DNA from: Lactobacillus hominis DSM 23910 = CRBIP 24.179
GTDB taxonomy: Bacteria; Bacillota; Bacilli; Lactobacillales; Lactobacillaceae
Direction of reading: 5' to 3'
Assembly (NCBI RefSeq): GCF_000296835.1
Contig: NZ_CAKE01000002.1
Location: 62,001 to 126,000 of the forward strand
DNA: 64,000 bases
Made by a program: the position numbers and the translations under genes. A model generated the notes under the pieces. That model was not told where the DNA came from, did no database searches, and saw nothing but the letters and a program-made list of their open reading frames with translations. The stretch's first letter is position 1. Each line of letters starts with the position of its first letter. Positions 1-64,000 of the stretch are shown here, piece by piece.

Positions 1-25
1 GTGCAATTGGTAATGGATATTGCAT
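1..25 (-). CDS. recR: RecR recombination protein, N-terminal fragment (window edge)
   Basis: The window begins inside this gene; only the first eight codons (MQYPLPIA) are visible. RecR acts with RecO and RecF in loading RecA at single-strand gaps. The start MQYPLPI is typical of lactobacillar RecR, and the position directly after ybaB (one base between the ybaB stop and this ATG) matches the conserved dnaX-ybaB-recR order. The fragment is too short for identification by sequence alone, so the call rests mainly on gene order. Confidence 0.8.
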
Positions 26-26
26 T

Positions 27-356
27 TTACATCAAACCTTTAGTATATTTTCCCATTGAAGCTTGAGTAGCTTGTTCTACTTCATTAATTCCTTTATTAA
101 CAGCATCGATAACTAAATCTTGTAACATATCTGGATCATCAGGATCAATAGCTTCTTTATCAATCTTTAAATCTTTTAATTTACGATCGCCACTAAAAGT
201 AGCAATTACTAAATCATCTGCAGATTTGCCAACGAATTCTTGCGTAGATAAATTAGCTTGTTCTTGTTCCATTTGTTTTTGCATTTTTTTAGCTTGCTTA
301 ATTAAATTTTGCATGTTTCCCATGCCCATACCGCCAAAATTAGGTCTTTTACTCAT
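27..356 (-). CDS. ybaB: YbaB/EbfC nucleoid-associated protein
   Basis: A 109-residue protein of the YbaB/EbfC family, small dimeric DNA-binding proteins encoded between dnaX and recR in most Firmicutes. The N-terminus is Gly/Met-rich (FGGMGMGNMQNLIKQAKKMQ) and leads into the long amphipathic helix that characterises the family; the C-terminal part contains the conserved DLVIDAVNKG segment. An in-frame ATG lies seven codons upstream, but the internal ATG at 356 gives the family's usual MSKRPNFGGMG start and is preceded by a GGGAGAATTTC ribosome site. It is very likely cotranscribed with dnaX, from which it is 13 bases away. Confidence 0.93.
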   Translation of the reverse strand: MSKRPNFGGMGMGNMQNLIKQAKKMQKQMEQEQANLSTQEFVGKSADDLVIATFSGDRKLKDLKIDKEAIDPDDPDMLQDLVIDAVNKGINEVEQATQASMGKYTKGLM

Positions 357-369
357 TTTGAAATTCTCC

Positions 370-2202
370 CTATTCATCCTTAATTGTAACTAAATCGCCA
401 AAAAGTTCCTTTGCTTTATCCACAACTTGCTTTTTTTGCTCTTTAGTTACGTTATTATCTGCGTCTTTTTTAGCCTCTTGCTCTTTATGATCTATTTTTT
501 GTAATTTTTTAGCAAGTAATTCTTCTTTATGGCTAGCCACAAAGTCTTTTCTAACTTGGAGCCATGAAGAATCAGCTACTAACACAATATCATAATTATG
601 CTTAGTTAGCGTCGCAATTTTAGCTTCTAATTCATTAATTAGCGCATTATCTTTATTTGCTCGCTCAAACCATAATTCATACTTACATTTTAAAACAACT
701 TGCTTGCTGCTAGCAGCTACAGGCTCTAAAACTTCTAAAACTGCTCTTTGCGAAACCGCCAATGTCGAAAGTAAATCTGGCCAAATATCCTTAATTGTCG
801 CAATATCTTGCTTAGTAGCGTTTTCTAAGACGTGATATACCTGCTTACGGTTGCTATCTTGGCTAACTTTAGAATTATTAAGCTTTCTTTTTATTGCTTT
901 AGGCTTTTCTTCAGTCTGAGTATTTGTATCAGCTTTTTGGTTTGGCTGACTATTAAATTTAAAGTCACCTTTAATTTTGCCTGAAAAGTTAGCGGTTTGC
1001 GATCCTACTTGAGTATTTGACTTAAGCAGATTATCGAGTTTTGTTTGTAAATCTAAGATCTGCTTTTTTAAATCAGTAATTTCACGACTGTCCACGCTTG
1101 AAGTAGCACTGTTATTAGAAGCTTGCGCTACTGGCGCATCTTGGCTTGTTTTAACAACAAATACGTCTAAAGGAATTTGCTGCTGGTTAGTATATCGCAG
1201 GTCGTTTAAAGCTTGATTGGCCAAATCAACTATTTGTGAAAGCTTATTAACAGCAATACCTTTAATTTTATCTTGATAATTTTCAGTGAAAAAAGTCTGC
1301 GCAGTATCGCCTTTTAAAGCCATCATTACTTTCACGCTTAAAGCGATGATTTCATCTAAAATGTTTTTACTAGAAGCGCCATTATCAAGCAATTCTTTGA
1401 CAGTTTTAAGAGCAACGTCAGATTTTTGGTTAGCTAAATCAAGCAATAAATTTTCTATTTTTTCTTGATCAGCAAAACCGGTAATCTTCAATGCATCTTC
1501 GTATTTAATTTTATCTTGGTCATAAGACAAAATCTGATCTAAGATGCTGAGTGCATCTCTCATACCACCATCAGCTACTTGAGCAATAATGTCTAAAGCT
1601 TTTGGCTCAAATTCAACGCCTTCTTGATTCAAAATATAAGTCATACGACTAACTAGATCTTGACTATCAATTCTTTTGAAAGTGTAGCGCTGCGTTCTTG
1701 AAATAATAGTAGCCGGAACTTTTTGTAATTCTGTTGTTGCCAAAATAAAGACTACGTGCTCTGGTGGCTCTTCTAGAGTCTTTAAAAGCGCATTGAAAGC
1801 TCCCATTGAGAGCATATGTACTTCGTCGATGATATAGACTTTATATTTTCCTTGAGTTGGAGCATATTTAACTTTATCCCGAATCTCACGAATCTCATCA
1901 ACGCCGTTATTTGAAGCGGCATCAATTTCAATGATGTCGTTTAATGAACCTTGATCAGCAGCTTTACAGTTGGCACATTCATTACATGGCTCGCCATCTT
2001 GCAGATTAGTACAGTTCAATGCTTTTGCAAAAATCTTAGCACAGGAGGTTTTACCTGTTCCACGAGGACCTGCAAATAAAAAGGCATGAGAAATCTTTTG
2101 ACGCTTAATCGCATTTTTTAAAGTATCCGTGATCGCTTCTTGTCCCACTACCGCATCAAAAGTTCGTGGTCGCCACTTACGATAAAGTGCTTGATAAGCC
2201 AT
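370..2202 (-). CDS. dnaX: DNA polymerase III subunit gamma/tau
   Basis: Clamp-loader ATPase subunit of the replicative polymerase, 610 residues. The start MAYQALYRKWRPRTF is the classic DnaX N-terminus. Visible motifs are Walker A GPRGTGKT (residues 45-52), a zinc site with cysteines at about 64, 73, 76 and 79, and Walker B IIDEVH near residue 124. The C-terminal 200 residues are Lys/Gln-rich and poorly conserved, as expected of the tau part. The reading frame runs 61 codons further upstream through the SRP RNA gene, but the ATG at 2202 has AAGGAG eight bases ahead and gives the canonical start. The A-rich slippery site used in E. coli dnaX was not evident. ybaB and recR follow. Confidence 0.97.
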   Translation of the reverse strand: MAYQALYRKWRPRTFDAVVGQEAITDTLKNAIKRQKISHAFLFAGPRGTGKTSCAKIFAKALNCTNLQDGEPCNECANCKAADQGSLNDIIEIDAASNNGVDEIREIRDKVKYAPTQGKYKVYIIDEVHMLSMGAFNALLKTLEEPPEHVVFILATTELQKVPATIISRTQRYTFKRIDSQDLVSRMTYILNQEGVEFEPKALDIIAQVADGGMRDALSILDQILSYDQDKIKYEDALKITGFADQEKIENLLLDLANQKSDVALKTVKELLDNGASSKNILDEIIALSVKVMMALKGDTAQTFFTENYQDKIKGIAVNKLSQIVDLANQALNDLRYTNQQQIPLDVFVVKTSQDAPVAQASNNSATSSVDSREITDLKKQILDLQTKLDNLLKSNTQVGSQTANFSGKIKGDFKFNSQPNQKADTNTQTEEKPKAIKRKLNNSKVSQDSNRKQVYHVLENATKQDIATIKDIWPDLLSTLAVSQRAVLEVLEPVAASSKQVVLKCKYELWFERANKDNALINELEAKIATLTKHNYDIVLVADSSWLQVRKDFVASHKEELLAKKLQKIDHKEQEAKKDADNNVTKEQKKQVVDKAKELFGDLVTIKDE

Positions 2203-2217
2203 TTTTATCTCCTTAGT

Positions 2218-2253
2218 AAAAAAAACTCCTAACTCCTTAGAAGAGTTAAGAGT
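2218..2253 (-). terminator. Rho-independent terminator between ffs and dnaX
   Basis: On the minus strand a 12-bp stem (AACTCTTAACTC paired with GAGTTAGGAGTT, one G-U) closes a 7-base loop and is followed by eight T residues. It ends the SRP RNA transcript. It finishes only about four bases before the dnaX ribosome site, so dnaX must be expressed by readthrough or from an unseen promoter. Confidence 0.88.
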
Positions 2254-2271
2254 TATGTTTAATTTCTCAAA

Positions 2272-2347
2272 AAAAGGCACATGCCCAAGCAACCTTAGTG
2301 CTGCTACCTTCCGGTCCTGACACGATTCAGAAGAAGGACATTGCCCG
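2272..2347 (-). ncRNA. ffs: Signal recognition particle RNA (small bacterial type)
   Basis: The minus strand contains the near-invariant SRP RNA apical domain, GTCAGGACCGGAAGG followed by AGCAGCACTAAGG, that is the GGAA tetraloop, the symmetric loop and the 5e/5f asymmetric loop. Flanking segments GGGCAATGTCC and GGGCATGTGCC pair to close the hairpin. This RNA binds Ffh and directs nascent membrane proteins to SecYEG. A promoter and a terminator flank it. The exact 5' and 3' ends are estimated from the promoter spacing and the end of the stem. Confidence 0.95.
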
Positions 2348-2353
2348 ATAAAA

Positions 2354-2382
2354 ATTTTACCATATTTATGCGGTGCATTCAA
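2354..2382 (-). promoter_or_regulatory. Promoter of ffs
   Basis: On the minus strand TTGAAT (2377-2382) and TAAAAT (2354-2359) are separated by 17 bases, with a TG one base ahead of the -10 box (extended -10). The predicted start falls at about 2347, exactly at the 5' base of the SRP RNA stem. Confidence 0.82.
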
Positions 2383-2409
2383 CATTCATAATGTATTATC
2401 ACGAATGCA

Positions 2410-2919
2410 TTATCCATTATCTTTTTCTTGAGAACTTAACTTTTGCTCTTTTTGCTTTTCTCTTATTTGCCTAAAAAAACTTTTCAACATCTCGGCAGCT
2501 TGATCTTTATATAAACCTCCAAAAACCTGAGGATGATGATTAAACTTTTCCACTGTGAATAAATTTACAACGCTGCCTGCTGCTCCTGCTTTTGGATCAA
2601 AAGCACCATAATAAACTTCTTTAACGCGTGAATTGATAATTGCTCCCGCACACATTGAACATGGCTCAAGCGTCACGAATAAGCTGCAATCTACTAAGCG
2701 CCATGAATTCATTTTATGACAAGCCTGGCGAATCGCGATTAGTTCAGCATGCTGAGTTGAATCTTCATCTAATTCTCTGCGATTATAGCCTTTTCCAATC
2801 ACATTACCGCTATTATCTACAACAATTGCACCAATTGGAACTTCGCCTTGATCTTGTGCAAGATGCGCTTGTTCAAAAGCTAGCTTCATGTATTTTTCTT
2901 TTTGATCTTTAGTTAACAT
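2410..2919 (-). CDS. tadA: tRNA-specific adenosine deaminase TadA
   Basis: Converts adenosine-34 to inosine in the wobble position of tRNA-Arg(ACG). The 169-residue protein has the zinc deaminase signature: HAE (His57, Glu59) and PCSMC (Cys87, Cys90), in the CDA fold. The length agrees with the family. The start ATG at 2919 is preceded by AAAGGA. It lies upstream of ffs and dnaX, as in other lactic acid bacteria and Bacillus, where tadA, SRP RNA and dnaX are neighbours. Confidence 0.95.
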   Translation of the reverse strand: MLTKDQKEKYMKLAFEQAHLAQDQGEVPIGAIVVDNSGNVIGKGYNRRELDEDSTQHAELIAIRQACHKMNSWRLVDCSLFVTLEPCSMCAGAIINSRVKEVYYGAFDPKAGAAGSVVNLFTVEKFNHHPQVFGGLYKDQAAEMLKSFFRQIREKQKEQKLSSQEKDNG

Positions 2920-2957
2920 GCAATTCCTTTCTTAAAGAAAATAATTACCTCTATTTT

Positions 2958-2992
2958 AGAAAAAAATAAAAGCCAGTACCAGACTGACTTTT
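2958..2992 (-). terminator. Rho-independent terminator of the small membrane-protein gene
   Basis: On the minus strand AAAAGTCAGT pairs with ACTGGCTTTT around a five-base loop and is followed by ATTTTTTT. It lies just after the 57-residue ORF at 3014-3187 and before tadA. Confidence 0.85.
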
Positions 2993-3013
2993 ACTTATTA
3001 TTCAAATTTATAT

Positions 3014-3187
3014 TTAAGATCTCTTTTTTAAAGTATAAGATTGGATAAAATACCAAGCTGAACCAGCAAAATAAATCAATGCTAAACCAGTTGCACCAAA
3101 AACTTTATTACCATTAACTGCTACTAAAACTAAGCTGACTGTAGCAATCAAAACAACAAGCGTCAAAATAATATTAATAACTTTCAT
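3014..3187 (-). CDS. Small membrane protein, 57 residues, unknown function
   Basis: A short ORF of 58 codons, beginning MKVINIILTLVV and ending YTLKKRS. It has two predicted membrane segments (about residues 3-24 and 31-49) joined by a short NGNKVFG turn, and a basic C-terminus, so both ends are probably cytoplasmic. A GAAAGAAG sequence 9-16 bases upstream can serve as ribosome site, and a clear terminator follows. No family was recognised. The frame is open, has lactobacillar codon use and its own terminator, which makes it a believable gene rather than chance. Confidence 0.7.
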   Translation of the reverse strand: MKVINIILTLVVLIATVSLVLVAVNGNKVFGATGLALIYFAGSAWYFIQSYTLKKRS

Positions 3188-3311
3188 AATAAGGCTTCTT
3201 TCAATTCATTCCTCTACTGTTACCGCTTACATTATAACATTAGTTACTAATATTTTCTATATTTACGCTTTTCAATATAGCATTAATATATATGAATACA
3301 ATACCAATATA

Positions 3312-3923
3312 TCATTTTCTACTAGCTAAAATATAATATCCCTTATCGCGCGCTAAAATTTCACATTCACTATACACTTGCGTCATTAATTTCTTGGCAC
3401 TTGGAGCGCCTTGCTTTTTCTGAATTACTACTAACACTAAGCCGTCATCAACCAAATGATCTTTTGCTTTAACAATAATTTCGTCGACAACTTTTTTACC
3501 TGCTCGAATTGGTGGATTAGTTAAAACTAAACCAAACTTTTTATCCACTTGTGCATAAATATTTGATTGGCGGATATTCACATTATCAATATTGTTTAGC
3601 TGTGCATTTCTTCTAGCCAATTCTAATGCACGTTCATTAACATCGACCATTTCCACTTCTTGATCAGGCCAAAATTTGGCAGCAAATAGGCCAATTGGGC
3701 CATACCCTGTTCCAACATCAAGAATACCCTCTTTAGGAAAAGTTTGGTCCTTCATGGCCTTAATTAAAACACCTGAACCATAATCTACTCGCATCTTAGA
3801 AAATACGCCGGCATCGGTATAAAACTTCACATCAACCCCATCAATGCGATAATCAATTAAGTGCTCATCATGTTTACTATTTGGATTGCTGGCAAAATAC
3901 ATTTGATTTTTTTCATTTGTCAT
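3312..3923 (-). CDS. RsmC-like class I methyltransferase (16S rRNA guanine-N2)
   Basis: A 203-residue SAM-dependent methyltransferase of the RsmC/YbxB group. Motif I is DVGTGYGPIG (residues 69-78) and the catalytic NPPIR motif is at 136-140, typical of enzymes that methylate an exocyclic amino group of guanine. In Bacillus the homologue ybxB sits just after rplL; here it lies about 1.3 kb beyond rplL on the same strand, with a channel gene and a small plus-strand gene between. An upstream GTG is in frame, but it lies inside the AAGGTG ribosome site of the ATG at 3923, so that ATG was chosen. The exact rRNA target is inferred from family and synteny. Confidence 0.85.
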   Translation of the reverse strand: MTNEKNQMYFASNPNSKHDEHLIDYRIDGVDVKFYTDAGVFSKMRVDYGSGVLIKAMKDQTFPKEGILDVGTGYGPIGLFAAKFWPDQEVEMVDVNERALELARRNAQLNNIDNVNIRQSNIYAQVDKKFGLVLTNPPIRAGKKVVDEIIVKAKDHLVDDGLVLVVIQKKQGAPSAKKLMTQVYSECEILARDKGYYILASRK

Positions 3924-3959
3924 TTTTATCACCTTACTTTTCCCTAAACATTATATATA

Positions 3960-3988
3960 TTTTACTTTCACTTTTTTAGTTTTATAAT
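3960..3988 (+). promoter_or_regulatory. Candidate promoter of the 75-residue membrane protein
   Basis: A perfect TATAAT at 3983-3988 is preceded at 16 bases by TTTACT. It lies about 33 bases before the ATG at 4022, which also has an AGGAG ribosome site. Confidence 0.6.
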
Positions 3989-4021
3989 AAGAGGGAGTTA
4001 ATTAATTAGGAGAAGTTTTTT

Positions 4022-4249
4022 ATGGACATATCTATTCCAATTTTTATTGTATTAATTGTAGCAGGAGTAATTTCTCTACTGATCGGTTTTAATATTAAAG
4101 GTAAAGGCAAAGTATTTGGTCAAAAACTTGAAACTAGCAAGCAAACCTGGGCTAGATTTTGGATTACTTGTGGTTGGGTAATTATTGTTCTTTCCGCTGT
4201 TTACTTTATCTTTGCAATTGTTTTGCGCCTTTACATGCACTTATACTAA
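4022..4249 (+). CDS. Small membrane protein, 75 residues, unknown function
   Basis: A short protein with two clear membrane segments (about residues 4-25 and 46-70) separated by a basic and polar loop (KGKGKVFGQKLETSKQTWAR). The ATG has an AGGAG site nine bases upstream, a good promoter lies ahead, and a strong terminator follows, so it forms its own transcription unit. It is the only plus-strand gene among minus-strand housekeeping genes here. No domain was recognised; the architecture resembles short DUF-type lactobacillar membrane proteins. Confidence 0.75.
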   Translation: MDISIPIFIVLIVAGVISLLIGFNIKGKGKVFGQKLETSKQTWARFWITCGWVIIVLSAVYFIFAIVLRLYMHLY

Positions 4250-4255
4250 AATTCA

Positions 4256-4285
4256 TGGACTGCAGTTTGCAGTCCTTATTTTTTT
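4256..4285 (+). terminator. Terminator after the 75-residue membrane protein
   Basis: GGACTGCAG TTTGCAGTCC forms a compact hairpin followed by TTATTTTTTT. The T tract overlaps the last codons of the convergent channel gene. Confidence 0.85.
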
Positions 4286-5112
4286 GACTTAATCCAGCTT
4301 CGAAATTTATTCCACTGGGTAGGCTTTTGATTTTTACTCTTTAAATTATCGATTTCATCTTGCATATTTTTCGTTTGCTTCATTAGCAGTTCGTTTTGTT
4401 TTTCTAGATTGTCTAATTTTTCCAAGATAAGTTCAATATTGTCATGATCTCGCAAGATATTTTTACCAGCATTACGCCGCATTAAATAGGCTGTCAAGGA
4501 ACTCGTAACCATCCCCATGACGCCTACTCCGACCAAAATCATAACTAGAATAACTATTTTCCCAATTAAAGATTCTGGAGTAATTGTGTCTTTAGAAATA
4601 TCACTAAAACCGACCGTACTTGCAGTCGTAATCGCCCACCAAAAGGCCTTATCTAGTGAAACATGCTCAGTAATTGAAATTGCGACAGAGCCCAGCATCA
4701 AAAAAGTGATACTAAAATACAAAATATACAAAATACCGCCGGTATTTAATAATTCATGCAATTTTCCAATTAAACCGGCTAGTCTAATTAAACGCAATAA
4801 ACGGAAATATAAACCTATATCTCCCATCTTCGTTAACTGCATCCAATTAAATACTAGACCGACAGGAATTATAGCTAGTAAATCAAAAATATGATTTTTA
4901 ACGAAATCTTTTTTATTTTTTGCTTGATAAAATCGATAGAAATAATCAATAGCAAAAACAATCAAAATGATATTATTCAGCCAAAACCAACTAGAATTCG
5001 ATTGATTGATATTTAATAATCCTGCAAAATCCAGCACGATTAAAACAATATCCATAATGGCTAAAATTGCCATTATAATTTTATATGCTTTATCTTTCTT
5101 CATATTCTCCAT
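4276..5112 (-). CDS. Voltage-gated-like potassium/ion channel subunit
   Basis: A 278-residue protein of the six-helix ion-transport family. Membrane segments are seen at about residues 10-32, 44-60, 70-92 and 125-147, with an Arg-containing S4-like segment (YFRLLRLIRLAG). The pore loop FWWAITTASTVGFSD is followed by the last helix VILVMILVGVGVMG. The C-terminus is a charged coiled coil (ILEKLDNLEKQNELLMKQTK) that probably drives tetramer formation. The filter reads TVGFSD instead of the canonical TVGYGD. Either the first ATG (5112) or the one three codons in (5103) could be the start; neither has a strong ribosome site at ideal spacing. Probable role: potassium movement and membrane potential. 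Confidence 0.85.
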   Translation of the reverse strand: MENMKKDKAYKIIMAILAIMDIVLIVLDFAGLLNINQSNSSWFWLNNIILIVFAIDYFYRFYQAKNKKDFVKNHIFDLLAIIPVGLVFNWMQLTKMGDIGLYFRLLRLIRLAGLIGKLHELLNTGGILYILYFSITFLMLGSVAISITEHVSLDKAFWWAITTASTVGFSDISKDTITPESLIGKIVILVMILVGVGVMGMVTSSLTAYLMRRNAGKNILRDHDNIELILEKLDNLEKQNELLMKQTKNMQDEIDNLKSKNQKPTQWNKFRSWIKSKK

Positions 5113-5165
5113 AACTTCATTCTAAGGGTTAATGATACTTAGAATCAACTATTTATAACATGGGC

Positions 5166-5200
5166 AAAATAAAAACCCCTAAGCATAGCTTAGAGGTTTT
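5166..5200 (-). terminator. Terminator of the rplJ-rplL operon
   Basis: On the minus strand AAAACCTCTAAGC pairs with GCTTAGGGGTTTT around a three-base loop, followed by a T-rich tract. It lies directly after rplL. Confidence 0.9.
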
Positions 5201-5217
5201 ATTATTAGGACCTATAA

Positions 5218-5580
5218 CTATTTAACAGTTACAGTAGCACCAACTTCTTCAAGTTTAGCCTTGATGTCGTTAGCTTCGTCTTCAGAAACGCCTTCCTTAA
5301 CGTTCTTAGGAGCACCATCAACAAGGTCCTTTGAGTCCTTAAGGCCAAGGCCAGTGATGTCACGTACAACCTTGATAACCTTAACTTTTTCTTGACCAAC
5401 GTCAGTTAATTCAACGTCAAATTCAGTCTTAGCAGCACCTGCATCACCTGCACCTGCAGCAGCAACTGGAGCAGCAGCTGAAACGCCAAATTCATCTTCG
5501 ATAGCTTTAACTAAGTCGTTCAATTCAAGAATTGATGCACCTTTTAAAGCTTCAATAATCTTATCAGTATCTAAAGCCAT
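5218..5580 (-). CDS. rplL: 50S ribosomal protein L7/L12
   Basis: The 120-residue stalk protein that recruits translation GTPases. The N-terminal dimerisation domain ([17 protein letters not shown]) is joined by an Ala/Gly-rich hinge (about residues 36-50) to the C-terminal domain with the conserved [20 protein letters not shown] helix-turn. A GGAGGAAAC ribosome site precedes the ATG. It is cotranscribed with rplJ, 49 bases upstream, and is controlled by the L10 leader. Confidence 0.98.
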
Positions 5581-5628
5581 TATAAGTTTCCTCCAAAAAT
5601 ATATTTATTAAAATTAAACGAAATATTA

Positions 5629-6129
5629 TTATTCGTCTTTAGAATCAGCAACAGCCTTAACAGCATATGCCACGTTGCGAACAGGTGCTTGCAATACAGA
5701 AAGAAGCATTGAAAGTAAGCCTTCGCGACCTGGAATAGAAGCAAGCTTCTTGATTTCGTCTTGGCTGGCAACCTTACCTTCGAGCATACCACCTTTAATT
5801 GATAATGCATCGATATCATCTTCGTATTTAGAAACAATACGAGCTGGTTCAGTAATGTCATCTGCATCAGCAGTGTAAACTACAGCAGTAGGACCTACAA
5901 AAGTATCATCTAAACCTTCGATACCAGCTTTTTCAGCAGCACGTCTTAAGTAAGTATTCTTGATAACCTTCATCTTAACGTTAGAATCACGAAGATCTTT
6001 ACGTAAGTTAGTAACTTCTTCAACAGTTAAACCTAAGTAATCAATAACTAAAATAGCTTTAGCTTCCTTAAGTTCTTCAGCGAAGTCGGCAACAAGTTTT
6101 TCTTTAGCAGCAATAGCAGCTTTACTCAA
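5629..6129 (-). CDS. rplJ: 50S ribosomal protein L10
   Basis: L10 anchors the L7/L12 dimers on the 50S subunit and represses its own operon by binding the leader RNA. The 166-residue product starts with MSKAAIAAKEKLVADF, if the TTG at 6129 is used. This start is preceded by GGAGGTG at six-base spacing. A longer in-frame start would lie on top of that ribosome site and was rejected. The Ala/Lys-rich C-terminus is the usual L7/L12 binding helix. Confidence 0.96.
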   Translation of the reverse strand: MSKAAIAAKEKLVADFAEELKEAKAILVIDYLGLTVEEVTNLRKDLRDSNVKMKVIKNTYLRRAAEKAGIEGLDDTFVGPTAVVYTADADDITEPARIVSKYEDDIDALSIKGGMLEGKVASQDEIKKLASIPGREGLLSMLLSVLQAPVRNVAYAVKAVADSKDE

Positions 6130-6154
6130 TGAATTCACCTCCAAATTTAATTAT

Positions 6155-6290
6155 TCAGATAAATTCTATCTGCCGAAATTAAAAACCCCACGCCAAAAAG
6201 ACGTGGAGTTGTATAACTCTTTGTTTTTCTGGCCTCGGCGGGATATTAAGGCTTAACGCCACCCGAGTCTTAGGTAGAATTTACTTCGTA
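6155..6290 (-). promoter_or_regulatory. L10 leader (ribosomal protein autoregulatory element) with attenuator
   Basis: The minus-strand leader between the promoter and rplJ has the features of the Firmicutes L10 leader: a 5' segment ATTCTACCTAAGACTCGGG that can pair with a distal GGCAGATAGAAT segment, a GCCGAGGCCAG-type central region, and a terminator-like hairpin (CTCCACG/CGTGGGG followed by five T residues) at about 6181-6210. Binding of L10 is expected to favour the terminator. Confidence 0.85.
6181..6210 (-). terminator. Attenuator hairpin in the L10 leader
   Basis: ACTCCACG pairs with CGTGGGGT (one G-U) around a nine-base loop, followed by TTTTTAATTT on the minus strand, about 50 bases before rplJ. 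Confidence 0.8.
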
Positions 6291-6294
6291 CACT

Positions 6295-6323
6295 AATTTA
6301 CCAGGAATAATATAAAATGTCAA
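6295..6323 (-). promoter_or_regulatory. Promoter of rplJ-rplL
   Basis: A perfect TTGACA (6318-6323, minus strand) and TAAATT (6295-6300) are separated by 17 bases, just ahead of the L10 leader. The -35 box lies three bases beyond the stop of the upstream gene. Confidence 0.8.
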
Positions 6324-6326
6324 ATA

Positions 6327-7115
6327 CTATTTAAACCATTTTTCTTTTAATTTGTTAATTGTCCCATCTTTTTGCAGCGATTTTAGTGCTGAGTTTAATT
6401 TATCACGTAAAACGGGATCTTTTTTGCTTACACCAACAGCAAATTCTTCTGGTGGATATGGCAAACTAACTTTTTGAAACTCATTTTTATATTTACTATG
6501 ACTTAAATAATAATTGGCATATACGCTATCAATTAGCAAACCATTTATTCGACCAGCTTTTAGATCAATAAAAGCTTCGTTATATGTATCATATAAAACT
6601 AAATTTTTAATACGTCTTTTTAAAATCTTAGGTTTAAAAATTAGATCATCATAACCAGAAGATCCAGTCTGCACACCTAAAATCTTATTATTCATTTTTT
6701 GATATGAATCGATTTGGCTATTTTTCTTAGTAACTAAGATTTGCTGATTTTTAAGATATGGTCTAGTAAATAAAACCTTTTTACGCCGTGTTTTAGTCTG
6801 TGTATAACCATTCCAAATAACATCAATTGTGCCATTACGCAATTCTGTTTCTTTCATTGACCAATCAATTGTTTGAAAGTCTGCTTTTAACCCTAACTTT
6901 TTAGCAGTTGCTTTGGCTAAATCAACGTCAAACCCAACTAACTTGCCATTTTTTTGACGAAAGTCCATCGGAACGAAACTGTCATCAATTCCGATTACTA
7001 AAGTTTTATTTTGTTCAATTGCTGTCCAATTATTAGCACGTTTGCTGCAGCCAAAAATTATAACAATTAAAAATAGCGCGATAGAAATTAATAAATTGCG
7101 AAAACTTTTTTTCAT
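6327..7115 (-). CDS. Amino-acid ABC transporter, substrate-binding lipoprotein
   Basis: A 262-residue periplasmic-binding-protein-like lipoprotein (SBP_bac_3 family). The signal peptide (KKSFRNLLISIALFLIVII) ends in the lipobox FGC, with the lipidated Cys at about residue 23. Family motifs include VIGIDDSFVPMDFRQKNGKL and the VGFDVDLAKA segment that binds the amino-acid backbone. It captures a polar amino acid for the adjacent ATPase and permease, with which it overlaps (TAATG). The substrate, for example Gln, Cys or a basic amino acid, cannot be told from sequence alone. Confidence 0.92.
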   Translation of the reverse strand: MKKSFRNLLISIALFLIVIIFGCSKRANNWTAIEQNKTLVIGIDDSFVPMDFRQKNGKLVGFDVDLAKATAKKLGLKADFQTIDWSMKETELRNGTIDVIWNGYTQTKTRRKKVLFTRPYLKNQQILVTKKNSQIDSYQKMNNKILGVQTGSSGYDDLIFKPKILKRRIKNLVLYDTYNEAFIDLKAGRINGLLIDSVYANYYLSHSKYKNEFQKVSLPYPPEEFAVGVSKKDPVLRDKLNSALKSLQKDGTINKLKEKWFK

Positions 7116-7768
7116 TATTCAAAACTACCTGCAGCTTTCACATCTAAAACTTTATCAGCGACCGCCTTACCAAAGCGATGATCGTGAGTAATCACAATTT
7201 GCGTTACGCCTTTTTTCTTTAGCTCAAAAAAGATTTCTTTAACCTTATCAACTAAGCTAGGATCTAATGCACTAGTAGGTTCATCATAACAAAGAATTTC
7301 TGGCTGCATCTGCAAAGCTCGAGCAATTGCTACTCTTTGCTTTTGGCCGCCAGATAATTGATAAGGGTAGCTTCGTTTAAGCGAAGAGATTTCTAGCTGC
7401 TCCATTACTTTATCAGCTTCTTTTACGGCTATTTGTTTATCCATTTTATTCACCATAATCGGCGCTAAAGTAATATTATCTTGCACAGTTAAATTAGGAA
7501 ATAAATTAAAATCTTGAAATACCATCCCTACCAAATGATTTTGACGATCTCTGGGATCAAATTCTTCCCCATAATGGAAAAAATGCCCTGTATCAGCTTT
7601 TTCTAAACCAGCAATAATTCTCATTAAAGTTGTCTTACCAGCGCCAGAAGGACCAATAATACTCAAAATTTCGCCTTTATTTAAAGAAAGACTGAGATGG
7701 TTAATAACTTGTTTAGAATCAAAACTTTTATTTATATCTTTTAATTCAAGAACTTTATTTCCAGACAT
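7115..7768 (-). CDS. Amino-acid ABC transporter, ATP-binding protein
   Basis: A 217-residue polar-amino-acid-type ATPase (GlnQ/ArtM class). Walker A is GPSGAGKTT, the signature is [15 protein letters not shown], Walker B LCYDEP, and the switch His is in VITHD. The ATG at 7768 gives MSGNKVLELKDINKSF; an in-frame TTG five codons upstream lies directly against the AAAGG ribosome site and was rejected. The start lies within the end of the permease gene, and the stop overlaps the start of the binding-protein gene, so the three genes are translationally coupled. Confidence 0.93.
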   Translation of the reverse strand: MSGNKVLELKDINKSFDSKQVINHLSLSLNKGEILSIIGPSGAGKTTLMRIIAGLEKADTGHFFHYGEEFDPRDRQNHLVGMVFQDFNLFPNLTVQDNITLAPIMVNKMDKQIAVKEADKVMEQLEISSLKRSYPYQLSGGQKQRVAIARALQMQPEILCYDEPTSALDPSLVDKVKEIFFELKKKGVTQIVITHDHRFGKAVADKVLDVKAAGSFE

Positions 7769-8399
7769 TACTTCTCTTTTCAACCTTTCTCAAAATGTAA
7801 GTCAAAATCGCTGTCATTGCTAAATAAACTACGCCGACTAATACTAAAGGAACTAATGAAACATCCCGTGCAGTTGCCACATTTCCGGCACGCAGCAAGT
7901 CCCCTAAGCCAATTACATAAACTAAACTTGAATCTTTGACTAGATTGATCAATTCATTGCCAATTGACGGCAAAACAATCTTAAAAACTTGAGGTCGGAT
8001 TATTTTATAGACTGTCTGCCAATGAGACAATCCCAAAATGTTAGCTGCTTCAATTTGACCTTTAGGAATAGCTTGCAAGCCTCCACGAAAGATTTCCGCA
8101 AAATATGCAGCATAATTAATAATAAAAGCTATCAAGGCCGACTCATATCTAGGAAAAACAATTCCAATGGTTGGCAAGCCGTAAAAAATAAAGATTAATT
8201 GTAAAAGCAGCGGCGTTCCTCGGATTACCCAAACATAGAATTTTAAAATTGCCTTTAAAATCCTTATGTTTGAAAGTAGCCCAAAGGCAACTAATAATCC
8301 CAACGGCAGAGAAACCACAGTCGTCCAAACAAAAATTTCAATGGTTAAAGTTGCACCAGAAAAAAGAGACGGCAAAATACTAAAAATATAATTAATCAT
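7755..8399 (-). CDS. Amino-acid ABC transporter, permease
   Basis: A 214-residue HEAT-type permease (HisM/GlnP family) with about five membrane segments and the conserved cytoplasmic EAA loop (GQIEAANILGLSHWQTVYKI). The family N-terminal region WVIRGTPLLLQLIFIFYG is present. The ATG at 8399 has AAGGA eight bases upstream. It is the first gene of the permease-ATPase-binding-protein operon that lies between rplA and rplJ, a position normally empty in Firmicutes. Confidence 0.92.
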   Translation of the reverse strand: MINYIFSILPSLFSGATLTIEIFVWTTVVSLPLGLLVAFGLLSNIRILKAILKFYVWVIRGTPLLLQLIFIFYGLPTIGIVFPRYESALIAFIINYAAYFAEIFRGGLQAIPKGQIEAANILGLSHWQTVYKIIRPQVFKIVLPSIGNELINLVKDSSLVYVIGLGDLLRAGNVATARDVSLVPLVLVGVVYLAMTAILTYILRKVEKRSNVWK

Positions 8400-8471
8400 C
8401 AACGAAATCCTTTTTAAGAATTAAAATAAAACATTAACCTATTTAAACAAAAGATTTCACTATTTTCAAGA

Positions 8472-8510
8472 CAAAAAAGAATCTGCCACTCAATCTGTAG
8501 CAGATTCTTT
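8472..8510 (-). terminator. Terminator of rplK-rplA
   Basis: GAATCTGC pairs with GCAGATTC on the minus strand and is followed by TTTTTTG, about 22 bases after the rplA stop. Confidence 0.88.
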
Positions 8511-8531
8511 TAATTTAATAGCTTTGTTAAA

Positions 8532-9224
8532 TTAAACTAAGTTTAATGGATCCAAGTGGATACCAGGGCCAAAGGTTGCTGAAACTGCAACACTCTTAAT
8601 GTATTGACCTTTAGCTGATGCTGGACGAGCACGTAAAATTACGTCACGTAAAGCGTCAAAGTTTTCAGCTAATTTTTCAGTTTCAAATGAAGCCTTACCG
8701 ATTGGTGCGTGAATTAAACCTTGCTTGTCAACACGGTATTCAACTTGACCAGCTTTAACGTTCTTTACAGCCTTTTCAACGTCCATAGTAACAGTACCAG
8801 TCTTAGGGTTGGGCATTAAGCCTTTAGGTCCTAAGATACGTCCCAAACGACCAACCTTAGCCATCATCATTGGAGTTGCAACAACAACATCAAAGTCTAA
8901 GTAACCGTTTTGAACTTTTTCTACTAAGTCATCTGAACCAACTTCGTCAGCGCCTGCTACCTTAGCTGCGTCAGCTTGTGGACCTTCAGCAAATACAACA
9001 ACCTTTTGGGTCTTACCAGTACCATTAGGTAAAACTAAAGAACCACGAATTTGTTGATCTGCTTGCTTTGGATCAACAGATAAATTGTAAGCAACTTCAA
9101 TAGTTGCATCAAAACCAGCGTATGAAGTTTCTTTAACTAACTCCATAGCTTCGTTTACTGAATATAACTTAGTTGGATCAACTTTTTTAGCTGCTTCTAA
9201 ATATTTCTTACCATGCTTTGCCAT
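8532..9224 (-). CDS. rplA: 50S ribosomal protein L1
   Basis: The 230-residue L1 protein forms the mobile stalk at the E site and represses its own operon. It begins [16 protein letters not shown] and has the central [11 protein letters not shown] loop and C-terminal [30 protein letters not shown] site precedes the ATG. The 95-base gap to rplK carries a short hairpin resembling the L1 binding motif. Confidence 0.98.
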
Positions 9225-9244
9225 GTATTATTCCTCCTGAAAAT

Positions 9245-9276
9245 GTGGTCAAACGAGTCTTCTCAAACTCTCCCAC
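9245..9276 (-). promoter_or_regulatory. L1-type binding motif ahead of rplA (candidate)
   Basis: On the minus strand GTGG-GA-GAGT, an eight-base loop, ACTC, a six-base bulge and CCAC form two short helices joined by an asymmetric internal loop. The same layout occurs ahead of rplK. This is the form expected of an L1 mimic of its 23S rRNA site; binding is inferred. Confidence 0.5.
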
Positions 9277-9319
9277 CTTGATTCGTTAACTTTGATTAAC
9301 GATCCGACGTTCCTAGAAA

Positions 9320-9745
9320 TTAGTCTTCGACTTCGAAGCCCATGCTTCTAGCAGTACCTTCAATCATGCGCATAGCAGCTTCAACGTCTGCAGCGTTTAG
9401 ATCTTTCATCTTGGTTTCGGCAATTTCCTTAACTTGAGCCTTGGTTACCTTAGCAACCTTCTTGGTGTTAGGTTCACCTGAACCCTTGTCAACCTTAGCA
9501 GCTTTCTTTAAAAGAACTGCTGCAGGTGGAGTCTTAGTAATGAATTCGAATGAACGATCTTCATATACAGTAATAACAACAGGGATAATCATGCCCTTTT
9601 GATCAGCAGTACGTGCATTGAAGTCCTTAGTGAAACCAACAATGTTGATTCCAGCTTGACCCAAAGCAGGACCAACTGGAGGTGCAGGAGTTGCTGCACC
9701 AGCAGGAATTTGCAGTTTAACTACGTTAATAACTTTTTTTGCCAC
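9320..9745 (-). CDS. rplK: 50S ribosomal protein L11
   Basis: The 141-residue protein of the GTPase-associated centre, needed for factor binding. The N-terminal [20 protein letters not shown] motif is invariant; the C-terminal domain ends with [12 protein letters not shown]. The GTG at 9745 is eight bases from AAGGAGG; an in-frame TTG two codons earlier is too close to that site. rplA follows on the same transcript. Confidence 0.97.
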
Positions 9746-9771
9746 GGTCAATACCTCCTTGATTCCGTGAT

Positions 9772-9809
9772 GCGGTTATAATGGAGAATTTTCCTTCTTC
9801 TCCTCCCAC
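9772..9809 (-). promoter_or_regulatory. L1/L11 operon leader motif (candidate)
   Basis: On the minus strand GTGG-GA-GGAGAA, a short loop, TTCTCC, ATTATAA and CCGC form two stacked helices with an asymmetric loop, followed by the ATCACGG segment common in Bacillus-type rplK leaders. Likely the site for L1 autoregulation. Confidence 0.55.
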
Positions 9810-9829
9810 AATAATAAAGATACTCTGAT

Positions 9830-9858
9830 ATATTAACATCAAAGTTAACTTTTGACAA
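9830..9858 (-). promoter_or_regulatory. Promoter of rplK-rplA
   Basis: TTGTCA (9853-9858) and TAATAT (9830-9835) are 17 bases apart on the minus strand, with a TG placed for an extended -10. It lies immediately after nusG. Confidence 0.65.
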
Positions 9859-9866
9859 TATTTAAT

Positions 9867-10418
9867 TTAAGCTTCGTATTCTTTAACTTGGTCGTAATCA
9901 AGTTCAGTATTAGTTTCACGACCAAACATATCGATTGAAACAGACAATTTATATTTATCAGGTTGAATATCAGTAATTTTACCAGACATCCCTTTAAATG
10001 GCCCTTCTGTAATAGTTACAGTTTGGCCAACTTCATAATTTGCATCAGAATGCTTTGCTGGTTGACCTTGTTGTTTTAAGATACGTTCAATTTCTTCATC
10101 GTATAATGGCGAAGGTTTAGACCCACCACCGTGGCTGCCGACAAATCCGGTTACGTTAGGCGTATTTCTAACAACGAACCAACTTTCATCAGTCATTACC
10201 ATTTCTACTAAAACGTATCCAGGAAATACCTTTTCTTCAACTTCCTGCTTTTTACCACGAACAGTTTCGGTTTTTTCTTCTTCTGGAACAATTACGCGGA
10301 AAATATAATCTTGCATTCCTAAAGATTGTGCACGAGAAAGTAAGTCTTTTTTAACTTTATCTTCGTAACCTGAATAAGTATGCAATACATACCATTGTTT
10401 TTTACTAGTTTCGACCAT
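9867..10418 (-). CDS. nusG: Transcription antitermination/pausing factor NusG
   Basis: A 183-residue NusG. The NGN domain begins WYVLHTYSGYEDKVK and includes FPGYVLVEM; the C-terminal KOW domain has the VGQTVTITEGPFKGMSGKI signature. It binds RNA polymerase and links it to Rho or to ribosomal S10. Two successive ATGs occur; the second (10418) is six bases from GGAG and was chosen. It has a candidate promoter and a terminator-like hairpin in its leader, so it may be expressed separately from secE. Confidence 0.97.
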   Translation of the reverse strand: MVETSKKQWYVLHTYSGYEDKVKKDLLSRAQSLGMQDYIFRVIVPEEEKTETVRGKKQEVEEKVFPGYVLVEMVMTDESWFVVRNTPNVTGFVGSHGGGSKPSPLYDEEIERILKQQGQPAKHSDANYEVGQTVTITEGPFKGMSGKITDIQPDKYKLSVSIDMFGRETNTELDYDQVKEYEA

Positions 10419-10444
10419 CATTGTCTCCTTAAATTTTTTGCAAA

Positions 10445-10468
10445 CAAAAAACCTCCATTGGAGGCCTT
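10445..10468 (-). terminator. Terminator or attenuator between secE and nusG
   Basis: GGCCTCC pairs with GGAGGTT around AAT and is followed by TTTTTG on the minus strand, 30 bases ahead of nusG. Confidence 0.75.
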
Positions 10469-10482
10469 TTCTAACTGCTCTA

Positions 10483-10511
10483 AGTATATCACAAAATTTC
10501 GATTATAAGAA
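10483..10511 (-). promoter_or_regulatory. Candidate promoter of nusG
   Basis: An extended -10 (TG, one base, TATACT at 10483-10488) with a weak TTCTTA -35 box (10506-10511) at 17-base spacing. The -35 box overlaps the last codons of secE. Confidence 0.6.
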
Positions 10512-10673
10512 GAGTTGTACTAAGTAAGAAAATAGTAAATCTAATAAACCTAAGTATGCAGCAAATAAAATAGAAGATGTAATAACTACACCAGTATCAC
10601 GTCTATTTTGCTTCCAACTTGGCCAAGAAACTTTAGCCATAGTTTCATTTACGCTTTTAAAGAACTTAATCAT
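10503..10673 (-). CDS. secE: Preprotein translocase subunit SecE
   Basis: A 56-residue SecE, the essential clamp subunit of SecYEG. It has the amphipathic segment NETMAKVSWPSWKQ (the conserved VxWPxW/x motif) followed by one membrane helix, about residues 30-53. The ATG is preceded by GAGGTAAGTAG, which sits across the rpmG stop codon, only four bases away, so the two genes are coupled. It lies between rpmG and nusG as in nearly all Firmicutes. Confidence 0.95.
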   Translation of the reverse strand: MIKFFKSVNETMAKVSWPSWKQNRRDTGVVITSSILFAAYLGLLDLLFSYLVQLFL

Positions 10674-10677
10674 CTAC

Positions 10678-10827
10678 TTACCTCGTTTCTCTGTGTAAAG
10701 TTTGTTTACCACAGTGTTTACAAAACTTCTTTAATTCTAATCTTTGCGTTCTATTTTTGCTTGCGCTAATTGAATAATTGCGTGAACCGCAAACTGTACA
10801 AGCAAGAGCTGCTTTTTTGACTGCCAT
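10678..10827 (-). CDS. rpmG: 50S ribosomal protein L33 (zinc-binding form)
   Basis: A 49-residue L33 with both CxxC pairs intact (Cys10/Cys13 and Cys36/Cys39, in ACTVCGS and FCKHCGK), so this is the zinc-binding C+ version. The sequence [20 protein letters not shown] is typical of L33. An AGGAGTGG site precedes the ATG. It is the first gene of rpmG-secE. Confidence 0.95.
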
Positions 10828-10849
10828 AAAACCACTCCTAAACTGCAAT

Positions 10850-10888
10850 TATCTTAGCAGAAAAATTGCTTCATAGCAATTACTTTAA
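10850..10888 (-). promoter_or_regulatory. Candidate rpmG-secE promoter overlapping a weak apbE terminator
   Basis: On the minus strand TTGCTA, 17 bases, TAAGAT precede rpmG. The same stretch contains AATTGC-TATGAA-GCAATT followed by five T residues, which can act as a weak terminator for the upstream FMN transferase gene. Confidence 0.5.
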
Positions 10889-10889
10889 G

Positions 10890-11963
10890 CTAGTTTGCCA
10901 TTTTATAGCCAGAATCTTTAAATAATTTAAATCTTCCTTCTAAGCCACTAGTGATATAAACTTTTTTGTCCTTAGTAATAAAAATGGCTTCGGTATCTGG
11001 CTTTTTTTCAATATAAGCTAATCCATCTTTCAATCCCTTATCAAAAGTTGCAGTCGATAATGCATCCCCATTAGTTGAATATTTCGTAACAATCGATACA
11101 CCCAATAAATTATTTTGGAAAGGATAGCCAGTTTTAGGATCCATTAAATGACTATAGATAGTATTGCCAACTTTTAAATAGCGCTCATAAATACCACTAG
11201 TAACAATTGTTTGATTCTTGGCTGGCAAACTACCAATGGCCGTTCCGCGACTTGCATCAGGATCTTGAATGCCAACATTCCAGTCGCCATGATTTGTTGG
11301 CGAAACTCCTAAAACATAAATGTTTCCGCCTAAATCAATAATTGCAGAGGTTACACCATCTTTTTGCAAGGTCTTTTTTACTTGATCGCAAATAAAACCT
11401 TTGGCAATCCCACCTAAATCTAGCGCCATGTGCTTTTGCTTTAAATAAACAGTTTGCTTTTTTTCGTTTAAAACAACGTTTTTATAATTTACTAAAGGCA
11501 AGCGCTGCTTAATTTGCGCATCGGTTGGTTTATGAGCATCAGGAAAACCAATACGCCATAAATTAGTAATTGGTCCAATTGCCATATCAAATGAATCATC
11601 TGAATTCTTACTAAAATAGTACGCCTTTTTGCATAATTCAAAAATTTCAGGTGAAACTTTTACCGGCTTTATACCAGCTTGAGCATTAATTTCATCAATT
11701 TCGCTGCCCTTTTGATTAACAGTAATTTCTTTGGCTAATTTCTTGATTGTGTCAAAACCATCTTCTAATGCAGCATCTTTATTTTTATTGTAAATTCGAA
11801 TTGTACAAACTGTGCCCATTAAAAATTGCGTATCTTCAGTAGGCTTAGTAGTTAATGCAGTTTTAGGATGAGCTGGCCTTTTTGCTTGGCAAGCTTGCAC
11901 AAAAACAGCTAAAGACAATAAGCTAGTTAAACAAACCAATAATTTTAAAACTTTACTTTTCAT
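10890..11963 (-). CDS. apbE: FAD:protein FMN transferase, lipoprotein (ApbE/FmnB type)
   Basis: A 357-residue ApbE-family enzyme that uses FAD to attach FMN covalently to a Ser/Thr of target proteins outside the membrane. The signal peptide ends in VQAC (lipidated Cys25). Conserved features include FLMGTVCTIRIY (residues 48-58), DMAIGPITNLWRIG (about 126-139) and the Mg/FAD motif LDLGGIAKGF (181-190). It lies 61 bases after the lipoprotein at 12024-12950, which carries two FMN-attachment motifs and is its obvious substrate. A terminator lies between them, so it may be expressed at a lower level. The length matches secreted family members. Confidence 0.93.
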   Translation of the reverse strand: MKSKVLKLLVCLTSLLSLAVFVQACQAKRPAHPKTALTTKPTEDTQFLMGTVCTIRIYNKNKDAALEDGFDTIKKLAKEITVNQKGSEIDEINAQAGIKPVKVSPEIFELCKKAYYFSKNSDDSFDMAIGPITNLWRIGFPDAHKPTDAQIKQRLPLVNYKNVVLNEKKQTVYLKQKHMALDLGGIAKGFICDQVKKTLQKDGVTSAIIDLGGNIYVLGVSPTNHGDWNVGIQDPDASRGTAIGSLPAKNQTIVTSGIYERYLKVGNTIYSHLMDPKTGYPFQNNLLGVSIVTKYSTNGDALSTATFDKGLKDGLAYIEKKPDTEAIFITKDKKVYITSGLEGRFKLFKDSGYKMAN

Positions 11964-11978
11964 AAGACTCCATCACAA

Positions 11979-12005
11979 ATAAAAAAGGGCTCTACGCCCT
12001 TTTTA
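11979..12005 (-). terminator. Terminator between the FMN-binding lipoprotein and ApbE genes
   Basis: AAAAAGGGC-GTAGA-GCCCTTTTTT forms a symmetrical hairpin with T tracts in both directions; on the minus strand it ends the lipoprotein transcript 16 bases before the apbE ATG. Confidence 0.8.
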
Positions 12006-12023
12006 AAATATCATGCTCTAAAC

Positions 12024-12950
12024 TTAGTCTTTGTAAACGATATTGTCAACATGAATGAAACGTGCATTTCCTTCTTGTGCAGCATTAAGCAATTGACCTA
12101 CGTAAGCGATGAATTGATTTGAAGATTCAGTAGCACCACTGACAACTTGAACCTTTTCCATGTTGCCGTTACTCTTAGCAAATTCTTCCATTAATTTTGG
12201 AATGTATTCTTTTGGACCAACTTTAGCATATTTCTTCATTTGCTTTTCGTATTTAGCATCTTTGGTCTTAGATTTACCATTCTTATCAACTTGGTCATAA
12301 GTTAATTTATCAATCTTATGGTCCTTAATTACTAAAGTATAAACTTGACGATAGCCATGGCTGTAGTTCTTTTCTTCTAGCTTATAAGTACCATCATGAT
12401 ACTTGGCTTTGTTAGCAATATGAATTGTTTTGGTATCGCCTGCTTGTGCAGCTTGAGTCAATTGACCAGCATAGTTGCTTGCAGTGTATGAAGAATTGGT
12501 TGCACCAGAAATTGCCGATAAGTTTCCTGGATTATCAGCACTAGCATTAGATGCCCATTCTTGATTAATTTGAGAAATATATTCTTTTGGACCAATCTTT
12601 GCATACTTCTTCATTTGCTTTTCGTAGCTAGAATCTTTAGCTTTAGACTTACCATCTTTATTTACTTGATCATACTTAGTATTCTTGATCTTACCGTTTT
12701 TAACAGTCATTTCCATTTCAACTTTGTAACCATGGTCATAACTATCTTCAACTAATTTATAAGTACCATCTTTTAAAGATGCACCAGCGATCTTTTTACC
12801 AGGCTTTTGCGTCTTTTTTACAGTTTGACTTGACTTAGCACTTGAAGAACTGGAACTTGAAGAATCCTTAGCAGTTGTAGAACATGCTGAAAGCATCAAC
12901 ATTGATAAACCTAATGCACCAGCACTATAAATAATTTTTCTCAATTTCAT
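12024..12950 (-). CDS. pplA: FMN-binding-domain lipoprotein, PplA-like
   Basis: A 308-residue surface lipoprotein: signal peptide with lipobox LSAC (Cys23), a Ser-rich linker (about 24-45), then two homologous FMN_bind domains (about 58-175 and 183-300). Each repeat has DGTYKL, a YDHGYK/YSHGYR segment, K-x-x-x-YDQV-KDGKSK, YEKQMKKYAK, GPKEYI and ends with the flavinylation motif SGAT; the attachment residues would be Thr151 and Thr274. In Listeria, PplA carries FMN and moves electrons from the membrane to extracellular acceptors. The divergent Ndh2-EetA-EetB cluster and adjacent ApbE support that role here. Confidence 0.92.
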   Translation of the reverse strand: MKLRKIIYSAGALGLSMLMLSACSTTAKDSSSSSSSSAKSSQTVKKTQKPGKKIAGASLKDGTYKLVEDSYDHGYKVEMEMTVKNGKIKNTKYDQVNKDGKSKAKDSSYEKQMKKYAKIGPKEYISQINQEWASNASADNPGNLSAISGATNSSYTASNYAGQLTQAAQAGDTKTIHIANKAKYHDGTYKLEEKNYSHGYRQVYTLVIKDHKIDKLTYDQVDKNGKSKTKDAKYEKQMKKYAKVGPKEYIPKLMEEFAKSNGNMEKVQVVSGATESSNQFIAYVGQLLNAAQEGNARFIHVDNIVYKD

Positions 12951-13229
12951 AATTTATTCAACCATCCTATCTATACAAAAATACTCCCACAATTGTGTAT
13001 CTTTTCACACTTCTTAATTCTAGATCACTTGTTAATCGCTTGCAAGATAGATAATCAAATATAGTTTTTGTTTTTTAATATTTGATATTATTGAGTTTCT
13101 TTTCACTTTATATATTGGCTCATAATATTGTGAAGACATAGACATTCTCATATAGCTTTAGTATAATGAGTGCGTAAAATTTCGCTAAGATTTTTTTCTT
13201 AGCTTTATTTAGAAACTGAGGGGGTGTTA
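12951..13229. promoter_or_regulatory. Divergent intergenic region of the electron-transfer locus
   Basis: About 280 bases separate the divergent lipoprotein and ndh2 genes. On the plus strand TAGACA (13139-13144), 17 bases and TATAAT (13162-13167) form a strong promoter for ndh2. A T-rich, low-complexity stretch lies at 13060-13120. No operator palindrome was convincing, and a minus-strand promoter for the lipoprotein could not be fixed. Confidence 0.65.
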
Positions 13230-15122
13230 ATGGTGACCCACAAAAATATTGTTGTTGTTGGGGCTGGTTTTGGTGGCATGTATACCACTAAACGTTTAGC
13301 TAAAAAGTTGAAGAAAAACCACGACGTTACTATTACTTTGATTGATAAGAATCCATTTATGACAATGGAAACTTCATTGCACGAAGTAGCAGCTGCTCGT
13401 GTAAAACCAGAAGCTATTGAATATGATTTGCAACGTTTATTTTCTCGTAGAAAAAACGTTAATGTCGTGACTGACGAAGTTTTCCAAATCGATCGTGAAA
13501 ATAAATGCGTCATGGCAAAGCACGGTTCTTATCCATATGATTATCTTGTATTAGGTATTGGAGCTGAGCCAAACGACTTTGGTACGCCTGGTGTTAAGGA
13601 ACATGGCTTTGTTTTAGGCAACATCGAGGATGCAATTAAGTTAAGAGATCATATCGATGATATGGTACGTTTAGGTGCTCGCGAACGTGATCCCGAAATG
13701 CGTCAAGCTTACTTAAACTTTGTCGTTGTTGGTACTGGTTTCACTGGCACCGAAATGGCCGGCGAATTAAATTCATGGCGTCCAGAATTAGCTGAAAAAT
13801 ATCATCTAGATCCAGATGATATTAAGATCACTATGATGGAAATGGCACCAACTGTCATGCACATGCTTGACAGCTCAGATGCTGCTAAAGCCGTCAAATA
13901 TATGACCAAACACGGCATCGTCATCAAAACTAATACTGGTGTTGTTGGAGTTCATGAAGATTACATCGACTTAAAAGATGGTTCTAAATATCCAACTCAT
14001 ACTTTAATTTGGACTGCCGGAGTTAAAGCTTCAAGTCAAGCTGATAAACTCGGCTTTAAGCAAGGTCGAGGCGGCAGAATTATCGTTAACGAATATTCTC
14101 AAATTCCTGACGATCCTCATATCTACGTCATTGGTGACGTCGCACTTTACGATGAAGACGGAACTGGTCGCGGTCAGCCACAAGTGGTTCAAGGAGCCGA
14201 ATCAGCTGGTAAAACAGCATGGAAGAATATCTTGGCTCAATTAAACAACCAAGATCCGGTTAAATTTAAAGGAAATTATCAAGGTTTCATGGTTTCTGTG
14301 GGACCTGCTTGGGGTGTAGCTTATCTACTTAATACATTTCATTTAAGTGGCTTTTTCGCAATCTTAATGAAAGATTTAGTAGATATGATTTACTTCATTG
14401 AAATTTATTCAGGCTACTATCTCTTCCACTACATCATGAACGAATGGTTCAGAATTAAGCGTCCAACTTTATGGCGTAGAAATCTTAACCGCTACGGCAA
14501 CGTTTTATGGACAGTTCCTTTGAGAATTTTCTTAGGAATGATGTGGTTAGTTGACTGCTGGTACAAAGTTCAAGGTTCTGGTTCATGGTTTACTAATAAA
14601 TTGCAATTGCACTTTCCATGGCTTGTGCAAGCAACTAGTGGGGCTTCAAGCAAGGCAAGTGCAACTAGCGCTGCAAGCAATAAAGCTGCTCAAAGTGCGC
14701 CAGCTATGTTTTCACTAAACTATGATTATGGTCATTCACCAATGCCTGTCTTTGATCAAATGCCACTTTGGATGCAAAATATTACTAAAGTATTTATTCC
14801 AAATAAAGATGTTGCTTTAGCTGCTCAAAAAGCAATGACAGTTACTGAAATCATTTTAGGTTTATGCTTAGTTTTAGGATTTTGTACCTTCTTAGCTGGT
14901 GGTTTAAGTGCTGTCTTTGTAGCAATCTTCTGTTTATCAGGTATGAATTATTGGGTAAATGTATGGATGGTATTTGCTGCAATTGCTGTAATGAATGGCT
15001 CAGGTCGTTCATTTGGTTTAGACATGTGGTTTGTCCCATGGCTTGAAAAAACATTAGGCAAAGCAAGATACGGCGTAATGCGTCCGATATACTATGGCAA
15101 TACTAATTCTGATAAAAAATAG
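13230..15122 (+). CDS. ndh2: Type II NADH dehydrogenase with membrane C-terminus (Ndh2)
   Basis: A 630-residue flavoprotein that oxidises NADH and reduces a quinone without pumping protons. The first Rossmann motif is VVVGAGFGGM (residues 8-17) and the second VVVGTGFTGTE, in the standard NDH-2 fold; IWTAGVKAS and YVIGDVALY are typical FAD-binding elements. Unlike ordinary NDH-2 (about 400 residues) it carries a C-terminal membrane part of about 200 residues, with a Ser/Ala-rich linker and three or four DoxX-like helices, as in the Ndh2 of extracellular electron transfer in Listeria. The ATG at 13230 follows GAGGGGG by five bases. A strong promoter is upstream; eetA follows. Confidence 0.94.
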   Translation: MVTHKNIVVVGAGFGGMYTTKRLAKKLKKNHDVTITLIDKNPFMTMETSLHEVAAARVKPEAIEYDLQRLFSRRKNVNVVTDEVFQIDRENKCVMAKHGSYPYDYLVLGIGAEPNDFGTPGVKEHGFVLGNIEDAIKLRDHIDDMVRLGARERDPEMRQAYLNFVVVGTGFTGTEMAGELNSWRPELAEKYHLDPDDIKITMMEMAPTVMHMLDSSDAAKAVKYMTKHGIVIKTNTGVVGVHEDYIDLKDGSKYPTHTLIWTAGVKASSQADKLGFKQGRGGRIIVNEYSQIPDDPHIYVIGDVALYDEDGTGRGQPQVVQGAESAGKTAWKNILAQLNNQDPVKFKGNYQGFMVSVGPAWGVAYLLNTFHLSGFFAILMKDLVDMIYFIEIYSGYYLFHYIMNEWFRIKRPTLWRRNLNRYGNVLWTVPLRIFLGMMWLVDCWYKVQGSGSWFTNKLQLHFPWLVQATSGASSKASATSAASNKAAQSAPAMFSLNYDYGHSPMPVFDQMPLWMQNITKVFIPNKDVALAAQKAMTVTEIILGLCLVLGFCTFLAGGLSAVFVAIFCLSGMNYWVNVWMVFAAIAVMNGSGRSFGLDMWFVPWLEKTLGKARYGVMRPIYYGNTNSDKK

Positions 15123-15151
15123 GTCAAATAAATAAAAAAGACTTTTAAACA

Positions 15152-15192
15152 AAAAGGCCTTATAGTGTAAAATCAACTATAAGGTCTTTTTT
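15152..15192 (+). terminator. Terminator between ndh2 and eetA
   Basis: AAAAGGCCTTATAGT pairs with ACTATAAGGTCTTTT around a nine-base loop and is followed by two further T residues. An upstream AAAAAAGAC segment could pair instead with the terminal GTCTTTTTT, so two alternative folds are possible. Confidence 0.8.
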
Positions 15193-15210
15193 AAATGTGA
15201 GATGGTCAAA

Positions 15211-15663
15211 ATGAAAATCAAAAAAACAAAAAAAACAAAAAATCATCTTTTTAAAGTTGGTGACTTTTTGATGATTTTTATTTTAATCATTCTAAGCTTT
15301 ATCCCTACTTATTTTTTTCTACAAAAACAAACGCATAAAGCTAATGAAAATTACACATATGCACGAATTCGAGTAAATAATCAACAAGTTAAAGTAATCA
15401 AGCTTGGTGAGCATAAGCACTTTACTTGGACTTATAATCATCATAATGAAAAAAATATAGTCGAAGTTAATAACAACAAAATTCGTGTTAAAGATGCCAA
15501 TTGCAAAGACCAAGTTTGTGTTAAGCAAGGCTGGAAAAGCAAGCCCGGACAAACAATCGTCTGTTTGCCGCACAAATTCTTAATCGAAATAAAGTCCAGC
15601 AATCCACATCAGCCAAATAAAACAGATAAAAAAGACTTCAATAATACTTTGGTAAATCCATGA
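15211..15663 (+). CDS. eetA: EetA: membrane-anchored NusG domain II protein
   Basis: A 150-residue protein with one N-terminal membrane helix (about residues 15-37, after a Lys-rich stretch) followed by an extracytoplasmic NusG-II-like domain. Features are YARIRVNNQQVKVI, VEVNNNKIRVKDANC, the CKDQVCVKQGW segment with two cysteines and IVCLPHKFLIEI near the end, all typical of EetA. Function in extracellular electron transfer is established for the family by genetics, the mechanism is not. An ATG three codons upstream (15202) is possible; 15211 was preferred for spacing from GAGATGG. The stop overlaps the eetB start (ATGA). Confidence 0.87.
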   Translation: MKIKKTKKTKNHLFKVGDFLMIFILIILSFIPTYFFLQKQTHKANENYTYARIRVNNQQVKVIKLGEHKHFTWTYNHHNEKNIVEVNNNKIRVKDANCKDQVCVKQGWKSKPGQTIVCLPHKFLIEIKSSNPHQPNKTDKKDFNNTLVNP

Positions 15664-16196
15664 ATCAATCAAACAATCATTTAAGAGAATACATTTATAT
15701 AGCTATTTTGTGCAGTCAGGGAATAATTTTAGGAATTATTGAACAAGCTTTTCCTCCAATTTTTCCTTTTGCACCAGGAGCAAAATTAGGACTAGCAAAT
15801 TTAATTACTGTGATATCCCTATTTACTTTGCCCATTTCAGACTGTGTTTTACTGCTTTATTTACGTCTAGTTTTAACGGCACTAATCAGTGGCGGTGCTA
15901 GTTTATTTTTGTATTCTTTAGCTGGATCTACTTTAAGTTTTATTGCCATGCTAATAGTAAAAAAATGCTATCCTAAGTTTATGTCAATCATTGGCATTTC
16001 GATTGTCGGTGGTGCTTTTCACAATTTAGGGCAACTTTTAATCGCTATTTGGCTGGCACAAGCACCTTCTTTAATTTTATATTTACCCGTCCTCACAATT
16101 ATGGGTATCTTAAGTGGTACCTTAATTGGTATATGTTCAAAATTTTTATTAAACCATGTTCAAAATTTCAATTTCATCAATTCAAAACTTCATTAG
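15660..16196 (+). CDS. eetB: EetB: Gx-transporter/HepI-like membrane protein
   Basis: A 178-residue integral membrane protein with five or six helices, of the 'Gx transporter' family (often named heptaprenyl diphosphate synthase component I, and S-component-like). The FAPGAKLGLANLITVI motif is diagnostic. It overlaps eetA by four bases and is followed at 16 bases by the polyprenyl synthase gene, the same order as in the Listeria electron-transfer locus. It may present flavin or quinone-related material to EetA; its biochemical activity is unknown. Confidence 0.88.
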   Translation: MNQSNNHLREYIYIAILCSQGIILGIIEQAFPPIFPFAPGAKLGLANLITVISLFTLPISDCVLLLYLRLVLTALISGGASLFLYSLAGSTLSFIAMLIVKKCYPKFMSIIGISIVGGAFHNLGQLLIAIWLAQAPSLILYLPVLTIMGILSGTLIGICSKFLLNHVQNFNFINSKLH

Positions 16197-16212
16197 CCGG
16201 AAAGGTAAAAGA

Positions 16213-17208
16213 ATGAAAAATAAATTTGCTTTTTGGGATGAATTTCCGGAAATCCAAAAAGATGTTATGACTGTTAACAAAATAATTCTTAGTCATGTAA
16301 AAAACATGCGTGGCACATTAGGCGATGCATTATGGGATACCTTCGATGTTCCTGGCAAGATGCTGCGTCCTGGTTTTGTAATGCTGTTTGGTCAATTTGG
16401 ACCAAAAGCAAAAGAAAACCACCAAGAATTATTAAATATTGCAACTTCAATTGAAACTCTGCATAATGCCACTTTAATTCACGACGATATTATCGATGAA
16501 TCAGATACACGTCATGGCAAAAAGTCAATCCAAGCTAAATACGGTAAACACATTGCTGTGTATGCTGGCGATTATTTATTTGCTATTTCACTAACTTTAC
16601 TTAGCGATAATACTAAAAGTCTTGGCACGGTTAAAGTAGATGGCGAAACCATGCAAGATATTTTAATCGGCGAAACTGAGCAATATAACAATGCCTACAA
16701 TGATCAGATCTCTGAAAAGCAATATTTAAACCAAATTAAAGGTAAAACCGGTGTCTTGTTTGGCTTATCTTGCTTTATTGGAGCTTATGAATCAGGAATT
16801 AAAGCCACTCAAGCTGTTAAAGCTCGTAAATTTGGCGAATATTTAGGTCAAGCTTTTCAATTAAAAGATGATATTTTAGATTACACCAGTAGTGCAGAAG
16901 CATTTAAAAAACCGGTTTTATTAGATGTTAAAGATGGCGTTTACTCTGGTCCATTAATTTTTGCCTTGCAAAAAGATAAAGATGGCCGTCTGCACGAGCT
17001 TTTAAAATTTGGCAAAGACCTCAGCCAAGAACAGCTTCTTGAAATTGACAAGCTAGTTAACAATTACGGCGGCGTTGAAAGAGCCCAAAAGTTAGCTGAT
17101 GAATATACTCAAAAGGCTCTGAACAGTTTAAGAAAGAACTGGCCTGATAATGAAACACGAGCTCAAATTGAAAAATTAACTAAAAAGCTTTTAGGCAGAA
17201 AATATTAA
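16213..17208 (+). CDS. dmkB: Polyprenyl diphosphate synthase (DmkB/HepT type)
   Basis: A 331-residue trans-prenyl synthase that elongates allylic diphosphate to the side chain of (demethyl)menaquinone. Both aspartate-rich motifs are present: DDIID (residues 91-95) in LIHDDIIDESDTRHG and DDILD (219-223). The ATG at 16213 is preceded by GGAAAGG at seven bases; an in-frame start 19 codons earlier inside eetB was rejected. It is the last gene of the ndh2-eetA-eetB-dmkB unit. The enzyme probably supplies the prenyl tail to the UbiA-type transferase at 30956-31912. Confidence 0.9.
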   Translation: MKNKFAFWDEFPEIQKDVMTVNKIILSHVKNMRGTLGDALWDTFDVPGKMLRPGFVMLFGQFGPKAKENHQELLNIATSIETLHNATLIHDDIIDESDTRHGKKSIQAKYGKHIAVYAGDYLFAISLTLLSDNTKSLGTVKVDGETMQDILIGETEQYNNAYNDQISEKQYLNQIKGKTGVLFGLSCFIGAYESGIKATQAVKARKFGEYLGQAFQLKDDILDYTSSAEAFKKPVLLDVKDGVYSGPLIFALQKDKDGRLHELLKFGKDLSQEQLLEIDKLVNNYGGVERAQKLADEYTQKALNSLRKNWPDNETRAQIEKLTKKLLGRKY

Positions 17209-17216
17209 ATTAATTT

Positions 17217-17250
17217 CAATCAAGATCAAATGATCTTGATTTTTTTATTT
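17217..17250 (+). terminator. Terminator of the ndh2-eet-dmkB operon
   Basis: AATCAAGATCA-AAT-GATCTTGATT followed by TTTTTAT directly after dmkB. Confidence 0.9.
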
Positions 17251-17357
17251 CTTAACTTTTTCTAAATTCTCTTTGGTAATTCTTAAACTTTCTTTTGCCT
17301 TTCTTTATATATAATTGATTACTGTAATATCTAAATTTAGGAAAGTAGGAAAATGTT

Positions 17358-18578
17358 TTGGAAAATAAAAAGCAAAGTTATTTTGCTTGGTGGGTTTTTA
17401 TCGCCAGTTGTTTGATCTCTTTGGTAGGATTTGGCTTAATCGTAAATACCATTGGCTTATTCTTTGAACCTATCAGCAAAAGTTTCAATGCTAGTCGCGC
17501 CAACGTTGCACTCATGACTACCTTTCAAAATGCCGCTGCAGCAATTACTCTTTTGTTTGCCGGTAAAGTTATGGCAAAGTTTAACTTGCGTTGGCTTTTA
17601 ACAGGCTGTTTTGCAATTATCGGTTTGAGTATGCTCTCTTTAACTCAAGCCCATAGCTTAGTTCATTTCTATATTGCTTGGACAATTATAGGAATTTGTC
17701 AACCAATTGCTATTACTTTATCTATTCCAGTATTACTTGGAAACTGGTTCAATGAAAAATTAGGTACCGTAATGGGTATTGCACTTGGTGTTTCTGCATT
17801 TGGTGGTACTGTCTTTAATCCAATTATTGGTGGCGTAATCACTAAAGCTGGCTGGCGCAACGGTTTTGTTTGTGAAGCTTTATTAATTTTATTGATCTTA
17901 GTTCCAACCGCCTTCTTTTTGCAAGCTAAACCAAATGAAAAACACCTAGCTTATGGTGAAAAGCAAGTCAAAAAAGAAGAAAAGATTGAAAATTCTGGTT
18001 TCACCTTAAAGCAAGCTCTCCATAAACCAGTCTTTTATGCTTTAGCTTTTGCAATGCTTGCTTTGCAATTTGTTTCAGGTACTGTACAACATATTTCTGG
18101 TCACATAGTAAACATTGGCTTGCCATTAACTACTGGAGCAACTGTGGTTTCAGGAGTTATGCTAGGAGCTGCTGCTGGTAAGATTTCGATCGGATTTTTC
18201 TTAGATAGATTTAACGCTAGAGTTGTATTATTTTTCTATTCATTATTCGGCTTATTAGGCTGGGGCGGACAAATCTTATTGCATAATTCAGCACAATTAG
18301 TGGCATCAGCCTTTGTATTAGGTTTAGGTCAAGGCGTCTGCTTAGTTGCATTACCATATCTTATTCGACAAGAATTTGGTGCAAAAGATTATAGTAATAT
18401 TCTTTCTGTAATTAACATGCTTGGCGCCTTTGCAATGTCAGCTTCAGTATACCTTGTTGGATTATTCTTTGATCAAACTGGCTCATATAATTTAGGTTGG
18501 ACAATTAATGCAATTGCCTATATCGCAAGTTTTGTTGCTTTAGTTTTAACTTTAAAAAAACAAAACGCTAAATCTTAA
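17358..18578 (+). CDS. OFA-family MFS transporter
   Basis: A 406-residue, 12-helix major facilitator of the oxalate/formate antiporter-like family, with the N-terminal YFAWWVFIASCLISLVGFG and the loop 2-3 region GKVMAKFNLRW. The substrate is probably a monocarboxylate or other organic acid but cannot be told. The TTG at 17358 is seven bases after AGGA; a nearby ATG (17353) is in another frame. A separate terminator lies before and after, so it is a single-gene unit. It is inserted between the electron-transfer operon and the glycerate kinase gene. Confidence 0.85.
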   Translation: MENKKQSYFAWWVFIASCLISLVGFGLIVNTIGLFFEPISKSFNASRANVALMTTFQNAAAAITLLFAGKVMAKFNLRWLLTGCFAIIGLSMLSLTQAHSLVHFYIAWTIIGICQPIAITLSIPVLLGNWFNEKLGTVMGIALGVSAFGGTVFNPIIGGVITKAGWRNGFVCEALLILLILVPTAFFLQAKPNEKHLAYGEKQVKKEEKIENSGFTLKQALHKPVFYALAFAMLALQFVSGTVQHISGHIVNIGLPLTTGATVVSGVMLGAAAGKISIGFFLDRFNARVVLFFYSLFGLLGWGGQILLHNSAQLVASAFVLGLGQGVCLVALPYLIRQEFGAKDYSNILSVINMLGAFAMSASVYLVGLFFDQTGSYNLGWTINAIAYIASFVALVLTLKKQNAKS

Positions 18579-18589
18579 TTATCACTTTT

Positions 18590-18618
18590 AAAAGCTCACA
18601 TTTTATTGTGAGCTTTTT
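18590..18618 (+). terminator. Terminator after the MFS gene
   Basis: AAAAGCTCACA pairs with TGTGAGCTTTT around TTTTAT, followed by a T. Confidence 0.85.
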
Positions 18619-18657
18619 GAGTTACACTAAAAATAACTATATTGTGGAGGCAAAAAA

Positions 18658-19800
18658 ATGAAAATTGTAATTGCACCAGATTCATTTAAGGGCTCTCTTT
18701 CGAGCAATGAAGTAAGCACCGCTATTAAAACTGGACTTAAAAAGATTTTTCCTGAAGCAAGTTATACCAGTATTCCCATGGCTGATGGTGGCGAAGGAAC
18801 AATGGATGCACTAGTTCAAGCTAGTAATGGTACTTATTTTACTGAAAAAATTTTAGACCCATTGAATCATTTAGCGCAAGCAAAATGGGGACTTTTAGGC
18901 GACAAAAAAACAGCCATCATTGAAATGGCTCAAGCCAGCGGCCTACAATTTGTAAATTCTCAAACTGCTAATCCTTTAAAAACTTCCACTTTTGGTACAG
19001 GACAGCTTATCAAAAAAGCCTTAGATCACGGCGTAAATAAAATTATTATAGGTCTTGGTGGAAGTGCTACAAATGATGCCGGGAGTGGAATGACTCAAGC
19101 TTTAGGCGCACATTTTCTAGATAAAAATGGAGACGAAGTAAAAGCTTGTGGTGGCAATTTAAATTTAATCCAGAAAATTGATCTGAGCAATTTAGATGAT
19201 CGTCTTGCTAAAACCGCTATTATTTTGGCTTGTGACGTTTCTAATTCACTAATTGGCGCAAATGGTGCTTCTTATGTATTTGGTCCGCAAAAAGGCGCAA
19301 GCAATGAAATGGTTGAATTATTAGATAAAAATCTAACCTACTTTTCTGATTTAGTTAAAAAACAATTGCACAAAGACTATGCTTTTAAAGCCGGCGCAGG
19401 TGCTGCTGGCGGCTTAGGATATGGATTAATGGTTTTTGCTAATGCTAAGATTCAATCAGGCGTAGAAACTGTTTTAAAATATACTAACTTTGCTAAAAAA
19501 GTCCAAGATGCTGACTTCGTTTTTACCGGTGAAGGCGCAAGCGATTATCAAACCCAATTTGGCAAAACCCCTTTTGGTGTAGCTAAGCTAAGTAAAAGAA
19601 TCACTCCTAATTGCAGCGTTATTTGTCTAACCGGCAACATGGGAACCAAAATTGACGAACTATATGGAAAAGATAAAATCGATGCCATCTTTACTACTGA
19701 AACTGGCGCTAAAGAATTACGACAAGCAATGAAGGATAGCTTTGATGATATAGCAATCGTCTCAGAAAATATCGCCCGCTTAATAAAAAGTATTAGATGA
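18658..19800 (+). CDS. Glycerate kinase
   Basis: A 380-residue glycerate kinase of the GarK/GlxK class I family that phosphorylates D-glycerate for entry into lower glycolysis. The start MKIVIAPDSFKGSLSS is diagnostic, as are MADGGEGTMDA, GLGGSATNDAGSGM and FTGEGASDYQTQFGKTP. The length agrees with the family. A TGGAGG site is eight bases upstream. It is convergent with the gluconate kinase gene, with a shared terminator. Confidence 0.95.
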   Translation: MKIVIAPDSFKGSLSSNEVSTAIKTGLKKIFPEASYTSIPMADGGEGTMDALVQASNGTYFTEKILDPLNHLAQAKWGLLGDKKTAIIEMAQASGLQFVNSQTANPLKTSTFGTGQLIKKALDHGVNKIIIGLGGSATNDAGSGMTQALGAHFLDKNGDEVKACGGNLNLIQKIDLSNLDDRLAKTAIILACDVSNSLIGANGASYVFGPQKGASNEMVELLDKNLTYFSDLVKKQLHKDYAFKAGAGAAGGLGYGLMVFANAKIQSGVETVLKYTNFAKKVQDADFVFTGEGASDYQTQFGKTPFGVAKLSKRITPNCSVICLTGNMGTKIDELYGKDKIDAIFTTETGAKELRQAMKDSFDDIAIVSENIARLIKSIR

Positions 19801-19832
19801 AAAGGCCGAGCATTTTGCCCGGCTTTTATTGT
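19799..19832. terminator. Bidirectional terminator between glycerate and gluconate kinase genes
   Basis: AAAGGCCGAGC-ATTTT-GCCCGGCTTTT, with T tracts usable from both sides; it overlaps the last codons of the minus-strand gene. Confidence 0.82.
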
Positions 19833-21334
19833 ATGCTATCGCTTAATTCATTTTTTAATCTAGCTAATGCATGATAATTCTTCTCTAAATCATGTTCAAT
19901 TTGTTTATACAAGGTAAAAATTTTTTGATATTTAAGCGCATTTATTTCATTTGGAAAATAAATTTTCTCATCTCCAGCAAAATCTTTGATATCATTTAAA
20001 GTTTCGCTTTTTCCTAGCGCTTGACGCGCTAAAAACATAGCTGCAAAAGCGCCACTTTGTTTTTGCTTTACCTTAACTGTGGGCAAATTAAAAATATCAG
20101 CAATTAACTGGCAAATAAAATTACTTTTAGTAAAACCGCCAGTAAGTTTTAAACATCTTGGTTTACCAACATTATCTAGCAATCCTTCAGCAGCCATTTT
20201 CATGTTTAAAATTAGTCCTTCGATAACAGCCCTGGCTAATTCAGCTTTTTGATGTTGGCGAGTAAGCCCCACGAAAGAACCACTAGCCTCTGAATTCCAG
20301 ATCGGTGCCCTCTCTCCGCCTAAATATGGATAAAATAAAAGTCCTTTACTACCGACACTTGCGACAGCAGCTAATGTAAGATAATCTTCAAAAGTTGCAT
20401 CTGATCCAAGCAATGCATTTTTTGCCCATTGTAAAACAATTCCACCATTGTTAATGGGACCACCTACTAGATAATGAGTATGATCCACAGGATAGCAAAA
20501 AACGCGCTTATAAGCATCTTTAATTAGATATGGTGCAATTACCCTAATTGCAGCAGAAGTCCCGACATTGATTGCAAAATTTTCATTATTAAGCACATTA
20601 ACACCAATTGTAGATGAATAGCCATCGCTTGCGCCTAAAATTACCTTGGTATCAGTTTGCAAACCTAATTTTTGAGCATAATAAGGCAAAACATTGCCAA
20701 CAATCATTGTCGGAGCAGCAACTTCAGGTAGTTGCTTTTTTTTAATTTCTGCTTTTTCAAGCATGTCTGAATCCCATTGCTGTGTTTTTAAATTAAATAG
20801 CCCTGTCCCAGCAGCCATTGTTGTATCTGTCATCAATTTATTGGTCAGACGATAAACAACATACTCCTTGATACCTATCCAATAATTAGCCTGTTCAAAC
20901 AATTGTGGATGTTCATTTTTAAGCCACATTAATTTATATATTGGTGCCATTGCATGTGGCGGCATCCCTGTTTGACTGTAAACTTGATCAGCCAAATTGC
21001 TATTTTTAGCTTCTTGAACAACCTTTTGACTGCGATTATCAGCCCAAGTGATACTATTAGTCAGCAACTGTTTATTTTTATCAAGTCCAATCAAACTGTG
21101 CATTTGAGCTGACCAAGATATAGCTTTAATATTTTTACTGCCATTTTGACTTAGCTTAAAAATCACGTCTTGCACGGCAGAAAAAATAACCTCAGGGTCT
21201 TCAACCGCTTTTCCATTTTGATCTTGGATTAAGGGATATGACTTGCTAGCTTGACCTTCTACTTGCGCATTTTCATCATATAAAATTCCCTTAGTTGCTG
21301 TAGTTCCAATATCGATGCCTAAAATATAGTCCAT
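19826..21334 (-). CDS. gntK: Gluconate kinase, FGGY family
   Basis: A 502-residue FGGY carbohydrate kinase. The phosphate-1 motif is GIDIGTTATKG and the C-terminal signature region LKLTGGFTKSNFICQLIADI is clear. The N-terminal half (YSQTGMPPHAMAPIYKLMWL) fits gluconokinases of lactic acid bacteria, which feed 6-phosphogluconate to the pentose phosphate pathway; xylulokinase is a less likely alternative. There is no permease next to it. It stands alone on the minus strand. Confidence 0.82.
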   Translation of the reverse strand: MDYILGIDIGTTATKGILYDENAQVEGQASKSYPLIQDQNGKAVEDPEVIFSAVQDVIFKLSQNGSKNIKAISWSAQMHSLIGLDKNKQLLTNSITWADNRSQKVVQEAKNSNLADQVYSQTGMPPHAMAPIYKLMWLKNEHPQLFEQANYWIGIKEYVVYRLTNKLMTDTTMAAGTGLFNLKTQQWDSDMLEKAEIKKKQLPEVAAPTMIVGNVLPYYAQKLGLQTDTKVILGASDGYSSTIGVNVLNNENFAINVGTSAAIRVIAPYLIKDAYKRVFCYPVDHTHYLVGGPINNGGIVLQWAKNALLGSDATFEDYLTLAAVASVGSKGLLFYPYLGGERAPIWNSEASGSFVGLTRQHQKAELARAVIEGLILNMKMAAEGLLDNVGKPRCLKLTGGFTKSNFICQLIADIFNLPTVKVKQKQSGAFAAMFLARQALGKSETLNDIKDFAGDEKIYFPNEINALKYQKIFTLYKQIEHDLEKNYHALARLKNELSDSIQ

Positions 21335-21370
21335 TTTTTACTCACTATCATTATTAATTTTGAAATTCTC

Positions 21371-21403
21371 TAAAAAAAAGAACAACCACAATGGTTGTTC
21401 TTT
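21371..21403 (-). terminator. Terminator after the 71-residue protein
   Basis: AAAGAACAACCA-TTG-TGGTTGTTCTTT followed by TTTTT on the minus strand. A second inverted repeat, GTGGTCA/TGACCAC at 21405-21428, lies between it and the stop codon. Confidence 0.88.
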
Positions 21404-21452
21404 GGTGGTCAAACATACGCGTGACCACTGTGCGTAGAATAATTAGGAATTG

Positions 21453-21668
21453 TTATTTCTTAAGATTTTCGTTTACGAAGGCTTCGATCTTGTCGTCTGA
21501 GTCTTTCAAAAATGGAAGCATATCTTGCTCCGTCTTCATGGTATCTCTACCATTTTTCTCCATGAAGTAGTCCCAAAGGGCATCTCTAACTGGCATATCT
21601 GAATCACTCCAGTCAAAAACTTCCTTCATGTGACGATCTAACAATTCTGTTTTAATAATCTCTGCCAT
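21453..21668 (-). CDS. Conserved small acidic protein, unknown function
   Basis: A 71-residue soluble, acidic protein rich in Asp, Glu and Met ([20 protein letters not shown]). No signal peptide, membrane segment or known domain was recognised. An AGGAGGTAATT site precedes the ATG and a strong terminator follows, so it is a well-expressed single-gene unit. It lies between the gluconate kinase gene and the sigma-factor gene. The name rests on its gene-like signals, not on a family match. Confidence 0.75.
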
Positions 21669-21742
21669 CTTAGAATTACCTCCTAAATAAATTCTACAAG
21701 ATTAATTATAACCCTTTTGGTGCTAGTAACACAAAATTTATA

Positions 21743-22306
21743 CTATTTATCAAAATTAAATACTTCCAGCATCTTTCTCTTTATCCTACCTTTAGCTGTG
21801 ATTAATTGTTCAATGCCGCAGGCAGCTTTTTGCGCAGCGAGTTCAATATCAAGTTTTCCCAATAATACTAAAAAGGCATATAGTTCTGTGATACTCAATT
21901 TAGATAAAAAATATTGATATCTCGCATTTACCGGATATTCGCTTAATTCTATCGAGCTTTCATTAATCGCACCACTTTCTTTGATCACCTCATATGAAAC
22001 TGCCCTTGAATAAGGTTCGCGCTGTTTAGCTAATTCATAACGCAATAAGTTTTTGGCATGATTTACAAAATTAGCTTTAAAAAATGCTCCAAAATCTTTA
22101 CTCTTTTTCAGATCAAACAAGCAGCACGTTTCATAGCAAATAATTAAGGCTTCCTGCATCCAATCATCAATATCAAAATGACGAATATAAATCTGCGAAC
22201 GCACATTATTGACTACAGGCTGATAGCGCATAGTTAATTCAAATAAAGCATCATTGTCTTTAGCTTTAACTTTTTCAATTAATTCATAATCAGAAAAATA
22301 TTTCAT
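21743..22306 (-). CDS. SigH/ComX-like alternative sigma factor
   Basis: A 187-residue sigma-70-family protein. Region 2 is visible as ALFELTMRYQPVVNNV and FDIDDWMQEALIICYET; the C-terminal region 4 is divergent (ITELYAFLVLLGKLDIELAA). It occupies the place of sigH in the order cysS-mrnC-rlmB-(yacP)-sigH-rpmG known from Bacillus. In streptococci and lactobacilli the orthologue (ComX/SigX) directs competence genes. The ATG at 22306 is six bases from GGAG; an upstream in-frame GTG overlaps that site. The assignment of function is by position and region 2. Confidence 0.82.
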   Translation of the reverse strand: MKYFSDYELIEKVKAKDNDALFELTMRYQPVVNNVRSQIYIRHFDIDDWMQEALIICYETCCLFDLKKSKDFGAFFKANFVNHAKNLLRYELAKQREPYSRAVSYEVIKESGAINESSIELSEYPVNARYQYFLSKLSITELYAFLVLLGKLDIELAAQKAACGIEQLITAKGRIKRKMLEVFNFDK

Positions 22307-22410
22307 AAAATACTCCACTTCCTAGTAAATGTTTTTTACAGGATAGGTGAAGCAATAGATTACTCTTAAGCAAACAAACGTTTAAAGAATTCAGTATTAA
22401 GATTTTGTAT

Positions 22411-22447
22411 AAAAAAAGAGATACAAATTATATTTTTTGCATCTCTT
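22411..22447 (-). terminator. Terminator after the DUF4097 lipoprotein gene
   Basis: AAGAGATGCAAA pairs with TTTGTATCTCTT on the minus strand (one mismatch-like G-U), followed by seven T residues. A separate perfect 22-bp palindrome (AAATATTTCC/GGAAATATTT) follows the gene at 22450-22471. Confidence 0.82.
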
Positions 22448-22469
22448 GAAAATATTTCCTGGGAAATAT

Positions 22470-23132
22470 TTATTGAATTGTAATATCGCCAGAATCGCTT
22501 TCTGCTTTTAACAAGTGCTGGGCATGAGCATTCTTTTTAAAGCTTCCGTTTTCAACATTTTTATCAAAGAAATCAATGTCACCACTATCGGCTTCTAAAT
22601 CATAACCATCAAATGGGGTATGGCTAATGTTAATATCGCCGCTATCGGTTTCTATATCTGCACGGGCAATTTTACTGTTAGTGATATTAATATCGCCACT
22701 GTCTGCTTCTAGTTTAGCTTTACGTACAACATTTGCTTTTATAATGCTTATATCGCCTGCATCGTTTTCAACAGATAAATTATTTAATTTACCAGCTGGA
22801 ATGATAATCGTTAATTTAGTAGCTGAAGTTGAAATAGTAGATGGCATTTTTTTCTTTTGATCAATTATCAACGTACCATTATTAATTTTTACCTCTGGCT
22901 TTAATTTACTACCACCATGATAAAGAACTTTGAAACTTTTACCGGACCTGATTGTTACATCACTAATTTCTAAATTAGCTTTTATTCTTGAAAAAGTCTT
23001 TGTAGTCAAAGTCTTTTTAACAGTTTTTCCTGGATCATAAGACTTAGAATCTTGCTTGCTGCAAGCACTTAAAGCACCTATACCTGCAATAGCTAAGATA
23101 AATACTAAAAATAATTTTGTGATTTTTTTCAT
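22470..23132 (-). CDS. DUF4097-type surface lipoprotein with DSGDI repeats
   Basis: A 220-residue lipoprotein: signal peptide with lipobox LSAC (Cys24), then a beta-helix-like domain. Five copies of an (E)xDSGDI/DAGDI unit, spaced about 20 residues, form the regular turns of a right-handed parallel beta-solenoid, as in the DUF4097 (putative adhesin) family. No enzymatic motif is present. It lies between rlmB and the sigma-factor gene on the same strand, a place where Bacillus has yacP. The function is unknown; a cell-surface or stress-related role is likely. Confidence 0.85.
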   Translation of the reverse strand: MKKITKLFLVFILAIAGIGALSACSKQDSKSYDPGKTVKKTLTTKTFSRIKANLEISDVTIRSGKSFKVLYHGGSKLKPEVKINNGTLIIDQKKKMPSTISTSATKLTIIIPAGKLNNLSVENDAGDISIIKANVVRKAKLEADSGDINITNSKIARADIETDSGDINISHTPFDGYDLEADSGDIDFFDKNVENGSFKKNAHAQHLLKAESDSGDITIQ

Positions 23133-23146
23133 ACAGAAGCCTTCTT

Positions 23147-23902
23147 TTAATTTAATGGGTGACGACTATTAAACATCTGATAAAGCATCACGCCAGTTGC
23201 TACGCTAGCATTAAGTGATTGCACATGCCCAATCATCGGAATAGTCAAAGTCTGATCCATCTGTTTAAGAAGCAGCGGGGAAATACCTTTTCCTTCGTTA
23301 CCAATTACTAAAACTGTCTTTCCTTTTGCATCCCACAAACGATAATCAGTGCCACTCATTGCAGTACCAAAGAACCAGTAACCACGTTCTTTTAACCACT
23401 TAGTAGTTTGCACTAAGTTATTTACACGAGCTACTGGCACATGATCGATTGCTCCAGTAGATGTTTTAGCTACTACGCTTGTTAAGCCACTTGCTCTTCT
23501 TTTAGGAATGATCACTGCATCAACGCCAGTCGCATCGCAAGTTCTTAGAATTGATCCCAAATTGTGTGGATCTTCAATCGAATCTAGCATCAATAAAAAC
23601 GGTTCTTTTCCTTCTTGGTCAAACTTATCAACTAGCTGGTCTAAATCAACATATTCAAATGAAGCAATAGACAATACTAATCCTTGGTGGTTAGCTGAAT
23701 TAGTTAACTGATCAAGTTTGTTTTTAGGAGCATTTTGAATAACTAAATGCTTTTTACGAGCTAATTGATAAACCTGATTAGCAAAGTCTTCTTGAACTCC
23801 TTTTTGCAGAAAAATCTTATTAATTTTTTCAGCATCTTGAGTTTTTAAATAATCTATTCCGGCATGTCTACCGAAAACAAAATCTTCATTAATTGAACTC
23901 AT
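23147..23902 (-). CDS. rlmB: 23S rRNA (guanosine-2'-O) methyltransferase RlmB
   Basis: A 251-residue SpoU/TrmH-family (SPOUT knot) methylase. Motif 1 is NLGSILRTCDATGVDAVI, motif 2 VLVIGNEGKGIS and motif 3 IPMIGHVQSLNASVA. The N-terminal substrate-binding domain starts VFGRHAGIDYLK. In E. coli RlmB modifies G2251 of 23S rRNA. The start overlaps the end of mrnC by 14 bases, with GGAGG inside that gene, so the two are coupled. Confidence 0.94.
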   Translation of the reverse strand: MSSINEDFVFGRHAGIDYLKTQDAEKINKIFLQKGVQEDFANQVYQLARKKHLVIQNAPKNKLDQLTNSANHQGLVLSIASFEYVDLDQLVDKFDQEGKEPFLLMLDSIEDPHNLGSILRTCDATGVDAVIIPKRRASGLTSVVAKTSTGAIDHVPVARVNNLVQTTKWLKERGYWFFGTAMSGTDYRLWDAKGKTVLVIGNEGKGISPLLLKQMDQTLTIPMIGHVQSLNASVATGVMLYQMFNSRHPLN

Positions 23903-24332
23903 CTTCGCTCGCGCCTCCGTGTTCTACTTGTTCAATGCACCACTGACAAATCTGGTCAACACGCTCATGCTCACCTAATAAATCTAGATAGCCAATTAAA
24001 GCTTCAAATCCCGTTGATAAACGATATGTCGTTAAAGATGTATTTTTAGCATGCGTATGACTTTTAGCATTGCGCCCTCTATGAAATACATCTAGCTCAT
24101 CTTCACTCAGCATATCTTCTTGTTCCATCTTAGTAATTAACCAAGCTTGCGCTTTAGCTGAAACATAGTGCGTTGCATACCGCTGGAGCATTTGCGGCTT
24201 TACTATACCTCCTTTGACTAGGTGGCGTCTAATATAAACTTCGTAAACTCCATCGCCAAGATAGGCTAAGGTTAAGGCGCTCATGGTATATGGATTTCTT
24301 TTTTCTTCTTTTAAAACCTTAGGCTTAAGCAC
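23889..24332 (-). CDS. mrnC: Mini-ribonuclease III (MrnC)
   Basis: A 147-residue RNase III domain protein without the double-stranded-RNA-binding domain, which matures 23S rRNA in Firmicutes. The catalytic helix [17 protein letters not shown] is clear, with the downstream [14 protein letters not shown] segment. The GTG start at 24332 overlaps the end of cysS by eight bases and has GAGGTGG upstream. Confidence 0.94.
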
Positions 24333-25737
24333 GATGCCACCTCGTTCCTTGAGGGGTATCTTCTAAAACTATCCCCAATGCTTTTAATTCATCACGCAAT
24401 TTATCACTAGTTGCCCAATCTTTATCTTTTCTAGCTTGATCACGTTGGGAAACCATTTCTGCGATCTTTTGATCATCATCGCTTGCTTTATCTTCAAAAG
24501 CAACGCCAAAGATTAAGAGCCATTGTTTAAGTAAAATAGTAAATTCTTCTAATGTCTTTTTATCAACTTGGTCTTTTGGCAAATGAGAATTTACTTTAGT
24601 TACTAAGTCATACATTACGCTTAACGCATTTTGAACATTAAAATCATCATCCATTGCTGCAATGAATTCTTCTTTTGCCTGTTTTAAATCTTCTTCAAGT
24701 ATGCGATCACTACTTGATTCAGTTTGATCTTTTAAGCGAGCATCGGTATTGCGCAAAACGTTTTTATAGCGTTCTAAAACAACTTGTGCTTGTCTTAAGC
24801 CATCTTCAGAGTAGTTAATCGGACGTCTATATTGCACGCTTGACATGTAAAAGCGCAAAACTTGTGGATCAACTTTTTGCAAAATATCATGTACCGTCAC
24901 AAAGTTGTGCAACGATTTAGACATCTTTTCTTGCTTTTTGCCAACAGTTACAAAACCATTGTGAAGCCAATAATTGACAAACTTTTTGCCTGTCTTAGCC
25001 TCACTTTGAGCAATTTCATTTTCATGGTGTGGAAATTCCAGATCTTGTCCACCGCCATGAATATCGATTGTATCGCCTAAATATTTAGTACTCATAACTG
25101 AACATTCAATATGCCAACCTGGACGTCCCTTACCCCAAGGCGAATCCCATGCAATTTCATCAGCTTGCTTTTGACTTTTCCACAGTGCAAAATCAATTGG
25201 ATCTTCTTTTTGGTCTTGTTGACTTTCATCCACATGTTCAGAAGCGCCTTCTTCAAGCTCTTCAATGTTTTGATCGCTCAATTTTCCATAATCGGAAAAC
25301 TTTTTAGCGCGATAATAAACATCCCCGTCTACCTCATAAGCATAGCCCTTATCAATTAATGTCTGAATAAAAGAAATGATATCGTCTATTTCATGAGTAG
25401 CTCTTGGATGCAAAGTAGCCTGCTCGATATTTAAAGCCTCAGTGTCTTGCAGATATGCGTCAATAAAACGCTCAGCAAGTTTCGGGACAGTAATTCCTTC
25501 TTTTCTTGCTTCATTAATCATCTTATCGTCGACATCAGTAAAGTTAGAAACGTACTTAACTTGATAGCCACGATATTCAAAATATCTGCGAATTGTGTCA
25601 AAAGCAATTACGCTACGTGCATTGCCGATGTGGATATAGTTATACACAGTTGGTCCACAGACATACATGCTGATTCGTCCTTCAACTAAAGGCTTGAATT
25701 CTTCTTTTTGTCTAGTAAGGGTATTAAAGACTTTCAA
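24325..25737 (-). CDS. cysS: Cysteinyl-tRNA synthetase
   Basis: A 470-residue class I synthetase. HIGH is represented by [14 protein letters not shown] by KMSKSLHNF, and the zinc site by the CGPTVYNY and [10 protein letters not shown] segments plus HHENE. The start is a TTG (25737) eight bases after AGAGGG. It lies between gltX and mrnC, as in Bacillus but without cysE. No T-box leader was seen upstream. Confidence 0.97.
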
Positions 25738-25779
25738 TTTTATCCCTCTTCTTTCTGGAACTTATCACAAGTTATATTC

Positions 25780-25814
25780 TAACAAAAAAAGCCACGCTTT
25801 CGCGTAGCTTTTAA
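25780..25814 (-). terminator. Terminator after gltX
   Basis: AAAAGCTACGC-GAAA-GCGTGGCTTTT followed by TTTG on the minus strand. It separates gltX from cysS. Confidence 0.88.
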
Positions 25815-25828
25815 CTTTAGTTGATAAA

Positions 25829-27328
25829 TTATAAGCCCAAGTCACTTAATTGCTTTAAAGTTAAATCTAAGTGCTTCTTAACTTTTTCTTTACCCATTAA
25901 TTCCATAGCTTCACCAATACCAGGTCCAACCATTGAACGAGTACCAGCTATTCTAATTGGCATAAAGAGTTTTCTACCCTTAACGCCAGTTTCACGACGG
26001 GTAGCCTGAATTGCGTTCATTACTTGAACAGCAGTAAAGCGAGGGATTTCATCTAATTGCTTTTTGAATTCTTCAATTACTTTACGACCATCATCTTTTT
26101 TGATTTCTTCAATTTCTTCGTCTGATAAATCAGAAGCCTCATTAAAGAAAATCTTAGTATCATCAACAATTTGCTTAGTGTAAGACATTTGGACTGCGTA
26201 AATGTTAACTAATTGACGAATCCATTCCATCTTTTCAGGAGAGATATCTTTTCCAACAACTCCTGTTTCTTGCAAGTTATTCAATGATAAATCAAGTAAA
26301 GTATCACGATCAGCTTTCTTCATATATTGGTTGTTGATCCATTCAAGTTTCTTCTGGTCAAAAGCAGCTGGTGATTTTGACAACCGTTTTGGATCAAATG
26401 CTTTTATCAATTCTCTTTGAGAGAAAATTTCGCTTTCACCAACAGGTGACCAACCAAGTAAAGTAATAAAGTTGAACATTGCTTCTGGCAAGTAGCCAAG
26501 ATCACGATATTGTTCGATAAATTGCAAAACTGATTCATCACGTTTAGATAATTTCTTACCAGTTTCTGAATTAATAATCAAAGTCATGTGACCAAACTTA
26601 GGTGGCTCCCAGCCTAATGCTTCGTAAACAACTAATTGCTTGGGAGTGTTAGCTACGTGGTCATCTCCACGAAGTACGTGAGTAATCTTCATCAAATGAT
26701 CGTCAATAACTACTGCAAAGTTGTAAGTTGGCATACCGTCGCGTTTTTGAATAACAAAATCGCCACCGATAGTATCAGATTCAAATGAAACTTTACCCTT
26801 TACAATATCATCCCAAGCGTAAGTTCTATTTTCAGGAATATGAATTCTAACAACCGGCTTCAAGCCCTTTGCTTCTGCGGCTTCTTGAGCTTGTTTAATT
26901 TCATCAGCAGTCATGCCTTCATATTCATAAGTATAGTGTGGAGCAATTCCCATTGCACGTTGTTCTTCACGCTGAGCTTCAAGTTCTTCTTCAGTAGTGT
27001 AAGAATAATATGCCTTACCTTCATCAATTAATTGCTTGATGTATTTGTTGTAGATATCTTTTCTTTCAGATTGTCTATAAGGACCATAGTCTCCGCCTTT
27101 ATCCGGGCCTTCATCCCAGTCAATGCCAAGCCAGTGAAGGTTTTCCATTTGAGATTTTGAACCACCTTCAACGTTACGTTTTTGGTCAGTATCCTCAATA
27201 CGAAGAACCATTGTTCCTTTATTGTGACGAGCAAACAAGTAGTTAAATAATGCAGTTCTTGCGTTACCAATGTGCAAGTGACCTGTTGGACTTGGTGCAT
27301 AACGTACACGAATTTTTTCTTTAGCCAA
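25829..27328 (-). CDS. gltX: Glutamyl-tRNA synthetase
   Basis: A 499-residue class I synthetase that charges tRNA-Glu, and in lactobacilli also tRNA-Gln before amidation. HIGH appears as [19 protein letters not shown] as KLSKRDESV, with the C-terminal anticodon-binding domain complete. Two TTG codons are possible starts; the inner one (27328) gives the family's [14 protein letters not shown] start and is ten bases from AGAGG, the outer one (27334) is four bases away. radA is upstream, 73 bases away. Confidence 0.96.
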
Positions 27329-27401
27329 AATCAAAGCGCCTCTTTCAAAAATTTTAAATTTTACCTATTTAAGTTTAACTTTTAAGCACAAAAAGTTCAA
27401 T

Positions 27402-28781
27402 CTATCCAAAGACAAGCTTTAAAGTTTGAGGTAAACTCGCTACTCCAATTACTTCAATCTCAGAATTGTTTTTAATTTTTGAAGTTAAATTATGCTTAGG
27501 TATAAAAATACGTTTAAAGCCTACTTTTTGAGCTTCCTTAATTCTTGCCTCAATGCGATTTACACGTCGCACTTCTCCTGTTAAGCCAATTTCTCCAACA
27601 AAACAATCTGTTGCAGGAATTTCTTGATTTTTATAACTGGATGCCACGGCCATTGCGATTGCAAGATCAATGGCTGGTTCATTTAGCTTAATTCCACCAG
27701 TTGCCGTCAAAAATGCATCTTGATTTTGAAGCATCAAATTGCCTCTTTTTTCTAAAACAGCTAATAACAAGGCAACACGATTATAATCTAATCCTGAAGT
27801 TGTTCTTTTAGCATAGCCAAAGGCCGTTGGCGTAACCAGTGCCTGAATATCAGCCATTAATGGTCTAGTTCCTTCTAAAGAAACAACAATTGCAGATCCC
27901 GTTGAATTAGGTAATCTTTCATCTAAAAAAATTGCTGAAGGATTAGTCACTTCGCTTAATCCTTCATTTTGCATTTCAAACATGCCAATTTCATTTGCAG
28001 CACCAAATCGATTTTTTACAGATCGCAAAATTCGATAAGAATGATGCCCATCGCCTTCAAAGTAAAGCACAGTATCTACCATATGCTCTAAAATTTTGGG
28101 ACCCGCAATAGCACCTTCTTTGGTAACATGCCCAATTACAAAAACAGTAATTTGATCGTTTTTAGCAATTTTCATTAATTCACTTGTAACTTCCCTAACC
28201 TGTGAAGCAGAACCTACCATTGAGTCAAGCGATGGCTCATTCATTGTTTGAATTGAATCAATAACTAAAAATTCCGGCTTTAAATCATTAATTTGTTCAC
28301 GGATATTATCCATATTAGTTTCTGGATAAAGCAAAATATTGCTTTGCCCTAATCCTAAACGGTCTGCCCGCATTTTTATTTGATTAGCCGACTCTTCCCC
28401 AGAAACATACAAAACTTTATGCCCTTGAGCTAAATTACTGCTTATTTGAAGCATTAAAGTAGATTTACCAATTCCTGGATCTCCACCGATTAAAACTAAA
28501 GAACCTGGTACAATCCCGCCACCTAAGACTCGATTTAATTCTTCATATGGGGTAACTACACGTTGCTCTTTTTTTGCTTTAACTGTTCCTAACTTAACAG
28601 GCTCATTGTTGCCAGTTGCAGTCATTAAACGTGAAGCAGTTGCCTTGGTAGAAACTTTTTTTACTTCTTGAGTTTCTTGTTCAAATTGATTCCAAGCACC
28701 GCAATTAGGACATCTACCTAAATAAGAAGCAGAGATGTAGCCACAGTTTTTACACTTGTAGCGCGTTTTTACTTTTGTCAT
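27402..28781 (-). CDS. radA: DNA repair protein RadA (Sms)
   Basis: A 459-residue branch-migration ATPase of recombination. It has an N-terminal C4 zinc finger (Cys10, 13, 24, 27), Walker A GGDPGIGKST (99-108), the RadA-specific KNRFG motif and a C-terminal Lon-like domain (ATGGIKLNEPAIDLAIAMAV). The start overlaps the dut stop by one base (TAATG). Confidence 0.96.
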   Translation of the reverse strand: MTKVKTRYKCKNCGYISASYLGRCPNCGAWNQFEQETQEVKKVSTKATASRLMTATGNNEPVKLGTVKAKKEQRVVTPYEELNRVLGGGIVPGSLVLIGGDPGIGKSTLMLQISSNLAQGHKVLYVSGEESANQIKMRADRLGLGQSNILLYPETNMDNIREQINDLKPEFLVIDSIQTMNEPSLDSMVGSASQVREVTSELMKIAKNDQITVFVIGHVTKEGAIAGPKILEHMVDTVLYFEGDGHHSYRILRSVKNRFGAANEIGMFEMQNEGLSEVTNPSAIFLDERLPNSTGSAIVVSLEGTRPLMADIQALVTPTAFGYAKRTTSGLDYNRVALLLAVLEKRGNLMLQNQDAFLTATGGIKLNEPAIDLAIAMAVASSYKNQEIPATDCFVGEIGLTGEVRRVNRIEARIKEAQKVGFKRIFIPKHNLTSKIKNNSEIEVIGVASLPQTLKLVFG

Positions 28782-29332
28782 TATTTCTCTCTTTTCAATC
28801 CAGATGAACCAAATCCACCTAATCTTTGACGCGGAACTGGATCATCGTTATCTGCTTTTAAATACTTGATAAAAATTCCTTGACCAATACGATCTCCCTT
28901 TTTGATATGTAAGGGACGTACGCCATAATTAATCAATTGTAAAAAGATCTCGCCTTCATTTTCACTGTTGTTATAATAATCGCTATCAATGACGCCAATA
29001 CCATTAGGAAGAGCCATATTTCTTTTAAAAGTATTTGATGAGCGATTAGCTAAAATTAAAACTTCATCTTCAGGCATGTAAGCTTTAATGCCAGTTGGAA
29101 CTAAGATAGGTTTTAGAATTTTTTCTGCTTTTTCTCGATCTAATTCATTTAATTCATGACCATTTCTAATTAAGCGGAATATTCTCACAAAATTTAAACA
29201 CCAAATTGATGGTAAGACAACATCTTGTGCTGCTTCAAAATCATAACCAGCACTTTGGGCGGTTTGTCTTTTAGGAAGATTAATTCCTTGATCTTTGTAT
29301 TTACTTACTACTTCAAAGCCACGTACACGCAT
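28781..29332 (-). CDS. dut: dUTP diphosphatase-like protein
   Basis: A 183-residue trimeric dUTPase fold. Motifs: AGYDFEAAQD (motif 1), NRSSNTFKR (motif 2), LPNGIGVIDSDYYNN (motif 3), KGDRIGQGIF (motif 4) and RLGGFGSSG (motif 5). A roughly 30-residue insertion between motifs 1 and 2 makes it longer than the usual 145-150 residues. It hydrolyses dUTP to dUMP and keeps uracil out of DNA. It is the first gene of dut-radA. AAGGAG precedes the ATG. Confidence 0.92.
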   Translation of the reverse strand: MRVRGFEVVSKYKDQGINLPKRQTAQSAGYDFEAAQDVVLPSIWCLNFVRIFRLIRNGHELNELDREKAEKILKPILVPTGIKAYMPEDEVLILANRSSNTFKRNMALPNGIGVIDSDYYNNSENEGEIFLQLINYGVRPLHIKKGDRIGQGIFIKYLKADNDDPVPRQRLGGFGSSGLKREK

Positions 29333-29446
29333 TTTTTACTCCTTAAAACTTAACTACATTAAATTCTACCTTATTTGGCTTGTTTTAAAAATATCCCCAT
29401 TTTCATTACACTAAAAATTATCATTTTTATTTTATTTTTTACTAGA

Positions 29447-29475
29447 TAGACTTAACTTTTTTTATAGTATAGAAT
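29447..29475 (+). promoter_or_regulatory. Promoter of pepC
   Basis: TAGACT (29447-29452) and TAGAAT (29470-29475) are 17 bases apart, 34 bases before the pepC ATG, in an AT-rich stretch. Confidence 0.65.
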
Positions 29476-29508
29476 ATTTAATGTAATCTTAATTTAGGAG
29501 GTATTTTA

Positions 29509-30858
29509 ATGACTAAAGAAATATCAAACGATGCTATTTCAAAATTTGAAAATGACTTAGCTAACCATCCTGCTTTCAATGTTGCCAGTCATGCAGCTCA
29601 AGAAAACGGAATTTACAAGGCTAGTCAAAACTTACAAACTAAAATCGATTTAGATCCGACCTTCTCTATCGAAATCGAAACTGGTAAACCAGCTGATCAA
29701 AAACAATCTGGTCGCTGCTGGATGTTTAGTGCACTCAACACTATGCGTCACCCTCTACAAAAGAAGTTCAAGTTAAAGGACTTTGAATTATCTCAAAATT
29801 ATACTAACTTCTGGGATAAGTTTGAAAAATCAAACTGGTTCTTTGAAAATGTAATTGCAACAGCTGATAAAGATTTAGGCGATCGCAAAGTTTCATTCTT
29901 GTTTACCACTCCACAACAAGATGGTGGTCAATGGGATATGCTTTGCGGCATTATTGAAAAATATGGTATCGTTCCTAAGAGCGTTTATCCTGAAACTGCC
30001 AACGCAACTAATTCAAGTGCTCTAAACGATACTTTAAACACTTTGCTTCGTAAAGATGGTTTAGAATTACGTGATTTAGTTAATGCAGGTAAATCTGAAG
30101 CTGAAGTTCAAGCAAGAAAAGAAGAAATGCTTAACGATGTTTTCCGCATCTTAGCTACTTCACTCGGTGTTCCACCAAAGAAATTTAACTTTGAATATCG
30201 TGATGACGATCAAAACTATCACATTGATCAAGACATCACTCCAAAAGAATTCTTTGATAAGTACGTAGGCATGGACTTAGAAAGTCACATTTCCACAATC
30301 AATGCTCCAACTAGCGACAAACCTTTCCACAAGGTGTTTTCTGTGGAATATTTAGGTAATGTTGTTGGTGGTCGCCAAGTTCGTCACCTTAACTTAAAAG
30401 TTGACGAAATGAAAGATTTGATCATCAAGCAATTAAAAGATGGTGAAGTCGTTTGGTTTGGTTCAAATGTTGTTAAAGATTCAGAACGTCGTGCAGGATT
30501 ATTAGACACCAATCTTTACAGAAGAGACCAATTATTTGATGTCGACTTTAAGATGACTAAAGCCCAAATGCTTGATTCTGGCGAAAGCATGATGGATCAC
30601 GCTATGGTTATTACCGGTGTTGATATTGTTGACGGCAAACCAACTAAATGGAAGATTGAAAACTCATGGGGTGACAAACCAGGATTTAAGGGATACTTTG
30701 TAATGAGTGATTCTTGGTTTGATTCATTTGTTTACCAAGCTGTTATCAACAAGAAATACTTACCAGAAGATCTTAAGAAGGCATTTGACGAAGGCAAAGA
30801 AAATCCTATTCAATTATTACCATGGGATCCAATGGGAGCTCTGGCTTTTAAGGATTAA
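29509..30858 (+). CDS. pepC: Aminopeptidase C (cysteine peptidase, bleomycin hydrolase family)
   Basis: A 449-residue cytoplasmic aminopeptidase of family C1B, which forms hexameric barrels and trims peptides from milk or host proteins. The catalytic triad is visible: Cys70 in QKQSGRCWMFSALN, His364 in MDHAMVITG and Asn385 in KIENSWG. It has no signal peptide, which fits PepC. A TAGGAGG site lies nine bases upstream. It is transcribed alone. Confidence 0.97.
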   Translation: MTKEISNDAISKFENDLANHPAFNVASHAAQENGIYKASQNLQTKIDLDPTFSIEIETGKPADQKQSGRCWMFSALNTMRHPLQKKFKLKDFELSQNYTNFWDKFEKSNWFFENVIATADKDLGDRKVSFLFTTPQQDGGQWDMLCGIIEKYGIVPKSVYPETANATNSSALNDTLNTLLRKDGLELRDLVNAGKSEAEVQARKEEMLNDVFRILATSLGVPPKKFNFEYRDDDQNYHIDQDITPKEFFDKYVGMDLESHISTINAPTSDKPFHKVFSVEYLGNVVGGRQVRHLNLKVDEMKDLIIKQLKDGEVVWFGSNVVKDSERRAGLLDTNLYRRDQLFDVDFKMTKAQMLDSGESMMDHAMVITGVDIVDGKPTKWKIENSWGDKPGFKGYFVMSDSWFDSFVYQAVINKKYLPEDLKKAFDEGKENPIQLLPWDPMGALAFKD

Positions 30859-30955
30859 TTTATAATACTTATTAATAAAGGTAGTCAAAACGGCTATCTT
30901 TATTTTTTTTGCTCTGGTGTATACTTTTCATAATGACTACTTGGAGGATTGTTAA

Positions 30956-31912
30956 ATGTCTTTAAAAAAGTATTTTAAATTTGTAGAAATTCAAACATCT
31001 GCCCTATCCATTTATGCTTATGCATTGGGTGCTGCATTTATCTTTTTTTATTTCAATCATTGGAACTTACTTAATTCTATAATCTTTTTTATTAGTGAAA
31101 TGATTATGGATAACATGATAACTGCAATTAATAATGTCATGGATTATATTTTAGCAAAAGATCAAAAAAGCAAAGCTGAAAATGTAATTGCGAAAGAAAA
31201 TACCTCACTACCTGTGGCTTTTACCTACATTACAGTTCTACTAGTCATTTCTGCTGCTTTAGGTTTATGGCTATGTTTTAGAACAAATTGGGTACTATTT
31301 TTTGCTGGTGGTTTATTATTTTTGATTGTTTTATCTTATACTTCTGGACCATTTCCTATCTCACGAATGCCAATTGGTGAATTTATATGCGGTATTGCAC
31401 AAGGAATGGGAGTACCCTTCTTATTTGCTTATATTAACGACAATTATAAGCAAATAATGACCTTAGATTTCTTCAGACTTCATAATGGAAATTGGTCATT
31501 TAGCTTAAATGGCTCATTAACCACAGTTTTAGCCTTAATTGTAATTTGTATTCCGTCAATTTGTTACAACTCAAATGTGATGCTTGCTAATAACTTATCC
31601 GATGTTGAAGCCGACAGAAAAAATGAACGCGCTACTTTACCAGTAGTTTTTGGAAAATTCAAGGCTAACTGGCTATATCGCTTCTTTGGGTATATCCCGT
31701 TTTTGTTTATCGTGATTGCAGTAATTTTTAAAATGTCACCGATTTTATCATTACTAACTTTACTTACTTATCCAAAAATTCATAAAAATATTGAAGCTTT
31801 TATTGCCCATCCAAGCAAATCTGAAACATTTCCATTGGCTTTGCAAAACTATAAAATTTTTATTGTCGTTCAAGCAATTACAATTTTTCTAGGCACGTTA
31901 ATTCATTTCTAA
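30956..31912 (+). CDS. dmkA: UbiA-family prenyltransferase (DmkA/MenA type)
   Basis: A 318-residue membrane enzyme with about eight or nine helices. Both Asp-rich motifs of the UbiA family are present: NNVMDYILAKD (residues 59-69) and NNLSDVEADRKNE (212-224). It joins a polyprenyl chain to an aromatic acceptor such as 1,4-dihydroxy-2-naphthoate, giving demethylmenaquinone. No menaquinone-head pathway genes are in the window. With the polyprenyl synthase at 16213 it can supply quinone to Ndh2. A TGGAGG site precedes the ATG. Confidence 0.88.
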   Translation: MSLKKYFKFVEIQTSALSIYAYALGAAFIFFYFNHWNLLNSIIFFISEMIMDNMITAINNVMDYILAKDQKSKAENVIAKENTSLPVAFTYITVLLVISAALGLWLCFRTNWVLFFAGGLLFLIVLSYTSGPFPISRMPIGEFICGIAQGMGVPFLFAYINDNYKQIMTLDFFRLHNGNWSFSLNGSLTTVLALIVICIPSICYNSNVMLANNLSDVEADRKNERATLPVVFGKFKANWLYRFFGYIPFLFIVIAVIFKMSPILSLLTLLTYPKIHKNIEAFIAHPSKSETFPLALQNYKIFIVVQAITIFLGTLIHF

Positions 31913-31914
31913 AA

Positions 31915-31958
31915 CAAAAAAGCAGGAGACAGATTTTCACATCTATCTCCTGCTTTTG
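31915..31958. terminator. Bidirectional terminator between dmkA and the ABC importer
   Basis: AAAAGCAGGAGACAGAT pairs with ATCTATCTCCTGCTTTT around a short TTTCAC loop, with A and T tracts on both sides. Confidence 0.88.
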
Positions 31959-31960
31959 TC

Positions 31961-32716
31961 TTAAAATAATGGAGCATCTTTCTTACGCCAGCGATTACAA
32001 TGAGCATCTAATAATTCTAGAATAATAAATAAAATAAAAGCAACAATGCTTAAAATTACGATTCCAGCATACATCTTTGTATATTCCATTTTTGACCATT
32101 CATCCATGATATAATAGCCCAATCCAACCTGTGTGCCATAGACTTCAGTCATAAATAAAATTGCAAACGAGGCTGACAATTCAATTCTTACCGCTGACAA
32201 TGTTCCAGCAATCGAAGCTGGCCAAGTAACATATTTAAAAATTTGCCAATGGCTAGCTTTTAAAACATGCAAGCTGCTGTATAGATCACCTGGAATTTGT
32301 CTCACTTGATCTCTTACCGAAACAATTACTTGAAAAACATTAGCTAAAAACAGCATCCCTATTTTTGAGCTTTCTCCTAATCCAAGAAAAAGCATCAAAA
32401 TAGGCAATAAAGAAATCTTCGGGATTGGATATAAAAAATACAGCATTGGATTGGCAATCCTACCAAATTTTGGCAAGCGCACAATCATAATCCCGATGAT
32501 TACGCCAACTAACGTAGCTGATAACAATCCCCAAAATACCCGATAAACTGAAGCATAAATATCTAAGCTAATATTTTCTTTAAATAAAGAAGGAATTATC
32601 GCATAAACAGTAAAAGGATTTGGCAAGATATCTTTACTAATAGCAATCGCTGCTAAATACCAAATAATATTTAAAATAATTATTGCGATTACTAAGTTTC
32701 TTATTCGACGCGCCAA
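31961..32716 (-). CDS. ABC transporter permease, NitT/TauT family
   Basis: A 251-residue permease with six membrane segments, of the SsuC/TauC/ThiX type. The cytoplasmic EAA-type loop is HVLKASHWQIFKYVTWPASIAG. It overlaps the ATPase gene by 16 bases. Imported substrate is unknown: the family covers sulfonates, nitrate, thiamine pyrimidines and other small molecules. It is the last gene of the three-gene unit. Confidence 0.9.
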   Translation of the reverse strand: MARRIRNLVIAIIILNIIWYLAAIAISKDILPNPFTVYAIIPSLFKENISLDIYASVYRVFWGLLSATLVGVIIGIMIVRLPKFGRIANPMLYFLYPIPKISLLPILMLFLGLGESSKIGMLFLANVFQVIVSVRDQVRQIPGDLYSSLHVLKASHWQIFKYVTWPASIAGTLSAVRIELSASFAILFMTEVYGTQVGLGYYIMDEWSKMEYTKMYAGIVILSIVAFILFIILELLDAHCNRWRKKDAPLF

Positions 32717-33444
32717 AGATCAATTACCTCCTTTTGAATATCAGCTAAAATTTTAGAAAATTCTGGATTATCTCGTCGATCTTTAGGATTGACCGATTTT
32801 AAAGGATTTTCTCTCAACTGGCCTGTTTTATTAGACAAAACAAATAATTGATCGCCAAAAATAAGTGCTTCTTCCAAACTATGCGTAATCATTAAAGTAG
32901 TAATTTGAAAAGTAGCTAACTGCTCTAATAACAGATTCTCTGCTGTTTGCTTAACAACAGTATCTAAAGCAGAAAAAGGCTCATCAAGTAATAAAATTTC
33001 TGGCTTTAAGCAAAAAGCTTTCGCTAAAGCTACTCTTTGCTTTTGACCACCACTTAATTCATTCGGAAATTTATGCTTAATATCGGAAATACCTAGCTTA
33101 TTTTCTATTTGTTCAACTAATTCTGCTTGATTAGCATTCAATTTGTCATTATTTCTAATTTTTATTCCCAGGGAAATATTTTTATGAACATCAAACCAGG
33201 GCAATAATCCAAAATCTTGTGGTACCCAAGCAATGGTTTGTTTTTTCAAATTTAATTTATGCCCATCCCATAATATATCGCCACTATAGGAAATTAATTG
33301 GCAAATCGCTGAAATAAGAGTAGTTTTCCCGATTCCAGACGGTCCAATAATTGCAGTAGTTGCAGCATTTGGAATCGTTAAATTTATATTTTTTAAAATT
33401 AATTTGTTATTACGCTTAATAGATAAATTATTTAGTGTAAGCAT
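32701..33444 (-). CDS. ABC transporter ATPase, NitT/TauT family
   Basis: A 247-residue SsuB/TauB-class ATPase. Walker A is GPSGIGKTT, signature [15 protein letters not shown], Walker B LLLDEPFSALD and the switch region MITHSLEEAL. It is translationally coupled to the binding protein gene, whose stop overlaps its start. Confidence 0.92.
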   Translation of the reverse strand: MLTLNNLSIKRNNKLILKNINLTIPNAATTAIIGPSGIGKTTLISAICQLISYSGDILWDGHKLNLKKQTIAWVPQDFGLLPWFDVHKNISLGIKIRNNDKLNANQAELVEQIENKLGISDIKHKFPNELSGGQKQRVALAKAFCLKPEILLLDEPFSALDTVVKQTAENLLLEQLATFQITTLMITHSLEEALIFGDQLFVLSNKTGQLRENPLKSVNPKDRRDNPEFSKILADIQKEVIDLWRVE

Positions 33445-34412
33445 TAGTCAACCGGCACAATATAATCAGCTGGATTTACTTTCTTAGTGAAAAATCCTTC
33501 TTCTTTAGCAAACTTCAAAACTTGTTTCATAGTCTTAACGCTTGGTGTCTTGGCCTTGTTATAACGTGGAAATTGCTTTGGCGCAGCTTTTGCTACTGGA
33601 GCAGGCAAAGATAAATCTTTTTCCATTACTTGCGTTAAAACATCAGGATGATCATTTAATTCATTTACTGCACGATTATATGCCTTTAAAAACTTACTCC
33701 TTACATCTTTGTCAGATAGCAATTTACCTTTAGCAGCAAGAGCAGTCACTTGGAAATCGGAACCACTTTGAGTTAAAATCTTGCATCCTTGAACTTTTGC
33801 TATTGTTAAGAAAGTTTGTGGTAAAACTGCAGCTGCAGCTTGGTTATTCTTAATCATTTCCAAACGTTGTGGAATTTGTGGCACATTAACTTGATCGACA
33901 TCTTTAGGATTTACGCCATTTTGCTTTAAAGTTTTGTACATATAATACGATGTTACTTGTCGGGACATATTTGCTACTTTTTTGCCCTTTAAATCTTTGA
34001 CTGATTTAACATTAGAATTCTTAGGAATTGCTACACCAAAACGACCAGTTAATTGTGTAATCAATTTCCAATCAGGCTTTTTAGAGCGCATATATGAAGT
34101 AAAAGACGTAAAATCTACTACAGCTGCATCAGCTTGACCCGCACTAGTAGCAGCGTCGCGCTTATTAGGATCTTTAAACAGACTAAGTTTAACGTCTAAA
34201 CCCTCTTTTTTAAAGTATCCCTTATCTGCTGCTACATATAAAGGTGCGCTATCAGGTGCTGCCATTGTCGCAATGGTAATTTTGGTAGTTTTAGAATTTT
34301 GCGCACTTGAAGAAGTGCTGGAACTTTTACTTTCTTTTGGTGAACATCCAGCAGCTAATGCTACCACCCCCATTGTTAGCAACGCCGATATAACTATACG
34401 TTTTAATTTCAC
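33444..34412 (-). CDS. ABC transporter substrate-binding lipoprotein, NitT/TauT family
   Basis: A 322-residue lipoprotein of the NMT1/SsuA type. The signal peptide ends in the lipobox LAAGC (Cys23), followed by a Ser-rich linker. The domain has TIATMAAPDSAPLYVAADKG near the start and the hinge region PKDVDQVNVPQIPQRLEMI. It is the first gene of the operon; the GTG at 34412 has AGGAGGAAG upstream. The ligand is unknown. Confidence 0.9.
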   Translation of the reverse strand: MKLKRIVISALLTMGVVALAAGCSPKESKSSSTSSSAQNSKTTKITIATMAAPDSAPLYVAADKGYFKKEGLDVKLSLFKDPNKRDAATSAGQADAAVVDFTSFTSYMRSKKPDWKLITQLTGRFGVAIPKNSNVKSVKDLKGKKVANMSRQVTSYYMYKTLKQNGVNPKDVDQVNVPQIPQRLEMIKNNQAAAAVLPQTFLTIAKVQGCKILTQSGSDFQVTALAAKGKLLSDKDVRSKFLKAYNRAVNELNDHPDVLTQVMEKDLSLPAPVAKAAPKQFPRYNKAKTPSVKTMKQVLKFAKEEGFFTKKVNPADYIVPVD

Positions 34413-34509
34413 TTTATCTTCCTCCTAGTAAACATTTCTACTTTCTAAGTATCACACTTTTTCTATACGACGACAAGATAAAAAGTCTACAGCTTTACGC
34501 TGCAACCCT
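34413..34509 (-). promoter_or_regulatory. Leader and promoter of the NitT/TauT-type importer
   Basis: On the minus strand TTGTCG, 17 bases, GATACT with TG ahead forms a plausible promoter. A weak hairpin (GTTGCAGC/GCTGTAGAC followed by five T residues) just before it probably terminates the upstream gene. No known riboswitch was recognised. Confidence 0.5.
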
Positions 34510-35445
34510 TTACCAAATATGTAATAAACGTGTTGAGTCTATTTTACTTAAATTGAATTGATGCACATGCTGCACCTGATTTTCTGGGAAGTCCTTTACA
34601 AAATCTGCCAAATTATACAATCCAGTTGAATAAGACCAGACACCTTTAACTTTTCTAATTGGATCCAGCATTTCATTTCTAATTGGGTATGCAGAAATCA
34701 AGAAATGCTTGTGGTGAAATTTAAAAACAAAATATGGAAGCTTAAAACCTTCAACCACTTCTTCAGGGGTTTTCCCTAAAGAAATCACATTGTGATATGT
34801 CCCAAATCTTTTATTAAATTCATCATTGAATGAAAAATAAAAATTAGATATATGCACATGTGGAAAATCTTCTGGCTTCACTTTATCAGGAACACAAATT
34901 ACGTGAGAAAAATGATCTAGATTTTTCTCTTTTTGACTTAATGCTCGCTCCATTCCAGTTGGTAAAATCTTATAAGCCCATTCTGGAACTTCAGGGTGCT
35001 TTTCATATTCCTCATACATCATTTTAACAACTTCAGGTTTAACCCAGTCATAATGCATTCTAGTTTGATTTCTTCTTAACAAACTAGCTAAAGTATTATT
35101 TTGCATTAAATCAACTACAAATAACTCGTAGCGATACTTATCAACCCAAGGCTTAAAATGTTCAATCTGCTCAGGACTAACGTGAGTCCCATCAACAATG
35201 ACAGTTTCACCATTGGCCATCTTATGCTCAACCAAGTTATCCACCATTTGCTGGGTTCGAACAGTGACATGACGTGGAATGACTTGGTGTAAAGTATCAG
35301 TGCCCTTCTCGTAATATACAGTTAAATCAGCTAACAATAAACGAATTTGATCACGAGAAATTGCGTAAGGCTGCAAATGATGGCGCGCAATAAATGAGGA
35401 CTTGCCTGAACCGGGAGCACCTCTAAGTAAGAATATTTTACGCAT
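34510..35445 (-). CDS. P-loop polynucleotide-kinase-like protein with unknown C-terminal domain
   Basis: A 311-residue protein. The N-terminal half is a P-loop kinase: Walker A RGAPGSGKSSFI (residues 8-19), then AISRDQIRLLL and a VDGTH segment like that of T4 polynucleotide kinase and related RNA kinases. The C-terminal half (from about residue 185) contains FPHVHISNFYFSFND and FKFHHKHFLISAY and is not recognised. The ATG at 35445 is ten bases from GGAG; an earlier in-frame start was rejected. Substrate unknown: nucleic-acid 5' end or small molecule. Confidence 0.72.
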   Translation of the reverse strand: MRKIFLLRGAPGSGKSSFIARHHLQPYAISRDQIRLLLADLTVYYEKGTDTLHQVIPRHVTVRTQQMVDNLVEHKMANGETVIVDGTHVSPEQIEHFKPWVDKYRYELFVVDLMQNNTLASLLRRNQTRMHYDWVKPEVVKMMYEEYEKHPEVPEWAYKILPTGMERALSQKEKNLDHFSHVICVPDKVKPEDFPHVHISNFYFSFNDEFNKRFGTYHNVISLGKTPEEVVEGFKLPYFVFKFHHKHFLISAYPIRNEMLDPIRKVKGVWSYSTGLYNLADFVKDFPENQVQHVHQFNLSKIDSTRLLHIW

Positions 35446-35530
35446 ACTTTTCTCCAAACTATGATTTAAGATCAATCAAATATACTCGTAAAAAATTCTA
35501 CCATAAAATCACGCCAAGAACGAATTAATA

Positions 35531-35556
35531 AAGAAGAATGGTTAATCATTCTTCAA
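35531..35556 (-). terminator. Weak terminator after the phosphoglycerate-mutase-like gene
   Basis: GAAGAATG-ATTAAC-CATTCTTC followed by TTTATT on the minus strand. It overlaps the last codons of the gene. Confidence 0.6.
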
Positions 35557-36225
35557 AATCTCTTTTTTGACAATATTCAGATTTTCATCAAATGTATAAA
35601 CAATCGGTTGAGCATTTGGCACTTCCAGCTTAACGATATCAGTATCACTAATATCTTCAATTTTCTTAATTAAAGCACGCAAACTCGAACCATGAGCGAC
35701 AATTAATTGATCACGACCAGCAAGCAGCTCAGGTGCAATATGATCAATGTAATATGGCATTAAGCGTCTTTGCGTTTGATGCAAACTTTCACCTTGTGGC
35801 ATCAAGTGCATATCACAATTTTGATATCTGCGATCCTGAACTGGTTGAGCTAATAGCGGCGGTACGCTATCAAAACCTCTGCGCCATTTTAAAACTTGCT
35901 CTTTACCAAACACCTTACGAGAAACATCCTTGTTAATTCCCCTTAATGCCCCATAGTGACGTTCATTTAAGCGCCATGTCTTAGTAATCGGCAAATATAG
36001 AAAATCGCAAATATCGGCAATTATATTAGCTGTAATGATTGCACGTGATAAAACAGACGTATGAATATGCGTTGGAGCAAAATTTGAAATTTGAGCTACT
36101 TTTAATCCGGCAGATTTAGCCTGTTGGATCCCCTTAGCACTTAATGCAACATCATTCCAACCTGTGTAAACATTATCTCGATTCGCAATACTTTCGCCAT
36201 GTCTAACTAATACCAGCTTTACCAC
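35542..36225 (-). CDS. gpmA: 2,3-bisphosphoglycerate-dependent phosphoglycerate mutase (GpmA-like)
   Basis: A 227-residue histidine-phosphatase-fold enzyme. The phosphorylated His is in LVRHGES at the N-terminus; NERHYGALRGINK matches the substrate-binding loop of GpmA, and the second His is in VAHGSSLRAL. It interconverts 3- and 2-phosphoglycerate. The GTG at 36225 is eight bases from AGGTGG; an earlier in-frame GTG overlaps that site. It follows the two small membrane protein genes. A second, main GpmA may be elsewhere; this copy is somewhat divergent (the LSAKG region and a shortened tail). Confidence 0.85.
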   Translation of the reverse strand: MVKLVLVRHGESIANRDNVYTGWNDVALSAKGIQQAKSAGLKVAQISNFAPTHIHTSVLSRAIITANIIADICDFLYLPITKTWRLNERHYGALRGINKDVSRKVFGKEQVLKWRRGFDSVPPLLAQPVQDRRYQNCDMHLMPQGESLHQTQRRLMPYYIDHIAPELLAGRDQLIVAHGSSLRALIKKIEDISDTDIVKLEVPNAQPIVYTFDENLNIVKKEILKND

Positions 36226-36237
36226 TTTTCTTACCAC

Positions 36238-36444
36238 CTAATGTACAAACAATAAAATAATACCAGAAATGGTTAAAATAATTCCCACAATTAAGTACGC
36301 AAGTAAAGCATTTCTTCTTTTCTTTAAAGCAAGAGATTTGCCGATAATTCTTTTGTTTAATTGATCGCGACGGTTAAATACAATCGCCAAATCATACAAT
36401 CCTACAATAATCAAAATTATTGCTGCCCAAATACTTATTTTCAT
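36238..36444 (-). CDS. Small membrane protein, paralogue A
   Basis: A 68-residue protein with membrane segments at about residues 3-22 and 48-66 and a strongly basic middle (NRRDQLNKRIIGKSLALKKR). It shares the N-terminal MKI(S/T)IW, the YDLA/WDFY region and the C-terminal GII(L/F)TI(S/G)GIILLF with the next gene, so the two arose by tandem duplication. Function unknown. It ends two bases before the mutase ORF. Confidence 0.78.
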   Translation of the reverse strand: MKISIWAAIILIIVGLYDLAIVFNRRDQLNKRIIGKSLALKKRRNALLAYLIVGIILTISGIILLFVH

Positions 36445-36460
36445 AGCTTTCCTCGTTTAC

Positions 36461-36670
36461 TTAGTGCCAAAAGAGCAAAATTATACCACCAATTGTAAAA
36501 ATTATACCTAATGTTAAAAACATTTTAGCTGTAGTTTTATCTGTTTTTGGAGCGTTTTTTGCTCTTGGTTTCGAATTAGAATTTGCTTTTGGCCATCTTT
36601 GATAGGCTAAATAAAAATCCCAGATTCCTACAATAATTACAATTAATATCGACCAAATAGTTATCTTCAT
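36461..36670 (-). CDS. Small membrane protein, paralogue B
   Basis: A 69-residue paralogue of the preceding protein: MKITIWSILIVIIVGIWDF and LGIIFTIGGIILLFWH flank a Lys/Pro-rich cytosolic loop (residues 25-48). It lies 16 bases upstream of paralogue A and nine bases after the cation-transporter gene, so all are probably one transcript. No known family was recognised. Confidence 0.78.
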   Translation of the reverse strand: MKITIWSILIVIIVGIWDFYLAYQRWPKANSNSKPRAKNAPKTDKTTAKMFLTLGIIFTIGGIILLFWH

Positions 36671-36678
36671 AGCTTTAC

Positions 36679-37563
36679 CTAATCAGTTTTTCCTACGACA
36701 ATCATTTTTTCTTTTATACCACGTTTACATTCTGCCTGCAAAGTAATGTGATTGATACCCAAAGGTTCAAGTTTTTCTTGAACTTGAGTATAGATTTTTT
36801 CTAAATCACTAACTTTTAATGAAGTTGGCACATTAATATGCGCATCCAGCATCGTCATGCTATCTGAATACTTCCATAAATGAACATGGTGAACATTTTC
36901 AATTTCTGGCAAATCGAGCATTAATTGTTTTACTTTTTCTAAATTAATACTTGGGTTAGACTCCATTAAAACATTAGCTGCTTTTAAAGTAACTTGAATT
37001 GCCTCATATAAAATAAATACTGAAACTAAAATTGTTAAAACAGGGTCCAGCCAATCGCAATTAAAAGCGCGAATAATCAGCGCACCTACTACAACCACGA
37101 TACTTGATAAAGCATCTGATAGCATATGGATAAAAGTAGATTTAACGTTCAGATTATGTTTTGAATCACGATGCATCATAATCATTGAAATTAAATTAGC
37201 AGCTAAACCAATCAAGGCTACGATTAACATCAAATTTCCTTTAATTGGCTCTGGCTTAGCAAAGCGCATACAAGCTTCGATAAACAAAAATACGCAAATC
37301 ACAATTAAAATTATGCCATTGGTAAAGGCTGCCAAGGTTTCCGCACGCTCATATCCAAAAGTTTTATGTTTGTTTTTGTCTTTCTTACTAATTAAATGCG
37401 CGACAAAAGATAAAACAATTGCTCCGGTATCACCTAAATTATGAAGTGCATCTGAAAGTAATGCCAAAGAACCCGAAAAGATTCCACCTAAAATTTCGGC
37501 AATAGTAATTACAAAATTTAACAGAGTAACAATAATAAAATTAATCGAAGTTTTATCTACCAT
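36679..37563 (-). CDS. Cation diffusion facilitator (zinc/metal exporter)
   Basis: A 294-residue CDF-family transporter with six membrane segments. The metal-binding motif in helix 2 is ALLSDALHNLGD (Asp and His residues) and in helix 5 HMLSDALSSIVV; the signature KHKTFGYERAETLAAF follows a Lys/His loop. The cytosolic C-terminal domain has VHHVHLWKYSD. Similar to CzcD/ZitB; zinc is the likely ion, though cobalt, iron or cadmium are possible. Confidence 0.92.
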   Translation of the reverse strand: MVDKTSINFIIVTLLNFVITIAEILGGIFSGSLALLSDALHNLGDTGAIVLSFVAHLISKKDKNKHKTFGYERAETLAAFTNGIILIVICVFLFIEACMRFAKPEPIKGNLMLIVALIGLAANLISMIMMHRDSKHNLNVKSTFIHMLSDALSSIVVVVGALIIRAFNCDWLDPVLTILVSVFILYEAIQVTLKAANVLMESNPSINLEKVKQLMLDLPEIENVHHVHLWKYSDSMTMLDAHINVPTSLKVSDLEKIYTQVQEKLEPLGINHITLQAECKRGIKEKMIVVGKTD

Positions 37564-37605
37564 GGATTTATCTACTCCTTACCAATAGAATTTTAACATA
37601 GCATA

Positions 37606-37642
37606 AAAGAAAAATATCCCCGTTTTGGGAAACGAAGATATC
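37606..37642 (-). terminator. Terminator after the histidine phosphatase gene
   Basis: ATATCTTCGTTT pairs with AAACGGGGATAT (two G-U) around CCCA, followed by TTTTC on the minus strand. Confidence 0.78.
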
Positions 37643-38337
37643 TAAAAATTAATTAATTCATTATTTTTAATATTGTAATCCACAATTTCAAATTTACCAT
37701 TATCGTGAAGAATTCCACGAGTCACGCTTCCATTTTCTGGGAAAGGAACAACGTGGGAACCATTAGCTTGATTCCAATATTTAATAGCCAAAGTTTTGAT
37801 AAAATCTCCATGAGAAACAATTAATACTCGGCCCAAACCTTGAGCTTCTTGAGTTAACTGATCAATAGCCTGATCCATTCTTTCATCAAGTTCTTCACTA
37901 TTTTCAGCTAGATGACGCGGATCGGCTTTTTTGGTAGCTTCTCTAAATTTAGCAATCCCTAATTGATTGATTATTTTATCGATATCTGTTTCCGGCTTAA
38001 GACCACCAGCAACGGCAACTTTTTTCCACGTTTCATCGATATCGTCACCTTCAAAAGAGCCAAAAAAGACTTCTCTAAATGCAGGCAGTTTCTTAATTTT
38101 GCCTAATTCAGAAACTTCATTCGCATCCTTCATTAAATGGACAGTATCAATAGCTCTTTTTAAGTCTGAGCTGTACATTCTATCAAAGTGGACTTGCGAT
38201 AAGTTACGAGCAGTGACCTTTAAATCGTTAATCCCTTTGACTGTTAAGGGTGAATCCGACCAGCCCTGAACTTTGTTAAGTTGGTTAAACATTGTTTCTC
38301 CGTGTCTGACTAGATAAACTTCAGTTGGCATTCTCAT
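37642..38337 (-). CDS. Histidine phosphatase family protein
   Basis: A 231-residue phosphatase of the phosphoglycerate mutase superfamily (GpmB/CobC-like). LVRHGETMFNQ holds the nucleophile and VSHGDFI the second His; GWSDSPLT is also present. It lacks the NERHYG loop of GpmA, so a phosphatase role is likelier than mutase. Either ATG (38337 or 38331) could be used, three and nine bases from AGGA. Confidence 0.85.
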   Translation of the reverse strand: MRMPTEVYLVRHGETMFNQLNKVQGWSDSPLTVKGINDLKVTARNLSQVHFDRMYSSDLKRAIDTVHLMKDANEVSELGKIKKLPAFREVFFGSFEGDDIDETWKKVAVAGGLKPETDIDKIINQLGIAKFREATKKADPRHLAENSEELDERMDQAIDQLTQEAQGLGRVLIVSHGDFIKTLAIKYWNQANGSHVVPFPENGSVTRGILHDNGKFEIVDYNIKNNELINF

Positions 38338-38506
38338 CTTTCCTTTCTATTATTGTTTCACGCGATACATTTATTTATTATTTCAATAATACCAGATTAT
38401 GCGATGAATGCAAGGCTTTTAAATTTAGCCCCTATATTTTGTGTTTCACAAAAGTTCAAACACAATATTCTTCAAACTATGAGAAAATATGCTTAGAGGT
38501 AAATTT

Positions 38507-39136
38507 ATGAATTATCAAAATATCATCATCGTTCCAGAAGGATTATTTTTTAAAGAAAAGACTTCGCAAAAGAATTCTTTAAATAAGTTAGCTAAAGCAA
38601 AAAAACAAATTCTGAATATCAATTTATTTTCAAGTCTTTATGATCGTTATGTAGATATTGATCGCAAACAAGAAATTCAGTTGATGCTTACGGCTCTTTT
38701 TCCCGAAGATAAACTATTTAGCATTCAAGCTGATTACTTCACTTACCTAACTTCTCAACACCGCTTACTGAAGAATGTGGATAACACACTAAATGATTTA
38801 AAAGATAAGGTAAATATTTTCATTGCTAGCATATATCCACAAGCAGTAATTAGTAAAAGACTTGAGCAAGCAAAAATTAATTATCCACTTGTGGCAAATC
38901 CTACAGATGATTTTACATCTATGTCAAAAATAATCACTCAAATTATTAGTCAACATAATTTGGACAAAAATGAGACCTTGCTTATCGGCACAAGCTTAGG
39001 CGACGAAATTCAAGCCGCAAATGATCTTGAGCTTCCTTCGCTTTGGGTAAGTACAAATCGTAAAGTACCAATTACTCCACATCCTAATTTGCATGTGAAA
39101 AAATTTGAAGATATCGCATTTTACTTTATGGGCTAA
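38507..39136 (+). CDS. HAD-like hydrolase with degenerate active site
   Basis: A 209-residue protein with a HAD-type (YjjG-like) layout. The C-terminal motif TLLIGTSLGDEIQAAN is clear, and IFIAS may be motif II. The N-terminal nucleophile motif DxDxT is replaced by IIIVPEGLFF, so no catalytic aspartate is present and phosphatase activity is doubtful. The ATG at 38507 is seven bases from AGAGG, whereas the upstream in-frame start has no such site. It is followed at 53 bases by the DJ-1 gene, likely in one transcript. Confidence 0.72.
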   Translation: MNYQNIIIVPEGLFFKEKTSQKNSLNKLAKAKKQILNINLFSSLYDRYVDIDRKQEIQLMLTALFPEDKLFSIQADYFTYLTSQHRLLKNVDNTLNDLKDKVNIFIASIYPQAVISKRLEQAKINYPLVANPTDDFTSMSKIITQIISQHNLDKNETLLIGTSLGDEIQAANDLELPSLWVSTNRKVPITPHPNLHVKKFEDIAFYFMG

Positions 39137-39189
39137 AATTGCGTTAAAATTAAAGGGAAAGATTTACAGAAACACGAGGTAGATTAAAT

Positions 39190-39774
39190 ATGACAAAAGT
39201 TGCTGTAGTTTTTGCTGACGGCTGCGAAGAAGTCGAAGGCTTAAGTGTTGTTGATGTTTTAAGACGTTTAAACATTGGATGCGATATGGTAGGACTTGAT
39301 AAGCTAAAAATTAATGGCGATCACAAGATTATCTTGTCCTGCGATAAAGTGGTTAATGATAGCTTACTTGATTATGATCTTGTAGCTTTTCCAGGAGGCA
39401 GAACTGGTGCCATTAATTTGCGCGACAATAAAAAACTTGCTCAATTGATGATTGAACGTCACAAACAAGGTAAATGGGATGCAGCAATGTGCGCAGCACC
39501 AATCGCATTAGGTCGCTATGAAGTCTTAAAAGATACTGATTTCACTTGCTATCCAGGTTTTGAAAAAGAAATTTTAGAAGACTGTCCTTCTGCAAACTTT
39601 AAAACTGATATTACTGTAACTGATAATGAACACAAAGTTATCACTAGTCGTGGTCCGGCAACCGCTTGGGCTTATGCTTATGCGATCGCAGAAGCTTTAG
39701 GCGTTGATACTACTGCTTTAAAGCAAGGCATGCTTTATGATTATCTTGCCAAAAATATTGACGAAAGTTTATAG
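39190..39774 (+). CDS. DJ-1/PfpI family protein
   Basis: A 194-residue flavodoxin-like protein. The N-terminal VVFADGCEEVEGLSVVDVLRR and the nucleophile elbow AMCAAPIALG (Cys near residue 100) are typical of DJ-1 (YajL/ThiJ) proteins, which act in oxidative and carbonyl stress; glyoxalase or deglycase activity has been argued for the family. A GAGG site precedes the ATG. It is the second gene after the HAD-like protein. Confidence 0.92.
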   Translation: MTKVAVVFADGCEEVEGLSVVDVLRRLNIGCDMVGLDKLKINGDHKIILSCDKVVNDSLLDYDLVAFPGGRTGAINLRDNKKLAQLMIERHKQGKWDAAMCAAPIALGRYEVLKDTDFTCYPGFEKEILEDCPSANFKTDITVTDNEHKVITSRGPATAWAYAYAIAEALGVDTTALKQGMLYDYLAKNIDESL

Positions 39775-39783
39775 ATAAAATAA

Positions 39784-39828
39784 AAAAGACCCCCAAGTGT
39801 TTTGTAACTTAACACTTGGGGCTTTTAT
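39784..39828. terminator. Bidirectional terminator after the DJ-1 gene
   Basis: CCCCAAGTGTT pairs with AACACTTGGGG, followed by CTTTTATTT and preceded by AAAAAAG. It serves both convergent genes. Confidence 0.88.
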
Positions 39829-40698
39829 TTACAGATTTAATGCATGTAGCTTTGAAATCTGATAACCATTTCTCAAAAAATGTTCTAATTCTTCGGGTTC
39901 ACGGCCAGTTAATTTTCTAAAATCATTAGTAACTTGGTCTAATTCTCCTAATCTAGCGGCTTGATATAAAGAAGCTTCTAATTTATCGTGAGGATTTTTT
40001 TCAATGAATTTGGCTGACGATAGCGGATTATATCCAATACTTTTTTCTGTTGCACGTGTCATTAAATATGCTAATTCAACCATGTTATAATTTTGCTCCA
40101 TAGTAAGGACGTATTTTTCTCCGTGACCATGCATCATTTTTAACATGCAGCAAGCAGCAATAGCATGCGCGCTGTCATTTTGAGTAATAAAAGATACTGA
40201 TTGATCCTTAACTGGATAACTAATTTCTTTATCCTTAATTATTTGCGATAAAGCCGGTATTAAAGGATCAGCAAATAAACTGTTCTTAATCACAGTATAT
40301 TTTATGTCAGAACCCGCTAACCTACGCAAAGCATACCCATAAAAAGGAGATAAAAGATAGGGATTTGCTTCTTGATCCGCAAAAAAACTCACAAATATTA
40401 AGGTTGCTTGAATTTGCTGGACATTTTCTAAAATACGCTCGAAATGTGCAATACTTGTAGATAAATCTTCTTGTTTGGGGATATAAACTATCACATTAGT
40501 CTGATCCATTGCTTTTTTTATTGAATCATTAGCTTCATAATCCACAAGAACCGTATCAATTTTTAACTTTTTAAAGAAATCTCTTTTACCTGAATCAGAT
40601 ATTCCAACTCTAATATTACCAACTTCTGTCATTTGCATTAACCATTGTGCAACTTTTTCTCCAAGAGTCTCATCTGCATTCATTATCAAGTATTTCAT
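39829..40698 (-). CDS. NAD(P)-binding NmrA-like protein
   Basis: A 289-residue Rossmann-fold protein of the NmrA/QOR2-like atypical SDR group. The N-terminus MKYLIMNADETLGEKVAQWL has the beta-alpha-beta layout, but the usual GxxGxxG is altered to NADETLG, so cofactor binding may be changed. Later regions (TVIKNSLFADPLIPAL, LTGREPEELEHFLRN) match the family. Regulatory or reductase role not determinable. It is the last native gene before the integrated element. Confidence 0.75.
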   Translation of the reverse strand: MKYLIMNADETLGEKVAQWLMQMTEVGNIRVGISDSGKRDFFKKLKIDTVLVDYEANDSIKKAMDQTNVIVYIPKQEDLSTSIAHFERILENVQQIQATLIFVSFFADQEANPYLLSPFYGYALRRLAGSDIKYTVIKNSLFADPLIPALSQIIKDKEISYPVKDQSVSFITQNDSAHAIAACCMLKMMHGHGEKYVLTMEQNYNMVELAYLMTRATEKSIGYNPLSSAKFIEKNPHDKLEASLYQAARLGELDQVTNDFRKLTGREPEELEHFLRNGYQISKLHALNL

Positions 40699-40798
40699 AT
40701 CTTATCCTATCTCTCCTGCTTTTTCTTACTATTGTATTATAAAACATTTAGAATCAGATAGAAATTTTAAGTAGTTTTAACTTATCAGACTTATACAC

Positions 40799-40826
40799 AA
40801 AAAGCATCCCAATAGGGATGCTTTTT
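40799..40826. terminator. Displaced native terminator of rplM-rpsI
   Basis: AAAAAGCATCCC-AATA-GGGATGCTTTTT, a perfect 12-bp stem usable in both directions. Before integration it would have lain about 20 bases after the rpsI stop on the minus strand; the element now separates the two by 10.5 kb. Confidence 0.85.
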
Positions 40827-40843
40827 GAAATATAACGTAATAT

Positions 40844-40863
40844 AAATATTAACGCTTTGAGAA
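40844..40863. repeat. attL: left 20-bp attachment repeat
   Basis: A perfect 20-base direct repeat (AAATATTAACGCTTTGAGAA) of 51385-51404. Fifteen of its bases are a copy of the rpsI tail (the last four codons and the stop). Confidence 0.88.
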
Positions 40864-41040
40864 CTTGGGGTTAATAAAACTAGAACATTAATCAATAATT
40901 AAGGAGTAATATCCTCCTTTATCCTTACAAATTAGCTTTAATTTCGATAAAGTATGGATAAATTAGTAACATTATTCATTAAAAAGGATATCTTTTTTCC
41001 CATTTTTGACCAATAATGACCATTTGGTCGATTACCTTAC

Positions 41041-41072
41041 TAAGTTTCATCTAATCGGATGAAACTTTTTTT
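41041..41072 (+). terminator. Plus-strand terminator at the left end of the element
   Basis: AAGTTTCATC-TAATCG-GATGAAACTT followed by TTTTTTATT. It points away from the left end; in the excised circle it would end transcripts coming from int. It also overlaps the last codon of the restriction gene. Confidence 0.75.
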
Positions 41073-44000
41073 ATTCTTCAATTTCTAACTTTGGTAACTG
41101 ATTAATCAAATCAACAGTTTGAACTGAAACATTAATAATACTTAGCAATAAATTAAAAATATATTTTGGATCATCACTAAAATCATTTGGATCATCTGTA
41201 ATACCAGATTTTTTATCTGTCTTAACTTGATATTGATCCATAATCCATTCAATTGCTGAACGTCCATTCACAATATATTGATAAGCTTTTTCAGGAATGT
41301 TTTCAATTGTAATTGAATCATTAAAAATTATAGTAGATTTATCTTTTTCAAGTTTACCTTCAGAACTTCTCTTTTTAGCAAACTTCATTTTCTTAACTTT
41401 ATAGTCAGGAATTCCTTGATACTTAATGTTAACTTTCTCATAAGCTGGTACTTCTTCATAATTTAAATGAAGGTTAATGAGTTCCCCCCCAATTTTTACA
41501 AAAGACTCTTTATTAGTTACATTTGGAATATGAGGCAAACTTTTGGCAAGATCTTCATAATATTTCTCTTCATATTCTTTAGAATGTAATAATCCATACA
41601 CATAATTTAATACATCTCTTTCCGAAAGATCAGCAAATTTTTCTTTTAATATTTTGATATTCACACCTGAGTAACTACCCATATTATCATAGAGATGTTT
41701 TGGAAAATTTTGAGAACCGCCAGAGAATAAATTTACGTCTGGCAATATATTAAGTGCCAGAGAAGTTAAAGGCTTACCTTCAGTCTTATTAGAAAGACTT
41801 ATTAATAAATTTTTAGAAGTACTATCAGGAAATAATTTGGTCAACTGATACTGCCGGTCTACCATATCTTTTTGATAATATACCCATTTTTTAACAAATG
41901 GTCTGTACATTCCTTTATATATTCTTTTTTTATCAAAACTTATTTTTTGATATTTCTCGAATTTTTGCTTCAATGTACGTGTCCAAGAAATTTCCTGTGA
42001 AGATATATCATAAGTAGTTCTATCACCTAAATTATCATTATAATAATTTATTGATTTTTTAACGTTTTCCTCTACATTATCCTTTGAAAATCCCCATGAC
42101 CATGCATCACGCCCTGTTTTTAAGCCGCCAGAATAATTCGTGAATAAAGCATTATTTTCTTTTTTATTACCAAGTGACGTTAACAAATCAAAATTACTAT
42201 TTCGTTGATTTATCCAATCCCCCTTCTCATTTGGTTCAATAACTTTTAAATGTTGTCGATTAAATAAAGTTTCTATACTTTCCCATTCTTTCAATTTATC
42301 TAATTTATCTTTTTTAGATAATCCATCTCCAATATTTTTGTAGTATAACTTATGCGGTGCAAAATCTGTATTATCCTTTATAAGCAACACAATGGCTACT
42401 CCAGTCATAATATCAAAGATATTTCCTCCTTCTTTGATTGCTTGCGCACGAGTTCTACGTCTTATTTGTCCTTTTAAATCTATGATAACAATTGTATTAA
42501 ATTCTTCATAAAGAGCTTTCCTCATTCCGTCCATGGCATTTCCATCTAAGTAAGATGAATTGGTTATAAAACCAATAATTCCCTTTGATTCTAGTCTATC
42601 CGCCGACCAGCGGAGAGCCTTAATATAGGTATCACTTAACCCATTCTTATTTGTAACTGAAGATGTATCAGTCCACTTTTTCTTTAATGACTTTTCAAGA
42701 ATTGGATAATCCATTCTCTTTATATTATTGTCTTCATTACTTTGTTTTGCCGAATAAGGTGGATTAGAAATAATAGCAGTAATTGGAACTTCTTGTTGCT
42801 TATTTAATCTTTCATTATTTGTACCAAACATATCATCATCTAAAGTATCTTCTCGTTCAGTACTTTCAAATGTATCAGTCAAAACAATACCTTCAAAAGG
42901 TTTATAACCTTCATCAGGCCCATTAATTTCATCAAAAACTGCTTCTATATTAATGGCCGCAATATAGTAACTTAATAAGATGATCTCATTTGCATGTAAT
43001 TCATGCATATACTTTCTTAAAATATCATCATAAGTTATCTTGCCTTCATCCATTTGTTGTTTCAAGTAATACAAGGTTCTAGTTATGAAAGTACCTGTTC
43101 CAGTAAATGGATCTAAGATATGCACATTTTCACTAGCCAAAGACTTGTTAAAGTACTTCTTTAACGCCCAATCTACAGAATGAACAATAAAATCAACAAC
43201 CTCTACTGGAGTAAAGACAATACCCATTGATTCCGTTACTTTTGAAAAGGCTGTTTTAAAGAAATTATTATAAAGTTGAATAATAAATTTCTGCTTTCCT
43301 TGAATATTATCAATTCCACTAGCTCGCAGTTTAACAGATTCATAAAATGGCTTAAGTGATTCTTGCTCTTTCTTAAAACCAAATACATTAAAAGCAGATA
43401 CAATATCATTCATAGATTTTGAAATTGCATTGTTACGTACAAAATCGTATTCACCAAATAGAGCATCAAAGATTGGTTCAGTAATTAAATGTTGTGCCAA
43501 CATTTGAACTGCTTGTTCTTGATCAACGGAATCATTAATATTGAATCTCAATGACTTCAAGAACTTATCGAAAGCAATTTTTGCTCCTTGATTACTTTCA
43601 ATCAAATCATTAATTCTTCTCTGATACATTTGGGCAATTTCAGCCACATCTTTTGACCAATCTTCCAGATAACGGCGATCTCCAACTTTTTGAACTACCT
43701 TACCATAAAATGCATTTTGCATTTCTTTCCAATCAAGCGGAAGTTCAAGTTGTTCAGATTGTTCTTCTTCCGTATTATCTTCTGTTACCGGAGAATCTGG
43801 ACTTGAATCTATTCCAATAAAATTAATTCTTCCTGATTTCTTCTTATTCAAATCAAGTGTATTAACTTCTGCATCAAAACGTTCATCTGTCGAGCGCAAG
43901 GCATTTAGCACCTGCCACACTTGTTTATATTGCTTGTTATTATCTAAAACAGTGTTTGGATTTACTCCTTTAGCTACAACTATTGGAAGAATAATATAAC

Positions 44001-45777
44001 CATAATCTTTATTTTCAGCTTTACGCATAATTCTTCCTACTGCTTGCACAATATCTACTTGTGACTTTTTAGGACTAAAGAAAATAATCCCATCTAAATT
44101 AGGTACATCAATACCTTCAGTTAAGAAACGGACATTAGATAATATTCTAGCTTGGTTATTCTCAATATTTTTATCACCTAACCAGCTAATTTCAGTTTCT
44201 TTTTCCATGGCATTGAAACTACCATCAGCATGGTGCACATCTACCTTAAAACTTTCAGTTGATTGAGTATCTAAGTATTCATTAACCACTTGATTAAATT
44301 CATTCGCAATAGTTTTTGAATGTTTAATTGTGTCAGTAAATGCAATAGCTCTCTTCAATGGTGCACCAGTAATTTCACCTGTTACTCCATTACGCTTAAC
44401 CATCGCATTCCAAACACCAATAATTTTTCCAATATCATCTACTTTTAGGTCATTATCTGCTGATAATAATCTCTGCATATCTTTATTAATATAAGATTCA
44501 TCTACAGCAAGAACTGAAACTTTATAATCAGTTAGATAGCCTTGTGCAACTGCATCCCCAAAACCTAATCTAAAAATTTCTTCGCCATAGATATCTTTAT
44601 CATCCATAGAAGCAACTACAATACTATTTTCTTTAGCTTTTTTCTTGGATGATTGGTCATAAATCTTAGGTGTGGCAGTTTGATAAAGTCTTAATTTTCC
44701 TTTGACATGATTATTAGAATGAATCTCAGTAAAGGGACTATCTCCCTCTTTTTCAGCATAAGAAGAAGCCGTTCTATGAGCTTCATCTGCAACAATTAAA
44801 TCAAATTCTGGAAAACCATTTTTTTGGGCCTCCTTAATAACATCAATTGACTGATACGTACTAAAGACAACCGTCATATTATTAGGAAGTTTATGTTCCT
44901 GAATTAATTTATAATGATTAACTAAATCTTCTACATTAGTAGTTGGTTCAAAACCAATATCAATTGCACCTAAATCATCATCATTAGTACTTTTTTTCTT
45001 ATTAGCTTTTCTATCAGATACTACGGATAATGATGTCATATGAATATCTTCGCTAACATCATCATTCCAATTGAATAAAGTTTGAGATAGAAGTTGAATA
45101 CTTGGTACTAAATAAAGAACTTTAAAATCTTTTTTCTTTTGCTTACGCATCTCTGCTTCAGCAATTTTAAGACTAGTAAAAGTTTTACCAGTACCGGGAG
45201 CCATTATTAATTTTCCTCGATCACGATCTTCAAAGTAATTAACTGCATTGTTAATCGCTTTTTCTTGATATGGTCTTAATTTTTTTGGCTTCTTAACAGA
45301 AAGATTTTTATTTTCTTTTGCAAAAGAAAACTTTTCCCAATCAAAGTTAGCATGCTTTAGTTGATTTAAGCCAATACGAGTAAAAGGTTTAGTTGTATTT
45401 TCTAAAGTAGCCTGTGCATTCTTATTCCATTCATCAATAGTTGATACTACCATGCCTGCCGAATAAGCATCTTTTGCAGTTTCGGCAACAAATGAATCTA
45501 TTTCAGATTTTCCAATCTTCCCCTTATAAAATTTGGCCTGAACAGCAGTTAAATTTCCATTATAATCCTTAGCTACAATGTCAACTCCAGTATCCTTTTT
45601 AGAAATATGATATTCTTCTGGCACTTCATTAAGCATCCAAACATCTTCATATTTTTGTTTATAAGTAGGCTCATTTTTTAGGTAAGCAACAACCATTTTT
45701 TCAAAAGCTGTTCCCCGATCACGTTGCTTATCTAAATTATCATTAACCTGTTCAATTAACTCTTCAAATGTGGCCAT
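41071..45777 (-). CDS. Type ISP-like single-chain restriction-modification enzyme
   Basis: A 1568-residue protein with all parts of a Type ISP enzyme such as LlaGI/LlaBIII, which have about the same length. The N-terminal Mrr-like nuclease has TGVDIVAKDYNGNLTAVQAK (Asp66, Gln80, Lys82). The SF2 helicase/translocase has Walker A APGTGKT (193-199) and DEAH (331-334). After a helical coupler, the gamma-class N6-adenine methylase has motif I LDPFTGTGTF (about 887-896) and IISNPPYSAK (about 1004-1013); the target-recognition domain fills the last 300 residues. It cuts DNA after translocation from an unmethylated asymmetric site and methylates one strand. GAGGAG precedes the ATG. No frameshift was seen. 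Confidence 0.93.
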   Translation of the reverse strand: MATFEELIEQVNDNLDKQRDRGTAFEKMVVAYLKNEPTYKQKYEDVWMLNEVPEEYHISKKDTGVDIVAKDYNGNLTAVQAKFYKGKIGKSEIDSFVAETAKDAYSAGMVVSTIDEWNKNAQATLENTTKPFTRIGLNQLKHANFDWEKFSFAKENKNLSVKKPKKLRPYQEKAINNAVNYFEDRDRGKLIMAPGTGKTFTSLKIAEAEMRKQKKKDFKVLYLVPSIQLLSQTLFNWNDDVSEDIHMTSLSVVSDRKANKKKSTNDDDLGAIDIGFEPTTNVEDLVNHYKLIQEHKLPNNMTVVFSTYQSIDVIKEAQKNGFPEFDLIVADEAHRTASSYAEKEGDSPFTEIHSNNHVKGKLRLYQTATPKIYDQSSKKKAKENSIVVASMDDKDIYGEEIFRLGFGDAVAQGYLTDYKVSVLAVDESYINKDMQRLLSADNDLKVDDIGKIIGVWNAMVKRNGVTGEITGAPLKRAIAFTDTIKHSKTIANEFNQVVNEYLDTQSTESFKVDVHHADGSFNAMEKETEISWLGDKNIENNQARILSNVRFLTEGIDVPNLDGIIFFSPKKSQVDIVQAVGRIMRKAENKDYGYIILPIVVAKGVNPNTVLDNNKQYKQVWQVLNALRSTDERFDAEVNTLDLNKKKSGRINFIGIDSSPDSPVTEDNTEEEQSEQLELPLDWKEMQNAFYGKVVQKVGDRRYLEDWSKDVAEIAQMYQRRINDLIESNQGAKIAFDKFLKSLRFNINDSVDQEQAVQMLAQHLITEPIFDALFGEYDFVRNNAISKSMNDIVSAFNVFGFKKEQESLKPFYESVKLRASGIDNIQGKQKFIIQLYNNFFKTAFSKVTESMGIVFTPVEVVDFIVHSVDWALKKYFNKSLASENVHILDPFTGTGTFITRTLYYLKQQMDEGKITYDDILRKYMHELHANEIILLSYYIAAINIEAVFDEINGPDEGYKPFEGIVLTDTFESTEREDTLDDDMFGTNNERLNKQQEVPITAIISNPPYSAKQSNEDNNIKRMDYPILEKSLKKKWTDTSSVTNKNGLSDTYIKALRWSADRLESKGIIGFITNSSYLDGNAMDGMRKALYEEFNTIVIIDLKGQIRRRTRAQAIKEGGNIFDIMTGVAIVLLIKDNTDFAPHKLYYKNIGDGLSKKDKLDKLKEWESIETLFNRQHLKVIEPNEKGDWINQRNSNFDLLTSLGNKKENNALFTNYSGGLKTGRDAWSWGFSKDNVEENVKKSINYYNDNLGDRTTYDISSQEISWTRTLKQKFEKYQKISFDKKRIYKGMYRPFVKKWVYYQKDMVDRQYQLTKLFPDSTSKNLLISLSNKTEGKPLTSLALNILPDVNLFSGGSQNFPKHLYDNMGSYSGVNIKILKEKFADLSERDVLNYVYGLLHSKEYEEKYYEDLAKSLPHIPNVTNKESFVKIGGELINLHLNYEEVPAYEKVNIKYQGIPDYKVKKMKFAKKRSSEGKLEKDKSTIIFNDSITIENIPEKAYQYIVNGRSAIEWIMDQYQVKTDKKSGITDDPNDFSDDPKYIFNLLLSIINVSVQTVDLINQLPKLEIEE

Positions 45778-45826
45778 GATTTTCTCCTCGTTAAATTGAT
45801 TCTTAATAATCCCATTATACCGAACC

Positions 45827-46468
45827 CTAATTAATTGAAGTAATATTTCTCAAAATATTATCAAGCAGTATTAACGTTACTTTTTCTTCAATTTTAGTCA
45901 CAGAGGTATTCAAAGGTAATTGTTTTAATTCATTTTCAAAATCAACTTTTTTAAGACAACCAATTAAATAATTTTCGACTTCATTTTTCCAATCACTTTT
46001 TTTCCTATTATTATGCTTCAACAAAATAAAATAAGAAATCGTAGCTACATAATTCTCTAAATTCTTATTGCGAGAATTGAAACTATTAATTAACAGATCT
46101 GCCAAATGGATACCTTGTTCCTCATTTGGCTTTTTTAAGTTTTTCAAAGTCTCAGAAACAAATTTTTCAAAATATGAATAAAATTGGTTATTCGACTTAA
46201 AGACTATTTTAAATAGATCATAACCATTGATTTCTTCAACTTCTTTTTTTCGTTTACTACCATCTCTTTTCAACCAAAGGAACAATAATAACTTATTTAC
46301 TGTTGGGTCCTTAGTCAATCGACTGTATCTTATACAACCGTTAAGCATATCTTCACTCAAATGAACTTCATCAATGTTAAATTGTTGAATCAACGACCAT
46401 AACTTTTTTTCTAATCTAGTTACAGAGCCCTCCTCTGTAGCTATTTTTTTCACTAATTTTGACCGCAA
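45827..46468 (-). CDS. Unknown protein encoded ahead of the restriction enzyme
   Basis: Up to 213 residues, Lys/Asn/Leu-rich, apparently all-helical and soluble, with no signal peptide or membrane segment. No known domain was recognised. It ends 49 bases before the restriction gene, on the same strand, so they probably share a transcript. The 5' end is doubtful: the frame opens with a TTG at 46468 that touches a TATAAT box and lacks a ribosome site, while a good GAGGAGG lies 35 bases inside without a start codon at normal distance. A leaderless GTG at residue 6 is possible. It could be a regulator, an anti-phage partner or a modifier of the restriction enzyme. Confidence 0.6.
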   Translation of the reverse strand: MRSKLVKKIATEEGSVTRLEKKLWSLIQQFNIDEVHLSEDMLNGCIRYSRLTKDPTVNKLLLFLWLKRDGSKRKKEVEEINGYDLFKIVFKSNNQFYSYFEKFVSETLKNLKKPNEEQGIHLADLLINSFNSRNKNLENYVATISYFILLKHNNRKKSDWKNEVENYLIGCLKKVDFENELKQLPLNTSVTKIEEKVTLILLDNILRNITSIN

Positions 46469-46490
46469 TTATAACTATGAGCATGCTCTT
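46464..46490 (-). promoter_or_regulatory. Promoter and palindromic operator candidate for the defence genes
   Basis: On the minus strand a perfect TATAAT lies four bases after GAGCATGCTC, a perfect 10-bp palindrome that would sit between the -35 and -10 boxes. No good -35 box is seen, which suggests an activator or a repressor-controlled weak promoter. Confidence 0.5.
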
Positions 46491-46606
46491 GCCTCTCTTT
46501 CTTTTTATCTATGAATTCATATTTTCAATGATAAAAGAAATAAAACTTAAGCAGGCGATAGCTCAAACTTGAGAAAATTTAGGCAATTTTTTTGATTCGC
46601 ATAATT

Positions 46607-46655
46607 AAAAAAGTACTCAAAAAAGCCTATGAATTAAAGCCTTTGAGTACTTTTT
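46607..46655. terminator. Bidirectional terminator between the divergent halves of the element
   Basis: AAAAAGTACTCAAA pairs perfectly with TTTGAGTACTTTTT; the long arm extends through AAAGC/GCCTT. T tracts are present in both directions although the flanking genes diverge. Confidence 0.75.
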
Positions 46656-46901
46656 CAAAATAGTCTAAAAATATCTAATATTGTGCCATTAATTTATTTT
46701 GATTAAATTTTACAAAATACCCTCACCAAATAAGATAGATATTTACTTCAATATTGTTACTTAAAGCAAAGGGGAGTAACTTGTAAATCTTTTATCTTAA
46801 CATATATCATTTCAAAAATATTATTTGCTAAAATACCATAAATTCTGCTCATTTTGTTGGTAAATTCTTGTAAATTATTTTCATCTTTTTACCGACTTTT
46901 T

Positions 46902-46949
46902 TAAGTAATAAAACTCTAGAATAAATTCCAGAGTTAAGTTATTAGCTTA
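46902..46949. repeat. Nested inverted repeat ahead of the mobilisation operon
   Basis: TAATAA-AACTCT-A-GAAT-AA-ATTC-C-AGAGTT-AAG-TTATTA: a hairpin of 6+4 bp with one mismatch, with outer TAATAA/TTATTA arms. It lies 40 bases before the first ORF and could be an operator, terminator or Rep/relaxase site. Confidence 0.55.
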
Positions 46950-46989
46950 GCTCGTCATAATAAAAAAGAAAGGAGCTTTTCAAAATATT

Positions 46990-47298
46990 ATGAAAAGACG
47001 AAATTTAAAAGCTGGTTATACCAAGGAGACAGCAGAAGCATATTTAAATCTCGAAGCACCTATCGTACTTTTAAGTACATCAGTCGAGGTTCAACATGTG
47101 TGGTCTGACGGTCATAGAACGGATGAAATCAGTGGTTATCAGGCATGGTTCGCTCAGGAAGGGGCAGGTCCATTTAAAGTTAAGTTTGTAAACAAACCAA
47201 TCCTTCCAGCTTATTTAAGCACAGTGAAGTTTGAAAAATTAGAGGCATGCGAAGTGCGAAATAATGTTTATTTTAGAGCTTCAAAATTGAAAGGATAG
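46990..47298 (+). CDS. Small accessory protein of the mobilisation module
   Basis: A 102-residue protein with beta-rich character (VLLSTSVEVQHVWSDGHRTD, GPFKVKFVNKP, FEKLEACEVRNNVYFRASKL). Size, position and fold pattern are like the first genes of Tn916-type modules (DUF961-type proteins), but the similarity is too weak to name. GGAGC precedes the ATG, and the FtsK-like gene follows three bases after the stop. Confidence 0.72.
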   Translation: MKRRNLKAGYTKETAEAYLNLEAPIVLLSTSVEVQHVWSDGHRTDEISGYQAWFAQEGAGPFKVKFVNKPILPAYLSTVKFEKLEACEVRNNVYFRASKLKG

Positions 47299-47301
47299 AC
47301 T

Positions 47302-48378
47302 ATGGATTTTTCAAGTTTAGAAAAATATCTACTTCAATGTTTAAATATGTCTCTTGATGCAGATAGTTCTGAGACAAGTTATACTAATAGTTTTACGGTT
47401 AAAATTGAAGAAAAAGGGTTCAAGTGGATACCAAGAATGCCAACCACTTTATTGATTAACGCTGATTTATATCAGAAAATCTATGAGATTGCTAATATTG
47501 CCCTTTATCCTGAATACACACTTTTAAAAGAAAATAGTGCATATGTTGTTCCCGAAAATTTAGAGGATATTCATATTGAACGAGCTTTATTTTTTCCATG
47601 GAAAAAAGGTATTCCTCAGAGAATCAAATTTAAAAATCTATTAGAAAATATTTCTAATACGAATAATCAAGACATAATTCCTTTGATGAAAAATTTAATT
47701 CTTGACTACAACAAGGTTACTAGTATGGCTATAGCTGGTAATAGTGGCAGTGGAAAAAGTTATTTTCTGACTTATCTATTAACTTTGCTTAACTCTTTTT
47801 CCGATTTAATCATCGTTGATCCTAAGATGGACAGTCCTGCTCGTTGGGCAAGAGAATTTGAAGTAAAGGCACTCTTTCCTCTCAGTAATAGGTCTAAATC
47901 AGATTTTATCTCGCAAATAAACGATGAGCTATCCCTAGCTTTAAACATTATCTATCAGCGTCAACGTCAACTTTATGCTAACCCCCATCTTACTTTTAAA
48001 AATTACACGATTGTTATTGATGAGGTTCTAGCATTGACAGAAGGAGTTAATAAATCAATAAAGGGAGCATTTTATGCCCTCCTAACTCAAATCGCATTAA
48101 TGGGACGTGCAACCAATGTTCATTTGATTTTAGTAAGTCAAAGGTTTGATCATAATACTATTCCAGTCTCTGTTAGAGAACAATTAAACGTATTAATACA
48201 GTTAGGCAATATAAATGCAAAAACGACTCAATTTCTGTTTCCAGATTTTGAACCTAGTGGAATTGTAATTCCCCCTGGCAAAGGTACAGGATTAATTCAA
48301 ATTATTGATGACATCCATCCTTATCAAGTTCAGCCATTTCTTGCCCCAACGTACAATTTAGAAGGAGTAACTATATGA
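47302..48378 (+). CDS. FtsK/TcpA-type DNA-translocating ATPase (coupling protein)
   Basis: A 358-residue FtsK/SpoIIIE-like ATPase. Walker A is GNSGSGKSY (residues 146-154), IVDPKMDSP follows strand 2, Walker B is TIVIDEVLAL (236-245) and the sensor region LILVSQRFDHNTIP. The N-terminal 120 residues have no clear membrane helix. The protein would bring the relaxosome to a conjugation pore supplied by another element. The stop overlaps the next start (ATGA). Confidence 0.87.
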   Translation: MDFSSLEKYLLQCLNMSLDADSSETSYTNSFTVKIEEKGFKWIPRMPTTLLINADLYQKIYEIANIALYPEYTLLKENSAYVVPENLEDIHIERALFFPWKKGIPQRIKFKNLLENISNTNNQDIIPLMKNLILDYNKVTSMAIAGNSGSGKSYFLTYLLTLLNSFSDLIIVDPKMDSPARWAREFEVKALFPLSNRSKSDFISQINDELSLALNIIYQRQRQLYANPHLTFKNYTIVIDEVLALTEGVNKSIKGAFYALLTQIALMGRATNVHLILVSQRFDHNTIPVSVREQLNVLIQLGNINAKTTQFLFPDFEPSGIVIPPGKGTGLIQIIDDIHPYQVQPFLAPTYNLEGVTI

Positions 48379-48902
48379 ATAATTACTCTAAAATCTATAA
48401 CACAATTTTTCTCACTTTATCTTCTGGTATAAGCATTATTGGCATAGCTATTTTAAGTTTAATAATAGCTTCACTTTTAAATACACCCATTCTAAATATT
48501 TTATTTAGTGGAATTATATTGGCTTTAGAGAGCCTTAGTTTAAATTGCTTAACAACTGTAATTTTTATCCTTTTAATTGGAACTGTTATTGTAATATATC
48601 TAGAATCTACAGCTCAACATTTTTTCACATTTGAAGATTTTAAACTTACTTTCAAGATGAGACACTTTATTAAATACGGTCACTTTATATATCGCCGGTG
48701 GTTGTGCAAATCATACGTAAAAATTACAGACTCTAAAATTCAAGCATTTATCAAAACACCATTTGATCAAAATGAGCTTCAAAGCCTTAAAAATACGATT
48801 CCTTTGCTTTTTGAAGAAATAACTACCAGTCATCCTGAATACACATACTCCGGTTTTGCTAGAGAAAAAGGCTATTACATACTTAAAGGATCAAAAATAT
48901 AA
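48375..48902 (+). CDS. Membrane protein of the mobilisation module
   Basis: A 175-residue protein with two membrane segments (about residues 14-36 and 44-75) followed by a basic cytosolic domain of about 95 residues. It overlaps the ATPase gene by four bases. Because the coupling ATPase lacks its own membrane anchor, this protein may anchor it; that is inference from context. No domain was recognised. Confidence 0.75.
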   Translation: MNNYSKIYNTIFLTLSSGISIIGIAILSLIIASLLNTPILNILFSGIILALESLSLNCLTTVIFILLIGTVIVIYLESTAQHFFTFEDFKLTFKMRHFIKYGHFIYRRWLCKSYVKITDSKIQAFIKTPFDQNELQSLKNTIPLLFEEITTSHPEYTYSGFAREKGYYILKGSKI

Positions 48903-48903
48903 A

Positions 48904-48949
48904 AATAAAGGCGTGCTTTTGCATTAAGCAAAGAAGCAACGCCTTTATT
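48904..48949. repeat. Long hairpin upstream of rep (candidate origin/nicking region)
   Basis: AATAAAGGCGT pairs with ACGCCTTTATT (11 bp); inside, GCTT/AAGC and TGC-ATTAA-GCA continue the stem. A second stem GCATTTGA/TCAAATGC encloses a 14-base loop at 48955-48984, and a third (GCACA/TGTGC) lies at 48983-48994. Confidence 0.65.
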
Positions 48950-49017
48950 AATAAGCATTTGATGGGCTTGTTATTCTCAAATGCACAACTGTGCAAGTGT
49001 GCAGAAAGGTTTAAATT

Positions 49018-50025
49018 ATGAAAAAAAGATTTCGTCAATTTATGTACACTCAAGATTTGGATCATCTACCGTTCAATATAAAGAGTCTTCAATCTCTCAT
49101 TAAGACAGAACCACTAGAAGAATGGGCCTATATCATTCATGACAAAGATAAAAATGAGGATAATACACCAATTCGAAAACATCTACATTTAGTTCTTAAA
49201 TACAAAAATCCTCAAACTTTACATCATATAAGTAATTTACTAACTGATAAGGATCAATACTTTGAGATTTGGAATGGCCGCATTAATAATGCCTACAGTT
49301 ACCTTATCCATGCAACCAATGAAGCTAGAGAAAAATACCAATATTCTCCTTCAGAAGTAACCGCCTCTTTTAATTTTGAAAAAAGAATTTCCAAAATTAA
49401 AGATAGTATCTCAAACTCTAACAATAAAGTTCAAACTTATATTCAACGATATGCCGAAGAAGAGATATCTTACAAGCAACTAATAGATCAAATTGGTCTT
49501 ATCAATATCGCAAAAAATAAACGTTTAATAGATACAATTCAAAATCTATTAATTTCAAAACATCATCAAGAATGGCTCCATAATTTTGAAGGTAAAAAAA
49601 TGATATGTCTATGGTTATGGGGTGACGCTGGTGTTGGAAAAACAACTTATGCTAAAAAATTGTTAAGTCAAGAAAATTATATAGTTCTAGGTAGTAGCAA
49701 TGATTACTTTCAAAACTACACTGATGAGTCTTTTGCGATAATTAATGATTTGCGTCCTGAAGATTGGAAATATGCTGACTTATTAAGACTGCTTGATCCA
49801 TATGAACATAATAAAATGGCACCCAGCCGATATCATGATAAGGAATTGAATTTGGAAATGATTATTATCACAACTCCCTATTCTCCCCAATCTTTCTACC
49901 ACAATTCTCGAATTTTTAATCCAAAAATAGATTCTTTTGAACAACTTAAACGTAGAATATTTCCAATTCACATTACTCCTGAATTCATTAGGAAGGAAAA
50001 AAGCTATGGGTATTTTGCTAACTAG
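49018..50025 (+). CDS. HUH Rep/relaxase with SF3-like helicase domain
   Basis: A 335-residue protein. The N-terminal HUH nuclease of the Rep_2 type has HLHLVL (residues 55-60) and a Tyr motif NNAYSYLIHATNEA (about 90-103) with Tyr93/Tyr96 as candidate nucleophiles. The C-terminal part is an SF3-like P-loop helicase: Walker A WGDAGVGKTTYA (201-212), Walker B FAIINDL (239-245) and motif C MIIITTPYSP (281-290). This layout is shared by plasmid and CRESS-DNA-virus Reps and by relaxases of certain streptococcal mobilizable elements. It should nick at an origin hairpin and start rolling-circle replication or transfer. AGAAAGG precedes the ATG. Confidence 0.85.
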   Translation: MKKRFRQFMYTQDLDHLPFNIKSLQSLIKTEPLEEWAYIIHDKDKNEDNTPIRKHLHLVLKYKNPQTLHHISNLLTDKDQYFEIWNGRINNAYSYLIHATNEAREKYQYSPSEVTASFNFEKRISKIKDSISNSNNKVQTYIQRYAEEEISYKQLIDQIGLINIAKNKRLIDTIQNLLISKHHQEWLHNFEGKKMICLWLWGDAGVGKTTYAKKLLSQENYIVLGSSNDYFQNYTDESFAIINDLRPEDWKYADLLRLLDPYEHNKMAPSRYHDKELNLEMIIITTPYSPQSFYHNSRIFNPKIDSFEQLKRRIFPIHITPEFIRKEKSYGYFAN

Positions 50026-50194
50026 AGAAGCAGCAGCTAAATATATTGGAATAGATGTTAAAACATTCGATAAAGTTTTTAGAAGTGATCAAGATTTTAA
50101 ACGAATAAAAATCGGAGATCATAGCGAGCGTTTTACTAAAAATTCTATCAATGAATTTATTAATCTTAAAGAAAAAAATCTCAAGCAAATTTGA
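50006..50194 (+). CDS. xis: Excisionase-like (winged-helix/MerR-type) protein
   Basis: A 62-residue basic DNA-binding protein starting MGILLTREAAAKYIGIDVKT, the helix-turn-helix start of Xis/HTH_17 proteins. Its ATG is eight bases from AAGGAAGG and lies within the end of rep (20-base overlap). A longer in-frame start was rejected. It precedes int, in the usual xis-int order. Confidence 0.82.
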   Translation: MGILLTREAAAKYIGIDVKTFDKVFRSDQDFKRIKIGDHSERFTKNSINEFINLKEKNLKQI

Positions 50195-50199
50195 GTCCC

Positions 50200-50248
50200 G
50201 GTTGATTATCTGCTACTTTAATTATTAGTAAGGTAATCGACCTTTTTT
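50200..50248 (+). terminator. Terminator or attenuator between xis and int
   Basis: GGTTGATTATCT pairs at all 12 positions (with three G-U) with AGGTAATCGACC and is followed by six T residues. It ends 20 bases before the int ATG, so it limits int expression. Its right arm is the 18-bp segment found also at the left end. Confidence 0.8.
50225..50242. repeat. 18-bp segment shared with the left end of the element
   Basis: TTAGTAAGGTAATCGACC occurs here and as its exact reverse complement at 41025-41042. Possible integrase/excisionase arm site. Confidence 0.7.
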
Positions 50249-50267
50249 GAGAAAGGACGATTTTAAT

Positions 50268-51320
50268 ATGGCAAGTATTGAAAAACGTGGTTCTTCGTAT
50301 AGAGCACGTATTTCTATTTATTCACATGGAAAGGCAGGTTACATTTCCAAAACATTTAAGACCAAAAGAGAAGCAAAGATTTGGGCTACTACCCTTGAAC
50401 TACAAAAAGCACAAGGTAAAAATATTGCTACTCAAAATACTTTATTCAAAGACTTTTATTATCTTTACGTTTACACAATTAAAGTAAAAGATGTGAGAGT
50501 TGCTACTTTTGATAACTATGTTAAAGCAGGAAAAGTTATTGAAAAATTGTTTCCAAAATCCAAACTTGGTCAATTAGATGATACTCAAATGCAAGCAGTT
50601 TTAGATAAATACGGAGAAACTCATTCTAAAAAAACAGTCACAGAATTATTAAAGAAAATTCGAACTGCCTTGCGTTATGCATATACCAAAGGTTATATTT
50701 ATCATGATTTTGCTAGTTTACTTAAAGCTCATGGTAAAGAACTTCCTAAAAGAAACAGGGCATTAAGTATTTCAAATTTAACAAAATTAAAGCATTACTT
50801 ATTAAATCATACCGATAAGGAATTTAATGTAATGTTACTTTTAGAAATTAGTACTGGAATACGAAGAGGAGAAATGTTGGGAATTAAACCAGAAGATGTT
50901 CATTTCGATGGTGAATATTACTGTGTTGAAATTAAACGATCAATTAGCCCCACTAATTCTGATACTGCTTTAAAGACAAAACATTCTAGACGAAGTATTA
51001 CTATTCCGAAAAATATTTACGATCTTTTAAAGCAATTATCTCCTAAGGAAAATGGCTATCTTTTTGATAACTTTAATTATCACCATTCAGAAATGCTAAA
51101 AAAACTACTTAAAAATATTGGTATTCCTCCAACCACATTTCATGGATTACGTGATACTCACGCTTCTTTTTTATTTAGTAATAATCTTCCATTATCCTAC
51201 GTTAGTCGAAGATTAGGACATGATTCCATTATTACAACTGAAAAATATTATTTGGAATTAATGCCAGAAAAAAAGCACTCGCAAGATGCGAATGCTTTAA
51301 ATCTATTAGATGATCTATAG
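50268..51320 (+). CDS. int: Tyrosine site-specific integrase
   Basis: A 350-residue phage/ICE-type integrase. An N-terminal arm-binding domain (ASIEKRGSSYRARISIYSHG, AP2-like), the SAM-like core-binding domain (about 60-160) and the catalytic domain are complete: Arg199 in STGIRRGEM, His292 and Arg295 in FHGLRDTHA, His318 in LGHDS and Tyr327 (TTEKYYLEL). The ATG at 50268 has AAGGA upstream. It integrates the element at the rpsI tail: the right attachment repeat begins 64 bases after its stop. Int is convergent with rpsI. Confidence 0.95.
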   Translation: MASIEKRGSSYRARISIYSHGKAGYISKTFKTKREAKIWATTLELQKAQGKNIATQNTLFKDFYYLYVYTIKVKDVRVATFDNYVKAGKVIEKLFPKSKLGQLDDTQMQAVLDKYGETHSKKTVTELLKKIRTALRYAYTKGYIYHDFASLLKAHGKELPKRNRALSISNLTKLKHYLLNHTDKEFNVMLLLEISTGIRRGEMLGIKPEDVHFDGEYYCVEIKRSISPTNSDTALKTKHSRRSITIPKNIYDLLKQLSPKENGYLFDNFNYHHSEMLKKLLKNIGIPPTTFHGLRDTHASFLFSNNLPLSYVSRRLGHDSIITTEKYYLELMPEKKHSQDANALNLLDDL

Positions 51321-51384
51321 GATTTAACCCAACTATGACCATCCAATATAATACAAACGTTGATATAACAATATTTCGAAATTG

Positions 51385-51404
51385 AAATATTAACGCTTTG
51401 AGAA
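51385..51404. repeat. attR: right 20-bp attachment repeat within the rpsI tail
   Basis: A perfect copy of 40844-40863. It covers the last four codons (FSKR) and stop of rpsI plus five bases beyond, so integration restores an intact S9 reading frame. Confidence 0.88.
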
Positions 51405-51785
51405 TTGTGAAGCTTTGCGGGCTTTCTTCAAACCTGGCTTCTTTCTTTCCTTCATTCTTGGGTCACGAGTTAACATGCCAGCCTTCTTTAATGGGCTACG
51501 GAAATCAGGATCTACTTCAAGTAAAGCACGTGCAATACCTAAACGAATTGCACCAGCTTGACCTGAGAAACCACCACCGTTAACGTTAACTAAGATGTCG
51601 TATTGACCTTCAGTTTCAGTTAATGCTAATGGTTGCTTTAAGTCTTGTACTAAGTTTGGATAAGGAATGTACTTAGTAACATCTTCTTTATTAACAGTAA
51701 TTTTACCGTTACCTGGTACTAAACGTACGCGCGCAACAGAATCCTTGCGGCGACCAGTTCCAGCGTAAGCTGCTTGTTGTGCCAT
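51390..51785 (-). CDS. rpsI: 30S ribosomal protein S9
   Basis: A 131-residue S9 with [19 protein letters not shown] at the N-terminus and the invariant C-terminal [12 protein letters not shown] tail, which reaches the P-site tRNA. Its last codons are the integration target of the mobile element; the frame is unaltered. Its former terminator now lies at 40799. It follows rplM by 14 bases. Confidence 0.98.
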
Positions 51786-51798
51786 TGATTAAAACCTC

Positions 51799-52242
51799 CT
51801 AGATTAATTCGTTAATGTCTAACTTTTCAGGCTTTTGTGCTGCATGTTCGTGATCTTCACCAGCATAAACATGTAACTTCATGAATTCTTGGTGACCAAG
51901 AGTATTCTTTGGTAACATGCCCTTAACAGACAATTCAACCAATCTTACTGGGTTCTCAGCTAATAATTCACCTGCTGGAGTAGCTCTTAAACCACCACGG
52001 TAATCTGAGTGGTGGTAGTAAATCTTGTCAGTTGCCTTTTTACCAGTCAACTTCAACTTACCAGCATTTACAACAATAACGTTGTCACCAGTATCTACAT
52101 TTGGTGTATATTGAGGTTTATTCTTACCTCTTAAAATTGATGCTACAGCAGTTGATAATCTACCAAGTGCAACATCAGTTGCATCGATAACATACCACTT
52201 ACGCTTAATATCACTAGTTTTTGCTAATGGGGTAGTACGCAA
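51799..52242 (-). CDS. rplM: 50S ribosomal protein L13
   Basis: A 147-residue L13 ([19 protein letters not shown], then GMLPKNTLG). The TTG at 52242 lies eight bases after GGAGG and gives the family's length; the longer frame upstream runs through the leader and was rejected. It forms an operon with rpsI. Confidence 0.96.
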
Positions 52243-52347
52243 TTTGAATTCCTCCGTTTTCTTGTGTTTGACAAACAATAAGTTTCCGGGGCCTATCGTG
52301 GACAAACATACGTATATTAATTTACGTCGTTTTTGCCCAAATGTCAA
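52243..52347 (-). promoter_or_regulatory. Promoter and L13-type leader of rplM-rpsI
   Basis: A perfect TTGACA (52342-52347, overlapping the truA stop), 17 bases, TAAATT (52319-52324). The 70-base leader contains GTTTGTC/GTTTGTCAAAC-type complementary segments and GGCCCCGGAAAC, resembling the Rfam L13 leader of Firmicutes; exact assignment needs a covariance search. Confidence 0.7.
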
Positions 52348-53129
52348 TGTTTTTTCTTATCTAACCGATATTTTTCAGGAACTTCATCATAAAAAACATG
52401 ATATAAATATAATCCACTTGCAGGTGCCGTAGTTCTTACTTCTTGCCGATCTTTAGCTGCAATAACTCTTTGTAAATCATGAACTGGACGTTTTCCGTTT
52501 CCGATTTCAAGGAGCGCCCCAACCATAATGCGCACCATATTATACAAAAACCCATTTCCGATAAAGTCAAACACGATCTCTTTATCTTCTGGCTTAGACT
52601 CAATATTCACATAATAAATTGTACGTACTTTATCGATTATTTGTCCGCCACTTGCTGCGAAACTTGTAAAATCATGCTCACCTAATAAGTCTTGGGCTGC
52701 AATCTTCATTTTTTCAATTTCTACAGGATAAGGATAGTGCCCTGTGTAAAATCTCTTAAAAGGATCAGTAAAATGGTGCTGATCAACAATATATCTATAC
52801 CACTTACCTTTAGTTGAATATTGGACATGGAAATCTTTATCAACAATTTCACTCTCTGTAAACAAAATATCTCTTGGCATCAGAGAATTAAGTGCCATCA
52901 TCATATTTTTAGCAGGTATTTTACCCGGATAATCAAAGTGAATAACCTGCCCTTTAGCATGCACTCCAGCGTCAGTTCTGCCTGATCCATGCACTACAAC
53001 TCTTTGCCCTTTTGTCATTTTTAGTAGAGCTTTTTCTATCTCACCTTGTACAGTTCGTTGATTAGGTTGAATTTGAAACCCATGAAATAAATGACCATCA
53101 TAAGTCATTTTCATCTTATATCTTGTCAT
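52344..53129 (-). CDS. truA: tRNA pseudouridine synthase A
   Basis: A 261-residue enzyme that modifies U38-40 in tRNA anticodon arms. The catalytic Asp is in [31 protein letters not shown] at the start and [17 protein letters not shown] are family hallmarks. Of two adjacent ATGs the second (53129) was preferred; ribosome-site evidence is weak. It follows ecfT by 10-13 bases. Confidence 0.95.
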
Positions 53130-53141
53130 CATCGAATAATT

Positions 53142-53939
53142 CTAATGCTTTCTTAAAACTAATAAAAGAGCCGTTAACAGAGTAAAAAAGGCTAAATTAA
53201 TCCAATCATACTTACTCCATGTTAAAACTCGATAGCGACTCCTTTTTTCGCCCTCTCGATAGCCTCTAGATTCCATTGCAACAGCTAAATCAATAGCAAT
53301 TGTCAATGAATTAATAAACAATGGAATTAAAATTGGAATTATTGCTTTCGCTCTTTTAATCAATCCACCATCATTAAAATCTGCTCCACGCGCTCTTTGA
53401 GCGTTCATTATTTTGACAGTTTCATCCATCAAAGTAGGCACAAAACGTAAAGCAATCGACATTACTAAGGCAATTTGTCCGATAGGGACTTTTAAATACT
53501 TTAATGGCGTAAGTATCCATTCCATACCTTCAGAAATTTCCAATGGGGTCGTGGTCAACGTCAATACAGTTGACATTAAAATGATCATTACGAATCGAAT
53601 AAATATATAAATTGAATTTTCAATTCCATAATGACTAATCGTAAAAATCCCCCAATGCCAATAAATTTTCCCTCCAGTAGTGAAAAATAATTGTAAAACT
53701 GAAGTGAAAAGAATTAGCCAAATTAAAGGACGTACACCTTCCCAAAAAGTTTTTATCTTTAACCTCGTAGCAAAGACAGCAGCAAAAGTGAACAAAGTAA
53801 TCATCAGGTAAGTAAACCAATTATTTGCTAGAAATATCAAGAAAATAAAGAAAAAGGCTCCAATGATCTTTCCTCTGGGATCCATTTTATAAACGATCGA
53901 GTTACCAGGAATATAACGTCCAATTATTATCTTACTCAT
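53142..53939 (-). CDS. ecfT: ECF transporter transmembrane protein EcfT
   Basis: A 265-residue membrane subunit of the energy-coupling-factor module. Five or six helices and the two coupling motifs with Ala-Arg-Gly type residues, [10 protein letters not shown] and [11 protein letters not shown], are seen. It links the two ATPases with interchangeable vitamin-binding S components. The ATG at 53939 has GGAGG at five to six bases and overlaps the end of ecfA2. A longer frame was rejected. Confidence 0.95.
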
Positions 53940-54792
53940 TATATTCCTCCATTTTTTCACTAATACTTTTTGCAAGCTGCTTAATTGTTAAAGGTATATC
54001 TCGCAAATCAAAGCCATGAGCATTTAACCGATTAGCAAATTTCATTGCATGCGGCTGCCCCAAGTAGTGCTTAGATAACCATTTTGCGTCTTTAAACAAA
54101 TCCTTTGGACTAACATGCCTAATTAATTCAGCATCTTGAAGCACTAAAGCATCATCTGCATAAGTAGCTACATCATCCATTTCATGTGTAATCAAAATCA
54201 CTGTATGTCCTGCTTTTTGATATTCCTTAAAAATATCCATTATTTCTCGACGACCTACTGGATCTAGACCTGCGGCTGGTTCATCTAAACATAAAATTTC
54301 TGGCTCGTATGCTAAAACTCCTGCAATTGCTACACGTCGCATTTGCCCTCCTGATAAATCAAACGGTGATTTATCATAAAGTTCTTCTTGAATTCCTAGC
54401 TTTTTTAACCACTTTTTAGCCTTTTCAGTGGCAGTTTTTCTATTTATTCCAAAATTTAATGGTCCAAACATTACATCTTTAAGTACCGTTTCTGCAAATA
54501 ATTGATTCTCAGAAAATTGGAAAACTATTCCCACTTTTCTTCTTAACTGTTTAAGATTTTTATTTGTAGTTTTACTGTCTATCGAATAACCTTCTATTTT
54601 TATTTCACCTGAAGTTGGTTTTAAAAGCGCATCAAAATGCTGAAGCAAGGTGGATTTACCACTCCCAGTATGGCCAATTACAGCAACAAAATCTCCATCA
54701 TTTAATTCAAAAGTTATATCTTTTAAACCTTGATGTTGGAAAGGAGTTCCCTCACTGTATATGTAATTTACATGTTCGAATTTAATTGACAC
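53932..54792 (-). CDS. ecfA2: ECF transporter ATPase EcfA2
   Basis: A 286-residue ATPase of the ECF module: Walker [10 protein letters not shown], signature [15 protein letters not shown], Walker [13 protein letters not shown] and switch [10 protein letters not shown]. The start is a GTG (54792) with GGAG six bases ahead. It overlaps ecfA1 and ecfT, indicating tight coupling. Confidence 0.95.
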
Positions 54793-55616
54793 AAATACTC
54801 CACCATCTTTTCTTCATTTGAAACACTATCAGGTATTTTGATACCGTATACTGCTAATTCTTTTTTTAATTCATAAACAAAAGGAAGACCAAGCCCCGCC
54901 TTTTCAATCATGGAAATATTTGAAAATATCTCTTGAGGCGTTCCTTGCGCCACCTTTTTTCCACTGTCAAGCACCAAGATTTGATCAGAATGTAAAGTTT
55001 CTTGAATATTATGAGTAATAGATAACACTGTCATATCATTTTTTTGTTGCAAATCTCTAATTAAGCTTAAAATACTGGTCCTACCTTCAGGATCTAACAT
55101 ACTTGTTGATTCATCCAAAATAATAATTTTAGGTCTAATTGCAATAATACCCGCGATAGCAACTCTTTGCTTTTGTCCGCCTGATAGCATTTGAGGCTCT
55201 GCATTTTTATAATTTTGCATGCCGACGGCTTGCAAAGCTGAATTAACACGTTTTATCATTTCTGTACGCGAAATATTTCTATTTTCTAAACCAAATGCCA
55301 CATCGTCTTGTACATTAGTTCCTACAAATTGATTTTCAGGATTTTGAAACACAATACCAATCATGTCTCTAATTTTCCATAAATTAGTTGAGTTAAGTAT
55401 GAGTCCATCAATAGTAATTTTGCTATTTTTTTCTTCATCTGCTCTTAGCAAGCCATTTAATAAACGCGATAAGGTTGATTTGCCACTACCATTATGGCCA
55501 ATAATCGAGACCCATTCATTTTCTTTAACCGAAAACGAAATATTTTCCAATGCTGGCTGCTTGGCATCTTTGTAAGTATATGTTAGATTTTCAACTTCAA
55601 TTATTTTCTTTTGCAT
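54768..55616 (-). CDS. ecfA1: ECF transporter ATPase EcfA1
   Basis: A 282-residue partner of EcfA2: Walker [10 protein letters not shown], signature [15 protein letters not shown], Walker [13 protein letters not shown] with Glu/Ser arrangement typical of EcfA1. It is the first gene of ecfA1-ecfA2-ecfT-truA, in the fixed position after rplQ. Confidence 0.95.
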
Positions 55617-55667
55617 GACAGAGTTTCTTCTTTCAATATTTATAAATATTGTACTAAAAAAAGAGCA

Positions 55668-55695
55668 AAAAAAAAATCATCCACGAAGAGGGATG
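55668..55695 (-). terminator. Terminator of the spc/alpha ribosomal operon
   Basis: CATCC pairs with GGATG around CTCTTCGT on the minus strand, followed by A and ten T residues. About 100 bases after rplQ. Confidence 0.75.
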
Positions 55696-55797
55696 CATAT
55701 AACATCTAAGCTAGACTGGGCTAAAGCCACCATCATTGCGCTTATTCTCGCTTTCGTGAAAGATTTATAAAATTCAATATTTAAACAAAAATAGTAA

Positions 55798-56181
55798 TTA
55801 AACTAATTCGATAATGACCATTGGTGCAGCATCACCTTTACGAGGATTTGCCATCTTGTACATTCTAGTGTAACCACCATTACGGTCTTTGTAACGAGGT
55901 GCGATATCGCTAAACAATTTTTGTAAAGCAGACTTTACAACAACTGCATCGTTTTCTTCATGAATATCTGCAATTTCGTTACGAACAAAAGCAGCAGCTT
56001 TTCTTCTAGCGCTTAAGTCGCCACGCTTACCAAGAGTAATCATCTTTTCAGTAGTTTTACGTACTTCTTTAGCACGAGTTTCAGTAGTAACAATACGTTC
56101 ATTCATGATTAATTGGGTAGTCAATTCTCTAAGCATAGCTTTTCTATGAGCACTGTCACGACCTAATTTACGGTATGCCAT
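55798..56181 (-). CDS. rplQ: 50S ribosomal protein L17
   Basis: A 127-residue L17: [20 protein letters not shown] is diagnostic. It surrounds the peptide exit region. It is the last gene of the alpha operon, 26 bases after rpoA. Confidence 0.98.
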
Positions 56182-56207
56182 TTTTTTCCCTCCTTATGCT
56201 CTATAAC

Positions 56208-57146
56208 TTAATCTTCTTGACGAAGTGAAAGACCAAGTTCTGCAAGTTTATTCTTTACTTCTTCTAATGATTTACGTCCTAAATTACGTACACGCATCAT
56301 ATCTGCTTCAGACTTATCAGTTAATTCTTGAACGGTATTAATTCCTGCTCTCTTCAAGCAGTTGTATGAACGAACAGAAAGATCTAACTCCTCTATAGTC
56401 ATCTCAAGTTTCTTTTCATTCTTATTGTCTTCTTTTTCTACCATTACATCATCTAACTGAGCATCCATATCAGTAGACATAAATACCTTAAAGTGTTCTT
56501 CAAGGATCTTTGCAGCGAAACTAAGGGCATCATTAGGTGTGATTGAACTGTTGGTCCAAATTTCCAAAGTTAATTTATCATAATCGTCTCTCTTACCTAC
56601 ACGTGCATTTTCAACTTGATAGTTTACTTTTTTAATAGGTGAAAAGAGTGAGTCGACTGGAATTACCCCAATTGGCATTTCGTCAGTCTTATTTTCACTT
56701 GCAGGAACATAGCCACGACCATTTTTAATCGCAACGTTCATATGCAAATGACCACCATCAGCAATAGTACAAATATATTGATCAGGATTTAAGACTTCCA
56801 CATCAGAATCTACTTTCAAATCGGCAGCAGTAACTACAGCTGGTCCAGTTACATCTATTTCTGCAATTTTTTCTTCATCTGAGAGTGACTTTAATTCTAG
56901 TTTCTTCAAATTAAGAATAATTTTAGTGACGTCTTCTCTAACGCCAGGAACTGTAGAAAATTCGTGTAACACACCATCAATTTGAATGTAAGAAAGTGCT
57001 GTTCCTGGAATAGAAGTTAATAAAACACGACGGAGTGAGTTACCTAAAGTAGTCCCAAAACCGCGTTCCAGTGGTTCAACAACAAACTTACCGTAAGATT
57101 CTTCTTGGTCAACAACGGTAACATTTGGTTTTTCAAATTCAATCAT
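56208..57146 (-). CDS. rpoA: RNA polymerase subunit alpha
   Basis: A 312-residue alpha subunit. The N-terminal dimerisation domain has [20 protein letters not shown]; the C-terminal domain [20 protein letters not shown] binds UP elements and activators, connected by an acidic linker (about 225-240). Confidence 0.98.
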
Positions 57147-57191
57147 TACTGGGCCCCTTTCAAAACGTAATGTCCTGCATGCAGGAATAAA

Positions 57192-57581
57192 CTAGACACG
57201 ACGACGTTTTGGTGGTCTGGAACCGTTGTGCGGAACTGGAGTAACGTCACGAATAGCAGTTATTTCAAGACCAGTAGCTTGAAGTGCTCTAATAGCAGCT
57301 TCACGACCTGCACCTGGTCCCTTAACTGAAACTTCAACATGCTTCATGCCTTGATCCATTGCAGCTTTTGCAGCAGCTTCTGCTGACATTTGTGCGGCAA
57401 ATGGGGTAGACTTACGACTACCTTTAAAGCCCAAAGCACCAGCGGATGACCAAGCAACTGCGTTACCTTGTACATCAGTAATCATGACTAAGGTATTATT
57501 GAACGTAGAATGAATATGTGCTACGCCGCTTTCGACATGCTTCTTTACACGGCGCTTACGTGCTGTTTTCTTTGCAGCCAT
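57192..57581 (-). CDS. rpsK: 30S ribosomal protein S11
   Basis: A 129-residue S11 with [18 protein letters not shown] and the C-terminal [19 protein letters not shown]. Located on the platform of the 30S subunit. CTCC-rich ribosome site (AGGAGGTTAA) precedes the ATG. Confidence 0.98.
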
Positions 57582-57598
57582 TAACTTAACCTCCTATT

Positions 57599-57946
57599 TT
57601 ACTTTTTCTTTGAACCTTTACGAGTTCTTGCATTGTTTTTGGTATTTTGTCCACGGACTGGTAATCCACGACGGTGACGCATACCACGGTATGAACCGAT
57701 TTCAACTAAACGCTTGATGTTAAGGCTAACTTCACGACGTAAGTCACCTTCAACACGATACTTATCAACTTCGCTACGAAGTTTTTCTTGATCTTCTGGA
57801 GTTAAGTCATTAGTCCGTACGTCTTCTGATACACCAGCATCTTTACAGATCTTCTTTGCAGTTGGTTCACCAATACCATAAATGTAAGTTAAAGCTACAA
57901 CAACTCTCTTATCTCTTGGTAAGTCAACACCAGCAATACGTGCCAT
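57599..57946 (-). CDS. rpsM: 30S ribosomal protein S13
   Basis: A 115-residue S13, [19 protein letters not shown] to the [17 protein letters not shown] tail. The ATG at 57946 follows GGAGGTGCAATTA; an earlier in-frame start overlaps the site. Confidence 0.97.
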
Positions 57947-57977
57947 TAATTGCACCTCCTATTTTTAACTAATTTTA

Positions 57978-58094
57978 TTAACCTTGACGTTGTTTGTGTT
58001 TAGGGTTTGCAGAGCAAATTACCATAACACGACCATGTCTTTTGATAATCTTACAATGTTCACACATTGGTTTAACAGATGGTCTAACTTTCAT
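57978..58094 (-). CDS. rpmJ: 50S ribosomal protein L36
   Basis: A 38-residue L36: [20 protein letters not shown] and [10 protein letters not shown]. The zinc ligands Cys11, Cys14, Cys27 and His33 are present, so this is the zinc-binding form. CGGAGG precedes the ATG. It lies between infA and rpsM. Confidence 0.96.
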
Positions 58095-58108
58095 CTTTGC
58101 CTCCGTAA

Positions 58109-58330
58109 TTACTTAATAAAACGATACGTAATCCTACCCTTAGTCAAATCATATGGAGACAACTCTACTGTTACTCTATCTCCTGGCAAGATACGAATGT
58201 AGTGCATTCTAATCTTTCCAGAAACATGAGCTAAAATTGTAGCTCCATTTTCTAATTCGACTTTAAACATAGCATTAGGTAAAGTATCAACTACCTTACC
58301 TTCTACTTCAATGACATCTTCTTTTGCCAA
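58109..58330 (-). CDS. infA: Translation initiation factor IF-1
   Basis: A 73-residue OB-fold factor that blocks the A site during initiation ([20 protein letters not shown]). It starts with TTG (58330), seven bases after GGAGGA. It follows adk by about 70 bases. Confidence 0.97.
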
Positions 58331-58403
58331 AATAGTTCCTCCAATGAGAAATAAGTCACACTTAGGAATTATAACACGGACTGATAAAAATACAATTCTT
58401 AAA

Positions 58404-59057
58404 TTAGTCTTTACTTAAAATCTTATCAACATCAGCAAAAACTTGTTCAGGAGATTGCTCTCCATTTACTACTGAAAGAATACCTTTCTTTTCGTAATAA
58501 TCACGAAGAGGGGCATTCATCTTTTTGTTGACCTCTAATCTATTTTTAACAACTTCAGGCTTGTCATCTTCACGTTGGAAGAAGTCATGTCCTCCACAAC
58601 GATCACATGTGCCTTCAACCTTAGTTGGATTAGAAATTTTGTTGTAAGTTGCTCCACAATCTTTACAAATGTATCTTGCTGATAAACGCTTGATCAAAAC
58701 GTCTTCATCAACATCGATAGCAATAACATTAGTTAAAGGTTTATCTAAACGTTTAGTAATACCATCTAATAATTCCGCTTGAACCGTCGTTCTTGGAAAT
58801 CCATCTAAAATAAAACCTTTATCAGTATCAGATTGTTTCAATCTTTCTTCAACTAATTTAGCTGTAACTTCGTCCGGAACTAAATTTCCCTGATCAATAT
58901 AGCTCTTAGCTTCCAAGCCAACAGGAGTTTTGTTAGCCATTGCTTCTCTAAACATATCCCCTGTCGAAATGTGCGCAATTTTATATTTATCAACAATACG
59001 TTCTGAAACAGTCCCCTTACCTGCACCGGGTAAACCTAAAAGAATTAAATTAATCAT
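58404..59057 (-). CDS. adk: Adenylate kinase
   Basis: A 217-residue long-form kinase: P-loop [18 protein letters not shown], and a zinc-type LID with four Cys ([10 protein letters not shown] and [10 protein letters not shown]). Converts AMP and ATP to two ADP. It lies between secY and infA as in most bacteria. Confidence 0.98.
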
Positions 59058-59065
59058 TTCTATTC

Positions 59066-60361
59066 CTATCTAATAAAACCAACATATTCACGTTTCATAA
59101 GTAGTCCATCAACTTGGCGAGCTAATTCAAGGACAACACCGATAACGATTAGCAAACTCGTTCCTCCAAGTCCAATTGAACTTGGTAAGCCCCAAAGATT
59201 TGTAGCTAATTGAGGAAGCAATGCAACTAGTCCAAGAAATACAGCACCAACTGTTGATAATCTAATCAATATCTTTGATACATATTGTTGTGTATCTTTA
59301 CCTGGCCAAACGCTAGGAATATATGCTCCTTGCTTTTGTAAGTTTTCAGCCAATTTTTCAGGGTTAACTTGAACAAAGGCATAAAAGAAAGTAAAGAGAA
59401 TAATTAAAAGAGTATATATTAAAGCACCCGGAGTGGTTTGTAAACTGAATATTTCACTACAGATCTTAAACCATTGTTCATCTCCATGCGTTCTTTGAAA
59501 AGCCATCAAAATAGTTGCAGGAGTAATAATGAAGGAACTGGCAAAGATAACTGGAATAACTCCAGAAACATTTACTTTAAGTGGTAGGAAACTTTCGGAG
59601 CCACTTGTTACTGCTCTACGAGTATATTGAATTGGAACTCGGAGATCAGCTTGTTGAAACCATGTAACAAACTGAGTTACCACTAATATGGCAATAATGA
59701 TCCCAATGAAGAACAATATACCTTGCCAACGGTCGCTAGCATTATTGTTGGTAATGAAATCTTTATATAATTGATAAAGACCATTTGGTAATCTTGCAAT
59801 AATACCTGCAAAAATCAGAACAGATACTCCGTTACCTAATCCTTTATCAGTTATTTCATCACCCAACCAGGTTAAAAGCATCGTACCCGCTGTCATGATT
59901 ATTGCAATTTCAACATAAGTTTGAGGTGTTTGATTCTTAACTAACCCCATTTGTGTTAAAACATTAAATCCAAGCGTAATACCAATACTTTGAACAAATG
60001 CTACAACCAAAGCTAGATATCTTGTAACTTGGTTAGTCTTTCGACGACCAACTTCACCTTGTTTGCCCCATTCAACTAATTTAGGCACAATATCCATCTG
60101 CAACAATTGAATAACAATTTGAGCAGTAATATATGGTGATACACCAAGCGAGAAGATTGAATAGTTATCCAATCCACCACCACTGACAGTATCTAGCATT
60201 GGCACTAAACCAGTTTGAGCAACTTTAGTTATAGCTTTTGCATTAACACCAGGAACAGTAATATTAGCGCCTATGCGATAAAGCAGAAGGATAAATAAAG
60301 TAAAAAATATTTTATTTCTTATTTCTTTATCCTTAAAGGCGTTCTTCAAGGTTGAGAACAT
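59066..60361 (-). CDS. secY: Preprotein translocase subunit SecY
   Basis: A 431-residue channel protein with ten membrane helices, plug region and conserved [14 protein letters not shown] start, [14 protein letters not shown] and [18 protein letters not shown] loop. It overlaps rplO by one base. Confidence 0.98.
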
Positions 60362-60801
60362 TAAATCACCTCAATAGTTCCACCAGCAGCTTCAACTGCT
60401 TTTTTAGCAGCTTCTGAAGCCTTGTTAACCTTTACAGTCAACTTAGACTTCAATTCGCCGTTAGCTAACAATTTAACTCCTGAAAGTTCTTTCTTAACTA
60501 AACCTGCGTTTTTCAAAGTTTCAACAGTTACTTCACTGCCGTCTTCAAATCTATTCAAGTCTTCTACGTTTACAACTGCGTATTCTTTACGGTTAATATT
60601 ATTGAAACCACGCTTAGGCATTCTTCTGAATAAAGGCATTTGACCACCTTCAAAACCTAAACGAGTTTTACCACCAGTACGAGCTAATTGACCTTTTTGA
60701 CCACGACCAGCAGTTTTTCCGTAACCACTTGAAGTACCACGTCCAACACGTTTTCTATTACGACGAGAACCTGTAGCAGGCTTTAATTCATTAAGCTTCA
60801 T
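60361..60801 (-). CDS. rplO: 50S ribosomal protein L15
   Basis: A 146-residue L15: [20 protein letters not shown] and the Gly/Lys-rich [13 protein letters not shown] segment. Needed for late 50S assembly. Confidence 0.98.
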
Positions 60802-60825
60802 TTATTGGCACCTCCTTGTATCCTT

Positions 60826-61011
60826 TTAATCCTTAACTTCTTCTACTGAAATTAAGTGTGCAATCTTCAATAAAGCGCCACGAGTGGCAGCGTTGTCAGG
60901 AAGAACAACAGTGCTATTGATCTTACCAAGGCCAAGACCTTTAACAATCTTTCTTTGCTTTGGTAGACGGTGAGCAGCGCTCTTAATTAAGGTAACTTTT
61001 AAATTAGTCAT
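60826..61011 (-). CDS. rpmD: 50S ribosomal protein L30
   Basis: A 61-residue L30 ([34 protein letters not shown]). Located between rpsE and rplO in the spc operon. Confidence 0.97.
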
Positions 61012-61023
61012 TTATATATCTCC

Positions 61024-61548
61024 TTAATCTTCTAAGCTCTTTGCCGATTCACGAAGTTTCAAAACATCTTCACGAGTCTTCAATTTCTTCAAACCGTCCA
61101 TAGTAGCACGGATAACATTAATAGGAGTGTTTGATCCTAATGATTTAGAGGTAACATCTGAGATACCTGCCAAATCCATAATGATACGTACAGCACCACC
61201 AGCTGCAACCCCAGAACCAGCTTCAGCTGGCTTCAACATAATGTTACCAGAACCATAGTGACCAGTAACTTCATGAGGAATGGTAGTTCCAACAGTTGGA
61301 ACTTTAATCATTCTCTTTTTACCAGCTTCAACTGCTTTGCGGATAGCTTCTGGGACTTCTTGAGCTTTACCAGTACCAAAGCCTACATGACCTTTTCTGT
61401 CGCCGACAATAACAACTGCTGCAAATCTCATGCGACGGCCACCTTTAACAACTTTGGTGATCCGGTTAATTGCGACTAATTGATCTTCGATATCGTCCTT
61501 TTTACGATCTTTGCGAGAATCTCTACGAGAATCGTTGCGGTTTGCCAT
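61024..61548 (-). CDS. rpsE: 30S ribosomal protein S5
   Basis: A 174-residue S5 with a charged N-terminal tail ([16 protein letters not shown]), then [18 protein letters not shown] and [17 protein letters not shown]. Functions in mRNA entry and accuracy. Confidence 0.98.
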
Positions 61549-61565
61549 TAGTTAATTCTCCTTTC

Positions 61566-61925
61566 CTAGAATTCTAATCCGTTTTCACGTGCTGCATCAG
61601 CAAGAGCTTGTACGCGACCATGGTATAAGTAACCACTTCTGTCAAATACAACAGCCTTGATATTCTTCTTAGTTGCAGCTTCAGCTAAAGCTTTACCTAC
61701 TGCAGCAGCTTGGTCCATCTTTGAACCTTCTGCTGAAATAGCTTTATCATTTGTTGAGGCACTTGCAAGCGTTACACCCTCTACATCATCAATTAATTGA
61801 GCGTAGATGTTTTTGTTAGAACGGAAAATACTTAAGCGTGGGCGCTCAGCAGTACCAGAAATCTTACCACGAATACGTTTATGACGCTTTAAGCGTAATT
61901 TGTTTTTATCTGGTTTAGAAATCAC
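61566..61925 (-). CDS. rplR: 50S ribosomal protein L18
   Basis: A 119-residue L18 that binds 5S rRNA ([40 protein letters not shown]). The start is GTG at 61925, after GAGGTG. Confidence 0.97.
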
Positions 61926-61952
61926 AATTTCACCTCAAAAATATTCTATTTA

Positions 61953-62483
61953 TTATTTACCAGTCTTACCTTCCTTACGACGAACGTATTCATCTTCATA
62001 ACGAATACCTTTGCCCTTGTAAGGTTCTGGTGGACGGACATCACGAATTTCTGCCGCAAATTGACCAACAACTTGCTTAGAAATTCCTTCAATTTCAATT
62101 GAAGTTGCAGAAGGAGTTTTAACAGTAATACCTTCTGGAGCTTCAAATTCTACAGGATGTGAGTAACCAACGTTCAAAGTTAACTTCTTACCTTGAGCTA
62201 CTGCACGATATCCAACACCGATTAAAGTTAATTTCTTAACATATCCATCGGTTACACCTTCAATCATTGAAGCTAAGTTTGCTCTTTCAGTACCGTGAAG
62301 AGCTTTATCTGCTTCACTTGAACGAGAAAAATGAATTTCACCATCTTTTTGTTCGAAGGTAATACGTGGATCAAAATATCTAGTAAGTTCACCCTTTGGT
62401 CCCTTTACAGTAATATCATCACCATTTTTGGTAACAGTGACTGTATCAGGAACTTCGATGACCTTTAAACCAATTCGGCTCAT
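61953..62483 (-). CDS. rplF: 50S ribosomal protein L6
   Basis: A 176-residue L6 ([40 protein letters not shown]). Lies near the factor-binding site. Confidence 0.98.
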
Positions 62484-62507
62484 TTATTGTTCTCCTTTCT
62501 GTCAAAA

Positions 62508-62906
62508 TTACCAAACATAGGCAATAACTTCGCCACCGACATTCTTTTCTCTAGCTTCTTTATCAGTAATTACACCAGCAGAAGTAGAAATGATTGCGAT
62601 GCCAAGACCGTTAAGAACCTTTGGTAAGTTTTCAGCGCTAACGTAGTTTCTTAAACCTGGTTTAGAAATACGCTTTAAGCCAGAAATTACACGTTCATTG
62701 TTTGGTCCATACTTCAAAAAGATTTTAATCATACCTTGTTTATTGTCTTCTTCAACTTGGTAATCACGAATAAAACCTTCTTGTTTTAAGATCTCACTAA
62801 GTGATTTTTTCATTGATGATGCAGGAATTTCAACTGAATCATGTCTTGCCATGTTAGCGTTTCTGATTCTAGTTAAGTAATCTGCGATCGGATCAGTCAT
62901 GACCAT
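62508..62906 (-). CDS. rpsH: 30S ribosomal protein S8
   Basis: A 132-residue S8, the primary binder of 16S helix 21 and in many bacteria the spc operon repressor. [19 protein letters not shown] and [20 protein letters not shown] are typical. The first ATG (62906) is eight bases from GGAGG. Confidence 0.97.
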
Positions 62907-62929
62907 TTAATTTACCTCCTTACCGTTTA

Positions 62930-63115
62930 TTACCAACTTGCCTTTTTAAGACCAGGAATTTGACCCTTGTGTGCTAAGTCTTTTAAGCAAATACGGCATA
63001 ATTTAAACTTGCGGTAAACAGAGTGTGGACGACCACATCTTTCACAACGAGTGTATTCACGAGATGAGAACTTAGCAGGACGATGATTTCTGACGATTTG
63101 TGATGTTTTAGCCAT
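62930..63115 (-). CDS. rpsN: 30S ribosomal protein S14, zinc type
   Basis: A 61-residue S14 type Z with CxxC pairs in RCERCGRPH and [10 protein letters not shown], so it is the short zinc-binding form common as the main S14 of Firmicutes. Confidence 0.97.
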
Positions 63116-63129
63116 TAATGTCCTCCAAA

Positions 63130-63672
63130 TTATTTAGCAAAAGGCATACCAAAATCTGCAAGAAGTTCACGAGCTTCTTCATCAGTATTGGCAGTAGTTA
63201 CAATAACAACGTCCAAACCTCTTACGCGGTTTACTTTATCATAATCGATTTCTGGGAAAATCAATTGTTCTCTGATACCTAAAGTGTAATTACCACGACC
63301 ATCAAATGATCTTGAGCTAACACCACGGAAATCACGAACTCGAGGAAGTGAAACGTTGATTAATTTATCTAAGAAATCATACATTCTATCTCCTCTAAGA
63401 GTTACCTTAGCACCAATAGACATACCTTCACGTAAACGGAAGTTTGCGATGGATTTCTTAGCTTTAGTAATCAATGGCTTTTGACCAGAGATAAGTGTAA
63501 GTTCTTCAACTGCTTCGTCTAAGTTCTTAGCGTTTGAAACAGCATCACCAACACCCATGTTTAAAACGATCTTTTCGATCTTAGGAATTTGCATTACAGA
63601 ATTGTAATTAAACTTTTCATTTAAAGCTGGAGCAATTTCTTTTGAATATTTTTCAGCTAAACTATTTGCCAT
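63130..63672 (-). CDS. rplE: 50S ribosomal protein L5
   Basis: A 180-residue L5 ([40 protein letters not shown]) that binds 5S rRNA and contacts P-site tRNA. Confidence 0.98.
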
Positions 63673-63686
63673 TTGAGTCCTCCCTC

Positions 63687-63929
63687 CTATTTCTTATCTT
63701 TTTTACTTGCTTTTTCAATAACTTTAACATTAGAAGCGTGGATTGAACCTTCCTTTTCAACTACGCCACCGTTAGCGTTAGTTTGTGAAGGCTTTTCGTG
63801 CTTCTTGATTTTGTTGACACCTTTGACAACGACACGGTTAGTTTTGGCGTTGACTGAAAGAACAGTGCCTTCCTTGCCTTTATCCTTACCGGCAATAACC
63901 TTTACTTTGTCACCTGTTTTAACAAACAT
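63687..63929 (-). CDS. rplX: 50S ribosomal protein L24
   Basis: An 80-residue L24 with the N-terminal KOW motif ([19 protein letters not shown]). One of the assembly initiators of the 50S subunit. Confidence 0.97.
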
Positions 63930-63949
63930 CAGTGCACCTCCCTAAATTT

Positions 63950-64000
63950 TTATAATACTTCAGGAGCAAGAGAAACGATCTTCATAAAATCGTTCTCACG
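63950..64000 (-). CDS. rplN: 50S ribosomal protein L14, C-terminal fragment (window edge)
   Basis: The last 16 codons, RENDFMKIVSLAPEVL, are the invariant C-terminus of L14. The gene continues beyond the right end. It precedes rplX by 20 bases, as expected in the spc operon. Confidence 0.93.
   Translation of the reverse strand, partial: RENDFMKIVSLAPEVL

Follow-up and report, generated by a model that had tools for sequence, protein, structure and literature searches.

An integrative mobilizable element at the rpsI 3' end of Lactobacillus hominis that probably carries a replacement rpsI terminator antisense within its integrase gene

In the 64,000-nucleotide stretch of Lactobacillus hominis DSM 23910 = CRBIP 24.179 analysed here (contig NZ_CAKE01000002.1, positions 62,001 to 126,000; referred to as the window), a 10.5-kb element is integrated at the 3' end of rpsI, with an att core that rebuilds the tail of ribosomal protein S9. 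Most probably, an integrative mobilizable element (IME) recombined into the rpsI end, displaced the native terminator and now supplies its own, antisense within the integrase gene (int). We propose that attP of the element recombined with the rpsI 3' end. As the integrase uses DNA encoding the S9 tail and stop codon, the S9 product would be unchanged, and the native terminator would have been moved 10.5 kb away by the insertion. This loss would be compensated by a terminator on the rpsI-coding strand, set within the 3'-terminal codons of int, a gene convergent with rpsI. A single stretch of DNA would thus serve both genes, as coding sequence for the C-terminus of the integrase and, on the opposite strand, as the transcript end of rpsI. 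The excised circle would be nicked and replicated by Rep, and the FtsK/TcpA-like protein might pass it to the conjugation machine of another element. For the host, the type ISP enzyme would provide phage defence.

An earlier reading of this DNA from its letters alone (the sequence-only reading) had claimed a 20-bp repeat at both ends, the right copy being the rpsI 3' end, and this is what we found: AAATATTAACGCTTTGAGAA is present in exact copy at both att cores (Table 1), with no further exact match anywhere in the 1.93 Mb of the genome. No third copy exists in the window with up to 3 mismatches allowed; shuffling of the window gave 0.06 expected chance matches per shuffle, and two matches in 0/100 shuffles. 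Ungapped extension of the repeat yielded 35 nt at 86%. The core rebuilds FSKR and the stop codon, bearing out the further claim that the end of a ribosomal protein gene serves as the target and that the S9 tail is restored. A tRNA gene as the target was rejected, ARAGORN having detected no tRNA in the window. The G+C content in 1-kb windows is 0.27-0.34 within the element, 0.32-0.37 on the left and 0.33-0.42 on the right, a modest drop inside. The sequence-only reading missed that rpsI was already a published target of streptococcal ICEs and IMEs, and the use of rpsI is therefore an ordinary part of the finding. Nor did it notice that rpsI is cut off from its terminator by the insertion, or that int contains another one.

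Table 1. Features of the element and its boundaries (window coordinates)
Feature	Coordinates	Strand	Remark
Displaced native-type rpsI terminator, beyond left att	40799..40826	-	Counterpart directly 3' of rpsI in sister species
Left att core, exact copy of rpsI tail	40844..40863	+	Repeat search of window and genome
Pair of TGACCA repeats with 10-bp spacing, probable arm sites of the integrase	41007..41022	+	Sequence
18-nt perfect inverted repeat, left arm	41026..41043	+	
Inward-reading terminator (predicted) near left end	41042..41067	+	
Cargo gene for a 1568-aa restriction-modification enzyme of type ISP (LlaBIII/LlaGI type)	41071..45777	-	
213-aa ORF	45827..46468	-	30% relative adjoins orf102 in L026
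orf102	46990..47298	+	In relatives upstream of FtsK-like gene
FtsK/TcpA-like ATPase, probable coupling protein	47302..48378	+	FtsK_SpoIIIE match
orf175	48375..48902	+	
Rep/relaxase	49018..50025	+	PF01719 + PF00910, HLH motif, YLIH, Walker A
Probable excisionase (xis), 62-aa helix-turn-helix protein	50006..50194	+	phrog_668 match via longer ORF 49937-50194
18-nt perfect inverted repeat, right arm, between xis and int	50225..50242	+	
int, tyrosine integrase, 350 aa	50268..51320	+	PF00589, 63.2 bits
Replacement rpsI terminator (predicted), 12-pair hairpin then T-run	51272..51298	-	Antisense to int, within its codons 335-344
TGACCA, probable right arm site	51336..51341	+	
Right att core, rebuilds rpsI 3' end	51385..51404	+	Covers F-S-K-R codons, TAA, 5 nt more
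rpsI, ribosomal protein S9, target gene	51390..51785	-	

The integrase, excisionase, Rep, FtsK-type ATPase and restriction enzyme that had been named in the enclosed ~10.5 kb are all present. The int gene starts at an ATG preceded by a ribosome-binding site (the ORF list gives a TTG at 50247), and it adjoins one att site, with 69 nt between its stop codon and that of rpsI. Both Rep/relaxase matches are above the cut-off (PF01719, 83.3 bits; PF00910, 34.7 bits), and the FtsK_SpoIIIE match scores 25.4 bits against a cut-off of 24, no single stretch passing alone. Among the matches listed, the FtsK/TcpA-like protein is 62-63% identical to plasmid proteins annotated as FtsK; its match to a terminase model (E 7.7e-9) is weak and the FtsK-like match is better (E 3.5e-18). 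The restriction enzyme combines, in a single chain and in this order, PF13156, PF04851, PF22240, PF07669 and PF18135, that is, an Mrr-type nuclease, helicase, coupler, methyltransferase and specificity domain, with the motifs NPPY and DEAH. It resembles LlaBIII (4xqk) over its full length (1986.5 bits) and LlaGI (5ffj, a partial-length structure; 1565.5 bits), but here the gene lies on a chromosomal element, with plasmid relatives of up to 65% identity. At the ends, the elements of the genus members L144, L145 and L147 carry two TGACCA copies 10 bp apart on the right. The predicted left-end terminator would stop int transcripts in the circular form; as a general feature it is weak (8/27 left ends versus 6/135 control windows).

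By its sequence, the element is an IME of a described type, class 4: it combines a tyrosine integrase gene next to an att site, a xis gene and a PF01719-PF00910 Rep/relaxase with an upstream TcpA/FtsK-type coupling protein (optional in this class), and no mating-pore family occurs among its proteins. Integrases located at rpsI tails in streptococci share 53-55% identity with that of the window, and no relatives of the integrase were present among viral contigs. In the scheme of Coluzzi et al. (2017), the rpsI-targeting integrase families are Tyr_4, Tyr_5 and Tyr_7, for which an identity of more than 40% to named members is the criterion. Phage-inducible chromosomal islands and other phage satellites carry packaging or capsid-remodelling genes; no such family is found among the annotated families of the element, and this assignment was rejected.

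Empty rpsI sites were seen in sister species, one genome per species being compared. The sequence-only reading had suggested looking for an rpsI followed directly by a hairpin like that now beyond the left att core, and such loci exist in other species of the genus; in L105, rpsI is followed by a native-type terminator and then by an ortholog of the gene on the left flank of the element. In the window this hairpin was not listed by the terminator scan, as its T-run falls into the stem. A comparable element lies between the same kind of boundaries in three genus members, L144, L145 and L147, that of L144 having neither a Rep nor a xis match. Among the relatives, a terminator is found beyond the left att at 23/27 left ends and none was seen at the other 4/27 (L084, with two candidate left tails, was excluded from this count).

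The hairpin within int has the make-up of an intrinsic (Rho-independent) terminator, being stable (-15.3 kcal/mol), with 5 G-C among its 12 pairs, a loop of 3 and a T-run directly after the stem. It starts 94 nt beyond the rpsI stop codon on the rpsI-coding strand. To place it among relatives, 82 integrase genes were analysed, namely those of the window and L004 and the best 80 of 87 relatives; 61 of these genes are close to full length, and 25 representatives share less than 85% nucleotide identity. An rpsI tail is present at the int end in 73/80 relatives (median 69 nt), and all 73 have a terminator with a score of at least 26 starting 84-113 nt beyond the tail's stop codon, inside int in 71 of them. 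In L073 and L074 it is not part of int but keeps this distance from rpsI (87-88 nt), and in L059, L061, L063 and L072, whose int is not adjacent to rpsI, it lies at 85-88 nt. An rpsI terminator is present within 120 nt in 30/30 loci. Of 60 integrase 3' ends from 11 other genomes, four have an rpsI tail, and each of these four has a terminator in the gap; L099 has a second terminator that also lies in the gap. Among less related integrases of the genus, an embedded hairpin was found in 0/17 and a terminator beyond int in 12/17 (threshold 20), and embedded antisense hairpins occur in 6 of the 60 integrase 3' ends from other genomes (threshold 22), these ends being hand-picked from search matches and mostly long open frames.

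The hairpin segment is the peak of synonymous conservation in int, and the hairpin score exceeds that of synonymous recoding in 22/25 representatives versus 2.1 expected. Eight two-sided changes were counted in the stem versus 1.7 expected (0/500 shuffles); the number of pairs with such a change, 2, is not unusual (96/500 shuffles). Among the 25 distinct hairpin versions in this test, L073, L074 and L094 form no hairpin and those of L046 and L072 are weak; all five were kept. An in-frame KKH motif is present in 79 of the 82 genes, being missing in L089, L090 and L098. The relatives were found with six peptides. One of these, ELMPEKKH, extends over the beginning of the segment that encodes the hairpin; peptide conservation there is therefore partly ascertained, codon choice being unaffected.

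Might the hairpin be a mere by-product of the conserved integrase peptide PEKKHQQDADAL, with no role for rpsI? The peptide is unchanged in 62/79 integrases, and its synonymous recoding quite often yields a weaker hairpin, with simulated mean scores of ~18-24 for the HQQ/HQH forms versus ~4-6 for those of Lactobacillus and L067. However, the observed scores beat recoding as given above, paired changes alter the peptide yet keep the pairing, as in SQDAN of the window, and the six relatives L073, L074, L059, L061, L063 and L072 have same-distance terminators outside int, all of which makes this explanation very improbable. A palindrome can also fold on either strand, and it might act on the int side, as a structure in int mRNA or as a DNA site for the integrase or excisionase. 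Folding averages -7.7 kcal/mol on the int strand versus -12.8 on the rpsI strand, and the strand asymmetry of wobble pairs (46 to 3 in the 25 distinct versions, 38 to 2 in the 25 representatives) was rejected as evidence because random synonymous codons already give ~8.7 to 1. Against an int-side role, the terminator T-run is on the rpsI strand in 21/25 versions, the terminator keeps its distance from rpsI even where int lies elsewhere, and every one of the 30 loci has its rpsI terminator close by; we therefore consider it quite unlikely.

An IME depends by definition on a helper, and a different doubt concerns mobility: the element might be an immobile relic or satellite that has lost transfer. 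No helper was seen in this 99.93%-complete genome, which has no TcpC match and no AAA_10 profile match above the cut-off. Its main ORFs are open and its att cores identical, however, and a helper, being needed by any IME, may arrive later, so that we regard a relic as unlikely.

The reconstruction of the target-gene end is held to be the reason why such elements spare their host. If termination is provided as proposed here, the coding end alone is seemingly not enough, and the transcription end is rebuilt too, in a gene read in the opposite direction. It seems likely that: in a widespread Bacillota integrase family inserting behind a ribosomal protein gene, the 3' end of int has become dual-coding, its antisense strand serving as the replacement terminator of the interrupted gene; other integrase types at this site carry one in the gap; and resupplying the lost terminator would then be a general requirement for elements at protein-gene 3' ends. 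Many other bacteria appear to have related elements with this double use of sequence. It accounts for a conserved feature of the integrase gene that is invisible to protein comparison, gives a criterion for recognising the true right ends of elements, and may also explain why the last piece of int is kept in decayed elements.

A separation of rpsI from its terminator with an antisense replacement in int was not found in the searched literature, which covers few subscription papers. In the accessible text of PMC4701971, PMC5357655, PMC5090054, PMC5704250, PMC10117131, PMC7168690 and PMC7563491, the word terminator is absent, confined to references or applied to insertion sites of other elements; it is absent from the main text of PMC5357655 as accessible. 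Streptococcal ICEs at rpsI, as described by Ambroset et al. (2016, PMC4701971), are alike in tyrosine integrase and target gene but carry a full conjugation module. Composite elements of S. salivarius at rpsI have been described to contain CIMEs (PMC7563491), and a restriction-modification-only unit at rpsI in genome G036 (L143) resembles such an integrase-free cargo unit flanked by att sites; in G036, however, a native-type terminator precedes both att copies. IMESag-rpsI of group B Streptococcus (Lorenzo-Diaz et al. 2016, PMC5090054), of ~9 kb, is always at the rpsI 3' end and has a tyrosine recombinase, and its circular form was detected; going by its published description, it differs in having a MOBV relaxase and a Rep_trans initiator instead of the PF01719-PF00910 protein found here. 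Streptococcal IMEs of class 4, Rel_PF01719-PF00910 (Coluzzi et al. 2017, PMC5357655), as far as their published description goes, differ from our element in host, here Lactobacillus, and in the type ISP gene; they share with it the tyrosine integrase, the PF01719-PF00910 relaxase and the TcpA coupling protein (present in 4/15 elements of the class), as well as the gene order tcpA-relaxase-xis-int and the kind of insertion site, the 3' end of a conserved gene, with rpsI as one of the targets.

The right copy of the att core, a 20-bp repeat, was said in the sequence-only reading to carry the end of rpsI, and it does cover the F-S-K-R codons, the stop and five more bases. Sequence comparison found exact copies of the repeat at both proposed places (40844-40863 and 51385-51404), start to start 10,541 bp apart, without a further exact copy anywhere in the 1.93-Mb genome. 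The integrase, excisionase-type gene, Rep, FtsK-type ATPase and restriction gene that this reading had named are all present between the repeats. A type ISP restriction-modification gene, followed by an ORF of unknown function, lies on the minus strand, and the plus strand carries, in order, orf102, an FtsK/TcpA-like ATPase, orf175, Rep (with both PF01719 and PF00910), a 62-aa helix-turn-helix protein and a tyrosine integrase. The integrase was taken to start at the ATG at 50268, given the ribosome-binding site in front of that codon. An 18-nt perfect inverted repeat (41026-41043 and 50225-50242) connects the left end with the xis-int gap; similar pairs, but imperfect, occur in L145 and L147, two other elements at rpsI.

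A comparison with empty sites had also been proposed, and in many members of the genus rpsI indeed borders directly on DNA resembling the left boundary, that is, the native-type terminator plus att core. A 264-base left-boundary query gave some match in 39 of 75 genomes, in part just the hairpin elsewhere. The rpsI loci examined numbered 30, one in the window and 29 elsewhere (a locus was obtained from 30 of 57 matching genomes), and in all 30 a terminator starts at most 120 nt from the rpsI stop. It starts at a median of 27 nt after the stop in the 28 loci without this integrase beside rpsI; in the two that have it, the terminator lies within int, at 94 nt in the window and 95 nt in L107. Directly behind the empty site of L105 is an ortholog (49% identical) of the left-flank gene (39829-40698). 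Comparable boundaries delimit elements of 4.9, 10.1 and 11.2 kb (L144, L145 and L147, respectively), and a remnant of 2.5 kb remains in L146, where int matches are only fragments and a hairpin-like sequence is still visible by eye. The G013 integrase (L005, L150) has an internal stop. At another rpsI locus, L143 (G036:C1:366000-385000, oriented 10180-15174), two exact att copies, each with a native-type terminator ahead of it, enclose only a type ISP gene, which shares 70% identity with that of the window; the unit gave no match to the window's integrase and is of a CIME-like kind.

A terminator scan found none in the 69 nt separating the int stop from the rpsI stop in the window. The putative replacement hairpin starts 94 nt after the rpsI stop, lies within int codons 335-344 and has the longest stem among 12 terminator-like sites in 40700-52500 (4.5 expected); its folding energy is -15.3 kcal/mol versus -17.6 for the native hairpin.

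Features at the right end of the element
Feature	Coordinates	Strand	Remark
rpsI	51390-51785	minus	overlapped by right repeat copy
replacement terminator	51298-51272	rpsI strand	12-pair hairpin + T-run; termination predicted

The best 80 of 87 integrase matches come, among others, from Enterococcus, Streptococcus, bacilli, Lactococcus and Veillonella. An rpsI-tail motif lies between -60 and +200 nt relative to the projected int end in 73 of them, at a median of 69 nt, and 0.0004 motifs are expected in a span of this size. It represents either rpsI itself or an att copy, the latter in tandem arrays; an rpsI match lies directly at the int end in 50 of 82 loci. A second tail occurs on the left side in 27 of the 73. 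Of 27 left ends (26 of those relatives and the window), 23 have a terminator within 160 nt past the left att; this is the displaced rpsI terminator. In L034, L055 and L068, tails flank the integrase's own tail on both sides, which points to tandem elements at rpsI. The contig of L247 (OR846602.1 34145-36349), deposited under the name Enterococcus phage Efs 1-1-1 (unverified), also holds a 53% identical integrase with hairpin and rpsI tail; it therefore probably includes host chromosome.

All 73 relatives with a tail, plus L004 and L005, have a terminator scoring at least 26 that starts 84-113 nt after the tail's stop, and in 71 of the 73 it is within the projected int gene. The hairpin is present in L089, L090 and L098 although the int frame, as read, is broken or short. 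A hairpin stands behind int in L094, where the int codons have drifted. No hairpin is encoded within int in L073 and L074; the gaps there are longer (127 and 125 nt) and hold a terminator at 87-88 nt. Seven relatives have no tail at the int end, and in four of these (L059, L061, L063 and L072) a different sequence provides a terminator 85-88 nt away from the rpsI stop. Four integrases that differ at the C-terminus but do have an rpsI tail (L226, L227, L230 and L245) carry a terminator in the gap, about 26-30 nt past the tail's stop.

When synonymous codons were drawn by each gene's own usage (1000 recodings), a score of at least 26 was observed in 22 of 25 representatives versus 2.1 expected; L046, L073 and L074 scored below 26, and the score of L059 was unremarkable (125/1000). 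None of the 1000 recodings reached the window's score. Codon agreement between representatives peaks at int residues 333-350; of the six peptides used for sampling relatives, one reaches into the beginning of the segment that encodes the hairpin. Outside the hairpin, 23 of 25 representatives use TTA for leucine 347 (51306-51308), a choice conserved as strongly as the hairpin itself. Across 25 distinct hairpin versions, including five weak or hairpin-less ones, the share of paired cells was 93.7% (shuffles 90.5%), two-sided changes numbered 8 (shuffles 1.7) and the covariation score was 0.253 (shuffles 0.199), and none of these three values was reached in 500 shuffles; in the same sample, the numbers of pairs with two-sided change (96/500) and of further pair types (88/500) were not unusual. 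Wobble-pair strand asymmetry failed its null and was rejected as evidence. Among 60 integrases of 11 other genomes, 6 also have an embedded antisense hairpin (threshold 22), compared with 0 of 17 genus control integrases (threshold 20). In L205 and L211, two integrases of a different type that do not sit at rpsI tails, the last codons likewise hold an antisense hairpin and T-run (scores 26 and 24), which may be a second example of this embedded arrangement.

The integrase would probably recombine attP with the rpsI tail, leaving the S9 product unaltered, and TGACCA repeats on both sides are probable arm sites for it. After insertion, the rpsI mRNA would end at the hairpin embedded in int. After excision, Rep would act as the relaxase and the FtsK-like protein as the coupling protein, with the mating pore supplied by a helper. 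Searched for helper genes, the host genome yielded neither a TcpC match nor an AAA_10 match above the cut-off; the helper would therefore have to arrive. A second set of orf102-like, FtsK/TcpA-like and orf175-like genes in the same genome (L155, G000:C15, around 4165) may belong to another IME or to a plasmid. What the host gains from the element is probably the type ISP gene; 52% identical relatives of this gene occur in Vagococcus salmoninarum (L056) and Enterococcus italicus (L096), flanked there too by rpsI tails.

No report of a replacement terminator for rpsI was found in literature searches or in the word-searched papers, as far as their text was available. Published work already covers rpsI as an ICE/IME insertion site, and also this type of relaxase, this order of genes and the presence of restriction systems in IMEs (PMC4701971, PMC5357655, PMC5090054, PMC5704250).
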